Below are positions 1 through 64,000 of a stretch of DNA of 64,000 nucleotides, piece by piece; the first letter of the stretch is position 1; every line of letters starts with the position of its first letter. A program made the position numbers and the translations under genes. The stretch is from Methanococcoides sp. (GTDB lineage: Archaea; Halobacteriota; Methanosarcinia; Methanosarcinales; Methanosarcinaceae). Where the stretch lies: assembly GCA_021108275.1 (NCBI GenBank), contig JAIORD010000044.1:1-64000 (forward strand). The letters are read 5' to 3'. Below the pieces are notes generated by a model, which was not told where the DNA came from, did not search any database, and saw only the letters and a program-made list of their open reading frames with translations.

Positions 1-84
1 AGATCAAGAACTTCACTGTTTTTAGCTTCAAGATGGGAATTTAGATCAAGAACTTCACTGTTTTTAGCTTCAATTTGCGAGTTT
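1..84. repeat. 42-bp tandem repeat in methyltransferase coiled coil
   Basis: Two adjacent 42-bp units (1-42 and 43-84) share their first 31 bases exactly. On the minus strand they encode a 14-residue coiled-coil repeat containing EAKNSEVLDLN. The array continues beyond the window edge. Confidence 0.85.
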
Positions 85-1583
85 AAATCCGGGTTTAATT
101 TTTCAATATTTTCAAGGCGAGATTTAACCGCAGAAAAATCAAAGTAATATGTGCTATTTTCAACAGATGATTCTTTTTGAATTACATTCTTTAGTATTTT
201 TTCATAACTTAAAGGAATATCTTCTTTTTTAGGTCGAGCGATTAGAGCAATCAGATAATTTTGGTCATTCGAAATAAGTTTTTGTAGATTGATATTTTGA
301 TATTCTTGTCCAATTATCGGATTAATATAATTGAAATGATCTTGTGAAAAATGATTGCCGAGATATCTCTCTTCAAGAACTTCAAGACCAGCAGCTTCTG
401 CTAGGTGCTTTAAGGAGTCACGTAGTAATTCTCTCCCCCATGCCCATTCATCAGTCTCCATGGCATGACGACGAAATAATAAATAGGGGATACTTTTTGA
501 ATTTGGTACAAGAACTATGACATATTGTCGGGCAACCTCACCCATTTTCCTTAAAACATCGATAACGTCCCATGCGCTAAAATGCTCAAGCACGCCAGAA
601 TTCCAAACAACATCATGAGAGTCAACGATATTAGTAGATAAATTCAGCATATCTGCATTAATAAAACCGCCTTTTAGATTATTATCATCATAATGTTTTT
701 TTGCTTTATCTAAAGCTACTTTGCTGAAATCAAGAAGTGTTGTTTTAAAGCCCTTAGTTGCAAGATATCCAGATAAATGTCCACTTCCACACCCCACTTC
801 CAGTAATGATGATCTAGGTTTGACTCCTAGGTCCAATAACATTTGTTCGATTTCATTTCCAAGTTGAACTTCTGAATCATTTGTACATTCTACATAAGTT
901 TCAGCAACTTTATCCCATAACTGCGAAGATTGAGAATTAGCATACATGTTAATCACTTCATCCATATTTTCTAAAACTATAGACTTTTTTTTGTAGACGA
1001 TTAATAATTGGTTTCCATGCCAAAAACCAGATGATTTTGTATCAATAACTTTAAAAAATATTTTTTCGAATTCGCCAATCTCATTTTGGAAAAAATGTTC
1101 ATCAAAATAAGTTTTATGGCATTCCGTTCTATTTTTTTCTTTATATGGTACCAAAATGATATAAAAATCCTTTGTGTGTGACAAGTTTTCGTATATATAT
1201 GATGATGGATTATTAAAATGTTCAAGGCAATTTGAACAAATCAATACTGAAAATATTTCATCAACTTGAGATAATTTATTTGATATAAAAGTTAGATGAG
1301 GATATTCTTTTTTTGCATTTTCAATTGCAATATCCGATATATCTAATCCTTTTACTTTAGCATTGGGAAAATTTTTTTGTAATAATTCAACACCTTGACC
1401 TAGAGCACATCCCCAATCAAGGATTGTATTTCCTTTTTTGTTAATATATAATTTAATATTTTCAGGCAGGTTTTCAATAAGAATCTACATAAAATATGCA
1501 GTTTGTTCTTTTCCATTATTAGCTTCCCAATTATTTTTAAAATAATCGTCCCACCATTCTTTTGAATTAATAATTTTCGACAT
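1..1583 (-). CDS. Tandem SAM-dependent methyltransferase with in-frame UAG, partial
   Basis: The reading frame starts at ATG 1583 and runs off the left edge, so the C-terminus is missing. It holds two class I methyltransferase domains: the first has motif I ILDWGCALGQG soon after codon 45, the second has LLEVGCGSGHL. A coiled-coil tail follows, with a 14-residue repeat (EAKNSEVLDLN). Codon 33 (1485-1487) is TAG, just after the segment KEQTAYFM and before ILIENLP. The sequence on both sides looks like one continuous domain, and the next in-frame ATG is only at 965. Either the UAG is decoded as pyrrolysine or domain 1 is lost by a nonsense mutation. No intact gene in this window uses TAG as its stop. 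The gene lies downstream of sugar genes on the same strand, so the substrate is probably a glycan. That role is inferred. Confidence 0.72.
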
Positions 1584-1611
1584 GATATTATTTACTTCTT
1601 GGTATATTAAT

Positions 1612-2769
1612 TTATGAATTGTTTGATTTATCTAATTCATCCAATTTTTGCATTATTATTTCAACCATACTGTTTTTTTTATTTTTCCATGTTTTTTTTT
1701 CTAGAAAATTAAACGCTAAATTTATATTTTGATGAAAATTCAGCGCAAGTGGAACCATTGTAACAAATATATCAAGGTTTTTTGCAATATACGCTAAATC
1801 ATTACAATTTCTGATTTCTGGTAAATCAGTAGAAATCACACTCTTTCCAGCTGCAATATATTCATAAAATTTGACTGGATTTGAACTTATAGTTAAATCA
1901 TTTATTTTAAAAGGGATAATACATGTGTCAAAAAATTTTAGATAATTAGGAAGCTCTTCATAAGGTTTTTTTCCAAAGACAAAGATATTGGGAAACTCTT
2001 TTAATGAATCAATTTTGTTTTTTACATTTGGGAACTCTGGACCTACCAATACAACAGAATAATCTGGATATTCTCTGGCAATCGATTCTATGATATCAAA
2101 ATCCACCCAGTCGCTGAGAGCGCCAATATAACCCACAATTGGCTTTTTTATATTTTTGACATCATCCGGTATTGGAATATCAGTCATTGCTTCCTTAAAA
2201 TGATCGATATCAACACCGTTTCCTATAAAATGCACATTATGCTCTCTATGTTTAGTAATATTCTGATGCAAGTAAGAAGAAGCAACAAAAATTATGTTTG
2301 CTTTCTCGATTAACCTGTCAAGATAGATTTTCATCCAGGAAGGAACGTTGGAGAAAGAGAGTTTATCATCTATATAATCAAAAACCACCATTGTTTCTTT
2401 CAATTTTCCGATTAAACTTGAATACCTTGGTTCATAATAGAAGAGAAGCGGTTCTTTTATGTTTTGTTTTCTGAATATGAGACGAAGCCATAATAAAATA
2501 AAGGAATCATTAATCCATCTCAAACTTTTAAATTTGTCTATCAAAGGAAATGATGGTAAAGAAACGATTGAAATGTTCTTTTCATTTCTAGTAAACAATC
2601 TATGAGGTTGTCTAAGGAGAACTGGAATTGATGTTGGTTCAATAAACAGAATTCTCCAGTTTGAAGGAAATCCTGTAAGAAGGTGCTGATGTCTTTGCCA
2701 GAGAGAATCCCAGAATATATCTGAGAAACAAACAACATCTATTGATTTTGTCTCAGATGGATAATCCAT
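1612..2769 (-). CDS. GT-B family glycosyltransferase
   Basis: The 385-residue protein looks like a GT-B (GT1/GT4-like) glycosyltransferase. The N-terminal half is a Rossmann-like acceptor domain. The C-terminal donor domain carries GNGVDIDHF (about residue 185), VGYIGALSDW and the sugar-nucleotide segment NPVKFYEYIAAGKSVISTDLPE. There is no signal peptide or membrane segment, so it probably acts on a lipid-linked glycan at the cytoplasmic membrane face. Its ATG overlaps the stop codon of the upstream 2-epimerase gene (TAATG), which indicates translational coupling. Donor and acceptor cannot be read from the sequence. AT-rich like its neighbours, which is common in exchanged glycan loci. Confidence 0.85.
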   Translation of the reverse strand: MDYPSETKSIDVVCFSDIFWDSLWQRHQHLLTGFPSNWRILFIEPTSIPVLLRQPHRLFTRNEKNISIVSLPSFPLIDKFKSLRWINDSFILLWLRLIFRKQNIKEPLLFYYEPRYSSLIGKLKETMVVFDYIDDKLSFSNVPSWMKIYLDRLIEKANIIFVASSYLHQNITKHREHNVHFIGNGVDIDHFKEAMTDIPIPDDVKNIKKPIVGYIGALSDWVDFDIIESIAREYPDYSVVLVGPEFPNVKNKIDSLKEFPNIFVFGKKPYEELPNYLKFFDTCIIPFKINDLTISSNPVKFYEYIAAGKSVISTDLPEIRNCNDLAYIAKNLDIFVTMVPLALNFHQNINLAFNFLEKKTWKNKKNSMVEIIMQKLDELDKSNNS

Positions 2770-3842
2770 TATCTAATCCTCAATATATCAATTATTTTTT
2801 CTGCAGTTTTGCCATCTCCAAATGGATTTAACCAGTTCTTTTCTTCGCTCATCATTTTCTTAGCAGACTGGATGATACTATCGGATTCAACCCCAGCAAG
2901 CATATTTGAACCTACTTCCAGAGTTTCTGGTCTCTCAGTATTGTCTCTTAGAGTTATACAGGGTATTCCCATAATGCAGGTTTCTTCCTGAACTCCACCT
3001 GAATCTGTAAATACAAGTTTAGCATTTGCTTCAAGCTGGAGGAAATCCAAAAAACCCAGAGGTTTTGTAGTTCTTATACCATCCAACGAAAATCCAAATT
3101 CTCTGATTCTATTTTCAGTCCTTGGATGTATGGGGAAAATAATTGGTAATGAATATTCTTTTTGAAGGGCAACAATACCTTTCAAGATCTTTTCTAAACG
3201 TTCACGACTATCAACGTTTTCAGCTCTATGTGCTGTGATAAGGAAATATTCTTTTGATTGTATGTCCAAATCTTTTAAAATGTCAACTTTATTTTCAGCA
3301 ATTTTTAAATTTTGATAAACGGCATCAACAATAGTATTTCCTGTCATGAATACTTTATGTCGACCTATACCTTCTTCTAATAGATTATCATTTGCTATCT
3401 TAGTAGGAGCAAAGAGATAATTTGAAATATGATCTGTTATAACACGATTAATTTCTTCGGGCATTCTTCGATCATAACTTCTCAGACCAGCTTCAACATG
3501 TCCAACTTTGATGTGCATTTTTGAAGCAGTAAGAGCACCAGCTAATACAGTATTTGTGTCTCCTTGTACTAGTACAATATCTGGATTTTCTTTATTAATG
3601 ATTTCTTCGATACCCACCATGATCTTTCCTGTTTGTTCTGCATGGCTTCCAGAACCAACATCCAGATTATACTTAGGTTTTGGTAATTCAAGGTCATCAA
3701 AAAAAGCTAGATCCATTTCATAAGAATAATGCTGTCCAGTATGTAAAATAAAATATTTAAGATTTCTTTTTTCGCATTCTCTTATTAGTGGAGACATTTT
3801 AATAATTTCTGGACGTGTACCCAAAATAATTCCGATTTTCAT
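2769..3842 (-). CDS. wecB: UDP-N-acetylglucosamine 2-epimerase, non-hydrolysing
   Basis: At 357 residues this is the normal length for the bacterial/archaeal WecB family, which converts UDP-GlcNAc to UDP-ManNAc. The N-terminus KIGIILGTRPEIIKM is typical. Other family blocks are VQGDTNTVLAG, HVEAGLRSYDRRMPEEINR, ITAHRAENVD and TDSGGVQEE, which carries the conserved UDP-binding Ser/Glu region. It is the middle gene of a minus-strand run: sugar epimerase, wecB, glycosyltransferase, methyltransferase. It lies 111 bp downstream of the epimerase gene and overlaps the glycosyltransferase start. It probably supplies ManNAc-type sugars for surface or N-linked glycans. Confidence 0.93.
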   Translation of the reverse strand: MKIGIILGTRPEIIKMSPLIRECEKRNLKYFILHTGQHYSYEMDLAFFDDLELPKPKYNLDVGSGSHAEQTGKIMVGIEEIINKENPDIVLVQGDTNTVLAGALTASKMHIKVGHVEAGLRSYDRRMPEEINRVITDHISNYLFAPTKIANDNLLEEGIGRHKVFMTGNTIVDAVYQNLKIAENKVDILKDLDIQSKEYFLITAHRAENVDSRERLEKILKGIVALQKEYSLPIIFPIHPRTENRIREFGFSLDGIRTTKPLGFLDFLQLEANAKLVFTDSGGVQEETCIMGIPCITLRDNTERPETLEVGSNMLAGVESDSIIQSAKKMMSEEKNWLNPFGDGKTAEKIIDILRIR

Positions 3843-3953
3843 ATAATTTCTCCGTTTTTTGAAATGTTTAAAATATGATAATTCATTTTATTTTAATCAT
3901 ATAGATTAAAATTTAATCTCAAGTAAAATCTATAAAATTGAAATATCTTCATC

Positions 3954-4928
3954 TCACAAACTCGCTTCAACCAACACCCTAACAGCCTCCCTCACACTTC
4001 TCTCAGAGGAATAATCCGGACACCAGCCAGCTCCTTTCAATTTCTTGATCCCAAGCAGCATCCTTGGAACATCACCCTTCCAGCCGCGCTTTCCACCTGT
4101 ATATGTGAACTCAACGTCCTCAAGTCCCATCTCCTCGACAATTATCTCACCTATTCTTGTGGGATTGATGGTGTCATCTGAACCTACGTTGAATATGTTC
4201 ACGGCATCTCTGGAATTCTTGACTGCAAACAGTATGGCATCGATACATTCAGAGACATGAAGATAGGACTTTTCCTGCCTACCATCTCCGAGTATCTCGA
4301 GCTGTTCGGAATTGATTTTGAGCTTGTTGATGAAATCGAATATTATACCGTGGGTGCTGCGGTCTCCGATGATGTTTGCGAACCTGAAGATCCATGAGTT
4401 CATGTCGAATGTGTGACAATAGGAGGTTATCAGTGCCTCGCATGCTAGTTTTGATGCACCGTATAGGGAGATTGGGATAAGGGGGCCGTATTCTTCAGGA
4501 GTTGGGATGATCGTTGCCTCGCCATATACTGTCGATGTGGAGGTGAATACTATATTTGGAACATCGCTCTTTCGCATAGCTTCGAGCAGGTTGTAGGTGG
4601 CAGTTATGTTCTGGTCAAAATGGACCTTTGTGTCCACTGCACCCAGGCGTACATCCGGGTTTGCAGCCACATGGTATACAAGATCAATACCCTGGCATAC
4701 AGTCTCCAACTTCTCAGCTTCGAGCAAGTCGCCTTTGATAAGTGTAAAGTTAGGTTTATCCAGATGATGTTCTATAAACCCTATTTTTCCGGAACTTAGG
4801 TTGTCAAAGACTATGACCTCATTACCATTTTCCATCAGGCGGTCAACGATATGGCTTCCTATAAAGCCTGCACCGCCTGTGACAAGTACCCTATTGGTCT
4901 TAGATTTACATTCAGTATTTTGATCCAT
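3954..4928 (-). CDS. NAD-dependent nucleotide-sugar epimerase (GalE/WbpP-like SDR)
   Basis: The 324-residue extended short-chain dehydrogenase has the Rossmann dinucleotide motif GGAGFIGSH near residue 18. The catalytic pair is the Ser/Thr run TSTSTVYG followed by YGASKLACE (YxxxK). These enzymes epimerise UDP-glucose, UDP-GlcNAc or a related sugar at C4. The exact substrate cannot be read from sequence. It starts the minus-strand glycan run and is divergent from aglB. GC content is visibly higher than in the three genes downstream, so those may have been acquired separately. Confidence 0.87.
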   Translation of the reverse strand: MDQNTECKSKTNRVLVTGGAGFIGSHIVDRLMENGNEVIVFDNLSSGKIGFIEHHLDKPNFTLIKGDLLEAEKLETVCQGIDLVYHVAANPDVRLGAVDTKVHFDQNITATYNLLEAMRKSDVPNIVFTSTSTVYGEATIIPTPEEYGPLIPISLYGASKLACEALITSYCHTFDMNSWIFRFANIIGDRSTHGIIFDFINKLKINSEQLEILGDGRQEKSYLHVSECIDAILFAVKNSRDAVNIFNVGSDDTINPTRIGEIIVEEMGLEDVEFTYTGGKRGWKGDVPRMLLGIKKLKGAGWCPDYSSERSVREAVRVLVEASL

Positions 4929-4960
4929 GTTCTTGCACCCTAAGAAGATTGGTAATAAAT

Positions 4961-4969
4961 TTATATATA
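4961..4969 (-). promoter_or_regulatory. TATA-like box for sugar epimerase
   Basis: On the minus strand an A/T-only TATA-like run lies about 35 bases upstream of the epimerase ATG (4928), in the short divergent intergenic region shared with aglB. Confidence 0.5.
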
Positions 4970-5010
4970 TTAAAACCTTGCCATATATTATTTAGAGGGT
5001 TGGGAATATA

Positions 5011-5018
5011 TTTATATA
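5011..5018 (+). promoter_or_regulatory. TATA box for aglB
   Basis: TTTATATA matches the archaeal box A consensus. Its centre is about 45 bases before the aglB ATG, predicting a leader of about 20 bases. Confidence 0.55.
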
Positions 5019-5058
5019 ACTAAATCAATAAACGGCCAATGACTTTTGGGCTGACCCT

Positions 5059-7413
5059 ATGATAGACCTTAACCAACTTTTAAAAAGCAAATTTATGCTT
5101 GTCTTTTTGGTACTGACAGCTTTTGTTATCAGATCACTGTCTTCATTGATAATTTTTGCAAATGGGAAGGTAACCTTTACCGGAACTGACCCATTTTATC
5201 ACATGAGGAGGATCATATACACCACGCAAAATTTCCCATCCACCCTCACATTTGATTCATATCTCAATTACCCATACGGTTTTGATATCGGATGGCCACC
5301 CCTGTATGATCAGGCAGCTGCATTGTTTGCTCTGGTCCTTGGCCTTGGGAACCCGGACATCCATACGGTCGAGATCGCAGGTGCCATCTTCCCAGCATTG
5401 CTGGGAGCCTTGACCATCATACCCATTTATATTGCTGCATCAACGATCTTTGATAAAAGAACAGCTATTTTGAGTGCAGTTGTGATCTCACTCATACCGG
5501 CACATCTTGCAGTTTCAAGTGTGGGGGCCACTGATCATCACGTTGCTGAGGTTCTGCTCTCAACAACCGCATATGCACTTTTCATGCTATCCTTAAAATA
5601 TGGAAAGGGCGTAAACCTCTCATTCTCAAACATCAAACAGATTAATTCTCAGAGATCTATTGCAAAACCTCTGGTATTTTCAGGAGCTGCTGGTATTATC
5701 CTTGCCCTTGCTGTATTTACATGGATGGGGTCTCCCATATTTATCGGTCTGATTGGTCTGTATGCTTTTGTCCAGTTCACGCTCGACCTCAGGGAGAAAA
5801 TATCTTCCGAATACCTTGTGATCAATACAATTACGACCTATCTCCTAACACTAGCTATAATAGCGCCTTTGATCTCAACCGTGATTCGGCCCGGGTACGA
5901 GATAAGTGGGATGTTCCTTTCCTGGTTCCATGTTCTATACGTAGCAGTTTTATTGATCTCCATTATTGTGCTTGGAGCACTCTCATGGTTTATTGGCTCA
6001 AAGGGATTAAAATGGTGGTACTATCCTGTTATCGTTGCAATTATATCTGGCATTGGAACTGCAACCCTCAACATCCTTTCCCCGGAGTTCTATCAAAGCT
6101 TGACCTCAGGACTTCTTTATCTTCTTGGAAGTGGAGCAGTGCTTGGAATGATCACCGAAGCACTTCCGATCCTCTACGACAAAGGTTTTACACTTACACA
6201 TCTCTGGCACAATTTCGTAATATTCAGCATAACAGCCTTGATTGGTTTTGGCCTTGTCATCAAGAATGCCGTCAAAGAAAAGTATCCACCTGAAATGGTG
6301 TTCTTCATGATCTGGTCTCTTATTGTAATCGTGCTTACGATATCCCAGAGAAGATTTGCATATCTGCTTTCAATAAACATTGCAATATTAACAGGATACT
6401 TTATAATTGCAACATTTGATCTATTGAGAAATGATACAGTTAAAGAGAAAACAAAACAGCGATCAAAAAAAGTCTCTTCAAAAATCTCTTTTTGGCAAAT
6501 TGGAGCCAGTTTAGCTATTTCAATGATATTCATTTTAGTTGTTGGCCTGCTTTTCTTTGCCCCTACTATCAGTACCTTAACAGATCCATTGGTCCCATCA
6601 TCCGATTGGCAGGAATCCCTTGAATGGCTTGAAACCAACACTCCTGAAACATCATACTATCTGAACCCTTCTGAAAAACCTGAATATGGAGTCTTGAGCT
6701 GGTGGGACTACGGTAACTGGATTCTCTATATTGCCAAAAGACCACCAGTTGCTAACAATTTCCAAACAGGGCTGGAAGATTCAGCTAGGTTTTTTGCAAG
6801 TTCAAACGAATCTGAATGCATATCCATATTGAATAAAAGAAATGTAAAATATGTAATCACTGACAGTTTAATGGTGGGAGGTAAATCTAGACATATAATG
6901 AATACTGCAGGTGATGAATATCTTGCAGGAAACGATTTCGAAAGCTTTTATATAAGCGAGAAATTTATGGACACCAATTTAGTAAAATTGCATATTTCAG
7001 ACGGATCACAAATTGGCAACCTCCGACTGATCCATGAATCAAATGGCACTTACATGAATATGTACCTTAAAAATAGAATCGATAACTATGAAGAGATTAG
7101 AGATGTCAAAATATTTGAGTATGTGCCCGGAGCAAAAATTAACGGTTATTCAGGTCCAAACGAAATTGTATTTGTAAAAACAAATTTGATATCAAATCAA
7201 GAAAGAAAATTTGAATATCAAAATGAAGCCACAACCGATGAAAATGGGTGGTATGAAATAAATGTCCCTTATTCAACAGAAGGTGCTCCCTATGATACAA
7301 AAGCAATATCTTCTTATACAATATGGAAAAAGGGAAGTGGAATCAAAAACGAAATTGCAATACCTGAAAATGATGTTGTAGAGGGTAATGAAATTAGGTT
7401 AAATCTGGAATAA
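5059..7413 (+). CDS. aglB: Archaeal oligosaccharyltransferase STT3/AglB
   Basis: This 784-residue membrane enzyme transfers lipid-linked glycan to Asn of N-X-S/T sequons on extracytoplasmic proteins. About residues 10-500 form the multi-helix membrane region. They include the first catalytic loop GTDPFYHMRR (Asp44) and GATDHHVAE. The WWDYG signature sits at residues 548-552 and starts the soluble catalytic C-terminal domain. The last 200 or so codons are clearly more AT-rich than the membrane part, so the exposed C-terminal domain may be recombinant or fast-evolving. The gene is divergent from nucleotide-sugar and glycosyltransferase genes, which fits an N-glycosylation locus. Likely substrates are S-layer proteins and pilins (inference). 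Confidence 0.95.
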   Translation: MIDLNQLLKSKFMLVFLVLTAFVIRSLSSLIIFANGKVTFTGTDPFYHMRRIIYTTQNFPSTLTFDSYLNYPYGFDIGWPPLYDQAAALFALVLGLGNPDIHTVEIAGAIFPALLGALTIIPIYIAASTIFDKRTAILSAVVISLIPAHLAVSSVGATDHHVAEVLLSTTAYALFMLSLKYGKGVNLSFSNIKQINSQRSIAKPLVFSGAAGIILALAVFTWMGSPIFIGLIGLYAFVQFTLDLREKISSEYLVINTITTYLLTLAIIAPLISTVIRPGYEISGMFLSWFHVLYVAVLLISIIVLGALSWFIGSKGLKWWYYPVIVAIISGIGTATLNILSPEFYQSLTSGLLYLLGSGAVLGMITEALPILYDKGFTLTHLWHNFVIFSITALIGFGLVIKNAVKEKYPPEMVFFMIWSLIVIVLTISQRRFAYLLSINIAILTGYFIIATFDLLRNDTVKEKTKQRSKKVSSKISFWQIGASLAISMIFILVVGLLFFAPTISTLTDPLVPSSDWQESLEWLETNTPETSYYLNPSEKPEYGVLSWWDYGNWILYIAKRPPVANNFQTGLEDSARFFASSNESECISILNKRNVKYVITDSLMVGGKSRHIMNTAGDEYLAGNDFESFYISEKFMDTNLVKLHISDGSQIGNLRLIHESNGTYMNMYLKNRIDNYEEIRDVKIFEYVPGAKINGYSGPNEIVFVKTNLISNQERKFEYQNEATTDENGWYEINVPYSTEGAPYDTKAISSYTIWKKGSGIKNEIAIPENDVVEGNEIRLNLE

Positions 7414-7496
7414 TAATTAAGAACTAGCAATAATAAAATGCATTGATTCCTTCCAATAGGTGGAGTAAAATGCATTTAAATATAAATAAATCCCAC

Positions 7497-7975
7497 TTAC
7501 AGCTCGAAGATCTCAGCATCCGGTGTTGATACATAAGCAGGGCAACGGTGCTCTTTCCTGCAAGAACGCCCGCAGTTTCACCGGGGTTTATTATCGAAAC
7601 ACCATTGACAGATTCAAAACTCTGCTGCGTGTGTAGATCCCCTTACAACACACCAAAGTTACCTTATGCTACAATTGCCCTTACCTCTGCCTCGTTGATG
7701 CCATAGAGCAGTGCAACATGGCGGTCTTCTATCATAAGGTCCCCGATGATCCCACAGGCTTCGGCTCCGAAATCACCGAACCATTCTATGAGCAGAGATT
7801 TATCCCCACGATCGTTTCCGAAAACGAAATAGAGCTTTGCATCAAGGTCCTTGAATAACCTTACAGCAAATAGTGAGACAATATCTCCTCCATGGAGCAC
7901 TGCCATCACTTTCTTTTAAGTGAAGAACGCTACTGCCTTCTTTATCGCTTCCAGATTATCGTGTGATTCTGACAT
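7497..7975 (-). pseudogene. Decayed YfcE/MJ0936-type metallophosphoesterase
   Basis: Read through stops, the minus strand gives a recognisable archaeal YfcE-family phosphodiesterase: SESHDNLEAIKKAVAFF near the start, then VLHGGDIVSLFAVRLFKDL, KLYFVFGNDRGDK, INPGETAGVLAGKSTVALL, and a frameshifted ending DAEIFEL. Three in-frame TAA codons and at least one frameshift interrupt it. The metal-binding GNND block has become GNDRGD, and the GHTH block is reduced to GDLHTQQ. The longest surviving open piece is 7664-7909. The stops are TAA, so pyrrolysine decoding could not rescue it. Confidence 0.82.
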
Positions 7976-8010
7976 AATTACAATCATATTTAAATTATGT
8001 TGGCAATTAT

Positions 8011-8541
8011 TTATGGCTCTTCTGCCACCCATTCCTCAAGAGCATCCGAATAGCTCCTGAAAGCCTCCTCATTAAAACAAACAACAAATACCTTCTCAAT
8101 GGTCTTATTTTTCTCAAGAAAACCAGCTATCTCACGCATGGCTATCTTCGCCGCCTTCTCCACAGGAAAACCATATGCACCCGTACTTATAGAGGGAAAA
8201 GCTATCGTCCTTACACCGTTCTTTGCAGCAACCTTCAGAGAGTTACGGTAACATTTAGCCAACTTGTTGTCCTCACCTGAAGCGCCTTCTTTCCATATCG
8301 GACCAACCGTATGGATAACATATTTTGCAGGAAGACGATAGCCTGAAGTTATTTTAGCCTCACCTGTCAGACATCCATCGAGAAATCTGCATTCCTCAAG
8401 AAGTTGTGGTCCTGCAGCCTTATGGATAGCACCATCGACACCTCCGCCACCTAGAAGGGACTTATTGGCAGCGTTAACAATGGCATCGACCTTCAGTTTT
8501 ACAATATCATCTTTAGTAACCACTATTCTTTCCGAAATCAT
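8011..8541 (-). CDS. Macrodomain ADP-ribose hydrolase/deacetylase
   Basis: The 176-residue single-domain protein is of the MacroD/YmdB type. These proteins bind ADP-ribose and remove O-acetyl or ADP-ribosyl groups. Family blocks are [20 protein letters not shown] (adenine and distal ribose binding), [31 protein letters not shown] and the phosphate loop [10 protein letters not shown]. It is cytosolic, with no signal or membrane segment. No operon partner is visible: the pseudogene downstream and the DUF401 gene upstream are unrelated. Function is confident at family level; the physiological target is unknown. Confidence 0.93.
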
Positions 8542-8585
8542 GTATCATTGTTGGAATTCATAGGAACTTATAGTTATCCTTAAAC

Positions 8586-9842
8586 TCATGCGAACATGAA
8601 TAATACCATAGCACAACAAAATATAAGGACACCTGCACCTGCAAGAGGAAGCGTGAACCTGCGTACAACGGTTGGTATGCTGTCACCTGTGGAACGCTGT
8701 ATCAGCCAGAAATATGGATCACTGACATAGGAAACTATCAGAGTGCCGGCACTTATCATAAGGATAAGCGGAACTGTCGGAACGGATGTGACAATATCAG
8801 TTCCTGCAACGATGGTGGATGTTATAACCGCTGTAACTATACGTGAACCCTGTGCCGTTTGGATCAGGACCGCCAGAACAAAAGGAACGACAACAACAGG
8901 GAACACACCATTGATAAGAGCAAAAACATCATCTGGAAAACTACTGGCAGCTATCACAAAACCAAGTGCTCCTGCACCGCACAGATCAAAGAGAATGATC
9001 CCTGCATTCTTCGTTCCTTTCTCAAGTGCGATCTTGCGAGGTTTTTCATCAACAAGCATCAGGGAAACGAACACGGATATCACAAGGGCGATATTGACAT
9101 CACTTATAATTGAAAGCGGAGAGAACAGATAGCCAATAGATATCAGTATTATTGGTAATGCTATGGGCAACCAGACCTTCCACCGTGGCAGATCGAGCAT
9201 AGCAGGTTCTACCAGACCTGAAAGTTCTGGAAGAGGGTGTTGAGAACCTCCTGAAAGTTTTTTTGCGACCACATACCCTGTACCCAGAAGGAACAGGGAA
9301 AGAGGGACAGTGATGAAATTGATACTGAAAGTATCCGAATTGGAAACTCCGAATGCCGTTGTCATGCTATAAATGACCGGCAATGGCAGTATAAGCACAA
9401 AGGAAAGCACGCTTCCAAATGCTGCCATGTAGAACAGTCTCCCGCCTGAAGACTGTTCCTTTTCCATCTGTTCGATAAGCGGGAGCATTACGACATAACT
9501 AGTAAGACAACACATCAAAGGAATTGAAAGAAGATAACCGACAACTCCGGCTGCCATGTCAGGAGCCTTGATGGTGCGTTTTACATCCTCAACTATCTTT
9601 TCTATGAAATGACCATGCTTTAATAGCTGTGCAATGACCGCACCACAATAGATGGGAATCCCCAGAAGTGAAAAGATACGTCCTGCTCCGCCTGTCACAT
9701 ACTGTATGAGCCAGTCCATTCCGCTGAAAGTCCCAAAAAGGAAAGCTGCTGCTATAAGGGTCAAGAACGGAGTGATATGATACCGAATGGTAAGGACACT
9801 GATGAAGATGATCGTGAGAACGAACAGAAGCAGGGATTCCAT
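8586..9842 (-). CDS. DUF401 family integral membrane protein
   Basis: This 418-residue protein has about ten hydrophobic membrane segments spread along its length. It resembles the archaeal/thermophile DUF401 family of predicted transporters, with blocks such as GIPIYCGAVIAQLLKHG, QTAQGSRIVTAVITSTIVAG and VSYVSDPYFWLI. Substrate and mechanism are not known for this family as far as I am aware. It is divergent from the CCG-domain Fe-S protein gene. The family call rests on recalled similarity. Confidence 0.72.
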   Translation of the reverse strand: MESLLLFVLTIIFISVLTIRYHITPFLTLIAAAFLFGTFSGMDWLIQYVTGGAGRIFSLLGIPIYCGAVIAQLLKHGHFIEKIVEDVKRTIKAPDMAAGVVGYLLSIPLMCCLTSYVVMLPLIEQMEKEQSSGGRLFYMAAFGSVLSFVLILPLPVIYSMTTAFGVSNSDTFSINFITVPLSLFLLGTGYVVAKKLSGGSQHPLPELSGLVEPAMLDLPRWKVWLPIALPIILISIGYLFSPLSIISDVNIALVISVFVSLMLVDEKPRKIALEKGTKNAGIILFDLCGAGALGFVIAASSFPDDVFALINGVFPVVVVPFVLAVLIQTAQGSRIVTAVITSTIVAGTDIVTSVPTVPLILMISAGTLIVSYVSDPYFWLIQRSTGDSIPTVVRRFTLPLAGAGVLIFCCAMVLFMFA

Positions 9843-9890
9843 ACGACATTTGATGTATCAGGACATATATGATAGCATCGGAGCAATATT

Positions 9891-10976
9891 ATGGATGAAG
9901 ACCTGCTTGCCGTTAGTTATTGTATAGACTGTGGAAAATGTAATGATGTCTGTCATATCGCAAAGGTCACGGACAACAAATATACACCCCGATCGAAGAT
10001 AATGCTTTTACAGAAACTTATCGATGGTGATGAGCTTGATCAGGACGAGGTGGACGATGTTTATCTATCCACCAGATGTGGTGCCTGTGACGATGTATGC
10101 CCCATGAACATTCCGATAACCGATATCATTCAGAGGGAAAGGACGATACTGGCAGAGCAGGGAAAGGAACCTGCAAGAACATCACAGATATGCAAGAACA
10201 TCATCGAAGCTGGAAGCCCCGGAAGAAAGGATGTCACATTGAGGAACTCCTGGATAAACGATGAGATCGAACTTTCCGAAACATCCGATGTCGCCTACAT
10301 GACCGGTTGTTGGATAGCATTTGCACATCAGGATATCGCCCGCTCCACGATCAAGCTGCTCAACAAGGCAGGTATCACCCCAAGAGCTATACCCGAAGAG
10401 AAATGCTGCGGTCTTTTCCTCATTGACAACGGTCATATGGAAGAAGCAAAGGAATACGCCAAAGAGTATGTCGAATATCTTGAATCCCTCGGAATCAAAA
10501 AGATAATAGCTTCCTGTCCTGGCTGCTATATTGTCCTGAAGGAAGAATATGCCAGGCTTTTCAGGGAACCTAAATTCGAAGTGGTCTATTCTCTTGAATT
10601 GTTCAGAGACCTGATACAGGAAGGAAAGCTCGTTCCCAAAGCATTGGACAGAAAAGTAGCTATACGAGATGCCTGTGCCATTCTGGAGATGTCAGACATT
10701 CCAAGAGAGATATTAAGGTCCATGCAAGTCGAGGTCAAGGAGATGTTTGGCGGTAAACACGGATGCTGCGGAGGACCTGCAGGTGTGAAGCCGAACTTCC
10801 CTGAGATCTCATCAAAGGTCGGCATGATAACGATAGAAAAAACAAAAGATTATCCTGACGGTGTTGTCTCTTACTGTCCGTTCTGTTATCATCATCTTGA
10901 GGATGTATGCCGACAAGAAGGAAAAGAGTTCAGGATAAAGGATATTACTGAACTGCTTTTGGAGAGCGTCCTTTAA
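9891..10976 (+). CDS. HdrD/GlcF-like CCG-domain iron-sulfur oxidoreductase
   Basis: The 361-residue protein has two N-terminal [4Fe-4S] ferredoxin-type motifs: CIDCGKCNDVC at residues 11-21, and CGACDDVCP around residue 65. Two CCG cysteine-rich domains follow, with CCGLFLIDNG plus CPGCY, then CCGGPAGVKP plus CPFCYHH. In methanogens this arrangement is found in heterodisulfide reductase HdrD and in many HdrD-like or glycolate/lactate-oxidase-like subunits. There is no membrane anchor. It stands alone, with no cytochrome b or flavoprotein subunit beside it, so its electron partner is unknown. It may be an HdrD paralogue and not the housekeeping enzyme. Confidence 0.85.
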   Translation: MDEDLLAVSYCIDCGKCNDVCHIAKVTDNKYTPRSKIMLLQKLIDGDELDQDEVDDVYLSTRCGACDDVCPMNIPITDIIQRERTILAEQGKEPARTSQICKNIIEAGSPGRKDVTLRNSWINDEIELSETSDVAYMTGCWIAFAHQDIARSTIKLLNKAGITPRAIPEEKCCGLFLIDNGHMEEAKEYAKEYVEYLESLGIKKIIASCPGCYIVLKEEYARLFREPKFEVVYSLELFRDLIQEGKLVPKALDRKVAIRDACAILEMSDIPREILRSMQVEVKEMFGGKHGCCGGPAGVKPNFPEISSKVGMITIEKTKDYPDGVVSYCPFCYHHLEDVCRQEGKEFRIKDITELLLESVL

Positions 10977-11022
10977 GAACACATCTCCCCCATGCAGAAC
11001 AAATAATTAAATGATAGAATGA

Positions 11023-12456
11023 TCATTCGAGCAAATGCTCGATCTCGATTATCTTCAACAGGTTGGTGCCGCCAGAATAGCCTTGTGTCAGAACGATCGT
11101 GTCACCTGACTTGCCTATCCCCCTGGACAGGAGGGCACCAAGCACTTTCTTTTCAAGATCGTCACTGCCATCGGATACAGAAAGCGGATAGACACCGTAG
11201 GAATATGCCAATTGTTCACAGGTAAGGTCAAGATGGCTCATAGCGATTATCCAGTTCTCCGGCTTAAAGCGTGAGATACGCCTTGGAGTGGCCCCGGAGT
11301 AAGTGGGTGTAACTACGAATTCGATAGATAATTTACGAATTGCATCATAGACCTGCAATGAAATGACATCACTTATACCCATCTCAGTCTCACCAATGGC
11401 ATCCCTGATGTTGCCAATTCCACTACCTGTACTATCACGCCATGCTTCAGTCTTTTTTGCAATCCTGACCATCGTATGAACGGCCTCCAACGGATACTTA
11501 CCAACTGCTGTTTCTCCAGAAAGCATGATAGCATCGGTGCCATCAAGAATAGCATTTGCAACATCAGTAGCTTCGGCACGTGTTGGTCGCACGTTATCGG
11601 TCATGGATTCGAGCATATGAGTAGCGGTTATCACCGGAATTCCACGTAGATTGGCCTTATGTATCAGTTCTTTCTGTACGATGGGAACTTCCTCTATTGG
11701 AATTTCCACACCGAGATCACCACGTGCTATCATCAAAGCATCGGTAGCGTCCATGATGTCATCGATATTTTCGACCGAGGGACCTCTTTCTATCTTCGCC
11801 ACAAGGAATACGGACCTTCCTTTTTTAGCAGCATGATCCCTTATCTTCTGTATGTCGGAACCCTGCTCGATGAACGAGATACTGAAGCAGTTCACTCCCT
11901 CTTCCAATGCAAAATCCAGGATCTCAAGGTCCTTTTCAGTGACAGGATCAAGCAAAAGATCGATGCCGGGAAGATTCACACCCTTGTGAGATGAGAGCGG
12001 ACCACCTACGATCACTTCACATTCAGCCTCATTGCTACAAATGCCACTGCACCTCATCTGAATGAAACCATCATTGAAATAAACATCAGACTTTTTGGCG
12101 ATACAGTAAGGAAGCTTATCAAAGTCCACTGGAATAAGGTCCTTTGACCCTACGATCCTGTCAGTGGTAAGTTTCACCTTATCCCCCTTCTGTAAATTTA
12201 TAGGGGAATCTTTGATCTCGCCTACACGTATCTTTGGTCCCGGAAGATCTGCCATCACCGAAACAACAACGTTGAGCTCATCACACAGCTTTTTTATCAG
12301 CCTAATAACTTTACTATGGTCCTCGAAACTGCCATGCGAGAAGTTGATCCTCGCCACGTTCATTCCTGCAAAGATAAGCTCACGCAGCATTTCTTCCGAA
12401 GAAGAAGCAGGTCCTATAGTACATACGATCTTGGTCTTGTGGTCCGGCAGATTCAT
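11023..12456 (-). CDS. pyk: Pyruvate kinase
   Basis: The 477-residue enzyme converts phosphoenolpyruvate and ADP to pyruvate and ATP. The N-terminus has TKIVCTIGPASSS and GMNVARINFSHGSFEDH. The B-domain follows, then the active-site strand VAKIERGPSVENID, the substrate/Mg block MIARGDLGVEIP, the signature ITATHMLESM, and RAEATDVANAILDGTDAIML before SGETAVGKYP. Length and domain order are those of full pyruvate kinases. It is monocistronic, with a short AT-rich gap before the upstream coiled-coil gene. Confidence 0.97.
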   Translation of the reverse strand: MNLPDHKTKIVCTIGPASSSEEMLRELIFAGMNVARINFSHGSFEDHSKVIRLIKKLCDELNVVVSVMADLPGPKIRVGEIKDSPINLQKGDKVKLTTDRIVGSKDLIPVDFDKLPYCIAKKSDVYFNDGFIQMRCSGICSNEAECEVIVGGPLSSHKGVNLPGIDLLLDPVTEKDLEILDFALEEGVNCFSISFIEQGSDIQKIRDHAAKKGRSVFLVAKIERGPSVENIDDIMDATDALMIARGDLGVEIPIEEVPIVQKELIHKANLRGIPVITATHMLESMTDNVRPTRAEATDVANAILDGTDAIMLSGETAVGKYPLEAVHTMVRIAKKTEAWRDSTGSGIGNIRDAIGETEMGISDVISLQVYDAIRKLSIEFVVTPTYSGATPRRISRFKPENWIIAMSHLDLTCEQLAYSYGVYPLSVSDGSDDLEKKVLGALLSRGIGKSGDTIVLTQGYSGGTNLLKIIEIEHLLE

Positions 12457-12543
12457 TTATCTCACTGCTCAATTATTGACCGGCTGACTTAAAACATTAC
12501 CTTTTTAGAAGGACTACAAAAAAAGAAGGGAAAACAAATACAA

Positions 12544-12801
12544 TTATTTCAACTCTTCAGTATCAGCAGAATAGACAATTGAATCGCGGGCGTAAATACC
12601 CCGCTTTTGTGAAGGATTTGCATCGAAAAGCTCTTTCATCTCATCAGAATGCCCTATAGATCTCTCATTAAGCATGTTTATATAAGTGGTCAGTTCAACG
12701 ATCTGTCCATCCAGATCAGCTATCCTATTATCCTTCTCATCCAGCTGGCGCTTAAGCTCATCTATCTGCTTCTGGATCTGCTTGAATGGGTCATTTTCCA
12801 T
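12544..12801 (-). CDS. Small coiled-coil protein, unknown function
   Basis: An 85-residue acidic/basic protein, with about residues 8-48 forming a strong coiled coil (IQKQIDELKRQLDEKDNRI). The C-terminal half has few recognisable features. I do not recognise a family. The codon pattern and hydrophilic composition look like real coding, and the frame sits in its own gap upstream of pyk on the same strand. Confidence 0.6.
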   Translation of the reverse strand: MENDPFKQIQKQIDELKRQLDEKDNRIADLDGQIVELTTYINMLNERSIGHSDEMKELFDANPSQKRGIYARDSIVYSADTEELK

Positions 12802-13133
12802 ATAGAATACCTCTTAAGAAACTATGAACAATAAATCTCACGATCGTAGTATCATTTAATGGCTACTGAACTGATAAAGCTTATTGTGGAAATGAGATTC
12901 TTGCATTTCAGATACCTTTTCACAATTGAAATAGAGATATTTCTTTAAGCAGAAAATAAATTTTAAACAGAAGCCATAATAAACCTAATAACACCAAGAT
13001 TTTTGCTACATCAGTATTTAAGATTACACCCCGATCAAAAGATTGGTCCTTTGACTTAAATGATTGGTGACTGCGATATCAAAAACCAGTAAATATTTCA
13101 ACTTCCTTTGGATATAGTAAATGGGGGCTATTA
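12802..13133. other. Intergenic, no gene seen
   Basis: A 332-bp AT-rich gap between the divergently oriented coiled-coil gene and the small acidic protein gene. I see only possible promoter-like A/T runs and no convincing reading frame or hairpin. Confidence 0.5.
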
Positions 13134-13331
13134 ATGGAACACAAAAAAGACAAAAAGGAAAAGGATATTGAATTGCCTACACTGGATGATGAGATAGACA
13201 GCTGGTGTGAAATATCCACTGAAATTTCCGACATCAAGAGTGCTGATGACCTTGTGATCGATGAATGGTGCAAGGGTTCAGAAGGCGAAACTGATACAAA
13301 AAAAGCAACTGAAAAGAAAGATACAAAATAA
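13134..13331 (+). CDS. Small highly charged acidic protein, unknown function
   Basis: A 65-residue, highly charged protein (MEHKKDKKEKDIELPTLDDE...) with two Trp-Cys pairs, SWCE and EWCK. A G-rich purine stretch six bases before the ATG could be a ribosome binding site. No family recognised. It lies about 235 bp upstream of the octaheme cytochrome gene on the same strand; functional linkage is not shown. Confidence 0.5.
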   Translation: MEHKKDKKEKDIELPTLDDEIDSWCEISTEISDIKSADDLVIDEWCKGSEGETDTKKATEKKDTK

Positions 13332-13567
13332 AGCCTGTTGAACTTCTTTTACTGCCATTGTACAGAACTTTTTCTTATCCTTATTCTTTTTCATATCTTT
13401 TCCATCATTTTCCTTATTCTTAATCCCCACTAACAAATTTGGTTTTTCAGGATAGGTTCAATCCTTACAAGAAGTTCTACAAATCCTTTTATTGGAGTTT
13501 GATGCATTTATAATGGGGATCATTATTGTTTGACCTTGTATTGTAATTACAATCCGGGTGGTAGAAA

Positions 13568-14962
13568 ATGAAGAACGGGCACATATTCACACTAACTATT
13601 ATAGCAATATTGGCACTGACAATTGTTCCAATATCAGTATCTGCTGCTGGATCTGACAGTTGTCTTGACTGTCACAGTTCCATGAACAAATTTCCAGCCG
13701 TCATCGATGATTGGGAGAACAGTAAGCATGCTGAAGCGGGCATAACATGTGAGAGCTGCCATACTGCTGAAGCTGACGACCCGGATGCCATAGCACATAT
13801 GGGACTTTATATGACCCCGGTAGTTTCGGCTGCTGACTGTGGAAATTGCCACGTTGCTGCATTTGAGGAGAATACAAGAAGCCTGCATGCCCCTGGTGCT
13901 CTTTACTATGAGGTAGATTTTGACGGTCAAAAACTACCATATCTTGAAAGCGAGATCACGCTTGATGGATATGACACCGCCAGTCACAATGCAACTGTCA
14001 ACGGCTGCCAGGCATGCCACGGCACCAATATGACCGGAAAAAGTACAGATGATCCTTCCGTTTGGCCGAACAATGGAATTGGAAGAATAAATCCCGATGG
14101 CAGTTCCGGATCCTGTGCTTCCTGCCACACACGTCATGTCTTTTCAGTTGAAGAAGCACGAAAGCCTGAATCCTGTCAGCAATGCCATCTTGGGCCTGAC
14201 CATCCACAGACCGAAATATACTTTGAATCAAAACACGGAAGCATATACAGTACAGAAGGTGATGACTGGAACTGGACCGAAGAGGACTGGAAGGCCGGAG
14301 AGGACTATCGTGCACCTACCTGTGCCGTCTGCCACATGTCAGGAACAGATGAGCTAAAGGCCACCCACGATGTAAGTTCACGGCTTTCGTGGGAACTTGA
14401 ACCACCTGTATCCAGGCATACCGACAACACGGCTAACATACTGGGAACTCCAATAAGCGACGGAACCACCTGGCAGGAAAAGCGTGAGAGGATGACCTCT
14501 GTTTGCGAACAATGCCATTCAGAGACATGGGTGGACAACTATTACGAAAATGCAGATAACACTGTAGAGCTCTACAACAAAAAATATGCAGATTCAAAGT
14601 CGATAGTTGACGAGCTAAGGGAAGACGGCTTGCTGACAGAGCAGGACTTTGATGAACCTGTTGAGTTCAAGATATATGAGTTCTGGCACCACGAAGGCAG
14701 GCGTGCAAGAATGGGAGCGTTCATGATGGGACCGGATTACGTACAATGGCACGGATTCTACGAACTTCTAAAAGACAAAGCTGAGATTGTGGAAATGGCA
14801 GAACAGATCAGGCTTAACGCAGAGATAGAAGCAGGTCTTGGTATCGATGCAAGTTCTGAAAGAAGCGAAAATGATGCAACGGCCACTCCCGGATTTGAAG
14901 CTTTGGTCTTGGTAGCATCCATCCTGAGCGTAGTAATGATCATGTCAAGAAAAGGAAAGTAA
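13568..14962 (+). CDS. HAO-like octaheme cytochrome c with PGF-CTERM anchor
   Basis: The 464-residue exported cytochrome has a signal peptide at residues 1-26 ending VSA. Eight CXXCH heme motifs start at residues 32, 61, 91, 147, 183, 203, 252 and 313. The segment CQQCHLGPDHPQTEIYFESK and the late VQWHGFYELLK resemble the hydroxylamine oxidoreductase (HAO)/octaheme family. The tail ATPGFEALVLVASILSVVMI plus RKGK is a PGF-CTERM sorting signal, so archaeosortase processing and surface anchoring are expected. In methanogens such proteins suggest extracellular electron transfer or detoxification of N compounds. Which of these applies cannot be read from sequence. Confidence 0.92.
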   Translation: MKNGHIFTLTIIAILALTIVPISVSAAGSDSCLDCHSSMNKFPAVIDDWENSKHAEAGITCESCHTAEADDPDAIAHMGLYMTPVVSAADCGNCHVAAFEENTRSLHAPGALYYEVDFDGQKLPYLESEITLDGYDTASHNATVNGCQACHGTNMTGKSTDDPSVWPNNGIGRINPDGSSGSCASCHTRHVFSVEEARKPESCQQCHLGPDHPQTEIYFESKHGSIYSTEGDDWNWTEEDWKAGEDYRAPTCAVCHMSGTDELKATHDVSSRLSWELEPPVSRHTDNTANILGTPISDGTTWQEKRERMTSVCEQCHSETWVDNYYENADNTVELYNKKYADSKSIVDELREDGLLTEQDFDEPVEFKIYEFWHHEGRRARMGAFMMGPDYVQWHGFYELLKDKAEIVEMAEQIRLNAEIEAGLGIDASSERSENDATATPGFEALVLVASILSVVMIMSRKGK

Positions 14963-15001
14963 TGAAAAATACCTTTATTCGTCTTGAGATAGGATGGCAA
15001 A

Positions 15002-15020
15002 GCACAATGTGACATTGTGC
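15002..15020. terminator. Hairpin between convergent genes
   Basis: GCACAATG and CATTGTGC form a perfect 8-bp stem with loop TGA, between the convergent cytochrome and dph6 genes. There is no strong T tract, so the terminator role is tentative. Confidence 0.45.
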
Positions 15021-15047
15021 CACCATCATTCGTTTATTAGACCAAGG

Positions 15048-15743
15048 TCATTCAACTGCTTTGTCCACAAGCACAGCATCCTCGATAATGACCCTCGCCG
15101 TATATTCATCCCTCTCCACAAGATCATACTTGTTTATATGTATCCTCTTTTTGAACATTGGTGCATCAATGACAAAACTCTCAAATTCACCACCTTCCCC
15201 TGCAATGTTCAAGCCTATCTTTTCATTGAGCTTTACGAGCTTATCCACTTCAGAAGCAGTAATTTCCTTTCCCACCCAACCACTGTCAAGACCATAGGCA
15301 GCTATGCTGCTGAAAATGAACCTGAATCCATTGTCAAGCAAATCCCGCATTTCCTGCTCCTGGTCCATATGCCACAATGGTGAGAACGCATCGAGACCAA
15401 GCTCATTACATATCTTTTCGATCCTGTCCTTCTGATAATTGGAATACAGTGCGCCTGTCACAATCCCTTCGAGACCGTATTCCTTCTGTGCTTCCAGGAT
15501 GGCAGTTTTCAGATCATCAAGCTCAAGCTCCTTCTCTCCCTCTGTAAAGGTCTCCAGAAGAGGGAATCCCATGGCTCCTGCCTGCAACCTTGACAGGTCG
15601 ATGTTCGGGGTATGGAACATATAAGAATCAGGATTTTTGCTTTTTATCGTGATCAAACACTCAATCGAATTTCCTTTTTCCTGCATGATATGCAATGCAT
15701 AGCAGGAATCCTTGCCTGAACTGAAAAGAACGCCGAGTTTCAC
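15048..15743 (-). CDS. dph6: Diphthine--ammonia ligase (Dph6-type)
   Basis: The 231-residue N-type ATP-pyrophosphatase has the PP-loop FSSGKDSCYA at its N-terminus and the family block GEGGEFESFV near residue 185. In archaea the family carries out the ATP-dependent amidation of diphthine to diphthamide on elongation factor 2. Length and motifs match archaeal Dph6 (TIGR00289-like). It sits immediately downstream of the asparagine-synthase-like gene on the same strand (1-base gap), so the two are probably co-transcribed. Confidence 0.9.
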   Translation of the reverse strand: MKLGVLFSSGKDSCYALHIMQEKGNSIECLITIKSKNPDSYMFHTPNIDLSRLQAGAMGFPLLETFTEGEKELELDDLKTAILEAQKEYGLEGIVTGALYSNYQKDRIEKICNELGLDAFSPLWHMDQEQEMRDLLDNGFRFIFSSIAAYGLDSGWVGKEITASEVDKLVKLNEKIGLNIAGEGGEFESFVIDAPMFKKRIHINKYDLVERDEYTARVIIEDAVLVDKAVE

Positions 15744-15744
15744 T

Positions 15745-17220
15745 TTATCTCATCTCCTGAAAACTATTGATATAATCTGTCTTATTTGCAAAACCTGCTC
15801 TTTTTGCAAGCTTCTTTAAAGCCTGATCGAACCTGCTACCATACTGAGCGGCCTTTTTTCCCCGTTCGGTCACATACTTTGGCAACCCAAGTTCCTCACC
15901 TGCCTTTCGCAGGATGATCTTGTTCATCTCATCGGATATCTTATACTCTTTTGGAATGGCAAGGGCATATTCCACAAACTTCTCATCAAGGTAAGGAAGA
16001 CGCACGCTAGTACCTGTAAACGCCGCGACCGTATCATCTCGATACGTGTTCACTTCATGCATTTCCATGATATCCCTGATACAATCCTCATTTACCGATT
16101 CTGAACTCTTGAACCTGTTATATCCGGCAAAAAGTTCATCAGCTCCCGCACCTGCGAACAATATATTTATGCCATCATTCTTCGCCGCCTTACAAGCTGC
16201 ATACATCGTCAATGCGACACCTGTCTTCGGAACGGTCGCATCCTCTATCAAAGGGACAACTGTACTTAGATACTCTTCCACAGTATCGAGACCGATCTCA
16301 TGCACATTTAATTCAAGTTCAAGCTCATCTGCCAGCTTTCTTGCACAGATGATATCCGGCGACTGGACCTGACCTGAAAGTCCCACTGTATAACACTTAC
16401 ATCTTACACCTTTAGCTTCGGCAAACCCCTTACAAAGCAGGGCGAGGATAGTGGAATCAATTCCTGCTGAGAACATTACACCAAAATCCTCATCCGGCAC
16501 ACGTATAGAGACCGCTTCCTTAAGCAAAGAAAGAAGACCGTTCCGGACCTCCATGAATGATCCCTGATGTTCTGCAAGTCCCTGCAAAAATTCTCTGTCG
16601 TATACCTCTATAGTATCGTTTTTAAGATCGTAGCATAGAATCTGCCGAGGATCAAGTTCCACCACTTCATGAAGCCCGGACATTTCTAAGAACTTCTTTT
16701 CCGAAGCGAATGCAAAGCCTGAAGATACGTCATACCAGAGAGGTTTCACACCGATCAGATCCCTTGCGAGAAACACTTTATCACCTATATGAAAGGCAAT
16801 TGCATAAACCCCGCGAATAGTCCTTAATGAACTATCAAAACGTTGGAACAACTCATGATCACTGCAGTTATCAAGGCTGAAAGTATCCTGCAAAAGTCGT
16901 GTCAGAATTGGCATGTTCTCCACATTCCCACAATGAAGTTCACATGCGATGTCATCAGAATTGTAGATGTCAGTGTCCCCGATTAGTTTGAACTTTTCTG
17001 ATGATGAACTCAATGGGGATGAAGCTGCCAGACTCTCAAAACCGATCATGGCATTATTAAGTGATATGGACTGTATTTCAGAGGCAGAACACACATTGTG
17101 AATAGTATCATCTGTATAGATGAACGCTTTGTATTCACCACGAGCTTCCATTTCATTAAAGATCATAACCGGCCTGATGGAAGAAGAAGCCAATTTGAAG
17201 AAACCTGCGATTCTGCCCAT
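15745..17220 (-). CDS. Asparagine-synthase-like protein lacking the N-terminal nucleophile Cys
   Basis: From the ATG at 17220 the protein is 491 residues and starts MGRIAGFF. Class II glutaminases need Cys2 (MCGI or MCRI); here codon 2 is GGC (Gly). Other glutaminase-fold blocks persist, such as GVYAIAFHIGDKVFLARDLI followed by GVKPLWYD. The synthetase domain has the PP-loop FGVMFSAGIDSTILALL and GAGADELFAGYNRF. The frame extends upstream to 17316, but the extension matches nothing and I judge it non-coding. It may use free ammonia or an altered substrate. Tight coupling to dph6, another ATP-pyrophosphatase, is notable. Asparagine as product is inferred from the family only. Confidence 0.8.
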   Translation of the reverse strand: MGRIAGFFKLASSSIRPVMIFNEMEARGEYKAFIYTDDTIHNVCSASEIQSISLNNAMIGFESLAASSPLSSSSEKFKLIGDTDIYNSDDIACELHCGNVENMPILTRLLQDTFSLDNCSDHELFQRFDSSLRTIRGVYAIAFHIGDKVFLARDLIGVKPLWYDVSSGFAFASEKKFLEMSGLHEVVELDPRQILCYDLKNDTIEVYDREFLQGLAEHQGSFMEVRNGLLSLLKEAVSIRVPDEDFGVMFSAGIDSTILALLCKGFAEAKGVRCKCYTVGLSGQVQSPDIICARKLADELELELNVHEIGLDTVEEYLSTVVPLIEDATVPKTGVALTMYAACKAAKNDGINILFAGAGADELFAGYNRFKSSESVNEDCIRDIMEMHEVNTYRDDTVAAFTGTSVRLPYLDEKFVEYALAIPKEYKISDEMNKIILRKAGEELGLPKYVTERGKKAAQYGSRFDQALKKLAKRAGFANKTDYINSFQEMR

Positions 17221-17460
17221 GTAGTTTGAACACTTGTCTACCATATATTTATGTATCGGAAATTGACACATGGAATATATACAGTGATAAAATAAGACAG
17301 GATAAATACTGACCATTTAATAATGAACCACTGATTATATATTCTAATTATGCACTAAGAATGAAAGTCCTTTGGAATAAAAACCCATAAAACATTGTAT
17401 ATTTGATAATCGGTATGCTTTTATCTTTTGTTTCAAAAATAAAAATGGAGTTAGACTTTA

Positions 17461-18078
17461 GTGGAAGGGAAAGGCAAGACAGTAGAGCAACTATTCCATA
17501 TGGGATTCTATGCAGAATACCCGGATGAGAAGATAGAGTACTATTCTGCAGTACTTGAATCCGAATCAAAGGACCCCCTGATATGGAATGAAGAAGCTAT
17601 CGCATTGGTCTGGACCAACACCGGCATTGCATATTGCGACCTTAGCATTTATGATAAAGCCATCCACTGTTTTGAAAAGGGTCTTGAGCTCGACACCGAT
17701 AATCCTGATATATGGTACAACAAGGGTATCGCTCATTCTTATGTTGGTGAGCATGAAGAATCGATCAGATCTTATTCAAAGGCTCTTGATATCGACCCAA
17801 AATATGATAATGCGTGGATAAATAAGGGAATTATATTTGACATCCTTGGCAGATATGAAGATGCGATCGAATGTTATGAGAATGTCCACACTAGCATGGA
17901 ACTTAATTCAAAATACACCATTAAATGGAACAAAAAAGGTGTCGCTTACTACCACATGCAAAAATATGAAGAAGCCATCACTTGCTTTGCAAAGGTCTTG
18001 AATGCAGATCCCGATTATAAAGATGCAAAGATCAATATGGCCGCAGCAATGGCAAAACTAAAACGCGATGAAGCATAA
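17461..18078 (+). CDS. TPR-repeat protein
   Basis: A 205-residue protein starting with GTG. It has about four tetratricopeptide repeats, for example IYDKAIHCFEKGLELDTDNP, HEESIRSYSKALDIDPKYDN and KYEEAITCFAKVLNADPDYK. Soluble, no signal peptide. TPR proteins act as scaffolds; no partner can be inferred from neighbours. An AT-rich region with TATA-like sequence precedes it. Confidence 0.82.
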   Translation: MEGKGKTVEQLFHMGFYAEYPDEKIEYYSAVLESESKDPLIWNEEAIALVWTNTGIAYCDLSIYDKAIHCFEKGLELDTDNPDIWYNKGIAHSYVGEHEESIRSYSKALDIDPKYDNAWINKGIIFDILGRYEDAIECYENVHTSMELNSKYTIKWNKKGVAYYHMQKYEEAITCFAKVLNADPDYKDAKINMAAAMAKLKRDEA

Positions 18079-18114
18079 TAATCATATCCAGCCTTAAGTT
18101 GTACAGTCAGACAG

Positions 18115-18709
18115 ATGATCCTTGATCTCATGAGGGATAAACTATTTTCAATGAACTGAAGAACAATATCAGAACACTTGCATTGCCAATTCACCAAATG
18201 TGCTGACCGTGATAGGCCTTGGCATCAGTTTTCTGGCTGCCATCGAATTCGCCACAGGGAATCTGATAATGGGAGCTGTTTATATAATGCTAAGTGGCAT
18301 ATTTGATGTTCTTGACGGAGCCGTTGCAAGGGCATCAGGGACGATAACACCTTTTGGAGGAGTACTTGATTCGGTATGTGACAGATATGCTGACGCAATT
18401 ATCTTTGCCGGGATCATCTACGGTTCAATAACAGGCATGATACAACAACCCACGTTATTACAGGCACCGTTGTGGCTATTATGTATAATCGCTCTAATCG
18501 GTTCTTATATGGTCAGCTACACGCGTGCCCGTGCCGAAGCCGCAGGCTCTTCATCAATGAACGTTGGTATCGCAGAGAGGTCTGAGCGTATGATCATACT
18601 GGTACTGGGAGCATTCAGTTCTCAGATCATGGTCGCAGTGGCACTTATCGCAATACTTACACATGTAACGCTTTTACAAAGGATATGGAAAGCCAAACAG
18701 ACCTTATAA
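18115..18709 (+). CDS. CDP-alcohol phosphatidyltransferase with probable N-terminal frameshift
   Basis: The intact frame begins at GTG 18200 and encodes 169 residues. It contains the family signature D-x2-D-G-x2-A-R-x8-G-x3-D-x3-D in DVLDGAVARASG and FGGVLDSVCDRYAD, with several membrane helices. Just upstream in the same frame lies NSPNV, completing the conserved SPNVLTVIGL start of the domain. The natural start MILDLMRDKLFSMN (ATG 18115) is in another frame and stops at TGA 18157-18159. A one-base shift near 18155 would join them. Such enzymes make archaetidyl-inositol- or -glycerol-phosphate lipids. This is either a sequencing error, a true frameshift, or a short form starting at GTG. Confidence 0.8.
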
Positions 18710-18863
18710 ACCTATATATAAGATAATAATTTAAGGTACAAGATATCGATCAGATAATGGCCACACCACATTAAGAAAGAGATCATTGTCAAAGCGATAT
18801 TTTTAATTGCTTGGTGTCCATTAATAGCCATAATCACATCATAAGTAAACACAGAGGAAAAAA

Positions 18864-19112
18864 ATGCAATACCGTGCAGAAGTAACCATAGAACGTAAGT
18901 CAGGAATGCTGGACCCTGAAGGCACTACTATCAAGAGAGCACTTGAACACCTTGGCTACCACACAAATGATATCAAGACCTCAAAGAGATATATCATCGA
19001 TCTCGAGGAAGAGTCCTCAGAGCTGGCAGAGACTAAAGTTGATGAAATGTGCCAGAAACTTATTGCAAACCCGATGATCCATAATTATACGATCGACTTG
19101 AGGGAAGTTTAA
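18864..19112 (+). CDS. purS: Phosphoribosylformylglycinamidine synthase subunit PurS
   Basis: The 82-residue PurS subunit is the small structural and ammonia-channel component of the FGAM synthase complex PurL-PurQ-PurS in purine synthesis. It starts MQYRAEVTIERKSGMLDPEG and has the usual length. An AGAGGAAA ribosome binding site precedes the ATG. The stop codon directly abuts the purQ start. Confidence 0.96.
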   Translation: MQYRAEVTIERKSGMLDPEGTTIKRALEHLGYHTNDIKTSKRYIIDLEEESSELAETKVDEMCQKLIANPMIHNYTIDLREV

Positions 19113-19808
19113 ATGACTATCGCCATCATTCAATTTGGTGGAAGCAATTGCGATCTTGATGTTCTGCATGTACTGGAAGATGTTGTCGGAACAGATGCAG
19201 AACTTGTCTGGTACAAGGAACACGACCTTGATAAGTACGAAGCTGCAATTATCCCCGGAGGATTCTCCTACGGCGACTACCTGCGCGCAGGTGCTATCGC
19301 ATCAAGGACACCTATTATGGACTCCATCAAGAAGATGGCAGATGAAGGAAAGCCTATAATGGGAATTTGCAACGGTTTCCAGATACTCACTGAATCAGGT
19401 CTTCTGGATGGAGCACTTACCACCAACGAATACCCAAAGTTCAGATGTGAATGGACGAACTTGAGGGTCGAGACGAACGATTCACCTTTTACATCCGCAT
19501 TCAAGAAAGGCGAGGTCATCCGCATACCCATAGCCCACATGGAAGGTAATTTCTACGCAGATGAAGCAACCCTTTCGAACATGGAAGACAATGATCTCGT
19601 AGCGTTCAGATATGTTGACAGCGAAGGTCATGTGACCGAAGAAGTAAACCCCAATGGTTCACAGGAGAACATTGCAGGGACACTCAGCGGCAACAGAAAT
19701 GTAATGGGTCTGATGCCACACCCTGAAAGGGCATCTGAAGAAGTCCTCGGCTCCAATGATGGGATCAGGATGTTCAAGTCAATGGTAGAGTATATTTCAA
19801 GCAGGTGA
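19113..19808 (+). CDS. purQ: Phosphoribosylformylglycinamidine synthase glutaminase PurQ
   Basis: The 231-residue class I glutamine amidotransferase supplies ammonia to PurL. It contains IIPGGFSYGDYLRAGAIA, the nucleophile elbow GICNGFQIL with its Cys, and the C-terminal LMPHPERA holding the catalytic His/Glu pair. It is translated directly after purS with no gap. PurL is not in the window. Confidence 0.97.
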   Translation: MTIAIIQFGGSNCDLDVLHVLEDVVGTDAELVWYKEHDLDKYEAAIIPGGFSYGDYLRAGAIASRTPIMDSIKKMADEGKPIMGICNGFQILTESGLLDGALTTNEYPKFRCEWTNLRVETNDSPFTSAFKKGEVIRIPIAHMEGNFYADEATLSNMEDNDLVAFRYVDSEGHVTEEVNPNGSQENIAGTLSGNRNVMGLMPHPERASEEVLGSNDGIRMFKSMVEYISSR

Positions 19809-19830
19809 AAGCCTGTTATACTCCCATTAT

Positions 19831-19849
19831 CTTTTTATTCTTTTTTTAT
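19831..19849 (+). terminator. T-rich terminator after purQ
   Basis: Two pyrimidine-rich runs (CTTTTTATTC and TTTTTTTATT) lie shortly after the purQ stop, typical of archaeal T-tract termination. There is no stem-loop. Confidence 0.5.
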
Positions 19850-19887
19850 TAATTTAATTCGACACTATCCATCTTCTATTGATCTTA

Positions 19888-20529
19888 TCATTGAATGAAC
19901 TTCTGTGCCGTTTTCCATGAATGCCTGACAATGTCGGGAAAAGAGCCATTCTCACGATACCATTCCTCAAGGAACTTCTTGGTCTTGGGATCTGATGGAT
20001 AGCCACTACCAATATCCACACCCATGTCCACCTTTATCTGCTCGATAAGTTCATCACGCCTTACCTTTGCCAATATAGATGCCGCTGAAACAACTGGATA
20101 TAGATCGTCTGCCCTATGTTTTGAGATGACTTCCGGAGCTGATATATCCGGATGCTTTTCCATATAATTATCAAGAAGACGCTTTCCAAAACGTTCCTCC
20201 TTCACATCTGCTGCATCCGCATATATCTTGTCAGAAGGAAGTTCCTCGATGACCGAACCAAAAGCAAGTACCATGATATCGTTCATGCTCATCAGTTTTC
20301 GAAGCTCATCGATCTGATTCGGAGATACCTCATAAACGAACCACCCATCCGCATATTTCTTTATCTGGGCGGCAAGCTGCACCCTTCTTTTCGGGGAAAG
20401 CTTCTTGGAGTCCGCAACTCCAAGATTTTTCAGAGCATTGCTTCTGTCCTCATCGATCCTCACACCGCCTATGCACATCGGCCCGATGACCGGACCTTTT
20501 CCTGCTTCATCAATTCCCAGTATCTTCAT
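19888..20529 (-). CDS. rnhB: Ribonuclease HII
   Basis: From ATG 20529 the protein is 213 residues. It removes RNA from RNA-DNA hybrids and single ribonucleotides from DNA. Motifs are MKILGIDEAGKGPVIGPM (catalytic Asp and Glu), DSKKLSPKRR, YADAADV, and HRADDLYPVVSAASILAKV. A longer frame to 20574 adds residues that do not resemble the family. The gene follows the pilus membrane-protein gene on the same strand. Confidence 0.96.
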   Translation of the reverse strand: MKILGIDEAGKGPVIGPMCIGGVRIDEDRSNALKNLGVADSKKLSPKRRVQLAAQIKKYADGWFVYEVSPNQIDELRKLMSMNDIMVLAFGSVIEELPSDKIYADAADVKEERFGKRLLDNYMEKHPDISAPEVISKHRADDLYPVVSAASILAKVRRDELIEQIKVDMGVDIGSGYPSDPKTKKFLEEWYRENGSFPDIVRHSWKTAQKFIQ

Positions 20530-20574
20530 TGAGATCTTCCTTGATATGATCACCATTATCATAGAGTATACCAC

Positions 20575-22725
20575 TCATACGAACACAGTAAATATAAGGT
20601 AGCCGATTCCCATCATTATAATTGAATGCTTAAGACCGGACATTACACTGCCTTCCCCCATAGTACCTGCCATAAGTCCTGAGCTTAGACCCTGAATAAG
20701 AGAAGCATGCATAAACAGACTTATGTATGCATCAAGATTGAAACTGCTTAAAAAACCTCCGGCCCCACCGGATTCTGCCATCTTTTCCCCAGCAGCCGCC
20801 ATCTCCGCCAGAAATGTCGTAGAAATAACATAGATAACACCTACGAATACCATGAAGGAAATATAGATGATCACAATATAGATCATCATGCCCATGGCAC
20901 GTTCACGTTTCATTGACTGTTCGGAAGCCGCATCGTGAGCCGCTACCAGAAGCACTTCGCCAACATCACCACTTGATTCATTGGCTTTTGTGATAAGCGT
21001 TAATGACCGTGCAATTACCTGTGTCCGAAGCCTGTTGGCAAATCTTATAAGAGAATCATTGACATTCATTCCCCATGAGATGTCTGCCCAGATCATCCGG
21101 ATCTCATTTCCAAGATGGCCGGATTTTGAATTTGCCATCAGCTTGATAGAATCCCGAAGTGTCATCCCGGATTCATTGGTACTTGCGAGCTTCTTCAAAA
21201 GATCGGGGAAATTCCTTTCAAGATGCTTTTTCTTACGGGACCTTATCTCATGGAAAAGGGCCATTGGTATCATAACAATGAACAGTGTGAGCACGATATA
21301 GTCATCAATGAATCCAACCTTTTGTGCTGTTGTCCCGAGACTATCAAGATTGGACCAATAGGGTATGACAAGAACAAGAATTGCAACAGGAATTGTAACA
21401 GCAAGAGAATATAACGGATTGCTCATTACTATATCGAAAGGGTTTTTCAGGAATTTCCTGACAGAAAGCGATCTTTTGGCTTTCGCAAAGTTCAGATAGT
21501 ATTCTCTATTACGCACAATTTCTTCAGGTTCATTGATGAGTTCTCCTGCTTCATCATAAACCGGTTCCAGATATGAAGGAAGATCAGGAATCCCGTGGTA
21601 AAGTATGGTTCGGGTAGGCAAGAGTTCAGGTTCACCCATTTCGCTCGGAGTTATGATACTGATCATGACCACGAACATAAGAGAACCTATAGGTAAAACA
21701 GCATATATGATAGCATAGACCATGACCTCCGAACCGGAACCCATGACCGCCATCATGACGCCCATGATTATAATGAACAGTGGACCAGCAACGAATGCGG
21801 TCACATACGACTCCGCAAGTAGTCCAAGGGTCTCCAAAAACCCTTTCTCGTCGATAACTGTTTTTTGAAGATACTGTTCGGCTTTATCTTGGAAATAGCG
21901 CGGAATGCTGCCACCACTATCGATAATTGTAATAAGATTATCCATTAGTTCCTTGAATCTATCAGAAGGGGATCTCTCACTTATGTTCGAGATCGCGGTC
22001 TTCATGTCATGTCCGAAATAATCCATTTCGCGGATAATGGCATTAATCTCATTCGAAACTTCCCCATAGGTACTGCCTGAGCGGGAAAGCAACCTGAACA
22101 CCTCGATTATGTTCATGCCACCTTTGCTAAGTGCATACATGAAAGTGACTGCATACGGAAGCTGCCTGTCAATATTGCCCTTTCTTTCACCAGCCTGAAA
22201 CCTGGGATAAAGCATGAACAGACCATATATCCCACCACCAAGTGAAGCGGCAAAGAAGACCGTTACCAGAAGACCTACGAATATACTCCTGAATTGGAAT
22301 ATCCATGCACTTGATTCAGAAAATTCCAGTTTTGTCATGGATTCCGGCAATCCGACCACATAGATAGAGATATACGCAATAAAAATACCTATTATCAGAC
22401 CGAACACGCAACTTAGCAAAGAATAGAATATTGCGTTTGAGACATACACCTCATAAGATAAGGGAATTCTGGCCTGGAAAAGGTGTAACTGAAGATTTTC
22501 ATACTTATCTTTCCTCTCCTGGACATAATCACCAAGCAATGCAAAAGGTATTTTTTTGAGGAGATTTAAATATGCACTGGTCTTCTCTTTGGAATAACTT
22601 GTATCGTCAGCACTGTCAGAGAACTTGCTTTTTAGCTTTGCAAGTAACGACGTCTTCTCAACAATGGAAGAATCCAGGGCTTCACCATGCTCATTCTTTT
22701 TTTCCAAAGAGTTGTTTTCTGTCAC
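20575..22725 (-). CDS. Archaeal type IV pilus/T2SS-F membrane protein (TadC/FlaJ-like)
   Basis: The 716-residue polytopic protein has two T2SSF domains, around residues 180-330 and 510-650, each with TM helices. Recognisable pieces are LPYAVTFMYALSKGGMNIIE and FPDLLKKLASTNESGMTLRD. It is the inner-membrane platform of archaeal type IV pili or related secretion machines and works with the ATPase encoded immediately upstream (17-bp gap). No pilin gene is nearby, so pilins are presumably encoded elsewhere. Double-domain TadC proteins are common in methanogens. Confidence 0.88.
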   Translation of the reverse strand: MTENNSLEKKNEHGEALDSSIVEKTSLLAKLKSKFSDSADDTSYSKEKTSAYLNLLKKIPFALLGDYVQERKDKYENLQLHLFQARIPLSYEVYVSNAIFYSLLSCVFGLIIGIFIAYISIYVVGLPESMTKLEFSESSAWIFQFRSIFVGLLVTVFFAASLGGGIYGLFMLYPRFQAGERKGNIDRQLPYAVTFMYALSKGGMNIIEVFRLLSRSGSTYGEVSNEINAIIREMDYFGHDMKTAISNISERSPSDRFKELMDNLITIIDSGGSIPRYFQDKAEQYLQKTVIDEKGFLETLGLLAESYVTAFVAGPLFIIIMGVMMAVMGSGSEVMVYAIIYAVLPIGSLMFVVMISIITPSEMGEPELLPTRTILYHGIPDLPSYLEPVYDEAGELINEPEEIVRNREYYLNFAKAKRSLSVRKFLKNPFDIVMSNPLYSLAVTIPVAILVLVIPYWSNLDSLGTTAQKVGFIDDYIVLTLFIVMIPMALFHEIRSRKKKHLERNFPDLLKKLASTNESGMTLRDSIKLMANSKSGHLGNEIRMIWADISWGMNVNDSLIRFANRLRTQVIARSLTLITKANESSGDVGEVLLVAAHDAASEQSMKRERAMGMMIYIVIIYISFMVFVGVIYVISTTFLAEMAAAGEKMAESGGAGGFLSSFNLDAYISLFMHASLIQGLSSGLMAGTMGEGSVMSGLKHSIIMMGIGYLIFTVFV

Positions 22726-22742
22726 TTTAGCACCCCTAAGGC

Positions 22743-25067
22743 TCAGAGCAGATCTAATTCTTTCATGATCTTTTCCGGATTGGATTGATATGTATTGATT
22801 ATGGTCGATATCTGTTTGAAATCATTGAGACCTTTATCAACCATATATTCAAGGACACGCTGGCGGTTCCTTAGCTCATTATTGACATCCATAGCATTCC
22901 AACCCCTGTGAATACGTATATCCAGGAGGGCTTTTGATTCACCAGTTCTGTGGAAACTATCGGTATTCGAATCCCATACAAACACGTCATTAGTCCTGAT
23001 ATTATGCGTATTAGAATCGATATCGACGATCTCTACAAGTTTCAGATTTCTTCTGACACGTTTACCATTTGAATAGGTCTGTGCCTGAATGCACATTATA
23101 TCGAGTGCCTGTATCATGTTACGCGGAACACTGATAGGCGGATTTTCCAGTCTGTGGATTGCAGATGGAACTGAATCCGCATGCATTGTCGAAAATGTGG
23201 TATGGCCTGTGGACATGGCCTGGAAAAGAGTAAGTGCTTCCTTACCTCGAACTTCACCCACAAGAAGATATTCAGGACGCTGACGGAGCGCAGCCTTCAA
23301 AAGATCGTACATGTCCACTGCACCTCTTTCATCCGCTGTGAACGAATCCCTTGTTACACCCGGTATCCAGTTTGGGTGTGGTAACTTCAATTCCCTAGTA
23401 TCTTCAAGGGAGATTATCTTCGCTTTTTCAGGAATGAAAAGAGAAACTGCATTCAGTGAGGACGTCTTTCCTGAGGCGGTACCACCTGCATAGATAAGGC
23501 TCTTATTGTTCTCTATACATAGCCAGAGATATGCCATAGATTCCGGTGAAAAAGTGCCCCATTTCAGAAGGTCTACAGGGGTTATTGGCACTTCATTGAA
23601 CTTTCTTATAGTAAAAGTGCTGCCGTGGGTAGTAACACTCTTACCCAGCGTCATTTGTATCCTTGAACCGTCCGGCATGGTAGCATCCACCATCGGATCA
23701 GCAACAGAGATGTGTTTGCCGCTCCTCTGTGCAAGCTGTATTATAAAAGAGTTCAATTCCTCTTCATCAAAAACAATGTTTGTAGCAATATTCTGATAAT
23801 TTTTATGATACAGGAATATAGGTTTGCTGTGACCATTGCCCGAAATATCCTCAAGGGAATCATCGTTCATCAAAGGATCGATCTTACCAAAATTTATGAA
23901 ATCACGTCTGGTGTAATAGAAGATCTTTTCGAGCATAGCAGGAGTTATACCTATAGCATAATCCTTGATTATATCCCTTATTTCCCTCTCAATGACCTCT
24001 TCTTTGTCATCATCCTCATCGATTTTTTCTATAAGAAGTTTATTCCGCAGCCTATCCTGCACCTCGGCCAGGAACACGGTCTCAAAATCAGACATTGGAG
24101 GCTCAACAGCATAATAAAGATGGTTATTACTATCTTCGTTGTAAAGGATAACAATGAAAACATAAGGTTCATTGACCCAGTAACGATTAACTTCCTCATA
24201 GTTCTCAATGCCATCAAAATAGGAAAGCATCCCATGTATTTCGGGGTCATATGCTTCGATCACTTCATTTTCACGAGAGAAAAGATTTTTGATCTTCTGA
24301 ATAAATCCGATATTTTCAGCAGAAACACGTTCTGATTTGGCATCTGCAGACTGCTCAACAAGTGCTTCTTCAGTCCCTTCAGCAAGTTGTTCATCACATA
24401 TTTTGTTGGACTGCTTTTCAGCGTTTTCATCCATATCAAAGCTCTCATCTTTGACATCAGAAGCATTTGCCTCCGAATTCACTGTTGTGAGTGAAATTGT
24501 CTCTTCTGGAGGTGATACGATCGGGTCAATATTATCATATTCAACCACACCAGGCACCCATTCTTCTGTAGGATCATGGGCAGAAAGATTAGGATTAGCA
24601 AATTTATCGGACCTTGGCAGAAGTATTCCGAATTCGTCTTCCATCTCTTTATCGTCGGAAGTTTCCGGAATATTCACAGGATACGAGTTCTTCCTACCGC
24701 GTGGTCTCAGTATAACAGCATCAAGGTCTTCTTTTTCAATATCCATACCTGATATAGGTTTGAATATCTTTGGCTCTTCAAAAGCAAACCGATCAAGAGT
24801 TGATGAAGGAGACGCGGTTTCGGGTTTAAAGACCTCTGGCTCTTCATGGTTGGAAGAGGGGTGTGAAAAAGTCTCGTTTCCATTTTTCTGAGCTATTTCT
24901 TTTGTGCTCAAAACCTGAAGTCCTGACAAACTCTCTTCCGTATCATTTATAAGATCAGGATCGTTTTTAACAGCAGGCTTCAGATCGGCATCGATTCCAT
25001 CATCCAATCTAGATTCGTCTGTTCTTTTTTCTGTCATTTTGACCATCATTACACCGCAATGGTTCAT
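22743..25067 (-). CDS. Type II/IV secretion ATPase (archaeal PilT/GspE/TadA-like)
   Basis: The 774-residue protein has a roughly 270-residue acidic, low-complexity N-terminal extension. The ATPase core follows, with Walker A YAGGTASGKTSSLNA, a degenerate Walker B EYLLVGEVRGKEAL, and His-box TGHTTFSTMHADS. It powers assembly of an archaeal pilus with the TadC-like protein encoded downstream. The true start may be the internal MTEKRTDE (residue 11). The long acidic extension is unusual in length and may bind partners. Confidence 0.9.
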   Translation of the reverse strand: MNHCGVMMVKMTEKRTDESRLDDGIDADLKPAVKNDPDLINDTEESLSGLQVLSTKEIAQKNGNETFSHPSSNHEEPEVFKPETASPSSTLDRFAFEEPKIFKPISGMDIEKEDLDAVILRPRGRKNSYPVNIPETSDDKEMEDEFGILLPRSDKFANPNLSAHDPTEEWVPGVVEYDNIDPIVSPPEETISLTTVNSEANASDVKDESFDMDENAEKQSNKICDEQLAEGTEEALVEQSADAKSERVSAENIGFIQKIKNLFSRENEVIEAYDPEIHGMLSYFDGIENYEEVNRYWVNEPYVFIVILYNEDSNNHLYYAVEPPMSDFETVFLAEVQDRLRNKLLIEKIDEDDDKEEVIEREIRDIIKDYAIGITPAMLEKIFYYTRRDFINFGKIDPLMNDDSLEDISGNGHSKPIFLYHKNYQNIATNIVFDEEELNSFIIQLAQRSGKHISVADPMVDATMPDGSRIQMTLGKSVTTHGSTFTIRKFNEVPITPVDLLKWGTFSPESMAYLWLCIENNKSLIYAGGTASGKTSSLNAVSLFIPEKAKIISLEDTRELKLPHPNWIPGVTRDSFTADERGAVDMYDLLKAALRQRPEYLLVGEVRGKEALTLFQAMSTGHTTFSTMHADSVPSAIHRLENPPISVPRNMIQALDIMCIQAQTYSNGKRVRRNLKLVEIVDIDSNTHNIRTNDVFVWDSNTDSFHRTGESKALLDIRIHRGWNAMDVNNELRNRQRVLEYMVDKGLNDFKQISTIINTYQSNPEKIMKELDLL

Positions 25068-25268
25068 ATGGAGCCAATACCAGAGATATGGCGACCACTA
25101 TACTCATTATTATAATTATGATTACTTATTATTATACTTATTGATGTTGATTTGCTTAATATAATGAAAAGTAATGAAAAATATTAAATCTAAAGCTATA
25201 CATGTTCGTTCTATTATCGGTTCAAATTGCAATCTGGTCATGAATAGATGACCATGGAGATATCCCCC

Positions 25269-26891
25269 ATGCCAATAATTACCTTACAATACGAGGATCT
25301 GGAATCACTCACTAAAGCAGACAAGGATACGATCATAGACCGCGTGCCAATGATAGGCGCGGATATCGAGCGTATTGAAAAGGAATCCATAGACATCGAG
25401 TTCTTCCCTGACCGACCTGATCTTTACAGTGTCGAGGGAGTAGCAAGAGCAATGAGAGGTTTTATGAACATCGAGACCGGCCTTTGTCAATATGATGTAA
25501 CGCCATCTGATGTCCATATAAAACTCGAAGAAGGAATAAAGGATGTAAGACCGGTTATAGGATGCGCTATTGTCAGGGGTATCAATTTCACATCCAGCTC
25601 CATCAAGTCATTGATGGACCTGCAGGAAGACCTGCACTGGGGCCTTGGAAGGAACAGGAAGAAAGTGTCTATCGGGGTTCACGATATGACAAATCTTAAA
25701 CCACCTTTCAAATATCAGGCGGTCAGCCCGGACTTCGAGTTCGTGCCCCTTGATTTTATTGAGCCAATGACAATGGATGAGATACTCGAAAAGCATCCTA
25801 AAGGCGTTCGCTTTGCAAAAATCCTCGAAGGAATGGAGAAATATCCTCTGATAACTGATTCTGAAGGGAACGTCCTTTCATTCCCACCGATCATCAATGG
25901 AACCCTTACACGAGTTGAGGAAAGCACTACAGACCTTTTCATTGATGTCACAGGTCTTGGAGATGCAGTATATACCTCACTTAGTATCGTTGTTAGCGCA
26001 CTTGCTGAGAGGGGCGGAAAGATAGAGTCAGTAAAGGTAGTCTATCCTGACGGGACCGAGAAGGTCACACCGGACATGACACCAAGAACTCTCAAAGTAC
26101 CTCGCTCAGATATAGATTCACTGATCGGCATAGAACTTACAGATAATGAGATCGTAAATGAACTGAAGAGAATGAGGTTCGATGCAAACGTCCTTGAGGA
26201 TGGCGAACTGTTCGAGATAAGCGTTCCAACCTACAGAGCTGATATCCTTCATAATTATGACATCGTCGAGGATATTGCCATTGGATATGGCTTTGATAAG
26301 ATCAAAAGCAAATTCCCCAAAAGTGCGACCATTGGATGTGCACACCCTATCTCAATTACAAGAGGCATCATGCGTGAGATAATGGTGAGCCTTGGTTACT
26401 CCGAGGTCATGCCTTTCACCCTCACAAGTCAGAAGGTACATTTCGAATGGATGAACAGGGAAGAGACAGACGATGTGACCTTCGTACTTCATCCCATAAG
26501 CGAAGACCAGACAATGGTACGTACCACCATATTGCCGAACCTTATCGAGATATTTTCCCTGAACCAACACCATGAACTGCCACAGCGCCTCTTTGAAGTA
26601 GGAGAGGTAGTCGTTAATTCAAAGAACCGCCTACACCTCGCAGCAGCCTCGATACATGCCCAAGCTAACTTCACAGAGATAAGAGAGGTCCTTGATGCGG
26701 TCATGAGGGAACGCGATATCGAATACGAAGTAGTTGTATCAGATGACCCCGCATTTATCGAAGGCAGGCGTGCAGATATTCTTGTCAACGGCGAAAAGGT
26801 CGGAATGATGGGAGAACTCTATCCTGAAGTTATTACAAACTTCGGCCTTGGACAACCCATCGTTGGATTTGAGATCGACCTTACAGAATAA
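25269..26891 (+). CDS. pheT: Phenylalanyl-tRNA synthetase beta subunit
   Basis: From the ATG at 25269 ([12 protein letters not shown]), with GGAG nine bases upstream, the protein is 540 residues, the archaeal PheT length. Features are [20 protein letters not shown] in the B1 region, a central B3/B4-like domain, the B5 domain [17 protein letters not shown], and a C-terminal catalytic-like fold. It pairs with PheS (not in the window) to charge tRNA-Phe. A strong hairpin terminator follows. It is the last host gene before the tRNA and the integrated element. Confidence 0.96.
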
Positions 26892-26902
26892 ATATATTTA
26901 GA

Positions 26903-26934
26903 TTCCCGGAAATATCCGGGAACAGTTCTTTTTT
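26903..26934 (+). terminator. pheT hairpin terminator
   Basis: TTCCCGGA and TCCGGGAA form a perfect 8-bp stem around loop AATA, followed within a few bases by TTCTTTTTT. Confidence 0.75.
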
Positions 26935-26975
26935 AATTGATATTGTAAAAACTTAAAACTCCGATAAAAGAGATA

Positions 26976-27071
26976 CGGGCCCGCCGCGATTCGAACGCGG
27001 GTCAATGGGTGTCTTCGCGGTATTTTACCACATCGAAGCCCATGAGGATGTCCTGGCTACCCTACGGGCCC
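26976..27071 (-). tRNA. tRNA-Arg (anticodon UCG) with 22-nt intron
   Basis: The minus strand folds as a tRNA: acceptor GGGCCCG/CGGGCCC, T arm CCGCG-UUCGAAU-CGCGG, anticodon stem AUGGG/CCCAU. The interrupted loop starts C-U-U-C-G-A, giving anticodon UCG after U33. A 22-nt intron lies at the canonical 37/38 site. It forms a bulge-helix-bulge: central helix CUUC/GAAG, 3-nt bulges GAU and ACA, inner hairpin GUGGUA/UACCGC. The discriminator is G and CCA is not encoded. The integrated element lies upstream of its 5' end, not at its 3' end. Confidence 0.9.
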
Positions 27072-27485
27072 TCTTTCAAAATTACGATGCTATCATTGTA
27101 ATTGTTACTATTAAAGCTAAGGTTACATCTTCACAATTACAACCAATAATTTATTTTCTAAACTGGCTATTTCTATTTATAATTTGCTAACAAAATATCA
27201 TACAACATAATAATAGATGAAGCTATTGACTAAATTTCACCACTCAACAAGCGAAATAAGCCCATCACAGCAATAAAATAAGGGCTCATTTATTGCTTTT
27301 TATCGTCTTATTGTACATCGAGTCCATCTAAGAAGAAAATGAATACACACCATATAGCTATGCCGATACTTTATATCATCGAGCTATCATTGATTACTGC
27401 TTGTTGAAATATTATAAGGAAGGGTATGCTACCCGTGTTGTGCAGAAGATGCTTAGTTATTTGATAATTAAATAGAGGAAATAAC
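27072..27485. other. Left end of integrated element, no clear gene
   Basis: This 414-bp gap holds the left 14-bp att repeat (27105-27118). It also has a hairpin AGCAATAAA/TTTATTGCT (27269-27297) followed by a T run. Around 27395-27475 there is a short coding-like stretch (YYKEGYATRVVQKMLSYL) that lacks a start and may be a remnant. Confidence 0.5.
27105..27118 (+). repeat. Putative attL, 14-bp direct repeat
   Basis: TTACTATTAAAGCT, identical to 63060-63073. It lies 34 bp upstream of the tRNA-Arg 5' end, possibly overlapping its promoter region. Confidence 0.65.
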
Positions 27486-27698
27486 ATGGCAACAAAAAAT
27501 TTAGACCCAAATAATCTTAGCCCTGAAGAAGATTGGATAGGAAATAATGCCGCCTTTAAATGTTTATTATGTGGCAATACTTTCATTGTTAGTGGTATGC
27601 TTCACAGAAACGGAAGAAAATGCACAAATTGCGGCAAATCTACTGGATATTGTAAAGGTGGCAAGAACTCTGGTGGTTCAGCTACTATTGAATGGTGA
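27486..27698 (+). CDS. Small zinc-ribbon protein
   Basis: A 70-residue protein with two CxxC pairs, CLLCGNTF and CTNCGKSTGYC, probably binding one zinc ion. A purine-rich AGAGGAAATAAC ribosome site precedes the ATG. No enzymatic domain. It may be a nucleic-acid-binding accessory protein of the element (inference). Confidence 0.62.
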   Translation: MATKNLDPNNLSPEEDWIGNNAAFKCLLCGNTFIVSGMLHRNGRKCTNCGKSTGYCKGGKNSGGSATIEW

Positions 27699-27729
27699 TG
27701 TTGTATTAAAAATGTTGAAAAGTTTATGA

Positions 27730-28926
27730 TTAATCATCAGCCAAGATAGCAACACATTCTTTTGGATTACATTTATTTTTATAACCGCAAGAAACCAGCA
27801 GTATAGGACAATATTTTGATTTGTCTTTTGTGCATAATTCATCAATTTTGTTATTTTCATTGAAGATACAAAAATCACACATTCCTTTTTCACACATTCT
27901 CGGAACAAAATCAAAAGTAACATCAAATGATTCAGGATAACCTTCATCAATCTCAGATTTCAATTTAGTATAGATTTCTCGTATGAAACGAGGGGATTCG
28001 TATTTATTCAAACTAGATAACATGGAGATGTTTTTAAACAAGCATTTTCTAAATTTAGAGTTATTGTTCCAAACATCACCTGGTAATTCCAATTCGGTTC
28101 TATCTAAATTATTCCACGTTTCAATTAAACTATCTTCTTTGATGTCCTTTAAACCGTTAATCATATAATTGCAGGTTTCATCATATTTTATGTAGTCACG
28201 TAAACTACACCACATTCTTTTTTGATTGAAAAGAATACCGTTCTTATTTTTCTTAAAATCTTCGAACTTCTGTTCAAACTTATCCTTGTTTCTAAGAATT
28301 CCCAAAACTTCAGATTTATTTTTTTCAATCTTTTTTAGCATTTCTTCATATTTTTCATACTCAGAAGCTTTGGGTTGTCCGATATTGTAGTATGCCAAAA
28401 GATGTAATGCAAAACCTATTCTTTTAACTAAAAAATCACCATCAAATTCACTAATAATTCTTGCAATGAACTGAATTATGTCTTTGTTGTATTCTTTTTC
28501 TTCAAGTATCATTAAAGTTTGAAGAATTGATTTGATATCAGATGGATAATATCTGGGAGTAAATGTTACAGAACCGTCATTTGAAATAAGTTCAAATTTT
28601 GTACCGTCATCCTTCCTTCGATGGATAAAACTATTTTCATTAAATGGATTAAACAAATCTGTAGTCACACACTCCTTTTGAGAATAGGAATGAACAATAT
28701 CTGAATATACGAATCCAGCTTTATCCCATATTTGAGAAAAGGGCATTTGTCTGTCACTAATGTAGCATAAAAAATGAGTTAGAATTTTTTCTGAATTCTT
28801 CAAATCATTTGATGAGAAGTTTATGAGGTTTGGATTATTATCATCTGGCTCAGATAGCCATCTATTTTTATCAAGCCATGCTATCTTTCTAAAAATATTA
28901 CTTATTTTTTCCTCATCTGAACCCAT
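27730..28926 (-). CDS. Unknown protein with C-terminal cysteine cluster
   Basis: A 398-residue protein I do not recognise. The body is mostly helical and charged. The last 60 residues contain CEKGMCDFC, then CTKDKSKYCPILLVSCGY and CNPKEC, about nine cysteines that could bind zinc or an Fe-S cluster. It is convergent with the small zinc-ribbon gene. On the same strand upstream lie the YgjP remnant and the Res gene of the restriction-modification operon, so a defence role is possible but not shown. Confidence 0.6.
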   Translation of the reverse strand: MGSDEEKISNIFRKIAWLDKNRWLSEPDDNNPNLINFSSNDLKNSEKILTHFLCYISDRQMPFSQIWDKAGFVYSDIVHSYSQKECVTTDLFNPFNENSFIHRRKDDGTKFELISNDGSVTFTPRYYPSDIKSILQTLMILEEKEYNKDIIQFIARIISEFDGDFLVKRIGFALHLLAYYNIGQPKASEYEKYEEMLKKIEKNKSEVLGILRNKDKFEQKFEDFKKNKNGILFNQKRMWCSLRDYIKYDETCNYMINGLKDIKEDSLIETWNNLDRTELELPGDVWNNNSKFRKCLFKNISMLSSLNKYESPRFIREIYTKLKSEIDEGYPESFDVTFDFVPRMCEKGMCDFCIFNENNKIDELCTKDKSKYCPILLVSCGYKNKCNPKECVAILADD

Positions 28927-29022
28927 TCCATCACCAAATTGAAATCATCAATCACTTTAATTAAATATATGTATGTTTTAAAGATAAACAAACTTGAGAT
29001 ATAAATTCCAAGGCCACATCCA

Positions 29023-29169
29023 TCAAACATTCAACAGCTTACCATTAACCCGCAACCATTCTTTCCTCTGCTCCTAATCAGGCAAGATGGTCTTTATGGA
29101 ATCCTAATACTCTTTTGAATGGTTCTTATGATTCAGGTGACACAGCTCATGAATCACTACGTAATAACG
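29023..29169 (-). pseudogene. Remnant of YgjP/DUF45-type metallopeptidase
   Basis: Reading through stops gives YYVVIHELCHLNHKNHSKEY, then DSIKTILPD, then EQRKEWLRVNGK. This is the HExxH zinc-peptidase C-terminus of the YgjP/DUF45 family that often accompanies restriction-modification genes. The N-terminal part is absent. Both internal stops are TAG (29104-29106 and 29074-29076), at positions where the family usually has Trp and Tyr. Because the fragment has no start and is truncated, I call it a pseudogene. Confidence 0.65.
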
Positions 29170-29211
29170 TTATTTTAAAAAATAAACATTATGATGAAAA
29201 AATAGCCCCCC

Positions 29212-32200
29212 TCAAGAGCTTATCTTTTCAAACATCTGCTTTAAGAAATCAGCCCCATCTTCCAAGAACAGGATATTCTTATTCATCAATTCATCCTTAC
29301 TTTCGGACCAATTAAGGTCTGAATAATTTGTGCGAGACAAAATAAATGAATTCAGATTAATGTTTAATTTCGATTTATTTTTCAAATCTTTTTCAATATG
29401 TTTTATTTCTTTGTGAAGGCCAATTTTCTCATCATGATGGTCCACCCTCACAAGTCCTTTAGGGTCTATGAAATTGATTGTTTGTTCATCTCCTTTTATG
29501 GTCCATAGTATGAAATCTGGATAGAAATTTTTAGTTTCGAAAAAGCCAATACCTTTCCTTGAAGGATTTCTTAATAAATATATTTCATCAAACCCTAACG
29601 CTTTCGAATCATTTTCTAAATACAGATTCAATTGCTTTATAAAATCTCTTTCACTTTCAACTAAATTAACTGGAGATATTTTTATAAATTCAAGGTCCTT
29701 TGCTTTAACATTCTTGTATATCAATGGTTTAAATAAGTGAACATTCATTGCGAAAAAATCCATGATATTAGACATACCATGTTTGAAGGAAATATCTTCT
29801 TCATACATTATATTTCCATCTTCAGAGTTTACTCTTATGAAACTTGTTAAATCACTAGTAAATTTGTCTATATCTTTAATCAAAGTGTCAGCATCTGAAT
29901 TAATTGTGAATACGTACTCTTTTGGAATTAAAGACTCATCTTCCTGACTAACAGTTTCATATTGTAAATTTTCTTGATACCAATGATATTTTTCATGATT
30001 ATAGAGCTTATCCAAATAAGATTTAAGCAATTGTATCGCATAGTCTTGAAGCTTTTTAATTTTCTGTAATTCATCAGTTTCATTTAGTTGTAATATCTCT
30101 TTTTTGCACAAAACAGAATATTTATCTGGAGAATAAAGAACACTGCTCAAATCATCTTTGATAAAATATAAATTTGTATATTTCTTTAAATCCTTATATT
30201 TAAGCAATTCAAGATAAATATAATCCATATCAAACAAATCAACCAGTTCTGAACTAAATGTATTTTCTTTAATAGGGGAACTAGAATCTACTTGCTTGAT
30301 ATCTTCTCTTGATTCAAGAACATCAATCTTTGAACTTAAATCTATTTTAATTTTTGCAATCGATTTATCGAAATTTGTTATCTGTATAGATTTAGTAAAA
30401 TCACTTACATCCTTTGTACTTCTTGGAACATAAAGAGCACTAACAGGCATTGTTGGTTTAATTTTAAGAGTTAGTCTCTCATACTCTCCAATTCCTTCTT
30501 CTTTCAATGATTGTTTGAATGTTTCCATGTAATTTGCATTTAATCCAAAAATATTCAACGTTTCAAGAAGTTCCAAATAATCGGGAATTTTAACATCTGC
30601 TAACATACCATTTTTGAATTCAGGTGCAGAGCTTCTTTTCAAGTAATTTTCATATCCTTTAAGCCGGACACCTCGTCCAAATAATTGAATTATCTGAGAA
30701 CCTTCTTTTTTCCCAATATTCAAAAGACCCATTGCTGAAACTCTGTAAGAATTCCATCCTTCAATAAACTTTTTAGAACCAATTAAGAAATTGACTGGTG
30801 AGTTTTTCTTTTCAATTTTCTTAAATAAAGATTGTTCAAAATTAGATTTTTGAGCAATAAAGAAGTAATCTTCTTCCTCTTTATCAATGAGTTTCATGAA
30901 AGAACTCGTATCTCCAATATTTATGACTCCAAAATACTCCGAGTCAAATTTTAACCCAATTTCTCCATCTGCATTTTTAATCTCAACAAATTGCAATGTT
31001 TTAGATGTCTTGACATGAAATAAGACCTTAAGAATATCTTCATATATTTCATGAATCTCTATTTTGTCGATTTTGTTCAAACGTCTCAGGTATGGAAATT
31101 TTGTTGCAAATACTGGCTGGTCATTTGTGTCAACAAGGCTTGATTTATCAGTAAGTATATTTTGAATTAATTCTTTGAAGTTCTTTTTCTCATTTACAAA
31201 CCTTGCTAAAAATTTAACCACTTGAAGAACGTCTGATTCTTTTGCTTTTCCACTAACACTCGAGCCTACAAAAATCATCAGAGGATTTTCAAGATTGAAT
31301 GGCTTGATTTGTCGGCCATAGTTCTTGAAATAAACTTTTTGTTCATATAATGAGAGTAATGAACCCGTAAAATATTCATCGCCGTAATCTTCTTTATTAT
31401 GCAAATTAAGTATACTGTAATCTTTTCCAAACCCATCTTCATAGAAGTATTTGTAGCGATAATCAAATATTATCGAAGAAGCATATTCGTTGAAAGTCTC
31501 ATCCTTGTCGATAATTTCACCAAATGTGGCACTATATTCAAAAGTGAATCCATTCTTACCAACAAGCTCTTTTCTCATGTTCTTCCAAGTCTGAGCATCA
31601 GTGGAATGGCCTTTATGCCCTTCATCGACGAAAATAATATTATCATCTTCAAAAGCTTCAACTGGAATTGTTTTCCCATCTTGAGAACTGACTTCACTTT
31701 TAATCTTGGTGATTTCTATGACCTTTAGTGGATTCTTTAAAGACCAATCTTCAAGTGTCTTTTGTGCTTCAAACTTTTTGTGCTCTATATCACTTAATAC
31801 AAGTTCGTCCATGTGCTGTGTGGAAAGCCCTTCACTAGGAGTAATAAGCAAAAAATTATCATATTTTTTATTATTATACCTTTGAATCTGTAAAAAGTTG
31901 ATATGCATCAAAAGTGTTTTCCCACTACCAGTTGCAGACCAGAATGCCAATTTTTGCATGGCTTTTTTATTAGGATATGGATATTTGCTGTTCTCTTTTT
32001 TATTTAGAGCCATTACAAATGTAAGAAACTCTGAATACAATGAATTGAACTCATTGTAGTATTTATCAAGGTATATTTCTGTAAACAGAATTGCCATGTA
32101 TTGGAAATATTTCAATACAATTGGAGGGTCTCTTTTTTGGTTTATGTGGTTCAAATATTCCTGGATGTTTTCATCATATAGATTGAGTTTCTGTCTGAAT

Positions 32201-32382
32201 TCATCAGTAATTTTTAAATTTTGTAATACTTCAGTAAAATGCAATTTATTGTGATAATTTAGTCCATCTGGAATAGGTTTTAACAATGCACTAAATTCTT
32301 TCATATCTCTTAATCCAAACATTGAGGACATGTATTTATTCAGAATTAGATAATTCTGAAGTTTTCTCTGAACTTTGGCCAT
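29212..32382 (-). CDS. Type III-like restriction helicase subunit (Res)
   Basis: The 1056-residue SF2 helicase has Walker A WSATGSGKTLLMH (about residue 145), the DExH-type box IIFVDEGHKGHS, and the later motif VI region QLFGRGVRLKG. The C-terminus carries a nuclease-like region with FYPDFILWTI, then NFIDPKGL. It is probably the DNA-translocating and cleaving subunit paired with the methyltransferase encoded 3 bp upstream. Third gene of a tightly packed minus-strand operon: helicase-nuclease, Mod, Res. Confidence 0.87.
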   Translation of the reverse strand: MAKVQRKLQNYLILNKYMSSMFGLRDMKEFSALLKPIPDGLNYHNKLHFTEVLQNLKITDEFRQKLNLYDENIQEYLNHINQKRDPPIVLKYFQYMAILFTEIYLDKYYNEFNSLYSEFLTFVMALNKKENSKYPYPNKKAMQKLAFWSATGSGKTLLMHINFLQIQRYNNKKYDNFLLITPSEGLSTQHMDELVLSDIEHKKFEAQKTLEDWSLKNPLKVIEITKIKSEVSSQDGKTIPVEAFEDDNIIFVDEGHKGHSTDAQTWKNMRKELVGKNGFTFEYSATFGEIIDKDETFNEYASSIIFDYRYKYFYEDGFGKDYSILNLHNKEDYGDEYFTGSLLSLYEQKVYFKNYGRQIKPFNLENPLMIFVGSSVSGKAKESDVLQVVKFLARFVNEKKNFKELIQNILTDKSSLVDTNDQPVFATKFPYLRRLNKIDKIEIHEIYEDILKVLFHVKTSKTLQFVEIKNADGEIGLKFDSEYFGVINIGDTSSFMKLIDKEEEDYFFIAQKSNFEQSLFKKIEKKNSPVNFLIGSKKFIEGWNSYRVSAMGLLNIGKKEGSQIIQLFGRGVRLKGYENYLKRSSAPEFKNGMLADVKIPDYLELLETLNIFGLNANYMETFKQSLKEEGIGEYERLTLKIKPTMPVSALYVPRSTKDVSDFTKSIQITNFDKSIAKIKIDLSSKIDVLESREDIKQVDSSSPIKENTFSSELVDLFDMDYIYLELLKYKDLKKYTNLYFIKDDLSSVLYSPDKYSVLCKKEILQLNETDELQKIKKLQDYAIQLLKSYLDKLYNHEKYHWYQENLQYETVSQEDESLIPKEYVFTINSDADTLIKDIDKFTSDLTSFIRVNSEDGNIMYEEDISFKHGMSNIMDFFAMNVHLFKPLIYKNVKAKDLEFIKISPVNLVESERDFIKQLNLYLENDSKALGFDEIYLLRNPSRKGIGFFETKNFYPDFILWTIKGDEQTINFIDPKGLVRVDHHDEKIGLHKEIKHIEKDLKNKSKLNINLNSFILSRTNYSDLNWSESKDELMNKNILFLEDGADFLKQMFEKISS

Positions 32383-32385
32383 TGT

Positions 32386-35300
32386 TTATCCCCTGAACAT
32401 ATTTGTTTTAAAGATTTCATCTATTGATTTAGCATTCTTTATCAATGAGTTGCCATTGATAAGAATTTCATCATATTCTTCATTCAGAATATTGTTTTCA
32501 ATGAATTCTTTGTCTCTTACAGGTTCAAAACCATCTGTCCTATTTCTCCAGATTATAATAACAGCTTTGTCTTTTCTGTAACCTTTGACGATTATGTATA
32601 CTTCATTATCATCTAGTTTTCTTTGAATTGATTTAACGTCAATTCCAGCAATATAGTTGAATGTTTCAATCAAATCAACATTATGTTCCCTGAATTCATT
32701 ATTATCATATGTTTTGAGTTTATACTCAAAAGGACTATCTAATGCATCCAGATTAAGGAAAACATTGCTTCCTTTGCTTTCAAATTCAAGCATGTATTTA
32801 ATATTGTAATCTTTAGATTCTTTGGCCAAAGTGGTAGGTTCTTTGAAATCAATGTTGTTCAAAGAATCTTCATATTGCTCAAGTGTCTGATATTTGATAA
32901 TTTGTTTCTTGGAACCATTGTTATCTTGTGGTTTGCCATCTTTCCAATTATCAGAATAGATTACTTTGAGAATTCTTGGCTTTGTAACGGTTTCAAAGTA
33001 GTGACCCATTTCTACAAGGATAAATTTTCGGTTACCATTATCTTCTTTGTTTAACTTTAATACAGCATGACCAGTTGTGCCAGAACCTGCAAAATAATCT
33101 AAAATTATTGCATTTTCACTCTCAAACGTTGCAGAATCAATTGCAGTCATCGTAGTATAAACTGATTTTGGATATGAAAATAAATCCGAATTGCCAAATA
33201 TACTTGTTAACAAATTTGTACCTTGTGATGTTGCATTAAATTTGGTGTTGGACCAAATGCTATCGAGTAAACCTCTTGCTTTTTCATCATTATATAGCCG
33301 ATTAATAGTCATATTATCTGTGCATTGAAGTAAGCTATTTTTATGAGCTTCTATCGCACCTTCATAACTCAAAGTCCAAACTCTCTCAGAATCATCACTA
33401 CCAATTGGATAGATTCTTATATACCCTTCATCTGTAGAGTTAGTTGGGTATTTGCCTTGCGGTGGTTTTTCAAATGCAACAATCTCTCTATTATTTGGAT
33501 TGACCAATACCGCATAAAAACTATTTGGCCTTCCTGTACGGTAATTATTTTCACCGGTTCCCGCCCTCCTAAAGTTCCTCACTCTTATTCCATCTTCCTT
33601 TTCTTTTCCTCTTAAGATATCCTCTCCTTTTGGAATTAAGAAAATATTATACTCGTGAGTTCTCGTTACATTAGAACGACCAGTTCCAGAACCTGGGTAA
33701 TGGATAACAATGCTTTTCTGAACTTCATAGTTCGGTAGTGATAACTCTAGCAAAGGAGTTAATTTTCCAAGTTCAGTATCATCTATTGCGATACTAAAAA
33801 CTCCTTGTTCTTCTTCTAAAAACTGGATTGCGACCTTTAATCGATTTTCTATCAAAGATAACCAAGACGATTCTTTATATTCATTTTTATAAATAATTGG
33901 AGTTGCCTTTGTATTATATGGGGGGTCTATATAGCAACATTTAATTTTCTTTTCATATTTGTTGAGAAGTAAATTTAATGCGTGGAAATTATCCGAATTA
34001 ATGAGTATACCTGTAGTTTTGTCATCAAGATTATCAATCTCACTTAAGATTTGATATTTGAAATCCAAATCATAAAATTTCGTGTCAATAACAAGTGTTG
34101 GATTTTGTTTGAGAACTTCTATCTTCAGTCCTTCATCAGATTTTCCTGTTCCTGTAAGATTTCCTTTTACGTTATTTACTTCTACATCAATACCAAATGA
34201 ATAAAGTTGTTTCCATTCTTCAATCTGTTTTTCATTTTTAAGTATTTCAGGATAATACTTTTCATCAATATAATCTAGTGTAATACAATAATCAGTTGAA
34301 GTAACAAACTTCATCTTTTCCCACATTTTTTTCTGGAACTCTTCAATCTGAGCTAAAAATTCAATTATTTTCAGAGATATTTCTTTGAAAACTTTTATTT
34401 TTTTGAGATTGATATTTAAGTCTTCTTTTGAATCAATATCATCAATATGAAGAATTTCATTTTTGATATAGAAATCCAATTCTTGAGATAAGAATTTCTT
34501 CAGGCCTTTATGGATGAAATAATCGCTTGTGTTCTTTGTAGTATATTTATTTAGATGCCATTCAAGTTCTGATTTTTCAGACTTGTCTCCATCCATCTTA
34601 ATGTGTTTTTTCTGTAAATCTGCTAAACCATAAATACCGATTTTCTCATTGATTTGTTTTAAATTATACTGGTTTACTTCATCCTTCCCCAGTCTTTTCT
34701 TGCCGGAAAGGTCTTTAATTATTTCTTCCTCTTCACCAGTTAAACCTTTATATCCAAACTTTACATTGAGGTGTTTAGTCCTGCTATCATACTCTGCCTC
34801 ATTGAATATGAAAAATTTCTTCTCCGAATCTTTAATATTGTTTTTTTCAATATCAACTTCTTCACTAGTTACTTCAAAATCAACTTTAATTGCATTAGTC
34901 TTAAATGAATAATTATTAAAGTTTTCACCAGTTTTGATGTAATACTGGTCGTTATTTGCCCAATGCAGATAGACTTCTTCACCATTGTAAGGAATTGCAT
35001 ACTTTGCATCTTTAGAATATCTTCTTTTGGAAATGAAATCGCCCTTGTCATAATATCTTGAAAAGAAACTAATTATATCATCATAGATTTCTTCTTCGAT
35101 ATAATTTTCTTTGTCAACCAGATTCATTTCTTTTTCTTTTTCAAGATAAGATTGTACTTTTGGAACTTCTGCATACTTCTGTTTTGCTTCTAGAATTTCG
35201 CATCCAAAATCAGATTCAATCACTGTCTTCAATGCTTCTAGATTGGATTTTAATTCTGAATTATCTCCAACCGTTTTGATTTTTTCATTTATAATTTCAA

Positions 35301-35457
35301 AAAGGTCTTTGTTAATAAACTCAGATATTTCTTTTTTCTTGATGTTAATGATTCTGTATATTCCAAAATCAAGGTCATTGTTCTCGAATTGGAACAAATC
35401 CTTTAACAGTAATTTAAGCTTATCAGCACTAGTATCAATCAATTTTTCATCCACCAT
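32386..35457 (-). CDS. Type III-like DNA methyltransferase (Mod)
   Basis: From ATG 35457 the protein is 1023 residues, much larger than classical Mod (about 650). The N-terminal 450 residues form an extra helical region starting DKLKLLLKDLFQFENNDLDF. The catalytic motif CCYIDPPYNTKAT (DPPY) precedes the SAM-binding FAGSGTTGHAVLKLN, the beta-class order for N6-adenine or N4-cytosine methylation. A longer frame to 35577 overlaps the upstream helicase gene and is unlikely. Start and upstream stop are one base apart. It probably confers self-protection and target specificity. Confidence 0.88.
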   Translation of the reverse strand: MVDEKLIDTSADKLKLLLKDLFQFENNDLDFGIYRIINIKKKEISEFINKDLFEIINEKIKTVGDNSELKSNLEALKTVIESDFGCEILEAKQKYAEVPKVQSYLEKEKEMNLVDKENYIEEEIYDDIISFFSRYYDKGDFISKRRYSKDAKYAIPYNGEEVYLHWANNDQYYIKTGENFNNYSFKTNAIKVDFEVTSEEVDIEKNNIKDSEKKFFIFNEAEYDSRTKHLNVKFGYKGLTGEEEEIIKDLSGKKRLGKDEVNQYNLKQINEKIGIYGLADLQKKHIKMDGDKSEKSELEWHLNKYTTKNTSDYFIHKGLKKFLSQELDFYIKNEILHIDDIDSKEDLNINLKKIKVFKEISLKIIEFLAQIEEFQKKMWEKMKFVTSTDYCITLDYIDEKYYPEILKNEKQIEEWKQLYSFGIDVEVNNVKGNLTGTGKSDEGLKIEVLKQNPTLVIDTKFYDLDFKYQILSEIDNLDDKTTGILINSDNFHALNLLLNKYEKKIKCCYIDPPYNTKATPIIYKNEYKESSWLSLIENRLKVAIQFLEEEQGVFSIAIDDTELGKLTPLLELSLPNYEVQKSIVIHYPGSGTGRSNVTRTHEYNIFLIPKGEDILRGKEKEDGIRVRNFRRAGTGENNYRTGRPNSFYAVLVNPNNREIVAFEKPPQGKYPTNSTDEGYIRIYPIGSDDSERVWTLSYEGAIEAHKNSLLQCTDNMTINRLYNDEKARGLLDSIWSNTKFNATSQGTNLLTSIFGNSDLFSYPKSVYTTMTAIDSATFESENAIILDYFAGSGTTGHAVLKLNKEDNGNRKFILVEMGHYFETVTKPRILKVIYSDNWKDGKPQDNNGSKKQIIKYQTLEQYEDSLNNIDFKEPTTLAKESKDYNIKYMLEFESKGSNVFLNLDALDSPFEYKLKTYDNNEFREHNVDLIETFNYIAGIDVKSIQRKLDDNEVYIIVKGYRKDKAVIIIWRNRTDGFEPVRDKEFIENNILNEEYDEILINGNSLIKNAKSIDEIFKTNMFRG

Positions 35458-35458
35458 T

Positions 35459-38233
35459 TTAGTTACCCCCTTCAAGTCCATCACAAATATGGTAAAATTC
35501 ACATTTTCCAGTTTTATTATTACAAGAAGTTCCTTGCCAGTTTCTTCCAAAATCTTTATTATCAATTGATTCAGCAATTGAAGTTACCAAAGTCTTGGTT
35601 TTTTCAAGGTCTTCTTCTGTATTCATAAATCGTGTTCGTTCATTATCCTTGAATGTATAAGCACTGATGTTTTTAATTTCTTCATCATATTTATATTGAA
35701 GTGCAATATTATAAAGTCGCAGTTGAATATCCACATTCATTCTTCCAAGACCTTCTTTATATCTGGATTTGTAATCTATCAACTCAATTTCATTATTTTC
35801 GTTCTTGATAACTAAATCTGCCTGACCACTTATTAAAAGGTCTTTGTTAATGTACGAGAAGGGAAGTTCTATATCAAGAACTTCAGTCAAAAAGTTATCA
35901 GTCTTTTCATAGTAAGTCCATAAATCTGTGATGAGTTCATCACGCCATTTAGTTCGAGAATCATCATCTTTACAATATAGGTCAACTATTGAGATGATAT
36001 CTTGTATATCAATTTCTTTTCCCTCTTTGATGAGAACATGTAGTTTTTTAAGAGAATTATGAACAATTACACCGTATGCTTGATAGTAATCTGTTGGAGT
36101 CTGGAATCCAAGAAAATCCCTACAATAAAATCTAAAAGGGCAATCAATATATGCACTTACAGAAGAATAACTTAATTTCGTTTTACCCTTTATAGGCTCA
36201 TAATGGTCTTTATCTGTGAATTTTTTATTAAAATCGTTTAATTTAATAAAGTTACTCTGCCCAATTTCATCAATGAATTTAGATGGATGACTCCCAGGTC
36301 CATCAATCGTACTTATGGCCAACAGTTTTTGTGCTCTTGATACTCCAACATAAAATATTCTCCTTATTTCTTCCCCTCGATTGTAGTCATTTTTATCGAG
36401 CATTAATTCCTTTGGTATATCCATTATAATTGTTTCACGATTATTTATCGTATTATATCTCCTATTTGTGACACCTGCCATAATCACTACAGGAAATTCA
36501 AGACCTTTGGCTTGATGCACAGTCATTAGGTTTACTGCATTAATATTTTCAAAGGATGCAGCATCATCAATTTTGTTTTCTGGTATTGTCCCAATTTGAT
36601 AAAGTAGAGATTTGAACTGTTTAGAATGCGTATTTTCTTCGAATTTGTAGATAAGAGTTGAAAATTTGGCCAGATTCTTTATAGCCATATTTGCAGTTTC
36701 GTCTCTATCTTTTAGATATTTCTTGAATAATCTGTAATGGTAGCCAGTTGCGTCCATTATTTTATAAAACAGCTTTAATTGACTAATAGGATTTCTTGTT
36801 TGTTGAAATTTAAGATTCCTCAAAGCCATTAGTTTATCAGAATCTTCGTTGTCAATATTTAAGCGTTGTAATTCATCATAGTCAAAAGACTCAAGAAGAT
36901 TGTAAATATCAATTTTTGGATTTAATTTTGTAATTGTGTCTTCTTTCAAATCCAAAAATTTAGAATAAAGAATATTGTTGTCAAAATACTTTTCTTTCTG
37001 ATATTTGTTTGGAATATGTGAATTGATGTATACCATTAGTATTAACAAATCTTTAACTTCATCTTGTACTAAGAGTGAGCCATCTCCTTTTACTATATAT
37101 GTAATCTTTTCTTTTTCAAGTTCATCGACAATAGATGATGAATGAAATTTTACACTTTTGAAAAGTATGGCTATGTCTTCATATTTGATGTTATTATTCT
37201 TGACCACACTTTTTATGAATTGAACAATATTTTCAGCTTCAGACTGCTTTGAGTCTCCAGTTATGTATATTGGCTTTGAAAAAGTTGGATTATTTGTAAA
37301 TATGTTCTTTTTAAATGTTCTGTGAGGTTTCATAAAGTCGTCAAACATAGACACTATCTCTTTATTTGACCTGAAGTTCTCTTCCAATACCAATTTTTTT
37401 GCATTGGGATATCTGTCGAGGAATGTTCTAAAATTCTTGATTGATGCCCCTCGAAAACTGTACAAACTCTGGTCTTCATCACCCACAACAGTAATATTAA
37501 ATTTTGGTTCACTTATAAGCTTGAAAATAGCATCTTGGATTGGATTTGTATCTTGGTACTCATCAATTAGTATGTAGTCGTGAGAATCTCTTACAATCTG
37601 CAAAACGTCTGGACTTTGTTGAAGCAAATGATAGAATTCTCTTTGAAGAAGTGCAAAATCAAGCCTTGTATTATTTGGGTCAAGAATATTCCCCAGATAT
37701 ATCTGGTAACTTTTTGCAATTGCTTTTTTAAAACTATCCAGATTGTTTGTTTTGCAGTAGTTTATAAGTTTTACTGGGTCAACATCATTTTCAGTACATT
37801 TATTATAAAAGTTTATAAGCTCAGCAACTTTAATGTCCTTTGCATAATCTTTTAATCCATAATTCCAAAAATTCTTATTTACAAAGATAAACTGGTCTAA
37901 ATCATCCATTACTTCGAAAATATTACCAAAATTATGATATTCCGGAAAAGATTGAAGCATTTTTTGACAGAACGAATGAATTGTGGAAATTTGCATGTTT
38001 TCTACAGCATCACCTAAACTTTTACGTAATCTGTCTTTAAGTTCTTCTGCTGCTTTTATGGTAAATGTACTGACAATTATTCTATTAGGGTCATATCCTT
38101 CTTTAACGAGAAAAATTACTTTTTCTGTAAGAACTCTTGTTTTTCCAGTTCCAGGGCCTGCAATAATTAATAGTGGACTATCTACATACTTGATAGCTTC
38201 TTGTTGTTGTGATGTCAAAGAGAGACTATTCAT
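35459..38233 (-). CDS. UvrD/AddA-like helicase fused to Fe-S PD-(D/E)XK nuclease
   Basis: A 924-residue SF1 helicase-nuclease. Walker A is IIAGPGTGKTRV (residues 23-34). Other helicase motifs are ILIDEYQDTN, VVGDEDQSLYSFRGA, MTVHQAKGLEFP and FYVGVSRAQ. The C-terminal third is a RecB/AddB/Cas4-like nuclease with GQADLVIKN and IELIDYKSRYKEG. Its cysteines (CPFRFYC, then CNNKTGKC and YHIC) suggest a [4Fe-4S] cluster. It is the first gene of the operon with Mod and Res. Association of this nuclease-helicase with a type III-like pair suggests a three-component defence system (inference). Confidence 0.86.
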   Translation of the reverse strand: MNSLSLTSQQQEAIKYVDSPLLIIAGPGTGKTRVLTEKVIFLVKEGYDPNRIIVSTFTIKAAEELKDRLRKSLGDAVENMQISTIHSFCQKMLQSFPEYHNFGNIFEVMDDLDQFIFVNKNFWNYGLKDYAKDIKVAELINFYNKCTENDVDPVKLINYCKTNNLDSFKKAIAKSYQIYLGNILDPNNTRLDFALLQREFYHLLQQSPDVLQIVRDSHDYILIDEYQDTNPIQDAIFKLISEPKFNITVVGDEDQSLYSFRGASIKNFRTFLDRYPNAKKLVLEENFRSNKEIVSMFDDFMKPHRTFKKNIFTNNPTFSKPIYITGDSKQSEAENIVQFIKSVVKNNNIKYEDIAILFKSVKFHSSSIVDELEKEKITYIVKGDGSLLVQDEVKDLLILMVYINSHIPNKYQKEKYFDNNILYSKFLDLKEDTITKLNPKIDIYNLLESFDYDELQRLNIDNEDSDKLMALRNLKFQQTRNPISQLKLFYKIMDATGYHYRLFKKYLKDRDETANMAIKNLAKFSTLIYKFEENTHSKQFKSLLYQIGTIPENKIDDAASFENINAVNLMTVHQAKGLEFPVVIMAGVTNRRYNTINNRETIIMDIPKELMLDKNDYNRGEEIRRIFYVGVSRAQKLLAISTIDGPGSHPSKFIDEIGQSNFIKLNDFNKKFTDKDHYEPIKGKTKLSYSSVSAYIDCPFRFYCRDFLGFQTPTDYYQAYGVIVHNSLKKLHVLIKEGKEIDIQDIISIVDLYCKDDDSRTKWRDELITDLWTYYEKTDNFLTEVLDIELPFSYINKDLLISGQADLVIKNENNEIELIDYKSRYKEGLGRMNVDIQLRLYNIALQYKYDEEIKNISAYTFKDNERTRFMNTEEDLEKTKTLVTSIAESIDNKDFGRNWQGTSCNNKTGKCEFYHICDGLEGGN

Positions 38234-38447
38234 TTACTTCTACCACATTTTATTTTTTTATAAATTTAAGATAAAATCCATATATGTATCAAACTCTTGC
38301 CATAAATTCTAAAATTTATTAAATAATGGCAATAGTTGTATAAATAATTAGCAGTTTAAATATATTAAAATGTTTCATGTATCAGAATATTCTAAATTTG
38401 ATAACAAGCATAAAAGATTAAATCAGGTGGATGTAAATCTATCTTCT

Positions 38448-38727
38448 TCAAACTCCCATCAAACTCTCCACATGCTGTTCAATCAAATCTTTTTCAATAT
38501 CCGATATAATCCTTGCATAATACGTACAATAGAAACTGTGCTTCATTCATTTTCAACAAATCCTTTTCTTCGCATTCTCATCAAATTGGTCAGATAGACG
38601 CTTCAGGAAGAGAAGACCAAATATGTACTGCTTGTTATTCGGAACTGTCAATAGAGCTTCGCAGGATGTCTGCTGCCTTTAATAAATGGGTGCTTAGTTC
38701 GTTGAGGGTAAGTACTATTTTTGCACC
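38448..38727 (-). pseudogene. Remnant of type I restriction methyltransferase HsdM
   Basis: The minus strand reads LTLNELSTHLLKAADILRSS and IDSSE, then after a frameshift YIFGLLFLKRLSDQFDENAK. This is the classic N-terminus of HsdM. TAA and TGA stops and frameshifts break it, and only the first 60 or so codons are recognisable. It is a footprint of a lost type I R-M system. Together with the YgjP remnant it brackets the present type III-like operon. Confidence 0.75.
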
Positions 38728-38900
38728 TTGGGATGAAGGAATAATTTGTTTCTGTAAAAGTATCGTTGAAATCTATTAGCGGGTCTATTTTGGATTAATT
38801 TAAGGCATTGAATATAATAATAAATTTTAAAAATCTTGTAACTGATATTTTCAACATATATAGAAAACATTTTAGTCCTTTATTAAAAATACATCAAAAC

Positions 38901-38909
38901 TTTTATATG
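38901..38909 (+). promoter_or_regulatory. TATA-like box for CBASS genes
   Basis: TTTTATATG lies about 75 bases before the CD-NTase ATG. A clear AAGGAG ribosome binding site is at 38971-38976. Confidence 0.4.
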
Positions 38910-38982
38910 TAGTAAGAATATGACCTCTCATCTATTGATTTTACAGTAAAAGCATTTAACCACAGGTGAAAAGGAGCTAAAG

Positions 38983-39870
38983 ATGAGCACAGATTGGGAA
39001 AATAAATTTAGATTATGGACAAAAAAACCAAGCGATACAGAAGAGGCAATGTGCGAAAATGCTGAAAGAATGATTCGGGATGCTATTAGGAATGATGATG
39101 AATTATCAAAAATAAACATCGAGATTTTCGCACAAGGCTCCTATTCTAATAATACAAATGTGAAACAAAATAGTGATGTCGATATATGCATTAGGTACAT
39201 GGATTCCTATTTTTGTGATTTTCCAAATGGAAAAAATAAAAGTGATTTTGGCTTTGTAGATTCTAAATATACGTTTTCTAATTTCAAAGATGATGTTGAA
39301 AGGGCACTAATTAATAAATTTGGAACAGCCGGAGTGACAAAAGGCAACAAAGCATTTGATGTTCATTCCAATACTTACAGGGTTGATGCCGATGTCGTAG
39401 CTTGCTTTGAACATAGAAGGTATAATGGTAATGGTCAAAACTATTTATCTGGAACAGAGTTTAGAAGTGAAGATGGAACCGAAATTATAAATTGGCCTAA
39501 ACAACATTATGAAAATGGAGTTCGTAAGAATACTGATACTAACAGAAGGTATAAAAAAGTAGTTCGAATTTTAAAAAGACTAAATGTGGATATGCAAGAC
39601 GATGGCATAGAAGTATCGCACAAAATACCTTCTTTTTTGATTGAATGTCTAATTTGGAATACTCCGAATCACATAATTACAAATACAAATTATGTTGATA
39701 CAATCAAGAACACTTTGGTATTTCTTTATCAAAACACAACAGAATTTGAAAAATGCAGCGAATGGAGAGAAGTCAGTGAGTTGAAATATCTATTTAGAAG
39801 TTCCCAACCTTGGAACTTTGAAGATGTTAATAAATTTACAGTCGGAGCTTGGAATTATATCGGGTATTGA
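38983..39870 (+). CDS. CBASS CD-NTase (cGAS/DncV-like nucleotidyltransferase)
   Basis: The 295-residue protein has the nucleotidyltransferase core FAQGSYSNNTNVKQNSDVDI followed by CIRY, giving the GS motif and the two-Asp DVD pair near residues 60-65. The third acid is in YRVDADVVAC around residue 130. This matches CD-NTases, which make cyclic di- or trinucleotides on phage infection. The next gene is a Cap15-like effector, coupled by a TGATG overlap, completing a minimal type I CBASS. The nucleotide product cannot be read from sequence. AAGGAG lies six bases before the ATG. Confidence 0.85.
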   Translation: MSTDWENKFRLWTKKPSDTEEAMCENAERMIRDAIRNDDELSKINIEIFAQGSYSNNTNVKQNSDVDICIRYMDSYFCDFPNGKNKSDFGFVDSKYTFSNFKDDVERALINKFGTAGVTKGNKAFDVHSNTYRVDADVVACFEHRRYNGNGQNYLSGTEFRSEDGTEIINWPKQHYENGVRKNTDTNRRYKKVVRILKRLNVDMQDDGIEVSHKIPSFLIECLIWNTPNHIITNTNYVDTIKNTLVFLYQNTTEFEKCSEWREVSELKYLFRSSQPWNFEDVNKFTVGAWNYIGY

Positions 39871-40472
39871 TGATTATGGAAAAATATAATTTAAAAAATT
39901 ATGCTTCGTTATCTATAGCTTTCGCCCTTATTACTTGGATTCTTCTAATATTGTATTCTGAAGGTTCATTAGAAATTACAAAAAACGCTTTATTTCAAAT
40001 TCCCAAAGTTGTAACAATCAATGTAGTATTGTGGACAATATTCATAAAATGGTTATGGAAATTTAGTTTATTTAGGAATTGGCTTGTTCCATTTCCTAAT
40101 TTATCAGGCAATTGGTCAGGGAAAGTTGTTCCAAATAGCATAAATCCTGCAACCAATGAAGTTTATAATCCAGTTGATATTGATGTTAAAATAAAACAGA
40201 CACTTTTAAGCATCCACATTAAGGTTACCAGTAATGAAATGGAAAGTAATAGTTATTCTGCTTCATTTATTGTTAATAATGAAATCTCTGAAAAAAGACT
40301 ATGTTATTCATATTTGAGTAAACCAAAATCAAACATAAGAAATAGGAGCCCCATTCACGATGGAACTACCCTTTTAAGTGTGGTAGGCAAAGATGAAAAC
40401 GATTTGGAAGGAGAATATTGGACAAATCGGAACTCAACAGGAGAAATTTATTTGTTCAAATTGCATTATTAA
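39870..40472 (+). CDS. Cap15-like CBASS effector (two-TM plus beta-barrel)
   Basis: The start ATG overlaps the stop of the CD-NTase (TGATG), giving 200 residues. Two membrane helices occupy about residues 15-33 and 45-65. A soluble beta-rich domain follows, beginning PFPNLSGNWSGKVVPNS, characteristic of the Cap15/SMODS-associated beta-barrel. Known Cap15 proteins bind cyclic nucleotide, oligomerise in the membrane and kill or arrest the infected cell. Here it would be activated by the adjacent nucleotidyltransferase. Family assignment is from motif and context. Confidence 0.82.
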   Translation: MIMEKYNLKNYASLSIAFALITWILLILYSEGSLEITKNALFQIPKVVTINVVLWTIFIKWLWKFSLFRNWLVPFPNLSGNWSGKVVPNSINPATNEVYNPVDIDVKIKQTLLSIHIKVTSNEMESNSYSASFIVNNEISEKRLCYSYLSKPKSNIRNRSPIHDGTTLLSVVGKDENDLEGEYWTNRNSTGEIYLFKLHY

Positions 40473-40517
40473 GAGTATTTTCGAAATGTAATATACATAA
40501 TATATTTAATTTGTATA

Positions 40518-41150
40518 TTATTTTTCTACCCATTTTCCATTTTCATACACGTAACCATACTCTATCAATCTATGAGTTATAGTCGAAGTTGTAACTTCAA
40601 AGAATTTTCCACAAGCATTTGCTGACAATCCTTTTCCAACAAGTTCTTCAAGCTTCTTTTTTGGAATATCTTTTCTTGGTCGATGGCACACTACACCCCT
40701 TTTCTCCGCAGCCTTTCGCCCAGCCGTCATTCTTTCATTAATTATTGAACGTTCAAATTCTGCAAAGGAAGCCATAATCTGCAATGTGAGTTTACCCATA
40801 GCAGATGACGTATCGATTGGCTGACCAGTAGCTGCAAATGATACACTGTATGATTCCAATTTCTCAACATTGACAAGACAGTCGATTATAGACCTGGCAA
40901 ATCGGTCAATTTTAGTAACTAGCAAAATGTCAAATTTACCTTCCTTTGCATCTCGCATCATATTTTGAAATGCAGGGCGTTCTGTGTTTTTTCCACTGAA
41001 ACCAAAATCGACATAATCTTCATGAACGACCCAACCTTTTGATTGACAATAATTTCGGAGTTCTTGTCTTTGCAATTGTATCGAATCCTGCTGATTGTCT
41101 GTCGAAGTTCTAATGTAAAGCCCAGCTTTTTTTATAATATTATTTTTCAT
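40518..41150 (-). CDS. Small serine recombinase (resolvase/invertase)
   Basis: The 210-residue protein has an N-terminal resolvase domain. It starts with LYIRTSTDNQQDSIQLQRQE (nucleophile Ser16), then DFGFSGKNTERPAFQNMM, KIDRFARS and GKLTLQIMASFAEFERSI. A C-terminal helix-turn-helix follows (about residues 160-200). Such enzymes resolve plasmid multimers or invert short DNA. A/T palindromes lie on both sides of the gene, but no res site is clear. It may maintain the circular form of the element. Confidence 0.9.
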   Translation of the reverse strand: MKNNIIKKAGLYIRTSTDNQQDSIQLQRQELRNYCQSKGWVVHEDYVDFGFSGKNTERPAFQNMMRDAKEGKFDILLVTKIDRFARSIIDCLVNVEKLESYSVSFAATGQPIDTSSAMGKLTLQIMASFAEFERSIINERMTAGRKAAEKRGVVCHRPRKDIPKKKLEELVGKGLSANACGKFFEVTTSTITHRLIEYGYVYENGKWVEK

Positions 41151-41614
41151 TTTAAATCAACTCTTTTTTTATATTCAAGAAGATTATATATTTATAAATG
41201 TATATATATATTTTGTTTATAATACTAAAAAGCTGAAACTAAATGAATACAATTTTATGAGGCATTTATACAAAATACAACATGCGTTTATGACTGTTGT
41301 GTTTGCTTTGCAAATAAAATAGATTAATGGTTCTTGTTGTCGAAAATTAAAATTAACTTTTTATTAATAATGCATCAATAGATACGGAATGTTGCGTAGA
41401 AAAAGTCGAAATTTTCATTCAATCTCACTGCTTCAATTTCAATGCTCGCACAAAATCTTCTACTACTTTTGGTTCACTATTCGACAAGTATCTAAAACTT
41501 TAGAAACTTGTCTCACTATATCCATATAACAATTCGGTAGTACAAAAAAATGGACAGCACACAAACTATATCGCAATTAGCGAAATCACTCTTTTCATCT
41601 CACAGTATTGACAT
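41151..41614. other. AT-rich intergenic with possible remnant
   Basis: It contains A/T palindromic runs near 41200-41220 that may hold recombinase or promoter sites. On the minus strand near 41420-41500 is a short coding-like tail, LSNSEPKVVEDFVRALKLKQ then TGA, lacking a beginning. I cannot assign it to a family. Confidence 0.4.
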
Positions 41615-43768
41615 TTAGCTTACCTGTACCACTCCAAACCTTTCTTGTTCTTCTTGAATCACACTATTCATCCATGTCTTCTCACTCATTTTTTTATTTT
41701 CCTCGGCTACAACAGACTCATGTGCGAAGTTATCAAATATATCCTGCTTCATGCTAAGTAAATCCATAATTCTCTCATCGATGCTATTCTCAACGAGTAA
41801 TCGGTGTACAACTACATTATGTATCTGGCCCATTCGGTAAGCTCTTGAAATAGCTTGATTCTCAATGGATGGCTTGATTTGAGGTTCACAAAATACAACC
41901 ACACTCGCTGCCTGAATATTAAGCCCCACACCACCGGCTATAACTTGGCATATTAACACTGTTCCTGGGGCAGCCTTTGTAAACTCATCAATTATTTCCT
42001 GTCTTCTTTGTGATGAAATACTTCCTGTAATCGGCTCCATGCATTGTTCACCAAGTAGCGTACAAACCTTTCCAATCACTTCTCTAAAATACGAAAATAT
42101 CACTATTTTCCGATTGTTCATCTTTGCATCTTCGCAAATTTCCAGCAAACGATTTGCTTTAGTAGACGATTTCACATCAGTTATATTCCATGATAGCTGT
42201 CTCATTGCCATAAAGTTACCTAAGAAAACCGACTCACGATAGGCATCTATTTCCTGCTTATTAAACCTACACCATTCCTCTTTTTCGACCAATTCTGGTA
42301 GTTCCGTTAATACATCCTCCCGAATTCTTCTTAGATAAACCGGTGCTACTTTTTCTCTAAAATGTGGTGCATTCAATATATGCCCCATTCCATAGATTTC
42401 TGTAGCTATCTTAGGTTGCAAACACTTTACTAAAAAATGCATTTCTTCTACTCGATTTTCAAGTGGTGTGCCCGTCATGAACAATGTGCTTTCAGAAATC
42501 TTCGACAGTTCAAGCAAGGACTGCGTTCGAATAGCATAAGGATTCTTTACGTAATGTGCTTCATCTGCAACGAGCATATCTATTTTTAAGTCCTTAGGCA
42601 TATCCAGTTTACTAATGGTTCCATATGTAGTTACTGCAATACCACCATCATCTACCCACATACTAAAAGTATTATCACGGTCCTTACCATGCACATTAAA
42701 GACGTTAAGTGTACTATGCTGAACTACCTCACGTGACCAATTAATAAGTACACTGGTTGGACAAACTACTACAAAGTGCGTCATTCCCTTTGCCTTTAAA
42801 TTTGCCATCGCAGCAATGGACTGGACAGTCTTTCCCAAGCCCATTTCATCACCCAAAAGCACATTTTTCTGGCATAATATATACTTAGTTCCAAATAATT
42901 GATAACCCCTCAGTGTAGTTTTCATCAGGCTTAAGTCTAAAGGATACGCTTCCACCATTTCCACCAGACTATCTGACAATCCACCATGTGTAACGCCTTT
43001 ATCGAGCTTACTACCAGCAATCGATTCAAGCATCGCATAATAAAGGGCAGAATTAGCCTCAAAGTCTGTCCAACTTGAATGCGTACTATCTATTACAATT
43101 TGGGTAAATTCAGAATTTATAACATCCGCACTTGCTTTTAAATCACCTGATAGCAACACTTCCAAATCACTTAAGCAGGCCAATGCCTTATCTTTCTTAT
43201 TCCTAAATGAAAACATCCAACGCAGACGACTTTGAGCTATTTTTGCATTACGTGCTTTTTCATTTATAGAGCTATGATTCTCATCGTACAGGCGATGAGA
43301 ATCTACCCTTATAGAACTACTTTTATGCAAGATGTAGATAAATTGAACAAGGTTTGATGCATTGGACGTTCGATTTTCGGGGTCAATCCTCAAACGTACA
43401 GTGCGCTCCACATTGTTGTAAATACTATTTGCAGCATCTCTGATTTTAGAAGCAGTTTGATTACCAATACCATTAATGGCAATCAATCTGCCATAAGGCA
43501 TATCCAAAACCTGCTGAATATTATGGATGCCAGCCGATTTTAAAAGTGAAACACGAATTCCGTTTTTATTAGCATTGGTTTGCTCAATATCAATATTTTT
43601 AAGCGTCGTAGAAATGGTCTCATGACGCATTGCTTCTGCGAAATTTCTTACTTCTTGCTCGTATTTACTTTCGTCGTCAATGATTTGCTTTAACTTATTA
43701 TCTATGGAATGAATTTGTGATAGAATCTCTGAGGCATGCTTAAAATCATGCTTTTGTGAATTAGACAT
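41615..43768 (-). CDS. SNF2-family helicase with HhH motif
   Basis: A 717-residue SF2 translocase of the SNF2/Rad54 type. About residues 90-115 hold a helix-hairpin-helix (LIAINGIGNQTASKIRDAAN). Then come LRGYQLFGTKYIL, Walker A LLGDEMGLGKTVQS, DEAH in LVADEAHYVKNP, GTPLENR, and the C-terminal lobe with AGGVGLNIQAASVV and ISRAYRMGQIHNVVVHRLL. Such proteins remodel protein-DNA complexes and are frequent in defence islands. Its immediate neighbours (TPR protein, recombinase) do not define a known system. Confidence 0.9.
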   Translation of the reverse strand: MSNSQKHDFKHASEILSQIHSIDNKLKQIIDDESKYEQEVRNFAEAMRHETISTTLKNIDIEQTNANKNGIRVSLLKSAGIHNIQQVLDMPYGRLIAINGIGNQTASKIRDAANSIYNNVERTVRLRIDPENRTSNASNLVQFIYILHKSSSIRVDSHRLYDENHSSINEKARNAKIAQSRLRWMFSFRNKKDKALACLSDLEVLLSGDLKASADVINSEFTQIVIDSTHSSWTDFEANSALYYAMLESIAGSKLDKGVTHGGLSDSLVEMVEAYPLDLSLMKTTLRGYQLFGTKYILCQKNVLLGDEMGLGKTVQSIAAMANLKAKGMTHFVVVCPTSVLINWSREVVQHSTLNVFNVHGKDRDNTFSMWVDDGGIAVTTYGTISKLDMPKDLKIDMLVADEAHYVKNPYAIRTQSLLELSKISESTLFMTGTPLENRVEEMHFLVKCLQPKIATEIYGMGHILNAPHFREKVAPVYLRRIREDVLTELPELVEKEEWCRFNKQEIDAYRESVFLGNFMAMRQLSWNITDVKSSTKANRLLEICEDAKMNNRKIVIFSYFREVIGKVCTLLGEQCMEPITGSISSQRRQEIIDEFTKAAPGTVLICQVIAGGVGLNIQAASVVVFCEPQIKPSIENQAISRAYRMGQIHNVVVHRLLVENSIDERIMDLLSMKQDIFDNFAHESVVAEENKKMSEKTWMNSVIQEEQERFGVVQVS

Positions 43769-43804
43769 GTTACAAATCCTATATTATAATTATTTGAAGT
43801 ATCT

Positions 43805-44845
43805 TTATTGTTTTTCAAGTGCCAGCTCTCGTGCATTCCAAGCATCTGTATCGTTTGGAATAATTTCAATAGCTTTATTGTAGGAATCTATTGCTTCTGT
43901 ATACCTACCTTCTTCGAAAAGAACTAGCCCACGGTTGTACCAAGCATCGTTATGGTTTGGATTAATTTCAATGGCCTTATCATAGGATTCTATTGCTTCC
44001 GTATATCTACCTTCTTCAAAAAGAGCAAGCCCATGAATATTCCAAACAATTGCATTATTTGGGTTAATTTCAATGGCCTTATCATAGGATTCTATTGCTT
44101 CTGTATATCGACCTAGCTCGTAAAGGACAAAACCATGACCAGTCCAATAGTCTACATTATTTGGGTCAATTTCGATAGCCTTATCAAAGGACTCTATTGC
44201 TTCTGCATGCCGACCTTCTTCGAGGAGAGCAAGCCCACGGGTACTCCAAGCAGTGGCAAAGTTTGGATTTATTTCAATAACTTTATCATAAGATGTTATT
44301 ACTTCTGCATATCGACCTAGCTCGAAAAATGCATCTCCACGTTTACCCCAAGCAGTAGTATGTTTTGGGTCAATTTCAATAGCTTTATCATAGGACTCAA
44401 TTGCTTCTGTGTATCGACCGAGTTCATAAAGAGCAGTTCCACGATTACTCCAAGCAGTGGCATCGTTTGAGTCAATTTCAATAGCTTTATTGTAGGAATC
44501 TATTGCTTCTGTATATCGACCTAATTTATGGAGAGCTGCTCCACGAACATTCCAAGGAATTGCATAGTTTGGGTCAATTTCAATAGCCATATCACAAGAC
44601 TCTATCGCTTCTTTATATCGACCTTCTTCGAAAAGGGTCAGCCCATTATTAGTCAAATCCTCGGCATTTGTTGGGTTGGATTCATAATCTAAAGCTAAAA
44701 CTGATAAGGAAATCAATACTATGGCAATAGCAATTATTTTGTACACCAAGCCATTCTTTTTCACAGAAATAGCCGAGTTATTTTCAGCTTTTTCAGACTT
44801 TATCATTTTTTCTTTTTTTTCTTTAGATTTTTTGAAAAGCCCCAT
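43805..44845 (-). CDS. Membrane-anchored protein with eight TPRs
   Basis: 346 residues. A charged N-terminus is followed by one membrane helix (about residues 30-50, YKIIAIAIVLISLSVLAL). Then come eight near-identical 34-residue TPR units of the type GRYTEAIESYDKAIEIDPN and a partial ninth. The DNA shows matching 102-bp tandem repeats, so copy number may vary between strains. It probably faces outward as a scaffold. Its role in the element is unknown. The SNF2 helicase gene lies 36 bp downstream on the same strand. Confidence 0.87.
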   Translation of the reverse strand: MGLFKKSKEKKEKMIKSEKAENNSAISVKKNGLVYKIIAIAIVLISLSVLALDYESNPTNAEDLTNNGLTLFEEGRYKEAIESCDMAIEIDPNYAIPWNVRGAALHKLGRYTEAIDSYNKAIEIDSNDATAWSNRGTALYELGRYTEAIESYDKAIEIDPKHTTAWGKRGDAFFELGRYAEVITSYDKVIEINPNFATAWSTRGLALLEEGRHAEAIESFDKAIEIDPNNVDYWTGHGFVLYELGRYTEAIESYDKAIEINPNNAIVWNIHGLALFEEGRYTEAIESYDKAIEINPNHNDAWYNRGLVLFEEGRYTEAIDSYNKAIEIIPNDTDAWNARELALEKQ

Positions 44846-44932
44846 ATTTAATCTCCATCACGTAAAATTGGCTGCTCAATAATTATCTCGTTAGCTTAAC
44901 TGATATTAATAAAAAGAAAAAGGAAAAGCAAA

Positions 44933-45667
44933 TTATTGCATTTGATAAAGTGTTACCTTCATGCAGATTTCTTTTGCTTCTTCTTTAGTAATTCCATACT
45001 TATCAGCAACTTTCTGATAAATTACTTCTTCATCTACAACTGCATATGGGTCGCTTAAATCAATCTTATCCCATTCAGCATCAGAACATACAGTATAATA
45101 ATCCCTTATTTCAAATTCCAAATCTGTAGGACGTTCTAAATTGTCATCCCCAACCTTTTCTTTAATATCAAATACATATTCATACGAAGACCTATCATTG
45201 CTTGATGCAATTTCAGGAGTGACGTCTCCCCAATTCCCGTTAGGACACCAATCCACTGTGCCAAGAGTATAAGCTCCATTTACGTCCTCTCTTCTGTCAT
45301 AAGCAAAAATGGATATTGCATCAATATCTTTGTTTTCAGATGTCTTATCCAGCACGATTTGAATTAAAGTTGCTTTTAATTCTTCCTTAGAGATATCAGT
45401 TGGAACAAGAACCCTATATTGCTTCCGGATAGCACTTTTCCATAGGTCGTCCTCAATTTCTACGATTTCATAATTTCTAACCAAAGCACTATCATATTCT
45501 GGTTCATAATTGCTAGTTAAAGAATCGTCATATTCTGCTGATGATTGTTCAATTTCATCTGCACGCTCTGAAAGAGTGTCAGATAAACTACCCATTACAA
45601 CTGCAAGGAACGTAGCCATTATTAGTACAACTACGCTAGCAACTACGATAGTTTTTAAAAAACCCAT
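44933..45667 (-). CDS. Membrane-anchored protein, possibly DUF4875-like
   Basis: 244 residues: an N-terminal membrane helix (residues 5-27, VVASVVVLIMATFLAVVMG), an acidic linker, then a soluble domain around IRKQYRVLVPTDISKEELKA, IFAYDRREDVNG and TLGTVDWCPNGNWGDV. This resembles DUF4875-type domains as I recall them. The C-terminus is alpha-helical. It is followed on the same strand by the TPR membrane protein; both may work at the cell surface. No enzymatic motif. Confidence 0.6.
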   Translation of the reverse strand: MGFLKTIVVASVVVLIMATFLAVVMGSLSDTLSERADEIEQSSAEYDDSLTSNYEPEYDSALVRNYEIVEIEDDLWKSAIRKQYRVLVPTDISKEELKATLIQIVLDKTSENKDIDAISIFAYDRREDVNGAYTLGTVDWCPNGNWGDVTPEIASSNDRSSYEYVFDIKEKVGDDNLERPTDLEFEIRDYYTVCSDAEWDKIDLSDPYAVVDEEVIYQKVADKYGITKEEAKEICMKVTLYQMQ

Positions 45668-46596
45668 GATTTATTACCTCTCATTACATTACAAAAATTT
45701 CTTCGACGGATTAAAACATGCTTGGCTATTTAAAACTTTTTGTTTTACTATGAATAAATATCATAATTGTAGATTGATTTTGCTTTGTACTATGCCTGGA
45801 ACTGCTCATCGGTCAGAATCCCCTGAGAAGCAGTATCGTCAGTCTGATGAAGAGTAATAGGATAGAGTCATTCACATGTATTTGCGACAAAACTCTTCAA
45901 AAACGATTGAAATGATGATTCAGCAAAGTGTTGTAGTATCAATTGAATTTTAAATTGAAAAAGGAGAAAAAAGTATGACAGTACATACTTTGTTTGGATA
46001 CATATAAAGGATTCTACTCCAATGTAAATATTTTATTTTGAGATTTATAGCAACCTGTCTGGCATCATGCAATAGAAAATAGATGAAAAGATAATCTGTT
46101 ATTGTTTTAACCTGTGTTTAGGATTGATAATTGCTGCCATAGCATCACAGCGGCTTATATTGATGAAACAATGGAATTAAAGGTACTTTGACATGTATTT
46201 GGAATAATTGTTTGCCATCGATTGAATTTCGGATTAATACTAGGCTTGAATTTCGATTTAATAATAATTCAAATAACAAGACATGTCTTATTCAAATCCA
46301 GACTGTATCATATATTAATAGAATTACTTTTCCAGCCGTTCCCATGATGGTCTTTGGGGGATGGAAGATTAAAATGATTTTAATAAGAATTAATGAACAT
46401 ATAGTTTAATTACTTCTTTATTCTTGACAAGATAACAAGTCCTAAAGGGCTTGTCTGATGGAGAGATGAAAGCTCGATGAGAGATAGGAAAGATTGATGG
46501 TAGCATTGAAATGATGATATGCAATTCAGTAAAAATATGATAAGTTCCACTAATCATACTATACATCAGTCTTTTATTTCTACATTTTCTATATAG
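45668..46596. other. Long intergenic region with remnants
   Basis: A 929-bp AT-rich region with no convincing intact gene. It holds the SHOCT-like fragment described separately. It also has a good ribosome site AAGGAG at about 45961 that leads only to a 10-codon frame, and scattered A/T tracts. The rest shows nothing I can name. Confidence 0.45.
45765..45852 (-). pseudogene. Possible SHOCT-domain tail remnant
   Basis: The minus strand reads ASQGILTDEQFQA, then a TAG (45790-45792), then YKAKS. This resembles the C-terminal SHOCT motif GILTDEEFxxKK. No upstream domain remains. The evidence is short, so this is tentative. Confidence 0.35.
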
Positions 46597-47250
46597 ATGA
46601 GGGGAAGTTACAATATGGGAAAATCTGGTGAAAAGATACTGATAATTGGGTCCTGTACAAGTTCAAAGAAGTATTCTCCATCCAATGAAGCAACTGAGGA
46701 TGAACTTGATAGCCCTCTCTTAAGAAAGCAGAAAGAAGAGGAATTGAACAGATATATTGTCGATGCTCTTAATATGTATCAGGGAAAGCAGCATAAATTA
46801 ACATGTGAAGCTTTTAAAATGTTGCAAGACCAAGGAAAAGATGTTGATTTCTGGATTATCTCTGCTGGATATGGTCTGATAAAGTATGATACAAAAATAA
46901 TCCCCTATGAAGCGACTTTTGCTCAAAAAAATAAGAAATATGTAAAAAGTCGAGGAAAAATGCTCAAGATTCCCGATGATTTTGATAAGCTGATAACTAA
47001 TTATGATAAGGTCATCTTGCTCTTGGGAAAAGAATACCTTCTTTCACTTAATTTTCCAAGAGCTATTGATGAAAATGTAGACATAATAGCTATGGGTGGA
47101 AAAGAGACTCAAAAGTTGCTTCCTGACCAGAAAAACATTCACTTCATTCCTGCTGGCAAGGATGAAGGAAGAAAATATGGAGCAGCACTAATTTACTTGA
47201 AAGGTGTTATTCTTAAAAAGATGGTGGAAGAAAATCAATTTGATACTTAA
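46597..47250 (+). CDS. DUF6884-like protein
   Basis: Up to 217 residues from ATG 46597. An internal ATG at 46615 (MGKSGEKILIIGSCTSSKKY) may be the true start, giving 211. The pattern of SCTSSKK, then DSPLLRKQK, then FWIISAGYGLIKYDTKIIPY is like DUF6884 and related folds seen near nucleic-acid-modification and defence genes. Catalytic activity is not known to me. It precedes a GIY-YIG-like gene on the same strand with a 22-bp gap, so they likely form a pair. Confidence 0.65.
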   Translation: MRGSYNMGKSGEKILIIGSCTSSKKYSPSNEATEDELDSPLLRKQKEEELNRYIVDALNMYQGKQHKLTCEAFKMLQDQGKDVDFWIISAGYGLIKYDTKIIPYEATFAQKNKKYVKSRGKMLKIPDDFDKLITNYDKVILLLGKEYLLSLNFPRAIDENVDIIAMGGKETQKLLPDQKNIHFIPAGKDEGRKYGAALIYLKGVILKKMVEENQFDT

Positions 47251-47272
47251 TGTGGATTTTCAAGGTGTTTAT

Positions 47273-47902
47273 ATGAGTGAACAATGCAGAATATTGCATC
47301 ATTATTTTAACCAGCTAGAAAAGTTTAGTTTTCCTTTTGAAAGCCAAGATATTCCTCAAAACGGAATTTATATTCTTTTTGAGAAAGGAGAACATGCACA
47401 TGGTACTGATAGGATTGTACGTGTTGGCACACATACTGGTGAGAACCAGTTAAGGTCTAGGCTTCGCCAGCATTTCCTCAAGGAAAATAAAGACCGTAGC
47501 ATATTCCGCAAAAACATTGGCAGGGCTATTTTAACCAAAAGAGATGAACCTTTTCTTGAACAGTGGGAACTGGATTTAACAACCAGAAAAGCAAAAGAAA
47601 AGCATCGTTCTTCTATTGATATTGATAAAAAAAAGGAAATCGAAAAAGAAGTCACACAACATATACAGAATAATTTCAGTTTTGTTGTTTTTCAGGTTGA
47701 AGGGAAGAAAAGAAGGCTTGAAATTGAACAGAAACTAATATCGACAATATCCCTATGCAACGAATGTGGTCCCTCTGAGGACTGGTTTGGCTGCTATTCT
47801 CCAGAAAAGAAAATACGTGAGAGTGGATTGTGGTTGGTTAATGGATTATATAAGGAACCGATGTCAGAGATGGATATGGAATGGTTGACAGAATTACTGT
47901 AA
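47273..47902 (+). CDS. GIY-YIG-like nuclease protein
   Basis: From ATG 47273 (MSEQCRIL), with AAGGTG just upstream, the protein is 209 residues. A GIY-YIG-type start NGIYILFEKGEHAHG is followed by RIVRVGTH and the Arg-containing segment LRSRLRQHFLKENK. The spacing between the two halves is longer than in standard GIY-YIG domains. A conserved-looking tail includes GPSEDWFGCYSPEKKIRESG. It probably cuts DNA and may act together with the DUF6884-like partner. Confidence 0.65.
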   Translation: MSEQCRILHHYFNQLEKFSFPFESQDIPQNGIYILFEKGEHAHGTDRIVRVGTHTGENQLRSRLRQHFLKENKDRSIFRKNIGRAILTKRDEPFLEQWELDLTTRKAKEKHRSSIDIDKKKEIEKEVTQHIQNNFSFVVFQVEGKKRRLEIEQKLISTISLCNECGPSEDWFGCYSPEKKIRESGLWLVNGLYKEPMSEMDMEWLTELL

Positions 47903-47963
47903 ACAGAGAGCAATAATTAGTGTGTTACATAGAAGTATAGATGGATTTCAATCCTTTCATTCG

Positions 47964-48051
47964 TCATTCCTTTCTAAGATGTTCAAGTATCTGCAATGTT
48001 CTAAAAAATGGATTTCCAGTATCCTTTTTTTCTTTTTTTGTATCTGCCACG
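47964..48051 (-). pseudogene. C-terminal fragment of a paralogue of the gene at 52078
   Basis: The minus strand encodes DTGNPFFRTLQILEHLRKE then TGA. It is almost identical, at DNA and protein level, to the end of the 52078-52581 gene (about two mismatches in 68 bases). No upstream part remains. Confidence 0.75.
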
Positions 48052-48374
48052 AATCTAACCCCACATATTCATTTCAATTTAATACTAATTAATGATAGAG
48101 AATCTCAATAATACAAAACTTATTTATTCTCACTCTTTCAGGAACTGGATTGTTAGATTATTGATTTGTTCTTGGGGGAAGTAGCTTTTTTTTGTAATTT
48201 TTCAATAATTACTAATACTCAGTTGAACTTTTTATTATTGGATGTATGTTTTGTAATCTTGATTTTAAAGATTATCCGAAAAAGATGTGTACATTTAGCA
48301 AATAAGGAGGTGGAATAGATAGGAAAAAGGAATCAAAAGACGAATTCAAATTTAAAATATAAGGAGGTAATTAA
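48052..48374. other. AT-rich intergenic
   Basis: No gene is seen. Two strong AAGGAGGT ribosome-type sequences occur, at about 48303 and at 48360 (the latter serves the gene at 48375). The first leads only to the two-codon frame GTG GAA TAG. Confidence 0.4.
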
Positions 48375-48785
48375 ATGAACAATGAGAATCGTGATTTGCT
48401 TAAGGCATATGAGGGATACGCTGATGTATATGAAAAATACAAAAACAAACCCGATGTGCTTAAAATGTATAGAAACTACCCTGAAATATTCAGGGCTGAC
48501 GAACCTGTAAGAATAATGGTAGGAAGAGAAATGCATGAATCATTCAATACTTTCATATTGGGAGAATTGAATGGTGAAAGCAGAGCAGAGATGAATAGTG
48601 AAGGATATTATGAATGTAATGTTAGCCCAAATTTAAATGTCTACGCTGAAGCATTGAAGTCGAGTGAAAACCATCCCAGGTCCTTAAAAGTTAGTCTTCA
48701 TCGAATTGATGATGAAGTCAAAGAAAGATACATTGCAGAGGTAGATAAACTTCTGGAAAAGATGAAAGCAGATGGGATGTTTTGA
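48375..48785 (+). CDS. Small protein, unknown function
   Basis: A 136-residue charged protein (MNNENRDLLKAYEGYADVYE...), mostly helical, with a C-terminal LLEKMKADG. A near-perfect AAGGAGGT site lies just upstream of the ATG. I recognise no domain. It may be convergent with a decayed gene on the other strand. Confidence 0.6.
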   Translation: MNNENRDLLKAYEGYADVYEKYKNKPDVLKMYRNYPEIFRADEPVRIMVGREMHESFNTFILGELNGESRAEMNSEGYYECNVSPNLNVYAEALKSSENHPRSLKVSLHRIDDEVKERYIAEVDKLLEKMKADGMF

Positions 48786-48789
48786 TATT

Positions 48790-49032
48790 AAAGAATACTC
48801 TTTCCGTGCTTGTCGCATTTTAAATCTATATGTCATTCTCGCATAATCTTCAAAATCAAGAGTATAAAGCATACATCCAATATCTTCATACTCCGATTTC
48901 AATACCTTTACATTCCATTTTTACTTCAAACGGAAGCTGAAAATCATAATCGCCTTCAGTATTGGCTTTCATCCAAAGCTATGCATAATCAAGGCATTGT
49001 TCACGGGTTTCAAAAAGTCCTTCATCCCTCAT
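48790..49032 (-). pseudogene. Decayed small gene of unknown family
   Basis: From ATG 49032 the frame reads RDEGLFETREQCLDYA, then TAG (48979-48981), then LWMKANTEGDYDFQLPFEVK and MECKGIEIGV before a TGA. After a frameshift the coding-like YEDIGCMLYTLDFEDYARMT and YRFKMRQARKEY continues. It follows the 49054-49854 gene directly, so it may once have been its operon partner. Confidence 0.5.
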
Positions 49033-49053
49033 ATCACGAATTAAACAAGAGAT

Positions 49054-49854
49054 TTAATCAGAATATTCTATAGCTTTTGAAAGGAACTTGAACCATTTAT
49101 CGTCTAAGAATGGGTCCCTGAAACCTCCTTCTCTTAATAAGTTGCGGATATACATTCCAAAATCGAAATGGTAGGTAATATGCCATTCAGGGTCTTGTTT
49201 TATCAATATCTTTATTTTTTGCATATCCTCTTTGGGTATCCTCTTGATAAGGTAAATAGCTGCTTTTTCAAGTTCCTCTTCGGAAATGGTATCAAATCCT
49301 TCTATCAGATAATCCATATCAATCAATTCATTATACGTATCAGGATTCAAATATTCGCAAAAAAGATATTTACCGGGACCAAATCTTCCATAATTTTTGA
49401 TAACAATACCTACTTTATTTACATCATTGTGAAGAGAAGGCATTTCCAAATATCTGTTCAGTATTTCATAAATTTCATCGATGCTTGGTGTTTCTTTAGA
49501 AAATTCAGATGCAAAGTAAGTTACAGAACCAGAGGTCCCCAATTTTCTCCCAGTAAAGTTCTTAAAAGTTCTTACATTGTTGCGTCCAACTTGAACTTTA
49601 TCAACAGGAGTACTCATATCGCCATCATAGTAAATAAAATAGGCAAACCCTTCAACCCCTTTGACAAACACTTCTCCCTTAAACCGTTCTTGAATGTAAT
49701 ACTTGCCAGTGAACAACTCCATTAGTTGTTCTTCTGTAATGTATCCTTCATCACCAAGTTTGTAGGGGTCATAAGGAATTTTCTGAATCAAATTTCGATA
49801 CCATACAGCCATTTCATCAAAGCTGTATTTCTTGTTAATGAAGCTACGAGGCAT
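49054..49854 (-). CDS. Unknown protein with DUF6794-like C-terminus
   Basis: 266 residues. The middle is beta-rich (GEVFVKGVEGFAYFIYYDGD). The last 70 residues, with PEWHITYHFDFGMYIRNLLR and a Trp-containing tail, resemble the DUF6794 pattern of a short His/Gly helix followed by a Trp-containing tail. No catalytic site is evident. It might be an immunity or toxin-associated protein (weak inference from context). Confidence 0.6.
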   Translation of the reverse strand: MPRSFINKKYSFDEMAVWYRNLIQKIPYDPYKLGDEGYITEEQLMELFTGKYYIQERFKGEVFVKGVEGFAYFIYYDGDMSTPVDKVQVGRNNVRTFKNFTGRKLGTSGSVTYFASEFSKETPSIDEIYEILNRYLEMPSLHNDVNKVGIVIKNYGRFGPGKYLFCEYLNPDTYNELIDMDYLIEGFDTISEEELEKAAIYLIKRIPKEDMQKIKILIKQDPEWHITYHFDFGMYIRNLLREGGFRDPFLDDKWFKFLSKAIEYSD

Positions 49855-50063
49855 GATTACTCTATTCTATAATTTCCAGTTTCAACATGATAAACTTATG
49901 GGAACTGATTTCTGTACTTCTTAATAATACAACATCCCTTTATCTTCAGTATAATGTAATGAACTACTCATACTTCTGTAATCGATTTGAAAATCAAAAG
50001 ATAATCAATAACATTTCTAATTTTTAGGAAATCATTAAGTAAAATTGTTAACAATCTTATTCT

Positions 50064-51179
50064 ATGAAAGAATATATTTTTGATATTTTGGGAATTGGTA
50101 ACAGGGAGGATAGCTACACCGACCTGATTGCTTATTCGTTTAAAACATCAGATGAATTCAAGAAGAATATACTTGAACAGCTATCTGTTCCTTATCAGGA
50201 TGACTGGATTGTAAAAACCAGACTACCTGTTGCCATTAAATCCAGCACAGGTCGGAAAAAAGATGTTCCTGACATGCTTCTGTTTAGCAAAAAGGGTAAT
50301 TCCATTGTATTGATTGAAAACAAGATATTTTCAGGTGAAGGATGGGAACAAACCAATCGTTATGCAAGTGAAGAATTCAAATACAGTTTGGTTCAATATC
50401 TGCATGATAATGAAATGATAGGAACCTTAGAACCACAAATGGCTTTTTTCTATCTCACACTTGATGGTGACAAGCCTGCATCACCCGACTTTAAAATATT
50501 GCAGTATTCAGACATTTCAGCTAGCATTCCTAATGAACTTAGTACTTCAAAAAGAGATATCTTGTTGCAGGAATTGAAAGAGAATATAGATGAATACTAC
50601 AATTGGAAAGCTCCTGAGGAAGATGATGTCATTATCGACTATCTGAAACGAGCTGAAAGGCTTGTATCGCCTCATAAGGCATTTTACACGATGGTTGAAC
50701 AGCTGAATATTGATGAAAAGTTCAAGAAAGACTTTTACGTAACTGGCAATCCTGGTAGTGGATACATTCCAGCTTGTGACTGGCACAAAATGCCTCAATG
50801 GAAAGGAACAAGCTGTAAGGAATCAGATGATGGTAGCACATGCTTTCAAATAAACATTAGTTTCCAATGGGAAACCAAGGATGATTCATTCACATTATAT
50901 CTTGAATATACAACGTCTCCTTACCAAACACGCAAACAACTGGCAGCATACGATGAATCATTCCTGAATGATTATAAACATGCTAGACAATTATTCTATG
51001 AGCATGTCAAGAATAGCAACATCGATAAGTGGACAATCAAAAAAACCCCTTTGAGAATTGCCAGTGCCAATTTTGATAAAAATATCACCTTTGGTGAATT
51101 GAAAGAAAACATCAGTGAGCTGACAGCAAGTGCCACTGATGTCGTTGATGACTGGTTTCAGTTGAAATGCAATGAATGA
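50064..51179 (+). CDS. PD-(D/E)XK nuclease-like protein
   Basis: 371 residues. The N-terminal domain has the PD-(D/E)XK layout: REDSYTDLIAYSF (acid helix), then KDVPDMLLF with Asp70, then SIVLIENKIFSGEGWEQTNR with Glu85 and Lys87. This resembles the PDDEXK_4-type family found in defence islands. The C-terminal half is unassigned. A 9-bp gap leads to the next gene (51189), suggesting a two-gene unit. Confidence 0.72.
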   Translation: MKEYIFDILGIGNREDSYTDLIAYSFKTSDEFKKNILEQLSVPYQDDWIVKTRLPVAIKSSTGRKKDVPDMLLFSKKGNSIVLIENKIFSGEGWEQTNRYASEEFKYSLVQYLHDNEMIGTLEPQMAFFYLTLDGDKPASPDFKILQYSDISASIPNELSTSKRDILLQELKENIDEYYNWKAPEEDDVIIDYLKRAERLVSPHKAFYTMVEQLNIDEKFKKDFYVTGNPGSGYIPACDWHKMPQWKGTSCKESDDGSTCFQINISFQWETKDDSFTLYLEYTTSPYQTRKQLAAYDESFLNDYKHARQLFYEHVKNSNIDKWTIKKTPLRIASANFDKNITFGELKENISELTASATDVVDDWFQLKCNE

Positions 51180-51188
51180 GGTGTTTAA

Positions 51189-51614
51189 ATGGGGGAAAAG
51201 GGACAAACACTCGACACAGGTAAAGCAGGGAACAAATTTGGACACGATATGGGTGAATTTGTTGCAAACCATTTGTGTACAAAGCTGTTAGATACTAAAA
51301 AAGGAAGCAATGAAGCAATTTATAATGGTGAAAGGGTCATTTTCAAAGCAGCACATGAAGGGACACCTTCCATCGGAGTTACCATTAACGTGCTTGAGAA
51401 TGTTCAAGGAATCATTGCAACACTTGAAGATAAAGAAAAATCATTAGATAATTTTCACCATTATACCATTTACAAGGTATCTACAGATTGGTATAAGCAA
51501 CAGATGAAGCCATCTCAAAGCAGTGAGGCAGCTGCACGTACTACAAGGATGGCTAATTGTAATTTGATTCGCAAGGAAGGTAAGGTCATTGGTGAATTTG
51601 CTTGTGATTTTTAA
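51189..51614 (+). CDS. Unknown protein paired with PD-(D/E)XK gene
   Basis: 141 residues, with segments GNKFGHDMGEFVANHLCTKL and FKAAHEGTPSIGVTINVLEN. A beta-alpha pattern around ERVIFKAAHEGTPSIGV could be a degraded nuclease or a specificity/immunity fold; I cannot name it. Tight spacing after the PD-(D/E)XK gene suggests a joint function. Confidence 0.6.
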   Translation: MGEKGQTLDTGKAGNKFGHDMGEFVANHLCTKLLDTKKGSNEAIYNGERVIFKAAHEGTPSIGVTINVLENVQGIIATLEDKEKSLDNFHHYTIYKVSTDWYKQQMKPSQSSEAAARTTRMANCNLIRKEGKVIGEFACDF

Positions 51615-51676
51615 TTGTGCTTGGGAATTACATAAAGCCGTTGCAAACTAGGGATGGAAGACCCGAATAATAAGTA

Positions 51677-51946
51677 TTACTTTAATATTTTTTTGTTAAT
51701 CTCTTTAAATCCCTTTACTGCACATGGTCTGCCGGGAACTAATTCATCAAAATCATCATATGAAAATTCGATTCCTTTTTCCATTATCAAAGGGTACAGT
51801 TTTCTGATATGTCCTTCATGCAATTTTTTATTGCCAAAATCGATTTGTTTTTGACCTCTTGCGGAACCCCGTTTACATCTTCCAATATTATAACCCATTT
51901 CCTTTGCAATGTCGAAAAAAGTATCTACATATTCCTTGCTATCCAT
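51677..51946 (-). CDS. Small basic protein, unknown function
   Basis: 89 residues, basic (MDSKEYVDTFFDIAKEMGYN...), with RCKRGSARGQKQIDFGNKK in the middle. It could bind nucleic acid, but no domain is recognised. Convergent with the 51189 gene. Confidence 0.5.
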   Translation of the reverse strand: MDSKEYVDTFFDIAKEMGYNIGRCKRGSARGQKQIDFGNKKLHEGHIRKLYPLIMEKGIEFSYDDFDELVPGRPCAVKGFKEINKKILK

Positions 51947-52077
51947 ATTTTAGCCTCCCCAATTTATTCATAATTTAATAATCGTTTCCATTCTTTAAAA
52001 AAATAATGAAAGCTTTTTGTAGAACTCACAACTGAAATAGATGGATATCAGAATCAAGCATGAGATATTTACTGTAA

Positions 52078-52581
52078 TCATTCCCTTCTAAGATGTTCAA
52101 GTATCTGCAATGTTCTGAAAAATGGATTTCCAGTATCCTTTTTTTCATTTTTTGCAATTGCCCTTAGTTCATCAATACGTCTTGCATATTCTGCATTGTA
52201 GATACATTCTAATCCATCATTTTCAAGGTTTTCAAATTCAGTTGTCATGCGACCATTAGGGACAACGGGTGACCAAAACATGAATCTCTTATTCGGAAAA
52301 TTCTTAAGATATTTTTCAGCATAACTTTTCTGCCTTGTGTACTTGTTTTTAATTTTATTAATTGTATCATTATAATTTGAACCATAGTTTGGTCCGTCTA
52401 GATGAGTAGTAACCTCACACATAAAGGCAGTTCCATCAGAGAACTTCAATCCCAATACATCAAATTCACTAAGTCCTTCCATTCCACCTGATTGTGGCTT
52501 TACGTTATATCCAACAAAGTCACATTTTTCTATGATTTGAAGGTACGCACCAACAATATATTCGCCAACTTGTGTACCCAT
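52078..52581 (-). CDS. Putative restriction-endonuclease-like protein
   Basis: 167 residues. The arrangement GMEGLSEFDVLGLKF, then GTAFMCEVTTHLDG, resembles a PD-(D/E)XK core (E, D, then E-x-T in place of E-x-K, so the Lys is not obvious). LKNFPNKRFMFWSPVV follows. A second, partial copy of its 3' end lies at 47964-48051. Identification as a nuclease is tentative. Confidence 0.6.
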   Translation of the reverse strand: MGTQVGEYIVGAYLQIIEKCDFVGYNVKPQSGGMEGLSEFDVLGLKFSDGTAFMCEVTTHLDGPNYGSNYNDTINKIKNKYTRQKSYAEKYLKNFPNKRFMFWSPVVPNGRMTTEFENLENDGLECIYNAEYARRIDELRAIAKNEKKDTGNPFFRTLQILEHLRRE

Positions 52582-52636
52582 ATTATCAACTCTTGATTAA
52601 CTCTATATCAATTAAATCCAGATTGCTCTCTTATTC

Positions 52637-53281
52637 TTAATGCATAGCAGTTTGATGACAATTAACTCCATTTTGAGAACTAAACATTTTATCGCAAATT
52701 TCACATTTAAATTTTTTAGGAGCCTTTTTTCTTTTTTTAGGCTTTTCTTCTTTATCATTTTTTTCAGCATTTTGTCTCCTTTGTTCAGTCGTAGAATCGA
52801 TATTATCCCATAAATCTGGTTTTAGTTCAAATGATTTACAAACAGCTTTAGCTATGACTCTTGTTTTTTTTAATGTACATACTTCAGAATCAAAATTCGT
52901 GTAATAAGAACAACGATTACAACTATAGGTGCGTTTATTGATGTTAGATTCAATTTGTCGAATTCCATTTGTGTACAAGCCTTTACTTAGATTATATTTT
53001 AATACACCATAAGGAATGTTTTTCATTTTGCTATAAACTGTATTTGGAGCAGGTGGTTCCCAATCGTCATAAATAGGATTTTCTGATACATCAATACCCC
53101 TTGATATTGGTTTATCGATATTATTTTTCTTTTTTTGAGAACGACTAGTAGCTTCTTCAACGTTTTTCTTTGGCTTTGAATTATCCCTAACAACCTTTTG
53201 AAGTTGAAGTAAACTATGACATTTTTTACAAAATAAATTTGTATCGGGATATGTAACCTCACATTTATTGCACATTTTCAT
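52637..53281 (-). CDS. Zinc-ribbon plus C2H2 zinc-finger protein
   Basis: 214 residues. The N-terminus is a zinc ribbon (CNKCEVTYPDTNLFCKKC). A middle cysteine group has CNRCSYY, EVCTLKK and AVCKSFE. The C-terminus is a single C2H2 finger, KFKCEICDKMFSSQNGVNCH ending TAMH (C-x2-C-x12-H-x4-H). A basic linker precedes the finger (KKRKKAPKKFK). It is divergent from the gene with twelve C2H2 fingers and shares the same N-terminal ribbon style, so the two are probably related and may bind the shared intergenic DNA. Confidence 0.78.
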   Translation of the reverse strand: MKMCNKCEVTYPDTNLFCKKCHSLLQLQKVVRDNSKPKKNVEEATSRSQKKKNNIDKPISRGIDVSENPIYDDWEPPAPNTVYSKMKNIPYGVLKYNLSKGLYTNGIRQIESNINKRTYSCNRCSYYTNFDSEVCTLKKTRVIAKAVCKSFELKPDLWDNIDSTTEQRRQNAEKNDKEEKPKKRKKAPKKFKCEICDKMFSSQNGVNCHQTAMH

Positions 53282-53424
53282 TTATTACTGCACACACCAA
53301 TTTTACTGATATTAAAATTAAATTACTAATGGTTTAAAATATTATTATTGTATATAATACTTCTGAAAACATGAATTTAACAATATATTCCTAACACAAT
53401 CAATATAAATTACTTTTAGATATC

Positions 53425-53434
53425 TTTATATATA
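53425..53434 (+). promoter_or_regulatory. TATA box for twelve-finger gene
   Basis: TTTATATATA is centred about 27 bases before the ATG at 53456. The predicted transcript therefore starts at or very near the ATG (leaderless). No ribosome site is seen. Confidence 0.6.
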
Positions 53435-53455
53435 TTTAATAATTAAAGCAATTGT

Positions 53456-54679
53456 ATGTTAATGTGTAGAAGTTGTGGGAAACCTGTCGGAGATAATGGA
53501 TATTGTAGGGATTGCATGACTTATGAATACGTCAAGGAAGTAAAAGACGAAGAAGAACTTGGTTTAGTTAAACCCACATCATCATCATCTCATAAACCCC
53601 CAATGCCATCAATTCATGGGGAAAATGAAGAAAAGCATATAGTATTTTCTTCAGAAAGTGAAGATGTTATTTCATATACTTGTAAATATTGTGGGAAGAT
53701 TTTCCAATCAAAAAATAAATTGAAACGGCATAGTGAAAAAACACATTTCATATGCAAATATTGTGGGAAGATTTTCCAATTAAAGCTTCTGTTGGAAGAA
53801 CATATTAAAAACATACATATTACATGCCAATATTGTGGAGAATACTTCAAATCAATAAATAGTTTGGAAAAGCATCTTAAAAACGTACATTACTATTGCA
53901 AACATTGTGGTGAAAAGTTCCAATCAAAAAATATATTGAAGGAGCATATTAAAGATTCACATATCGTATGCAAATATTGTGATGAGGAGTTCTCTTCTGA
54001 AATTCTTTTAGAACAGCATATTAAAGACGTACACACTCTCAAATGTAAATATTGTGATAAGATTTTCCAATCAAAAAATAGTTTGGAAAAGCATCTTAAA
54101 AACTCTCATATTTGCAAATATTGTAAAGAAAATTTCCCTTCCGAAATTCTTTTGAAGGAGCATATTAAAGATTCACATATCGTATGCAAATATTGTGATG
54201 AGGAGTTCTCTTCTGAAATTCTTTTAGAACAGCATATTAAAGACGTACACACTCTCAAATGTAAATATTGTGATAAGATTTTCCAATCAAAAAATAATTT
54301 GGAAAAGCATATTAAAAACTCCCATACTTGCAAATTTTGTGATGAAAAATTCTCATCAAGCGATATTGTAAGGCAGCATATTAAAAACACACATATTTGC
54401 AAATATTGTGGTAGGAGAGTGCTCTCTAAAATTGATTTGGAGCATCATATCAAAGAATCACATACTTGTAAATGCAAACATTGTGGTAAGATTTTCCTAT
54501 CAATAAAAAGCTTGAAGAAGCATATTAAAAACGTACATAACAATAAGCAGACAAAAAATTCAAAACCAAGTGTTTCAAAGCCACATGGTATGAAAAAGGA
54601 ATCCAATGATATACAATTAAGAGAAGCTAATAGAAATATTGATGAACAATTTTCAAAGAATATGATGAACAAAAAGTAA
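53456..54679 (+). CDS. Tandem twelve-finger C2H2 zinc-finger protein
   Basis: 407 residues. An N-terminal zinc ribbon (CRSCGKPVGDNGYCRDC) and a linker are followed by twelve C2H2 fingers (about residues 72-360). Each follows C-x2-C-x12-H-x4-H, for example CKYCGKIFQSKNKLKRH then SEKTH. Linkers between fingers are only one to four residues, unlike the eukaryotic TGEKP linker. A 216-bp unit (three fingers) is recently duplicated. Finger residues vary at the helix positions that normally read DNA (QSKNKLKR, SSEILLEQ, SSSDIVRQ). Tandem arrays this long are almost unknown in prokaryotes. Probable DNA- or RNA-binding regulator or specificity factor (inference). Confidence 0.88.
   Translation: MLMCRSCGKPVGDNGYCRDCMTYEYVKEVKDEEELGLVKPTSSSSHKPPMPSIHGENEEKHIVFSSESEDVISYTCKYCGKIFQSKNKLKRHSEKTHFICKYCGKIFQLKLLLEEHIKNIHITCQYCGEYFKSINSLEKHLKNVHYYCKHCGEKFQSKNILKEHIKDSHIVCKYCDEEFSSEILLEQHIKDVHTLKCKYCDKIFQSKNSLEKHLKNSHICKYCKENFPSEILLKEHIKDSHIVCKYCDEEFSSEILLEQHIKDVHTLKCKYCDKIFQSKNNLEKHIKNSHTCKFCDEKFSSSDIVRQHIKNTHICKYCGRRVLSKIDLEHHIKESHTCKCKHCGKIFLSIKSLKKHIKNVHNNKQTKNSKPSVSKPHGMKKESNDIQLREANRNIDEQFSKNMMNKK
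53936..54296 (+). repeat. 216-bp tandem duplication of three fingers
   Basis: Bases 53936-54080 are repeated exactly at 54152-54296 (145 bp identical, period 216 bp, 72 codons). This extends the finger array by three units and implies recent recombination within the gene. Confidence 0.92.
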
Positions 54680-54942
54680 CAATTCTTGTCGAAATTAAAA
54701 TCTGTAGTCTTGATGAAGATTTGATTAAGAAAGTTCATTTGGGATGTAAAATAATCAAATCAAACAGAGATGGCATACGGATACAAAAATGGATTCAAGG
54801 AAAGATAAGTTTCAAAGACGATGATATGCCGAAATTTTATCAAAATGGGAACACTTTATCATGCAATTCCATAACTGTAGATGATAATAATAAAAAATCA
54901 GGAACTCTTATTGTAGAAGAAATAAAAAGAGGATGGGGTTGA
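54655..54942 (+). CDS. Unknown reading frame overlapping zinc-finger gene end
   Basis: An open frame continues from inside the 3' end of the finger gene, in another frame, through TILVEIKICSLDEDLIKKV and ITVDDNNKKSGTLIVEEIKR to TGA. No good start codon is visible before the internal ATG at 54817. It may be a C-terminal domain separated from the finger gene by a frameshift, or a small gene with a rare start codon. Family unknown. Confidence 0.45.
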   Translation, partial: KEYDEQKVTILVEIKICSLDEDLIKKVHLGCKIIKSNRDGIRIQKWIQGKISFKDDDMPKFYQNGNTLSCNSITVDDNNKKSGTLIVEEIKRGWG

Positions 54943-55070
54943 GATTATATCAAGATATTAATGATAATGCCATATTATCACTCGTTTTAATCTACAGGTG
55001 AATACTTTCTGATAATATTCAAATTTTTGAACATTCTTTAATAGTGAAATATGAAAAATATGAGATATCA

Positions 55071-56180
55071 TCATGATATCTCAAGCTCTTTCATAGTCAA
55101 TTCCTCATATTCGTGCTCGAATTCATAAGATGCTATGGAATTGAATAAAGGACAGTTTATGTGTTTGTGTGAATAACAGGCAAGGAGTTTTTTTTCAAAA
55201 TCCTCGGTTTTATCCATTTCCATTAATTTATAAGAGATTTGCAATGTGCAATTAGAGAAATTTTCTTTAAAGGATTTATTGCACTTAAATTTCCGATGCG
55301 CTACCCTTAAACTCGAAACACCATTTTCATGCGATTTATACGAAGCATAACCATTATTGCCATATCGTCTACGTAGGTTATCTGACTTTCCAATATAGAC
55401 TATACCAAATTCATCAATAGTTGTTGGATGTCGAATATTAACACATTCTTTATTTTCAGTTACCAGCCTTATTTTATATACACATGATTTTTTCGTCAAT
55501 GCTTTTCTAAATTTGCCATATGATTCTTCACTATCAAATTTTATATCTATCCACTCACTCCACTCTTTGTTAATATCTGCATCCAAGAAATCAGCAATGT
55601 ATCCCCTATGAAAAAATGTTCCCTCTCCCCAAGTAAAAATCTTAGAATCGATTCCATGTCTGCTAATTTCTGCAGCCATTTGAACATGCACAAGATGACA
55701 GAGATTAATTCCATTAAATATGTGGAATCCACTTTCATAAACTTCCTCTGCAATATCCACATAATTTAATGGCTGGTCAGCACGTACTAAAATTTGGTAT
55801 ATCAAATTGATTAACGTCTCATCAGGACTAAAGTTAATATGACTACTCATGGCAATAGGATTTATGGCATAAAAATCAGCATCTACAACGTAGATTTTAG
55901 AGCCTATACCTAGATTTAATTCACTAATGATTTTTTCTTCAATAATGTCAATTGCTATGTTCCACAATAAATTTCGATTCAATCTCCATTGCCACAACTC
56001 TTCATTATAATAAATATCAAATATTTCTGATATGTGAAGTGGTTGATTGTATTTAATCATTATTTGACACAGAGAATCAATTGATATTTTTTGAAATATT
56101 TCTCCCTTAATGAAATTCAAATTTTCATAAGAGGGTTTTACATTATCAAAATTGTTGTTCTCAAATTTCTCATTTTTCAA
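55071..56180 (-). CDS. HARE-HTH plus GIY-YIG nuclease
   Basis: I choose the TTG start at 56180 because AGGAGGTG lies seven bases upstream; an ATG frame to 56267 is possible but less likely. The protein has about 369 residues. Two HARE-HTH-like wHTH segments come first: SLCQIMIKYNQPLHISEIFD, then LIYQILVRADQPLNYVDIAE with a TWGEGTFFHRG end. The C-terminal GIY-YIG domain has FGIVYIGKSDNLRRRYGNNG. HARE-HTH domains occur in proteins that sense modified DNA, so this may be a modification-dependent nuclease (inference). Confidence 0.75.
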   Translation of the reverse strand: MKNEKFENNNFDNVKPSYENLNFIKGEIFQKISIDSLCQIMIKYNQPLHISEIFDIYYNEELWQWRLNRNLLWNIAIDIIEEKIISELNLGIGSKIYVVDADFYAINPIAMSSHINFSPDETLINLIYQILVRADQPLNYVDIAEEVYESGFHIFNGINLCHLVHVQMAAEISRHGIDSKIFTWGEGTFFHRGYIADFLDADINKEWSEWIDIKFDSEESYGKFRKALTKKSCVYKIRLVTENKECVNIRHPTTIDEFGIVYIGKSDNLRRRYGNNGYASYKSHENGVSSLRVAHRKFKCNKSFKENFSNCTLQISYKLMEMDKTEDFEKKLLACYSHKHINCPLFNSIASYEFEHEYEELTMKELEIS

Positions 56181-56205
56181 GTTACCACCTCCTAAAATCA
56201 AATAA

Positions 56206-56459
56206 TCAATATTCTCTTCCAGAATCAGTAACGTGCTTTTCCCACTCTTTTTTACTGATGATAGCACTTGGATACTTGCGAGTCAGCACTTCAAAATCAG
56301 ATTTATTCAATTTCCTTTGACCTATTTCTGTGAAAAGCAATGACTCCAATTCAGGATGCAAGGTGATACATGTCCTCCTACGTCACAGAATTGACATCCC
56401 TCATCAGAATTGCTAAAATTATATGAACACCGTGCAAATCTTATAAGCATCTCTTCCAT
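56206..56459 (-). pseudogene. Frameshifted small gene in HARE-HTH operon
   Basis: From ATG 56459 (directly after the RHH gene stop) the frame reads MEEMLIRFARCSYNFSNSDE then GCQFCDVGG. A one-base shift then continues as LHPELESLLFTEIGQRKLNK, KYPSAIISKKEWEKHVTDSG and REY before TGA. If the frame were intact this would be an about 85-residue protein with a CxxC. Either a real mutation or a sequencing error. Confidence 0.55.
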
Positions 56460-56460
56460 T

Positions 56461-56745
56461 TCACTCACCCCCTAATTCCTCTAAAAAATTGTTTATAACA
56501 TTCTCCATTGTTTCTTCAATCGTTAAACCAGAGAACTCTGCATATTCCCCATAATCTTCAACTATAGCTGACCATATCGCATGTCTTAGATAATCAGAAC
56601 GGCTAATATCATGGTGTCTTCTGCCCAAATTGATACTCGAACGGTCGTTCCACCACTCTAAAAATCCATCGAGTAAAACTAAATCGCGTCTCGGCAGGCG
56701 AATCGTTGTTTGTACCATTTCATCTAAAGAATCATTTTTTTTCAT
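56461..56745 (-). CDS. Ribbon-helix-helix regulator
   Basis: I choose ATG 56745 because AGAGGTAAT lies just upstream; the frame extends to 56811 without a clear ribosome site. The 94-residue protein has the RHH pattern VQTTIRLPRRDLVLLDGFLE followed by SRSDYLRHAIWSAI, then an acidic tail. It probably represses its own operon, which continues into the frameshifted gene and the HARE-HTH/GIY-YIG nuclease. Confidence 0.7.
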   Translation of the reverse strand: MKKNDSLDEMVQTTIRLPRRDLVLLDGFLEWWNDRSSINLGRRHHDISRSDYLRHAIWSAIVEDYGEYAEFSGLTIEETMENVINNFLEELGGE

Positions 56746-57090
56746 ATTACCTCTTTTTGGATGCCGCGTATTCCTTTGTATCCCACATACATACGAAAAA
56801 ACATTTATCATATATAAATCTGTTGAACATATTGGCTTTGAACATAAACTCCCTTACTTTGTGACAAGTGGGATGCTTTATAGTCAAATCTACATACTTT
56901 TGTTGGCATAACTACTATATCGAACCCAAACCCAAACCGAAATTAGCATTAAGCGCTTACATAGGGGTATGAAGGCCTAATGCAAACTCATAAAGAAGTA
57001 CTTCAATTCCAATAGTTGATGCTACAAGAAGCAATTTTACCACCAAAAAAAGGAACTTAGGTCTGGAAGTAGTAGGGCTTCCAGAACTAT
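56746..57090. other. Intergenic between two minus-strand units
   Basis: Contains the terminator of the 57091-58143 gene and A/T runs that could be promoter for the RHH gene. No gene seen. Confidence 0.45.
57042..57085 (-). terminator. Hairpin and T-tract terminator of the winged-helix gene
   Basis: On the minus strand TCTGGAAG and CTTCCAGA form a perfect 8-bp stem (57085-57062), followed by CCTTTTTTTGG. It directly follows the stop of the 57091-58143 gene. Confidence 0.7.
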
Positions 57091-58143
57091 TCATCTACCA
57101 TTCGGGTCGAAATTAATTTTCACTTTTTGACCTTTGTTTTTATCATTTTTTTGACTTCCTTTTCGGCTTCTAGTAGAGGATTTCGATTTCATTGGCACAG
57201 GTGCTTTTGACTTAGACCCATACGGGATTCTCGCTAGCTCCCCAATGTTTTCACTACTTATTATAAATCCATCCGAGAGGTAGTCGCTGATAAAGAGTTT
57301 GCAATGGAGAACTTCTTTCCTGTCGGTAATCTTTTCTAAAAGGCCTAAGTTCACACTTGGATTTCCCTGTGCAACTGGAAGTATGAAAACATCTTTTCCA
57401 AAGATAAATTCCAAAACACCATTTGGTTTTTTGTAAAGAGCATAATGAATTAAAGTATCAAAAAAGACATCATCCAACAATTTTCCATTATAACTACGAG
57501 CTAAAGGTTTACGGTTTACAGATTTATCATTTCTTTGTTGTTTTTCATCTTCAGCTGATACATATACATTTCTGTAGATAATTTCCGGTGGCTTGCTTTC
57601 CAGAAATTCAATTTCTTCACGTAATTTTGCAATCATCCCATCTTTTCCGCCAGGCAAGCTCTGTTCTGAAGATTCATTATTATTTTCAATGGCTTTCGGT
57701 TTACTTTCATTGCCTATATCACAGATATTGGAATCTTCCTGCTTAATTATAGTAGTTACATTGTCACTTTTCATTCTATTTGCGATTTCTGAGGCTTTTT
57801 GTTGTACAATATCTGAATCCTCAAGCATTGCATTTGCTATCAGTACAGCCTTTTCTTCAATTTTTTGTATTCTTCGGTTAATTGCAAAAAATTCGTTCTC
57901 TGCATGCATTTTCCCAAGTGAAGTAACAGAATAGAGTGCAGGTCTATCTTTATTGATAACTTCAAGATAACCTCGCTTTTTATAATCATACAACAAACTT
58001 CGTAAAGAGTTATATGTGCCTCTATAGTTGCTTTTTTCGTAAATTGCTTCAGAAGTATAGGAATTTTCGTTATTTAGTATCGTTGTTAATATTAATTTTT
58101 TTACTATGAATGGGGGATAATTTTGAGTCATGATTATAATCAC
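57091..58143 (-). CDS. Winged-helix and coiled-coil protein, possible plasmid/segregation factor
   Basis: 350 residues. An N-terminal winged helix (about residues 10-80, SEAIYEKSNYRGTYNSLRSL) is followed by a coiled coil around FAINRRIQKIEEKAVLIANA. The C-terminal domain has YNGKLLDDVFFDTLIHYALY and ends in a basic low-complexity tail KAPVPMKSKSSTRSRKGSQK. Such DNA-binding plus coiled-coil proteins occur beside replication genes of plasmids, but the role here is unproven. Confidence 0.6.
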   Translation of the reverse strand: MIIIMTQNYPPFIVKKLILTTILNNENSYTSEAIYEKSNYRGTYNSLRSLLYDYKKRGYLEVINKDRPALYSVTSLGKMHAENEFFAINRRIQKIEEKAVLIANAMLEDSDIVQQKASEIANRMKSDNVTTIIKQEDSNICDIGNESKPKAIENNNESSEQSLPGGKDGMIAKLREEIEFLESKPPEIIYRNVYVSAEDEKQQRNDKSVNRKPLARSYNGKLLDDVFFDTLIHYALYKKPNGVLEFIFGKDVFILPVAQGNPSVNLGLLEKITDRKEVLHCKLFISDYLSDGFIISSENIGELARIPYGSKSKAPVPMKSKSSTRSRKGSQKNDKNKGQKVKINFDPNGR

Positions 58144-59314
58144 CTTTAAACGGTTCGATAAATTTTATGAAAAATATCTATTTTGAAAGTTTGTCAGCGT
58201 CTAAATCACTGACAACATAATTTAGAATGTTTCAAAACAATATAAAACTTTCTTAAAAAATATAAATATTGAATATGCAAATTGCATAAGTTCCGTATTT
58301 AGCTTTTCCAAAAAATGCCCAGGTAACCAAAGCTGGAATAATGTCTTGAAAATTCATACAAGTAGATGGTGTCAATTTGCTATTTAATTTCCAAAAAATG
58401 CTATGATAAGAAGGTGTCTATTTACCTGCATAATTTTGACAATCCATTCAAAAAGCAAGTTTAGTCTTCTTTATGTAAGTGGCTCAGAATGCTCAGAATG
58501 CTTTGTACGACGATGTGGAGTGGTGGATAGGGTAAGGAGTAGGCTTCAGAATTTAAACCTCTGAAATATGAAGAATATACAGTGAAAGCAGAACAATATC
58601 TGCAATACATTTTAATTCTCTCCCCATCAATTCAACTATGTTTGAAGCTTCTTTTTTGATTAAAAACGGCTCTGTAGGAATCCTTCATATCAAGGAATTT
58701 AGAGCAATGTAGATGAATCGATTAACTACATATGAAAGCAGGTGAACATCGATATTTCCTTTATATGTGGTACATATATTATAGAGGATTTGTACAAAGC
58801 CTTACTTTGAAGAAACTTAAAATTTGATTGGAATTTACTCAAATATTCATTTTCAAAAATTATATGGGATAAATTAGTTACTCAAAATATATCTTAAAAA
58901 TAGTTTCCAATAAATAGCTTACTGATATCATTTTACTTGAAATTTATGGAAATATCCAAAAAAGTCTGTAAAACAAATATTACCTTAATAAGAGCTGACA
59001 ATGTTCGAGTAAGGCATTGAATTCAAATATATAAAAAAACTTATTTTCATTTATTCCAGATTTTAGAGTAAATCGAATGATAAATTACACACGAAATTGA
59101 TTTTAGATTTACTAATATTTTAAGCAAAAATAACTTATTTTTAATTAAATTATATAAGAAACAGTGTCAAAAACAAGTTGGTTTTATTTAGATTTTAAGT
59201 AATTTTCGAATTTTTAAGTAAACCACATAAGAAGGAACAAAAAAGAAAAAGTTGATTCCAATAAATAGAATCAACTCAATGCAACTTTTATATTTCGGTT
59301 AAAAGAGCCTTCTA
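58144..59314. other. Long noncoding AT-rich region, candidate replication origin
   Basis: 1.17 kb with no credible gene, between the winged-helix gene and the D5/P4-type primase. It has short repeats (CCAAAAAATGC at 58309 and 58391; a 10-bp tandem GCTCAGAAT-type repeat at 58483-58501) and many A/T tracts. The position next to the helicase would suit an origin, but I see no clear iteron array. Confidence 0.4.
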
Positions 59315-61078
59315 TTACGGATTCACAGGAATTGAAATATTTGATGAAACTTTACTAGCCTCAAAAGGTCCATCTTTAATTTCCACTCTATCATCACATA
59401 CAAGTTTTATTCCAATATAGCAGTAAGGTCTTTTGCCATAAGTTGCCTGTTTTGGGCTTATATTTATCCCAACTTTTTTACAGCCAGAAATTATTTCCTT
59501 GCTAAATATTGTTTTTCCTTTACTCGGTAACCCATGTTCTTTCGCATACGATTTGTAAATATCATACACTAAGTCTTTCTCAACGAGATTACCTTCCACG
59601 CCAATTATCCTATCTTTTATGAAATTTTCAACAGGATTCGTTTTTTTGGCATATAGTTTGGCAGTTTCATTGCAAGAAATACTGTGTGAAAACTTCTTGT
59701 TCTTTAACAACCTTTGAAGTCCTTCAATAGCCCATGTTAATATACCTGTTAATGCTTCAGGCGTGGTGCATTTTCCTTCTAAGTCGACAATCGTATTTTT
59801 ATCGCCTTCTTTAAACGAGTTTGGAAAATCTAAAACAATAAGCCTTCTAAGAAAACCCATTGTCTGGTCAGTTGATTCAGGCAATTCATTCCCTGCAAAC
59901 ACCAATTTTGCACGATTTTTAAAACTGAATGGTTGCCCGTATTTCCATTGTGCTGTAATAGTATCCCTTCCAGTCAGTTTTTTTAGATTTTTGGTAGCTT
60001 TGATTGTACCATTTCCAATATCGCCACATATGTTAACCCATTTTTTGTCAAGTGTACATAATGTGAATTTGTCATTTGATGCAATCTCTTCCAGCGACAA
60101 TGAACTACAATTCGATTCCCCCAAGAAACGCTCAAGTATAGTTAATCCTGTACCTTTTCCGTTTCCACCATCGCCATTCAAGAAAAGAAATTTTGCCAAT
60201 GGGTAGCCGTTGTAAAGACAATAACCAAACCATTCCTGGAAAATGTCTATTTCCCATTCAATTCCTTTGAAAGTAGAGTCAAGGTAAAATTTGAATTCTT
60301 TAACTAAATCTGCGTTCTTATCATAGTGCATGTCCAATTTAGTTGTGAATTTTTCATCGGGGATATGAGGTCTTAATTCACCTGTTATAACATTTAATAT
60401 TCCATTATTGACCACAATACAATCTTTATCCGAATCCATTTCGTTTCGGTCAATGCTGGATGTGTATTCCAGACGATGAAGAGTATTTGCAATATCGCTC
60501 TTTAAAAATTTGGTTTTAAATTTAGAATATGCTCCTTCAGCGATTAGATTTTCGATTTTTGTGATGGCACCAGCGCTTGTATATATTCCATCCTGATAAA
60601 GCAACACTTCCCTTGAATCAGCTATACATAAAACATGATGAGTTTCCCTAATATAATCAGAAATTTCCCATACCATGTCTTCTTTTTTTGGCTTTTTAGC
60701 ATTTGTACCTAAATTAGCCAACTGTACAAGTTCAAATAATTCCTTCGCATCATCCAATGGAATTTTGAATGTACTGCAAAGTCCCTTTATTATTTCATCC
60801 ATTTTATGATTAGATGCAACAGGCGATTCTAGGGTCTGGAGAGCTTTTGTTGCTTCATCTTCACTTAAACCAAATTCGTTAACTATCATCTGAACTTTTT
60901 GAGAATGGAATACTGAATTTTCTTTTAAAGAAGTCACAAATGAACTGTTCTTTTTTGATATATCTACTGCAAATTCGTCATCTTGGCAAAGCTTAAGTAG
61001 TTTGATTTCATCAGTATTACTTGTATCTTTAACATCTAGTGCACTGGCATGCACTGATTTTTCAATTTCATTTGTCAT
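59315..61078 (-). CDS. D5/P4-type primase-helicase (SF3)
   Basis: 587 residues. About residues 140-300 are a D5_N-like region (DYIRETHHVLCIADSREVLL). The SF3 helicase has Walker A FLNGDGGNGKGTG (residues 299-311), and motif C is near KLVFAGNELPESTDQ. The C-terminal winged part includes SKGKTIFSKEI. It is the replication initiator/helicase of many plasmids, viruses and integrated elements. The start overlaps the end of the upstream RHH gene by 11 bases, so they are co-translated. Confidence 0.88.
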   Translation of the reverse strand: MTNEIEKSVHASALDVKDTSNTDEIKLLKLCQDDEFAVDISKKNSSFVTSLKENSVFHSQKVQMIVNEFGLSEDEATKALQTLESPVASNHKMDEIIKGLCSTFKIPLDDAKELFELVQLANLGTNAKKPKKEDMVWEISDYIRETHHVLCIADSREVLLYQDGIYTSAGAITKIENLIAEGAYSKFKTKFLKSDIANTLHRLEYTSSIDRNEMDSDKDCIVVNNGILNVITGELRPHIPDEKFTTKLDMHYDKNADLVKEFKFYLDSTFKGIEWEIDIFQEWFGYCLYNGYPLAKFLFLNGDGGNGKGTGLTILERFLGESNCSSLSLEEIASNDKFTLCTLDKKWVNICGDIGNGTIKATKNLKKLTGRDTITAQWKYGQPFSFKNRAKLVFAGNELPESTDQTMGFLRRLIVLDFPNSFKEGDKNTIVDLEGKCTTPEALTGILTWAIEGLQRLLKNKKFSHSISCNETAKLYAKKTNPVENFIKDRIIGVEGNLVEKDLVYDIYKSYAKEHGLPSKGKTIFSKEIISGCKKVGINISPKQATYGKRPYCYIGIKLVCDDRVEIKDGPFEASKVSSNISIPVNP

Positions 61079-61235
61079 TTCTACTCACATCGTAGTTTTT
61101 ATTTTCTAATTTTTTTATTTCTTCTTTCATTAATTTGTTTAAGTACCTACTACGTGGTATCATTCTTTTTTCAATGGCATTATCAAAGTCAACCAAAACA
61201 TCGTGGTCAACTGAAATTACAATTTTCTTTTTCAT
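61068..61235 (-). CDS. Small ribbon-helix-helix regulator
   Basis: A 55-residue protein: MKKKIVISVDHDVLVDFDNA, then IEKRMIPRSRYLNKLMKEEI, then KKLENKNYDVSRNDK. The beta strand and helix-turn-helix pattern is typical of RHH/CopG repressors. The last codons overlap the primase start. A nested palindrome lies in its promoter region, so it probably represses replication of the element. Confidence 0.75.
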   Translation of the reverse strand: MKKKIVISVDHDVLVDFDNAIEKRMIPRSRYLNKLMKEEIKKLENKNYDVSRNDK

Positions 61236-61637
61236 TTTTTCACCTAATTTTTAAATTTAATTTATAGAAGTTTATGTATAAATATACATTAATACTTCTA
61301 GGTATTGAGACCGTTGAAGTTAGATATATATATTTTGGGTCGCCCAATTACGATTTTGTAATCTGCAAAAATTGCACATGCTATGACATAAACCAATTAT
61401 TTGAAAAGTAATATGTCCCTTTCGTAGTTAATTTTTAAACATTAAAAAAGCATTTTAATTTTTGAAAATATTGACGAACTCGGTTACGTCCTTTGTCAAT
61501 TTTTGTCAACAAGATAAGAGAATCGAAAAATCAAACTATAATGCATAATTTAAAAAAGAGTAAGTGGGAAGAGGCATAAGAATCATCTGAATTTTTAACA
61601 GAATAGATTCAGATGAAAAATATGATTGTTTTGCGGA
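61236..61637. other. Intergenic with operator-like palindrome
   Basis: Holds the RHH gene promoter and nested palindrome (61265-61300). The rest is AT-rich without a gene. Confidence 0.5.
61265..61300. promoter_or_regulatory. Nested palindromic operator
   Basis: TAGAAGT (61265-61271) and ACTTCTA (61294-61300) are inverted. Inside them ATGTATA-AA-TATACAT (61274-61289) is a perfect palindrome. It sits 30-65 bases before the RHH start, where a TATA box is expected. Confidence 0.6.
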
Positions 61638-62963
61638 TTAAACTTGTTGCACTTGACGTTCTGCTTCTAAAATATCAAGACGCCCTTTGTAGCCATTTAG
61701 TATCCCTTGGTATGTAACTACAAGTTTACTCATGTTGGACATATCCACATGCATGGAGTTTACTTTGTCTATCTCTTGTCTTAACAATAGTTCATTATCA
61801 TCTTTGACCTTTTCTATTTCTTCAATTTGCTTTTCCAAAGCCGTGTAATTATCATCTTTTATTGTAATGGTCTGTGTATTCTCAAAGGTGAACGCATTAA
61901 GATAGGTCATGTAAAGCTTTTTGGCAGCTGCTGTAGTAGGAAAAAAGTATGTTTTCTTATTAATATCAATTTTTTTGCCACATAGATAGTCCTTAAAGAT
62001 TTCATTACAGCCTGCCGATAGTAATTTAGTAGAAAAATATTTTCTAAATGAATGACTATGGAACTTACAATATGTGTTCTTTTCAGGATTGAATCCACAT
62101 TTTATTGAAAGGCTTTTCATGGACTTGATGAAGGCATTTTCATCCAATGCTCTGATACTATCATCGAGAGTTTCTAAATATTTACTACTAATTTGTTCAT
62201 TTACAAAAAGAAAATCATCATCACTATTGACTTTGCGTTTATTGTGCCAATCCTGTTGAATATGTTTTTTACTTGATGTTCCGTAACCATTGCGATAATT
62301 CAGATATTGTCTTATAGCCCTTGTTGCTTCAGGTGATAAGAATGTTTCAAAAGGTATATCGGTTTTCTTTCTGTTAAGGGTCAAAGTAGTGATATTATTT
62401 TCATCAATATCTTTTGTTGCTTGCCCCACACTTAATTTAAGAATGTCACTGATAGCTAATCCACTGGATGTTCCAATATATATTACAGTTTTTTGTGTTA
62501 GATTAGCATTTGCCAATGCAATTTCCAATTCTTCCTTTTCAGGAACTCCAATATTTCCAGCCTTTCCAGATGATTTTATTGGCTTGATTGATGTTGGAAT
62601 TGCAATATCATGTGATTTATAGAACCCATTGATAACAGAAACTTGTTGTTTCACAGATGATTGTGCTAATGATTTTTGTTTAGAACCATCGGGATATGTA
62701 CCACCCTTTAATAAAAAATCCTGATATAATAGCAAATTTACTTTAATCGACCTATCCCGCATTGGAACACATTCTTCTTCAGCACCTGCTTCTTTGATTA
62801 ATTCGGTTGGTGACTTCTCAGTGAATCGCACATAAGAGTGCATAATGCATAAGTGTGTTTTAGTTGTAGCATCAGATTTTGCAACGTTGAGAAGCCAGAG
62901 TTTTACTTTCGTATCATTATAAAGCGTTTTTAAATTTTCACTAATCTTGAATTGTCTCTTCAT
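61638..62963 (-). CDS. int: Tyrosine integrase
   Basis: The 441-residue site-specific recombinase has a SAM-like core-binding domain (about residues 70-125). The catalytic part has LNRKKTDIPF (Lys), HSHSFRKYFSTKL (His304, Arg307), CGKK (His/Trp position is Lys) and TYFFPT (Tyr339). The first catalytic Arg is not evident: the usual GLR block reads SSGLAISDIL. A coiled coil occupies about residues 365-440. It lies about 100 bp inside the right att repeat, as expected for the element's integrase. Catalysis may be weakened or the family divergent. Confidence 0.85.
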   Translation of the reverse strand: MKRQFKISENLKTLYNDTKVKLWLLNVAKSDATTKTHLCIMHSYVRFTEKSPTELIKEAGAEEECVPMRDRSIKVNLLLYQDFLLKGGTYPDGSKQKSLAQSSVKQQVSVINGFYKSHDIAIPTSIKPIKSSGKAGNIGVPEKEELEIALANANLTQKTVIYIGTSSGLAISDILKLSVGQATKDIDENNITTLTLNRKKTDIPFETFLSPEATRAIRQYLNYRNGYGTSSKKHIQQDWHNKRKVNSDDDFLFVNEQISSKYLETLDDSIRALDENAFIKSMKSLSIKCGFNPEKNTYCKFHSHSFRKYFSTKLLSAGCNEIFKDYLCGKKIDINKKTYFFPTTAAAKKLYMTYLNAFTFENTQTITIKDDNYTALEKQIEEIEKVKDDNELLLRQEIDKVNSMHVDMSNMSKLVVTYQGILNGYKGRLDILEAERQVQQV

Positions 62964-63059
62964 AAAATCACCATTATTATATCTTTAGTATTAATATATT
63001 AATTTAATAGATATAAATATTTTGGAAGAAATGTAAAATATGGAAATCTAACCTAATGT

Positions 63060-63073
63060 TTACTATTAAAGCT
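63060..63073 (+). repeat. Putative attR, 14-bp direct repeat
   Basis: TTACTATTAAAGCT, same orientation as 27105-27118. The flanking CTAACCTAATG forms an inverted match with AAGGTTAC beside attL (TAACCT/AGGTTA), as in a rebuilt attP. Confidence 0.65.
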
Positions 63074-63112
63074 TTCCATCATGAAAGCAGAATCATACAG
63101 CGCAGTATACCA

Positions 63113-63886
63113 TCATTTAAGGAGAGATAACTGTAGCATCATGGATATCAGTATCAAAAGCAAGCCGAATATCTTTTTGAAATAGTTCTCAAAGAAACCA
63201 CTAAGGGATGAAACTCTAAGGTACATTAGATGAGAACCTAGCTGACCTCCGATAAAGGCCACGATCCCAAGGATCGCAAGCGTATGAAGCTCTATCCGGG
63301 CATTACCTATGTGTGAAAGGAATCCGGAAAGAGAAGAGAACAGCACCACCAAAGCAGATGTTGCAGGGGCACGTCTGACACCAAATCCCAGGAACACGAG
63401 TATAGGTACAAGGAAAATCCCGCCGCCTATGCCCAGCAATCCTGCTATGGAACCTATGACCAGACCTGCTATTATCCCGATAGCCAAACGTTCCTTTACA
63501 CCCAGGTTAGAAGCAGTATCATTCTCCCCCATATCTTTTGAGAGTATCATAAGTACACAGGCAGCAGCTACGACCACACTGAAAATATGAAGGACCAACT
63601 CTTCCGGAATAGACGTTGAGACATAAGCACCCAAAGGTGCAGCTATTGCAGAGGATAAGATGAACGGTGCTGCTGTGGGTAGATCAACTGTCTTTTTCCT
63701 CAGGTAAGTAACGGATGCAGAAGCAGTTGTGACCACATTGAGCATGAGAGCCATTGCAATGGCAGTTATCAGATCGATCCCTAGCCAATAGAACAGTGGC
63801 ACATAGATAACAGCACCACCCATTCCGAGAAATGAGAAAAGGATAGAAAGCAATAGCACCAATGCAACCAGAGTAAGAGGATCCAT
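63113..63886 (-). CDS. TauE/SafE family sulfite/anion exporter
   Basis: From ATG 63886 the protein is 257 residues. It has seven to eight hydrophobic segments and two family repeats with conserved Gly pairs, FSFLGMGGAVIYVPL and GSIAGLLGIGGGIFLVPILV. TauE/SafE proteins export sulfite, sulfonates or similar anions; the substrate here is unknown. The host-like base composition resumes here. It is the first gene right of the integrated element. Confidence 0.9.
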   Translation of the reverse strand: MDPLTLVALVLLLSILFSFLGMGGAVIYVPLFYWLGIDLITAIAMALMLNVVTTASASVTYLRKKTVDLPTAAPFILSSAIAAPLGAYVSTSIPEELVLHIFSVVVAAACVLMILSKDMGENDTASNLGVKERLAIGIIAGLVIGSIAGLLGIGGGIFLVPILVFLGFGVRRAPATSALVVLFSSLSGFLSHIGNARIELHTLAILGIVAFIGGQLGSHLMYLRVSSLSGFFENYFKKIFGLLLILISMMLQLSLLK

Positions 63887-63909
63887 AATATCGTTTTTCC
63901 AGGAATATA

Positions 63910-64000
63910 TCAATTCTTTGTCACATATGCATTATGGAACAGTTCCATCTGATCCCTGCCACCTACAACTGCAACCACATCCCCAAGTTCAAGGACAAAA
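63910..64000 (-). CDS. End of TrkA-C domain protein, partial
   Basis: Only the last 30 codons are present (FVLELGDVVAVVGGRDQMEL then FHNAYVTKN). This is the C-terminal RCK/TrkA-C fold typical of potassium channels and cation antiporters. The rest lies beyond the window. Confidence 0.7.
   Translation of the reverse strand, partial: FVLELGDVVAVVGGRDQMELFHNAYVTKN

Follow-up and report, generated by a model that had tools for sequence, protein, structure and literature searches.

Long arrays of C2H2 zinc fingers are treated as a eukaryotic trait, and eukaryotic DNA-binding arrays are built with a 5-residue TGEKP linker and a 28-residue repeat. In these arrays the TGEKP linkers are critical for DNA binding and affinity (PMC8084297), and C2H2 arrays usually expand by two to four fingers at once (PMC1553488). 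Among the C2H2 proteins of archaea and archaeal viruses, about 74% have one finger and about 20% have two; the AFV1p06 family comprises short proteins with a single C2H2-like finger and a conserved downstream extension (PMC3541406). The Ros/MucR proteins have a single finger with a 9-residue spacer within a larger fold (PMC9779718).

The window analysed here (a stretch of 64,000 nt from a Methanococcoides genome, G000) contains an ORF whose product, as it stands, is a 407-aa protein with an N-terminal zinc ribbon followed by a long C2H2 array. The gene has the following features:

53456–54679, + strand: finger-protein ORF, 407 aa, with a stop that appears to result from a frameshift (see below)
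53465–53515, + strand: N-terminal zinc ribbon CRSC-x9-CRDC (residues 4–20), invariant in 5/5 close copies
53681–54538, + strand: twelve-finger C2H2 array (motif pattern, Pfam)
53896–54111, + strand: 216-nt three-finger unit, first copy (self-comparison)
54112–54327, + strand: 216-nt three-finger unit, second copy (self-comparison)
54646–54657, + strand: site of a one-base deletion, CAATTTTCAAAG in the window versus CAATTTTTCAGAG in the own-genome paralogue (G000:C8) and in G002
54658–54942, + strand: displaced C-terminal beta-rich domain in another frame (EYDEQKVTILVE...TLIVEEIKRGWG; comparison with relatives)

Twelve in-frame units of the form C-x2-C-x12-H-x4-H, starting at residues 76, 100, 124, 148, 172, 197, 220, 244, 269, 292, 315 and 340, span residues 76–361 of the protein. 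This confirmed the claim of an earlier note, made from the sequence alone, that twelve such units follow each other: Pfam zf-C2H2 matched 12 stretches (E 7.8e-42), and a chance origin of the motifs was rejected because of this match and because at most one such motif appeared in any of 2000 codon shuffles of the ORF. The fingers conform to the classical C2H2 type (PF00096: C-x2-4-C-x12-H-x3-5-H with a Phe and Leu core), with zinc ligands in all twelve window fingers, the core Phe in 39/40 and the core Leu in 38/40 family fingers. An AlphaFold2 model of a 7-finger orthologue gave regular beta-beta-alpha fingers (pLDDT about 66–87). The linkers from the last His to the next Cys are 2, 2, 2, 2, 3, 1, 2, 3, 1, 1 and 3 residues long, that is 1–3 residues and not 1–4 as claimed, with a repeat period of 23–25 residues. 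The array carries a net charge of +21, individual fingers ranging from +6 to −4, and is net basic in all five close copies. Against the survey figures cited above, this array is unusual for archaea; within a limited body of searchable literature, archaeal arrays of this kind did not turn up in any description.

Similar to the eukaryotic Krüppel/TFIIIA-type arrays (PRDM9, ZNF568, CTCF), the window array has tandem fingers with C-x2-C-x12-H spacing and a Phe/Leu core, and the eukaryotic arrays likewise grow by duplicating several fingers at once; the best PDB sequence matches of the window protein were eukaryotic poly-C2H2 arrays. It differs from them in lacking TGEKP, in its 23–25-residue period and in a Ser that is near-fixed at helix position −1, so that the label “eukaryote-style” is not supported as regards the linkers (no TGEKP, period 24 versus 28). 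By Foldseek, single fingers resembled those of CTCF and ZNF568, while the whole model superposed poorly (TM at most about 0.3), perhaps for no other reason than flexibility. The AFV1p06 family and haloarchaeal two-finger proteins of 54 aa have the same finger type, the latter also with the same near-zero linker, but they have one or two fingers and no ribbon, compared to 3–12 fingers in the window family; at 407 aa and 12 fingers, the window protein falls outside the AFV1p06 family. It also falls outside Ros/MucR, which are prokaryotic C2H2 proteins too, as it has twelve fingers that are all x12; Ros-like x9 fingers do appear in arrays of another genome, G478. There, x12 fingers alternate with C-x2-C-x9-H-x4-H fingers of Ros/MucR spacer length (L110:5269–6222 and 6553–7644; L112:6175–6855). 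WP_013195734 from the extrachromosomal pMETEV01 of Methanohalobium evestigatum combines an N-terminal ribbon with C2H2 fingers and is 31% identical to the window protein, but has three widely spaced fingers and no C-terminal beta domain. GIY-YIG homing endonucleases of Staphylococcus phages also carry tandem C2H2 fingers in a mobile-element protein; these fingers are few and part of a nuclease, whereas the window protein has no catalytic domain. On a conjugative plasmid of Salmonella enterica serovar Irumu (CP074271.1; L085:3004–3786), an annotated C2H2 protein has six Krüppel-like fingers with TGERP/TGQRP linkers and is much nearer to the eukaryotic arrays than the window protein.

Growth of the array, as proposed in the earlier note, was visible both as internal duplication and as a finger number ranging from 3 to 12 across the family. 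The two 216-nt units have 200/216 bases in common (93%), with a longest exact run of 145 nt (53936–54080 = 54152–54296), so that the duplication described as exact is present but exact only over this run. Fingers 5 and 8 are the sole identical pair and fingers 6 and 9 agree at 20/22 residues, which makes a recent three-finger duplication clear. The recognition helices, earlier described as varied, are so only in part: position −1 is Ser in 11/12 window fingers (36/40 across the family), and two helix types recur. Positions 2 and 3 are hydrophobic in many family fingers (Ile/Leu in 18/40 and Leu/Ile in 23/40, respectively), and position 6 is polar and varied. The family therefore departs at −1, 2 and 3 from the polar, variable −1, 2, 3 and 6 of eukaryote-type arrays. 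With Ser near-fixed at −1, Ile/Leu common at 2 and 3, and near-zero linkers, base-by-base reading by all twelve fingers seems unlikely.

Between two 7-finger orthologues, 11 array residues differ, one of them at a base-contact helix position. The dN/dS was about 0.25–0.6 for the finger protein and 0.7 for the array alone (few changes), compared to 0.03–0.05 for the neighbouring nuclease. Judged by these rates, the finger protein evolves much faster than the nuclease next to it, with no detectable diversifying selection on the helices; positive selection on the recognition helices was not seen in the one pair of arrays that could be aligned finger by finger. The idea of a variable specificity module thus finds no support at the level of residue evolution (11 differences, one at a base contact; dN/dS < 1).

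Compared to four relatives, the window gene has a 1-nt deletion near 54651, where it reads T4 and two relatives, the own-genome paralogue and G002, read T5. The ORF end at 54679 is therefore not the natural gene end, and the native protein is about 490 aa long. Close relatives end in a conserved domain (YDEQKVTIL...RIQKW.QGRI...TLIV..IK.GW) that is confined to one genus and that, in the window, is encoded beside the array but out of frame. Modelled alone by AlphaFold2, it gave a beta-rich fold (pLDDT 76.7, pTM 0.68) without a match in Pfam, NCBIfam, PDB sequences, PDB folds or viral folds, and no homologue was present on the viral contigs searched. A search of 186 genomes of the order gave no further copy, apart from one distant match in G018 that was taken as spurious as its gene reads as leucyl-tRNA synthetase. 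The deletion is either real or a sequencing error; as the displaced domain contains no further stop, any true deletion would be recent, and the window copy could function in truncated form or have suffered recent damage. A programmed −1 frameshift was considered and set aside, as inspection gave no canonical slippery heptamer and the relatives are in frame, which makes a deletion the simpler explanation. The finger genes of G005 (L030:9096–9098) and G008 (L032:5959–5961) share the position of an in-frame TAG (SSFNPIT*D), past which the conserved domain carries on; because PylS is present in 11/11 genomes of the genus, this TAG is probably read as pyrrolysine.

Within the window genus, the finger protein was found in 4/11 genomes, and the comparison of finger number that the earlier note had suggested gave 3 to 12 fingers: G000 has two copies (12 and 7 fingers), G002 has 7, G005 has 11 and G008 has 3. 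These five close copies have the ribbon and the C-terminal domain in common, and a family fragment that consists of the ribbon alone is located at G000:C4:44554. Similar to its relatives, the window protein has the N-terminal ribbon C..C...(Y/F)CxxC and then tandem fingers. Related ribbon-plus-finger proteins occur in other Methanosarcinaceae genera, namely on plasmid pMETEV01 of Methanohalobium evestigatum and in G351, G034 and G478, the last with four arrays of 8–11 fingers each. One of the G478 array genes (L111:7486–11459; G478:C2) lies 26–41 bp downstream of the gene of an 858-aa TPR protein, and its product has a 60% identical relative in G034. A more distant array, in G466 from another family of the order, has no defence genes beside it. 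With a profile built from the G478/G034 arrays, no match was obtained outside the window genus in a sample of 393 phylum genomes; a three-finger profile detected long contiguous arrays in this sample in the window genus only, the next relatives being the haloarchaeal two-finger proteins described above. Array matches on viral contigs were short nuclease-linked fingers or unrelated, and a scan of further genome contigs gave one weak 31% match unsupported by the finger scan. On the basis of these protein comparisons, we regard the family as a sparse accessory family of the Methanosarcinales, defined by a ribbon, 3–12 C2H2 fingers, linkers of 0–4 residues and a variable C-terminal part.

The placement of the window gene on a mobile element held up, as it lies inside a probable integrated element with the following features:

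27105–63073: probable integrated element, 36 kb, with 14-bp repeats TTACTATTAAAGCT at 27105–27118 and 63060–63073, beside tRNA-Ile
29212–35577: type III restriction-modification genes (res, mod), element cargo
38983–40472: CBASS-like pair of an oligonucleotide cyclase (SMODS) and a Cap15 two-TM effector, element cargo
40518–41150: resolvase gene, after the CBASS pair
41615–43768: DrmD/DpdE-like helicase, element cargo
52637–53281, − strand: divergent neighbour, 214 aa, N-terminal zinc ribbon and one C-terminal C2H2 finger (weak Pfam matches)
55071–56267, − strand: convergent neighbour, 398 aa, HARE-HTH and GIY-YIG nuclease-like domain (weak Pfam; HARE-HTH just under the cut-off)
61638–62963, − strand: integrase, inside the element at one end (gene content)

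The element has a GC content of about 30–37% compared to 38–46% in the host part, and the stretch 29212–38233 contains, next to res and mod, a UvrD helicase fused to a PD-(D/E)XK nuclease. A clean empty site was not found, the tRNA-Ile site being occupied in both G002 and G009; its flanks are separated by 20 kb in G002 but by 1.7 kb in G009, and such differing insert lengths are as expected of an integration hot spot. Downstream of the ribbon-finger neighbour, a 167-aa protein (52078–52581) contains, by eye, what may be a PD-(D/E)XK-like motif and had no family match.

Relatives of the window gene recur beside restriction-type genes. In G002 and G008, a BglII-family nuclease gene precedes the finger gene on the same strand at a distance of 67 and 82 bp, respectively, and in G005 the nuclease is three genes away. 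This nuclease, which retains the D-x8-E-V-Q segment common with BstYI (DF.KD..IEVQFG), is present in 3/11 genomes of the genus, all three of which have the finger gene (chance 0.024). It is absent from the window genome, and a universal BglII-like partner was rejected for this reason. The own-genome paralogue lies 0.4 kb from an Mrr nuclease gene, and a second pair of ribbon-finger genes in G002 adjoins a type I restriction gene. In G478, two 10–11-finger ribbon proteins are encoded 31 bp downstream of DUF499, DUF3780, DUF1156-methylase and PLD-helicase genes on the same strand, upstream of MkoA-like helicase and McrBC genes. This DUF499/DUF3780/methylase/PLD-helicase set corresponds to Type-2 BREX-related defence (PMC12839542), an account in which a text search did not find the term C2H2. 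A third array of G478 shares 87% identity with the first and is located in an island that also encodes a BrxHI helicase. The window locus differs from the G478 operon in that neither DUF499 nor the rest of the set (DUF3780, methylase, PLD-helicase) was found among the element proteins scanned. Genes of the family travel in defence islands and integrated elements; as such islands are nuclease-dense, closeness to restriction genes may be incidental. The earlier note had mentioned neither the ribbon and the C-terminal domain nor the frameshift, and had missed that such arrays recur next to defence genes of the restriction type.

Our preferred reading, to which we assign a probability of roughly 0.4, is that the window protein binds nucleic acid and serves restriction-type defence in an accessory or regulatory role. 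Gene context supports such an association: besides the architecture, the family and the duplication, what was observed is the location in islands and a recurrent proximity to restriction-type genes. Basic fingers would bind nucleic acid, probably DNA, and acidic or hydrophobic-helix fingers would pack on each other or on a partner protein. The ribbon or the C-terminal domain might tie the protein to an adjacent restriction-type enzyme, its putative partner, which the protein could help to position, regulate or restrain, and finger number would shift as one finger or several are duplicated in tandem. Several points count against it: the near-fixed Ser at −1 and frequent Ile/Leu at 2 and 3, which would be atypical of base-reading fingers, the lack of TGEKP, the lack of a universal partner (no BglII-like gene in the window genome), the G466 array away from defence genes, and the frameshift of the window copy.

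An alternative explanation is a stand-alone DNA-binding regulator or silencer that, similar to Ros/MucR, binds the AT-rich DNA of elements and keeps genes silent, either those of its own element or those of competing ones. The element is AT-rich, the finger gene occupies a separate, divergent position in the window, MucR1 has been described as a regulator tied to AT-rich foreign genes (PMC9779718) and an archaeal virus C2H2 protein binds DNA (PMC3541406). However, Ros fold and spacing differ from the window protein, a conserved basic reading surface on the helices exists in a subset of fingers at most, and operon positions behind nuclease or methylase genes better fit a partner, which leaves this explanation unlikely. 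The recurrent placement beside nuclease genes, together with acidic fingers bearing E-I-L-L-E helices (net −4), hydrophobic 2/3 positions and near-zero linkers that would pack the fingers together, would also suit a protein–protein scaffold or inhibitor, in which the majority of the fingers contact a partner protein, for example the neighbouring nuclease, instead of nucleic acid. As the whole array is basic in 5/5 close copies and the window genome has no BglII-like partner, we consider such a role distinctly unlikely. That the window copy is decaying cargo, either a broken relic or an ordinary copy with an assembly error, would account for the one-base deletion in a T run and for the ribbon-only fragment elsewhere in the genome; it is very doubtful given that zinc ligands are kept in 12/12 fingers and core residues in nearly all, that the displaced domain is free of further stops and that dN/dS is below 1 among relatives. 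Binding of RNA, for example as a sensor of viral or double-stranded RNA, is suggested by matches to the double-stranded RNA-binding model zf-C2H2_jaz (Pfam, E 4e-30) and by RNase III-like genes near two loci (L030, by eye; L112, Pfam). The zf-C2H2_jaz model overlaps other C2H2 models, so that its match does not single out RNA binding, and most of the neighbouring systems are directed at DNA; this is the least probable of the explanations weighed here.

What is new compared to the known one- and two-finger archaeal C2H2 proteins is that archaeal C2H2 proteins have expanded into long short-linker arrays that are accessory to Methanosarcinales defence islands. With 3–12 contiguous fingers, the family in these methanogens allows the origin of poly-finger arrays, and their role before or apart from chromatin, to be studied in prokaryotes. 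It also becomes a testable question whether a zinc-finger array serves an antiviral operon as its recognition or control subunit, and the most interesting testable point is the G478 operon rather than the frameshifted window copy. In the broadest version, which we regard as a long shot, a methanogen lineage would have developed poly-zinc-finger proteins of its own that give restriction-type antiviral systems (BREX-related operons, BglII-like nucleases) an addressable subunit for binding nucleic acid, and tandem duplication would tune both the number of fingers and the helix type. If true, this would be a prokaryotic parallel to the animal poly-C2H2 proteins that police mobile elements.
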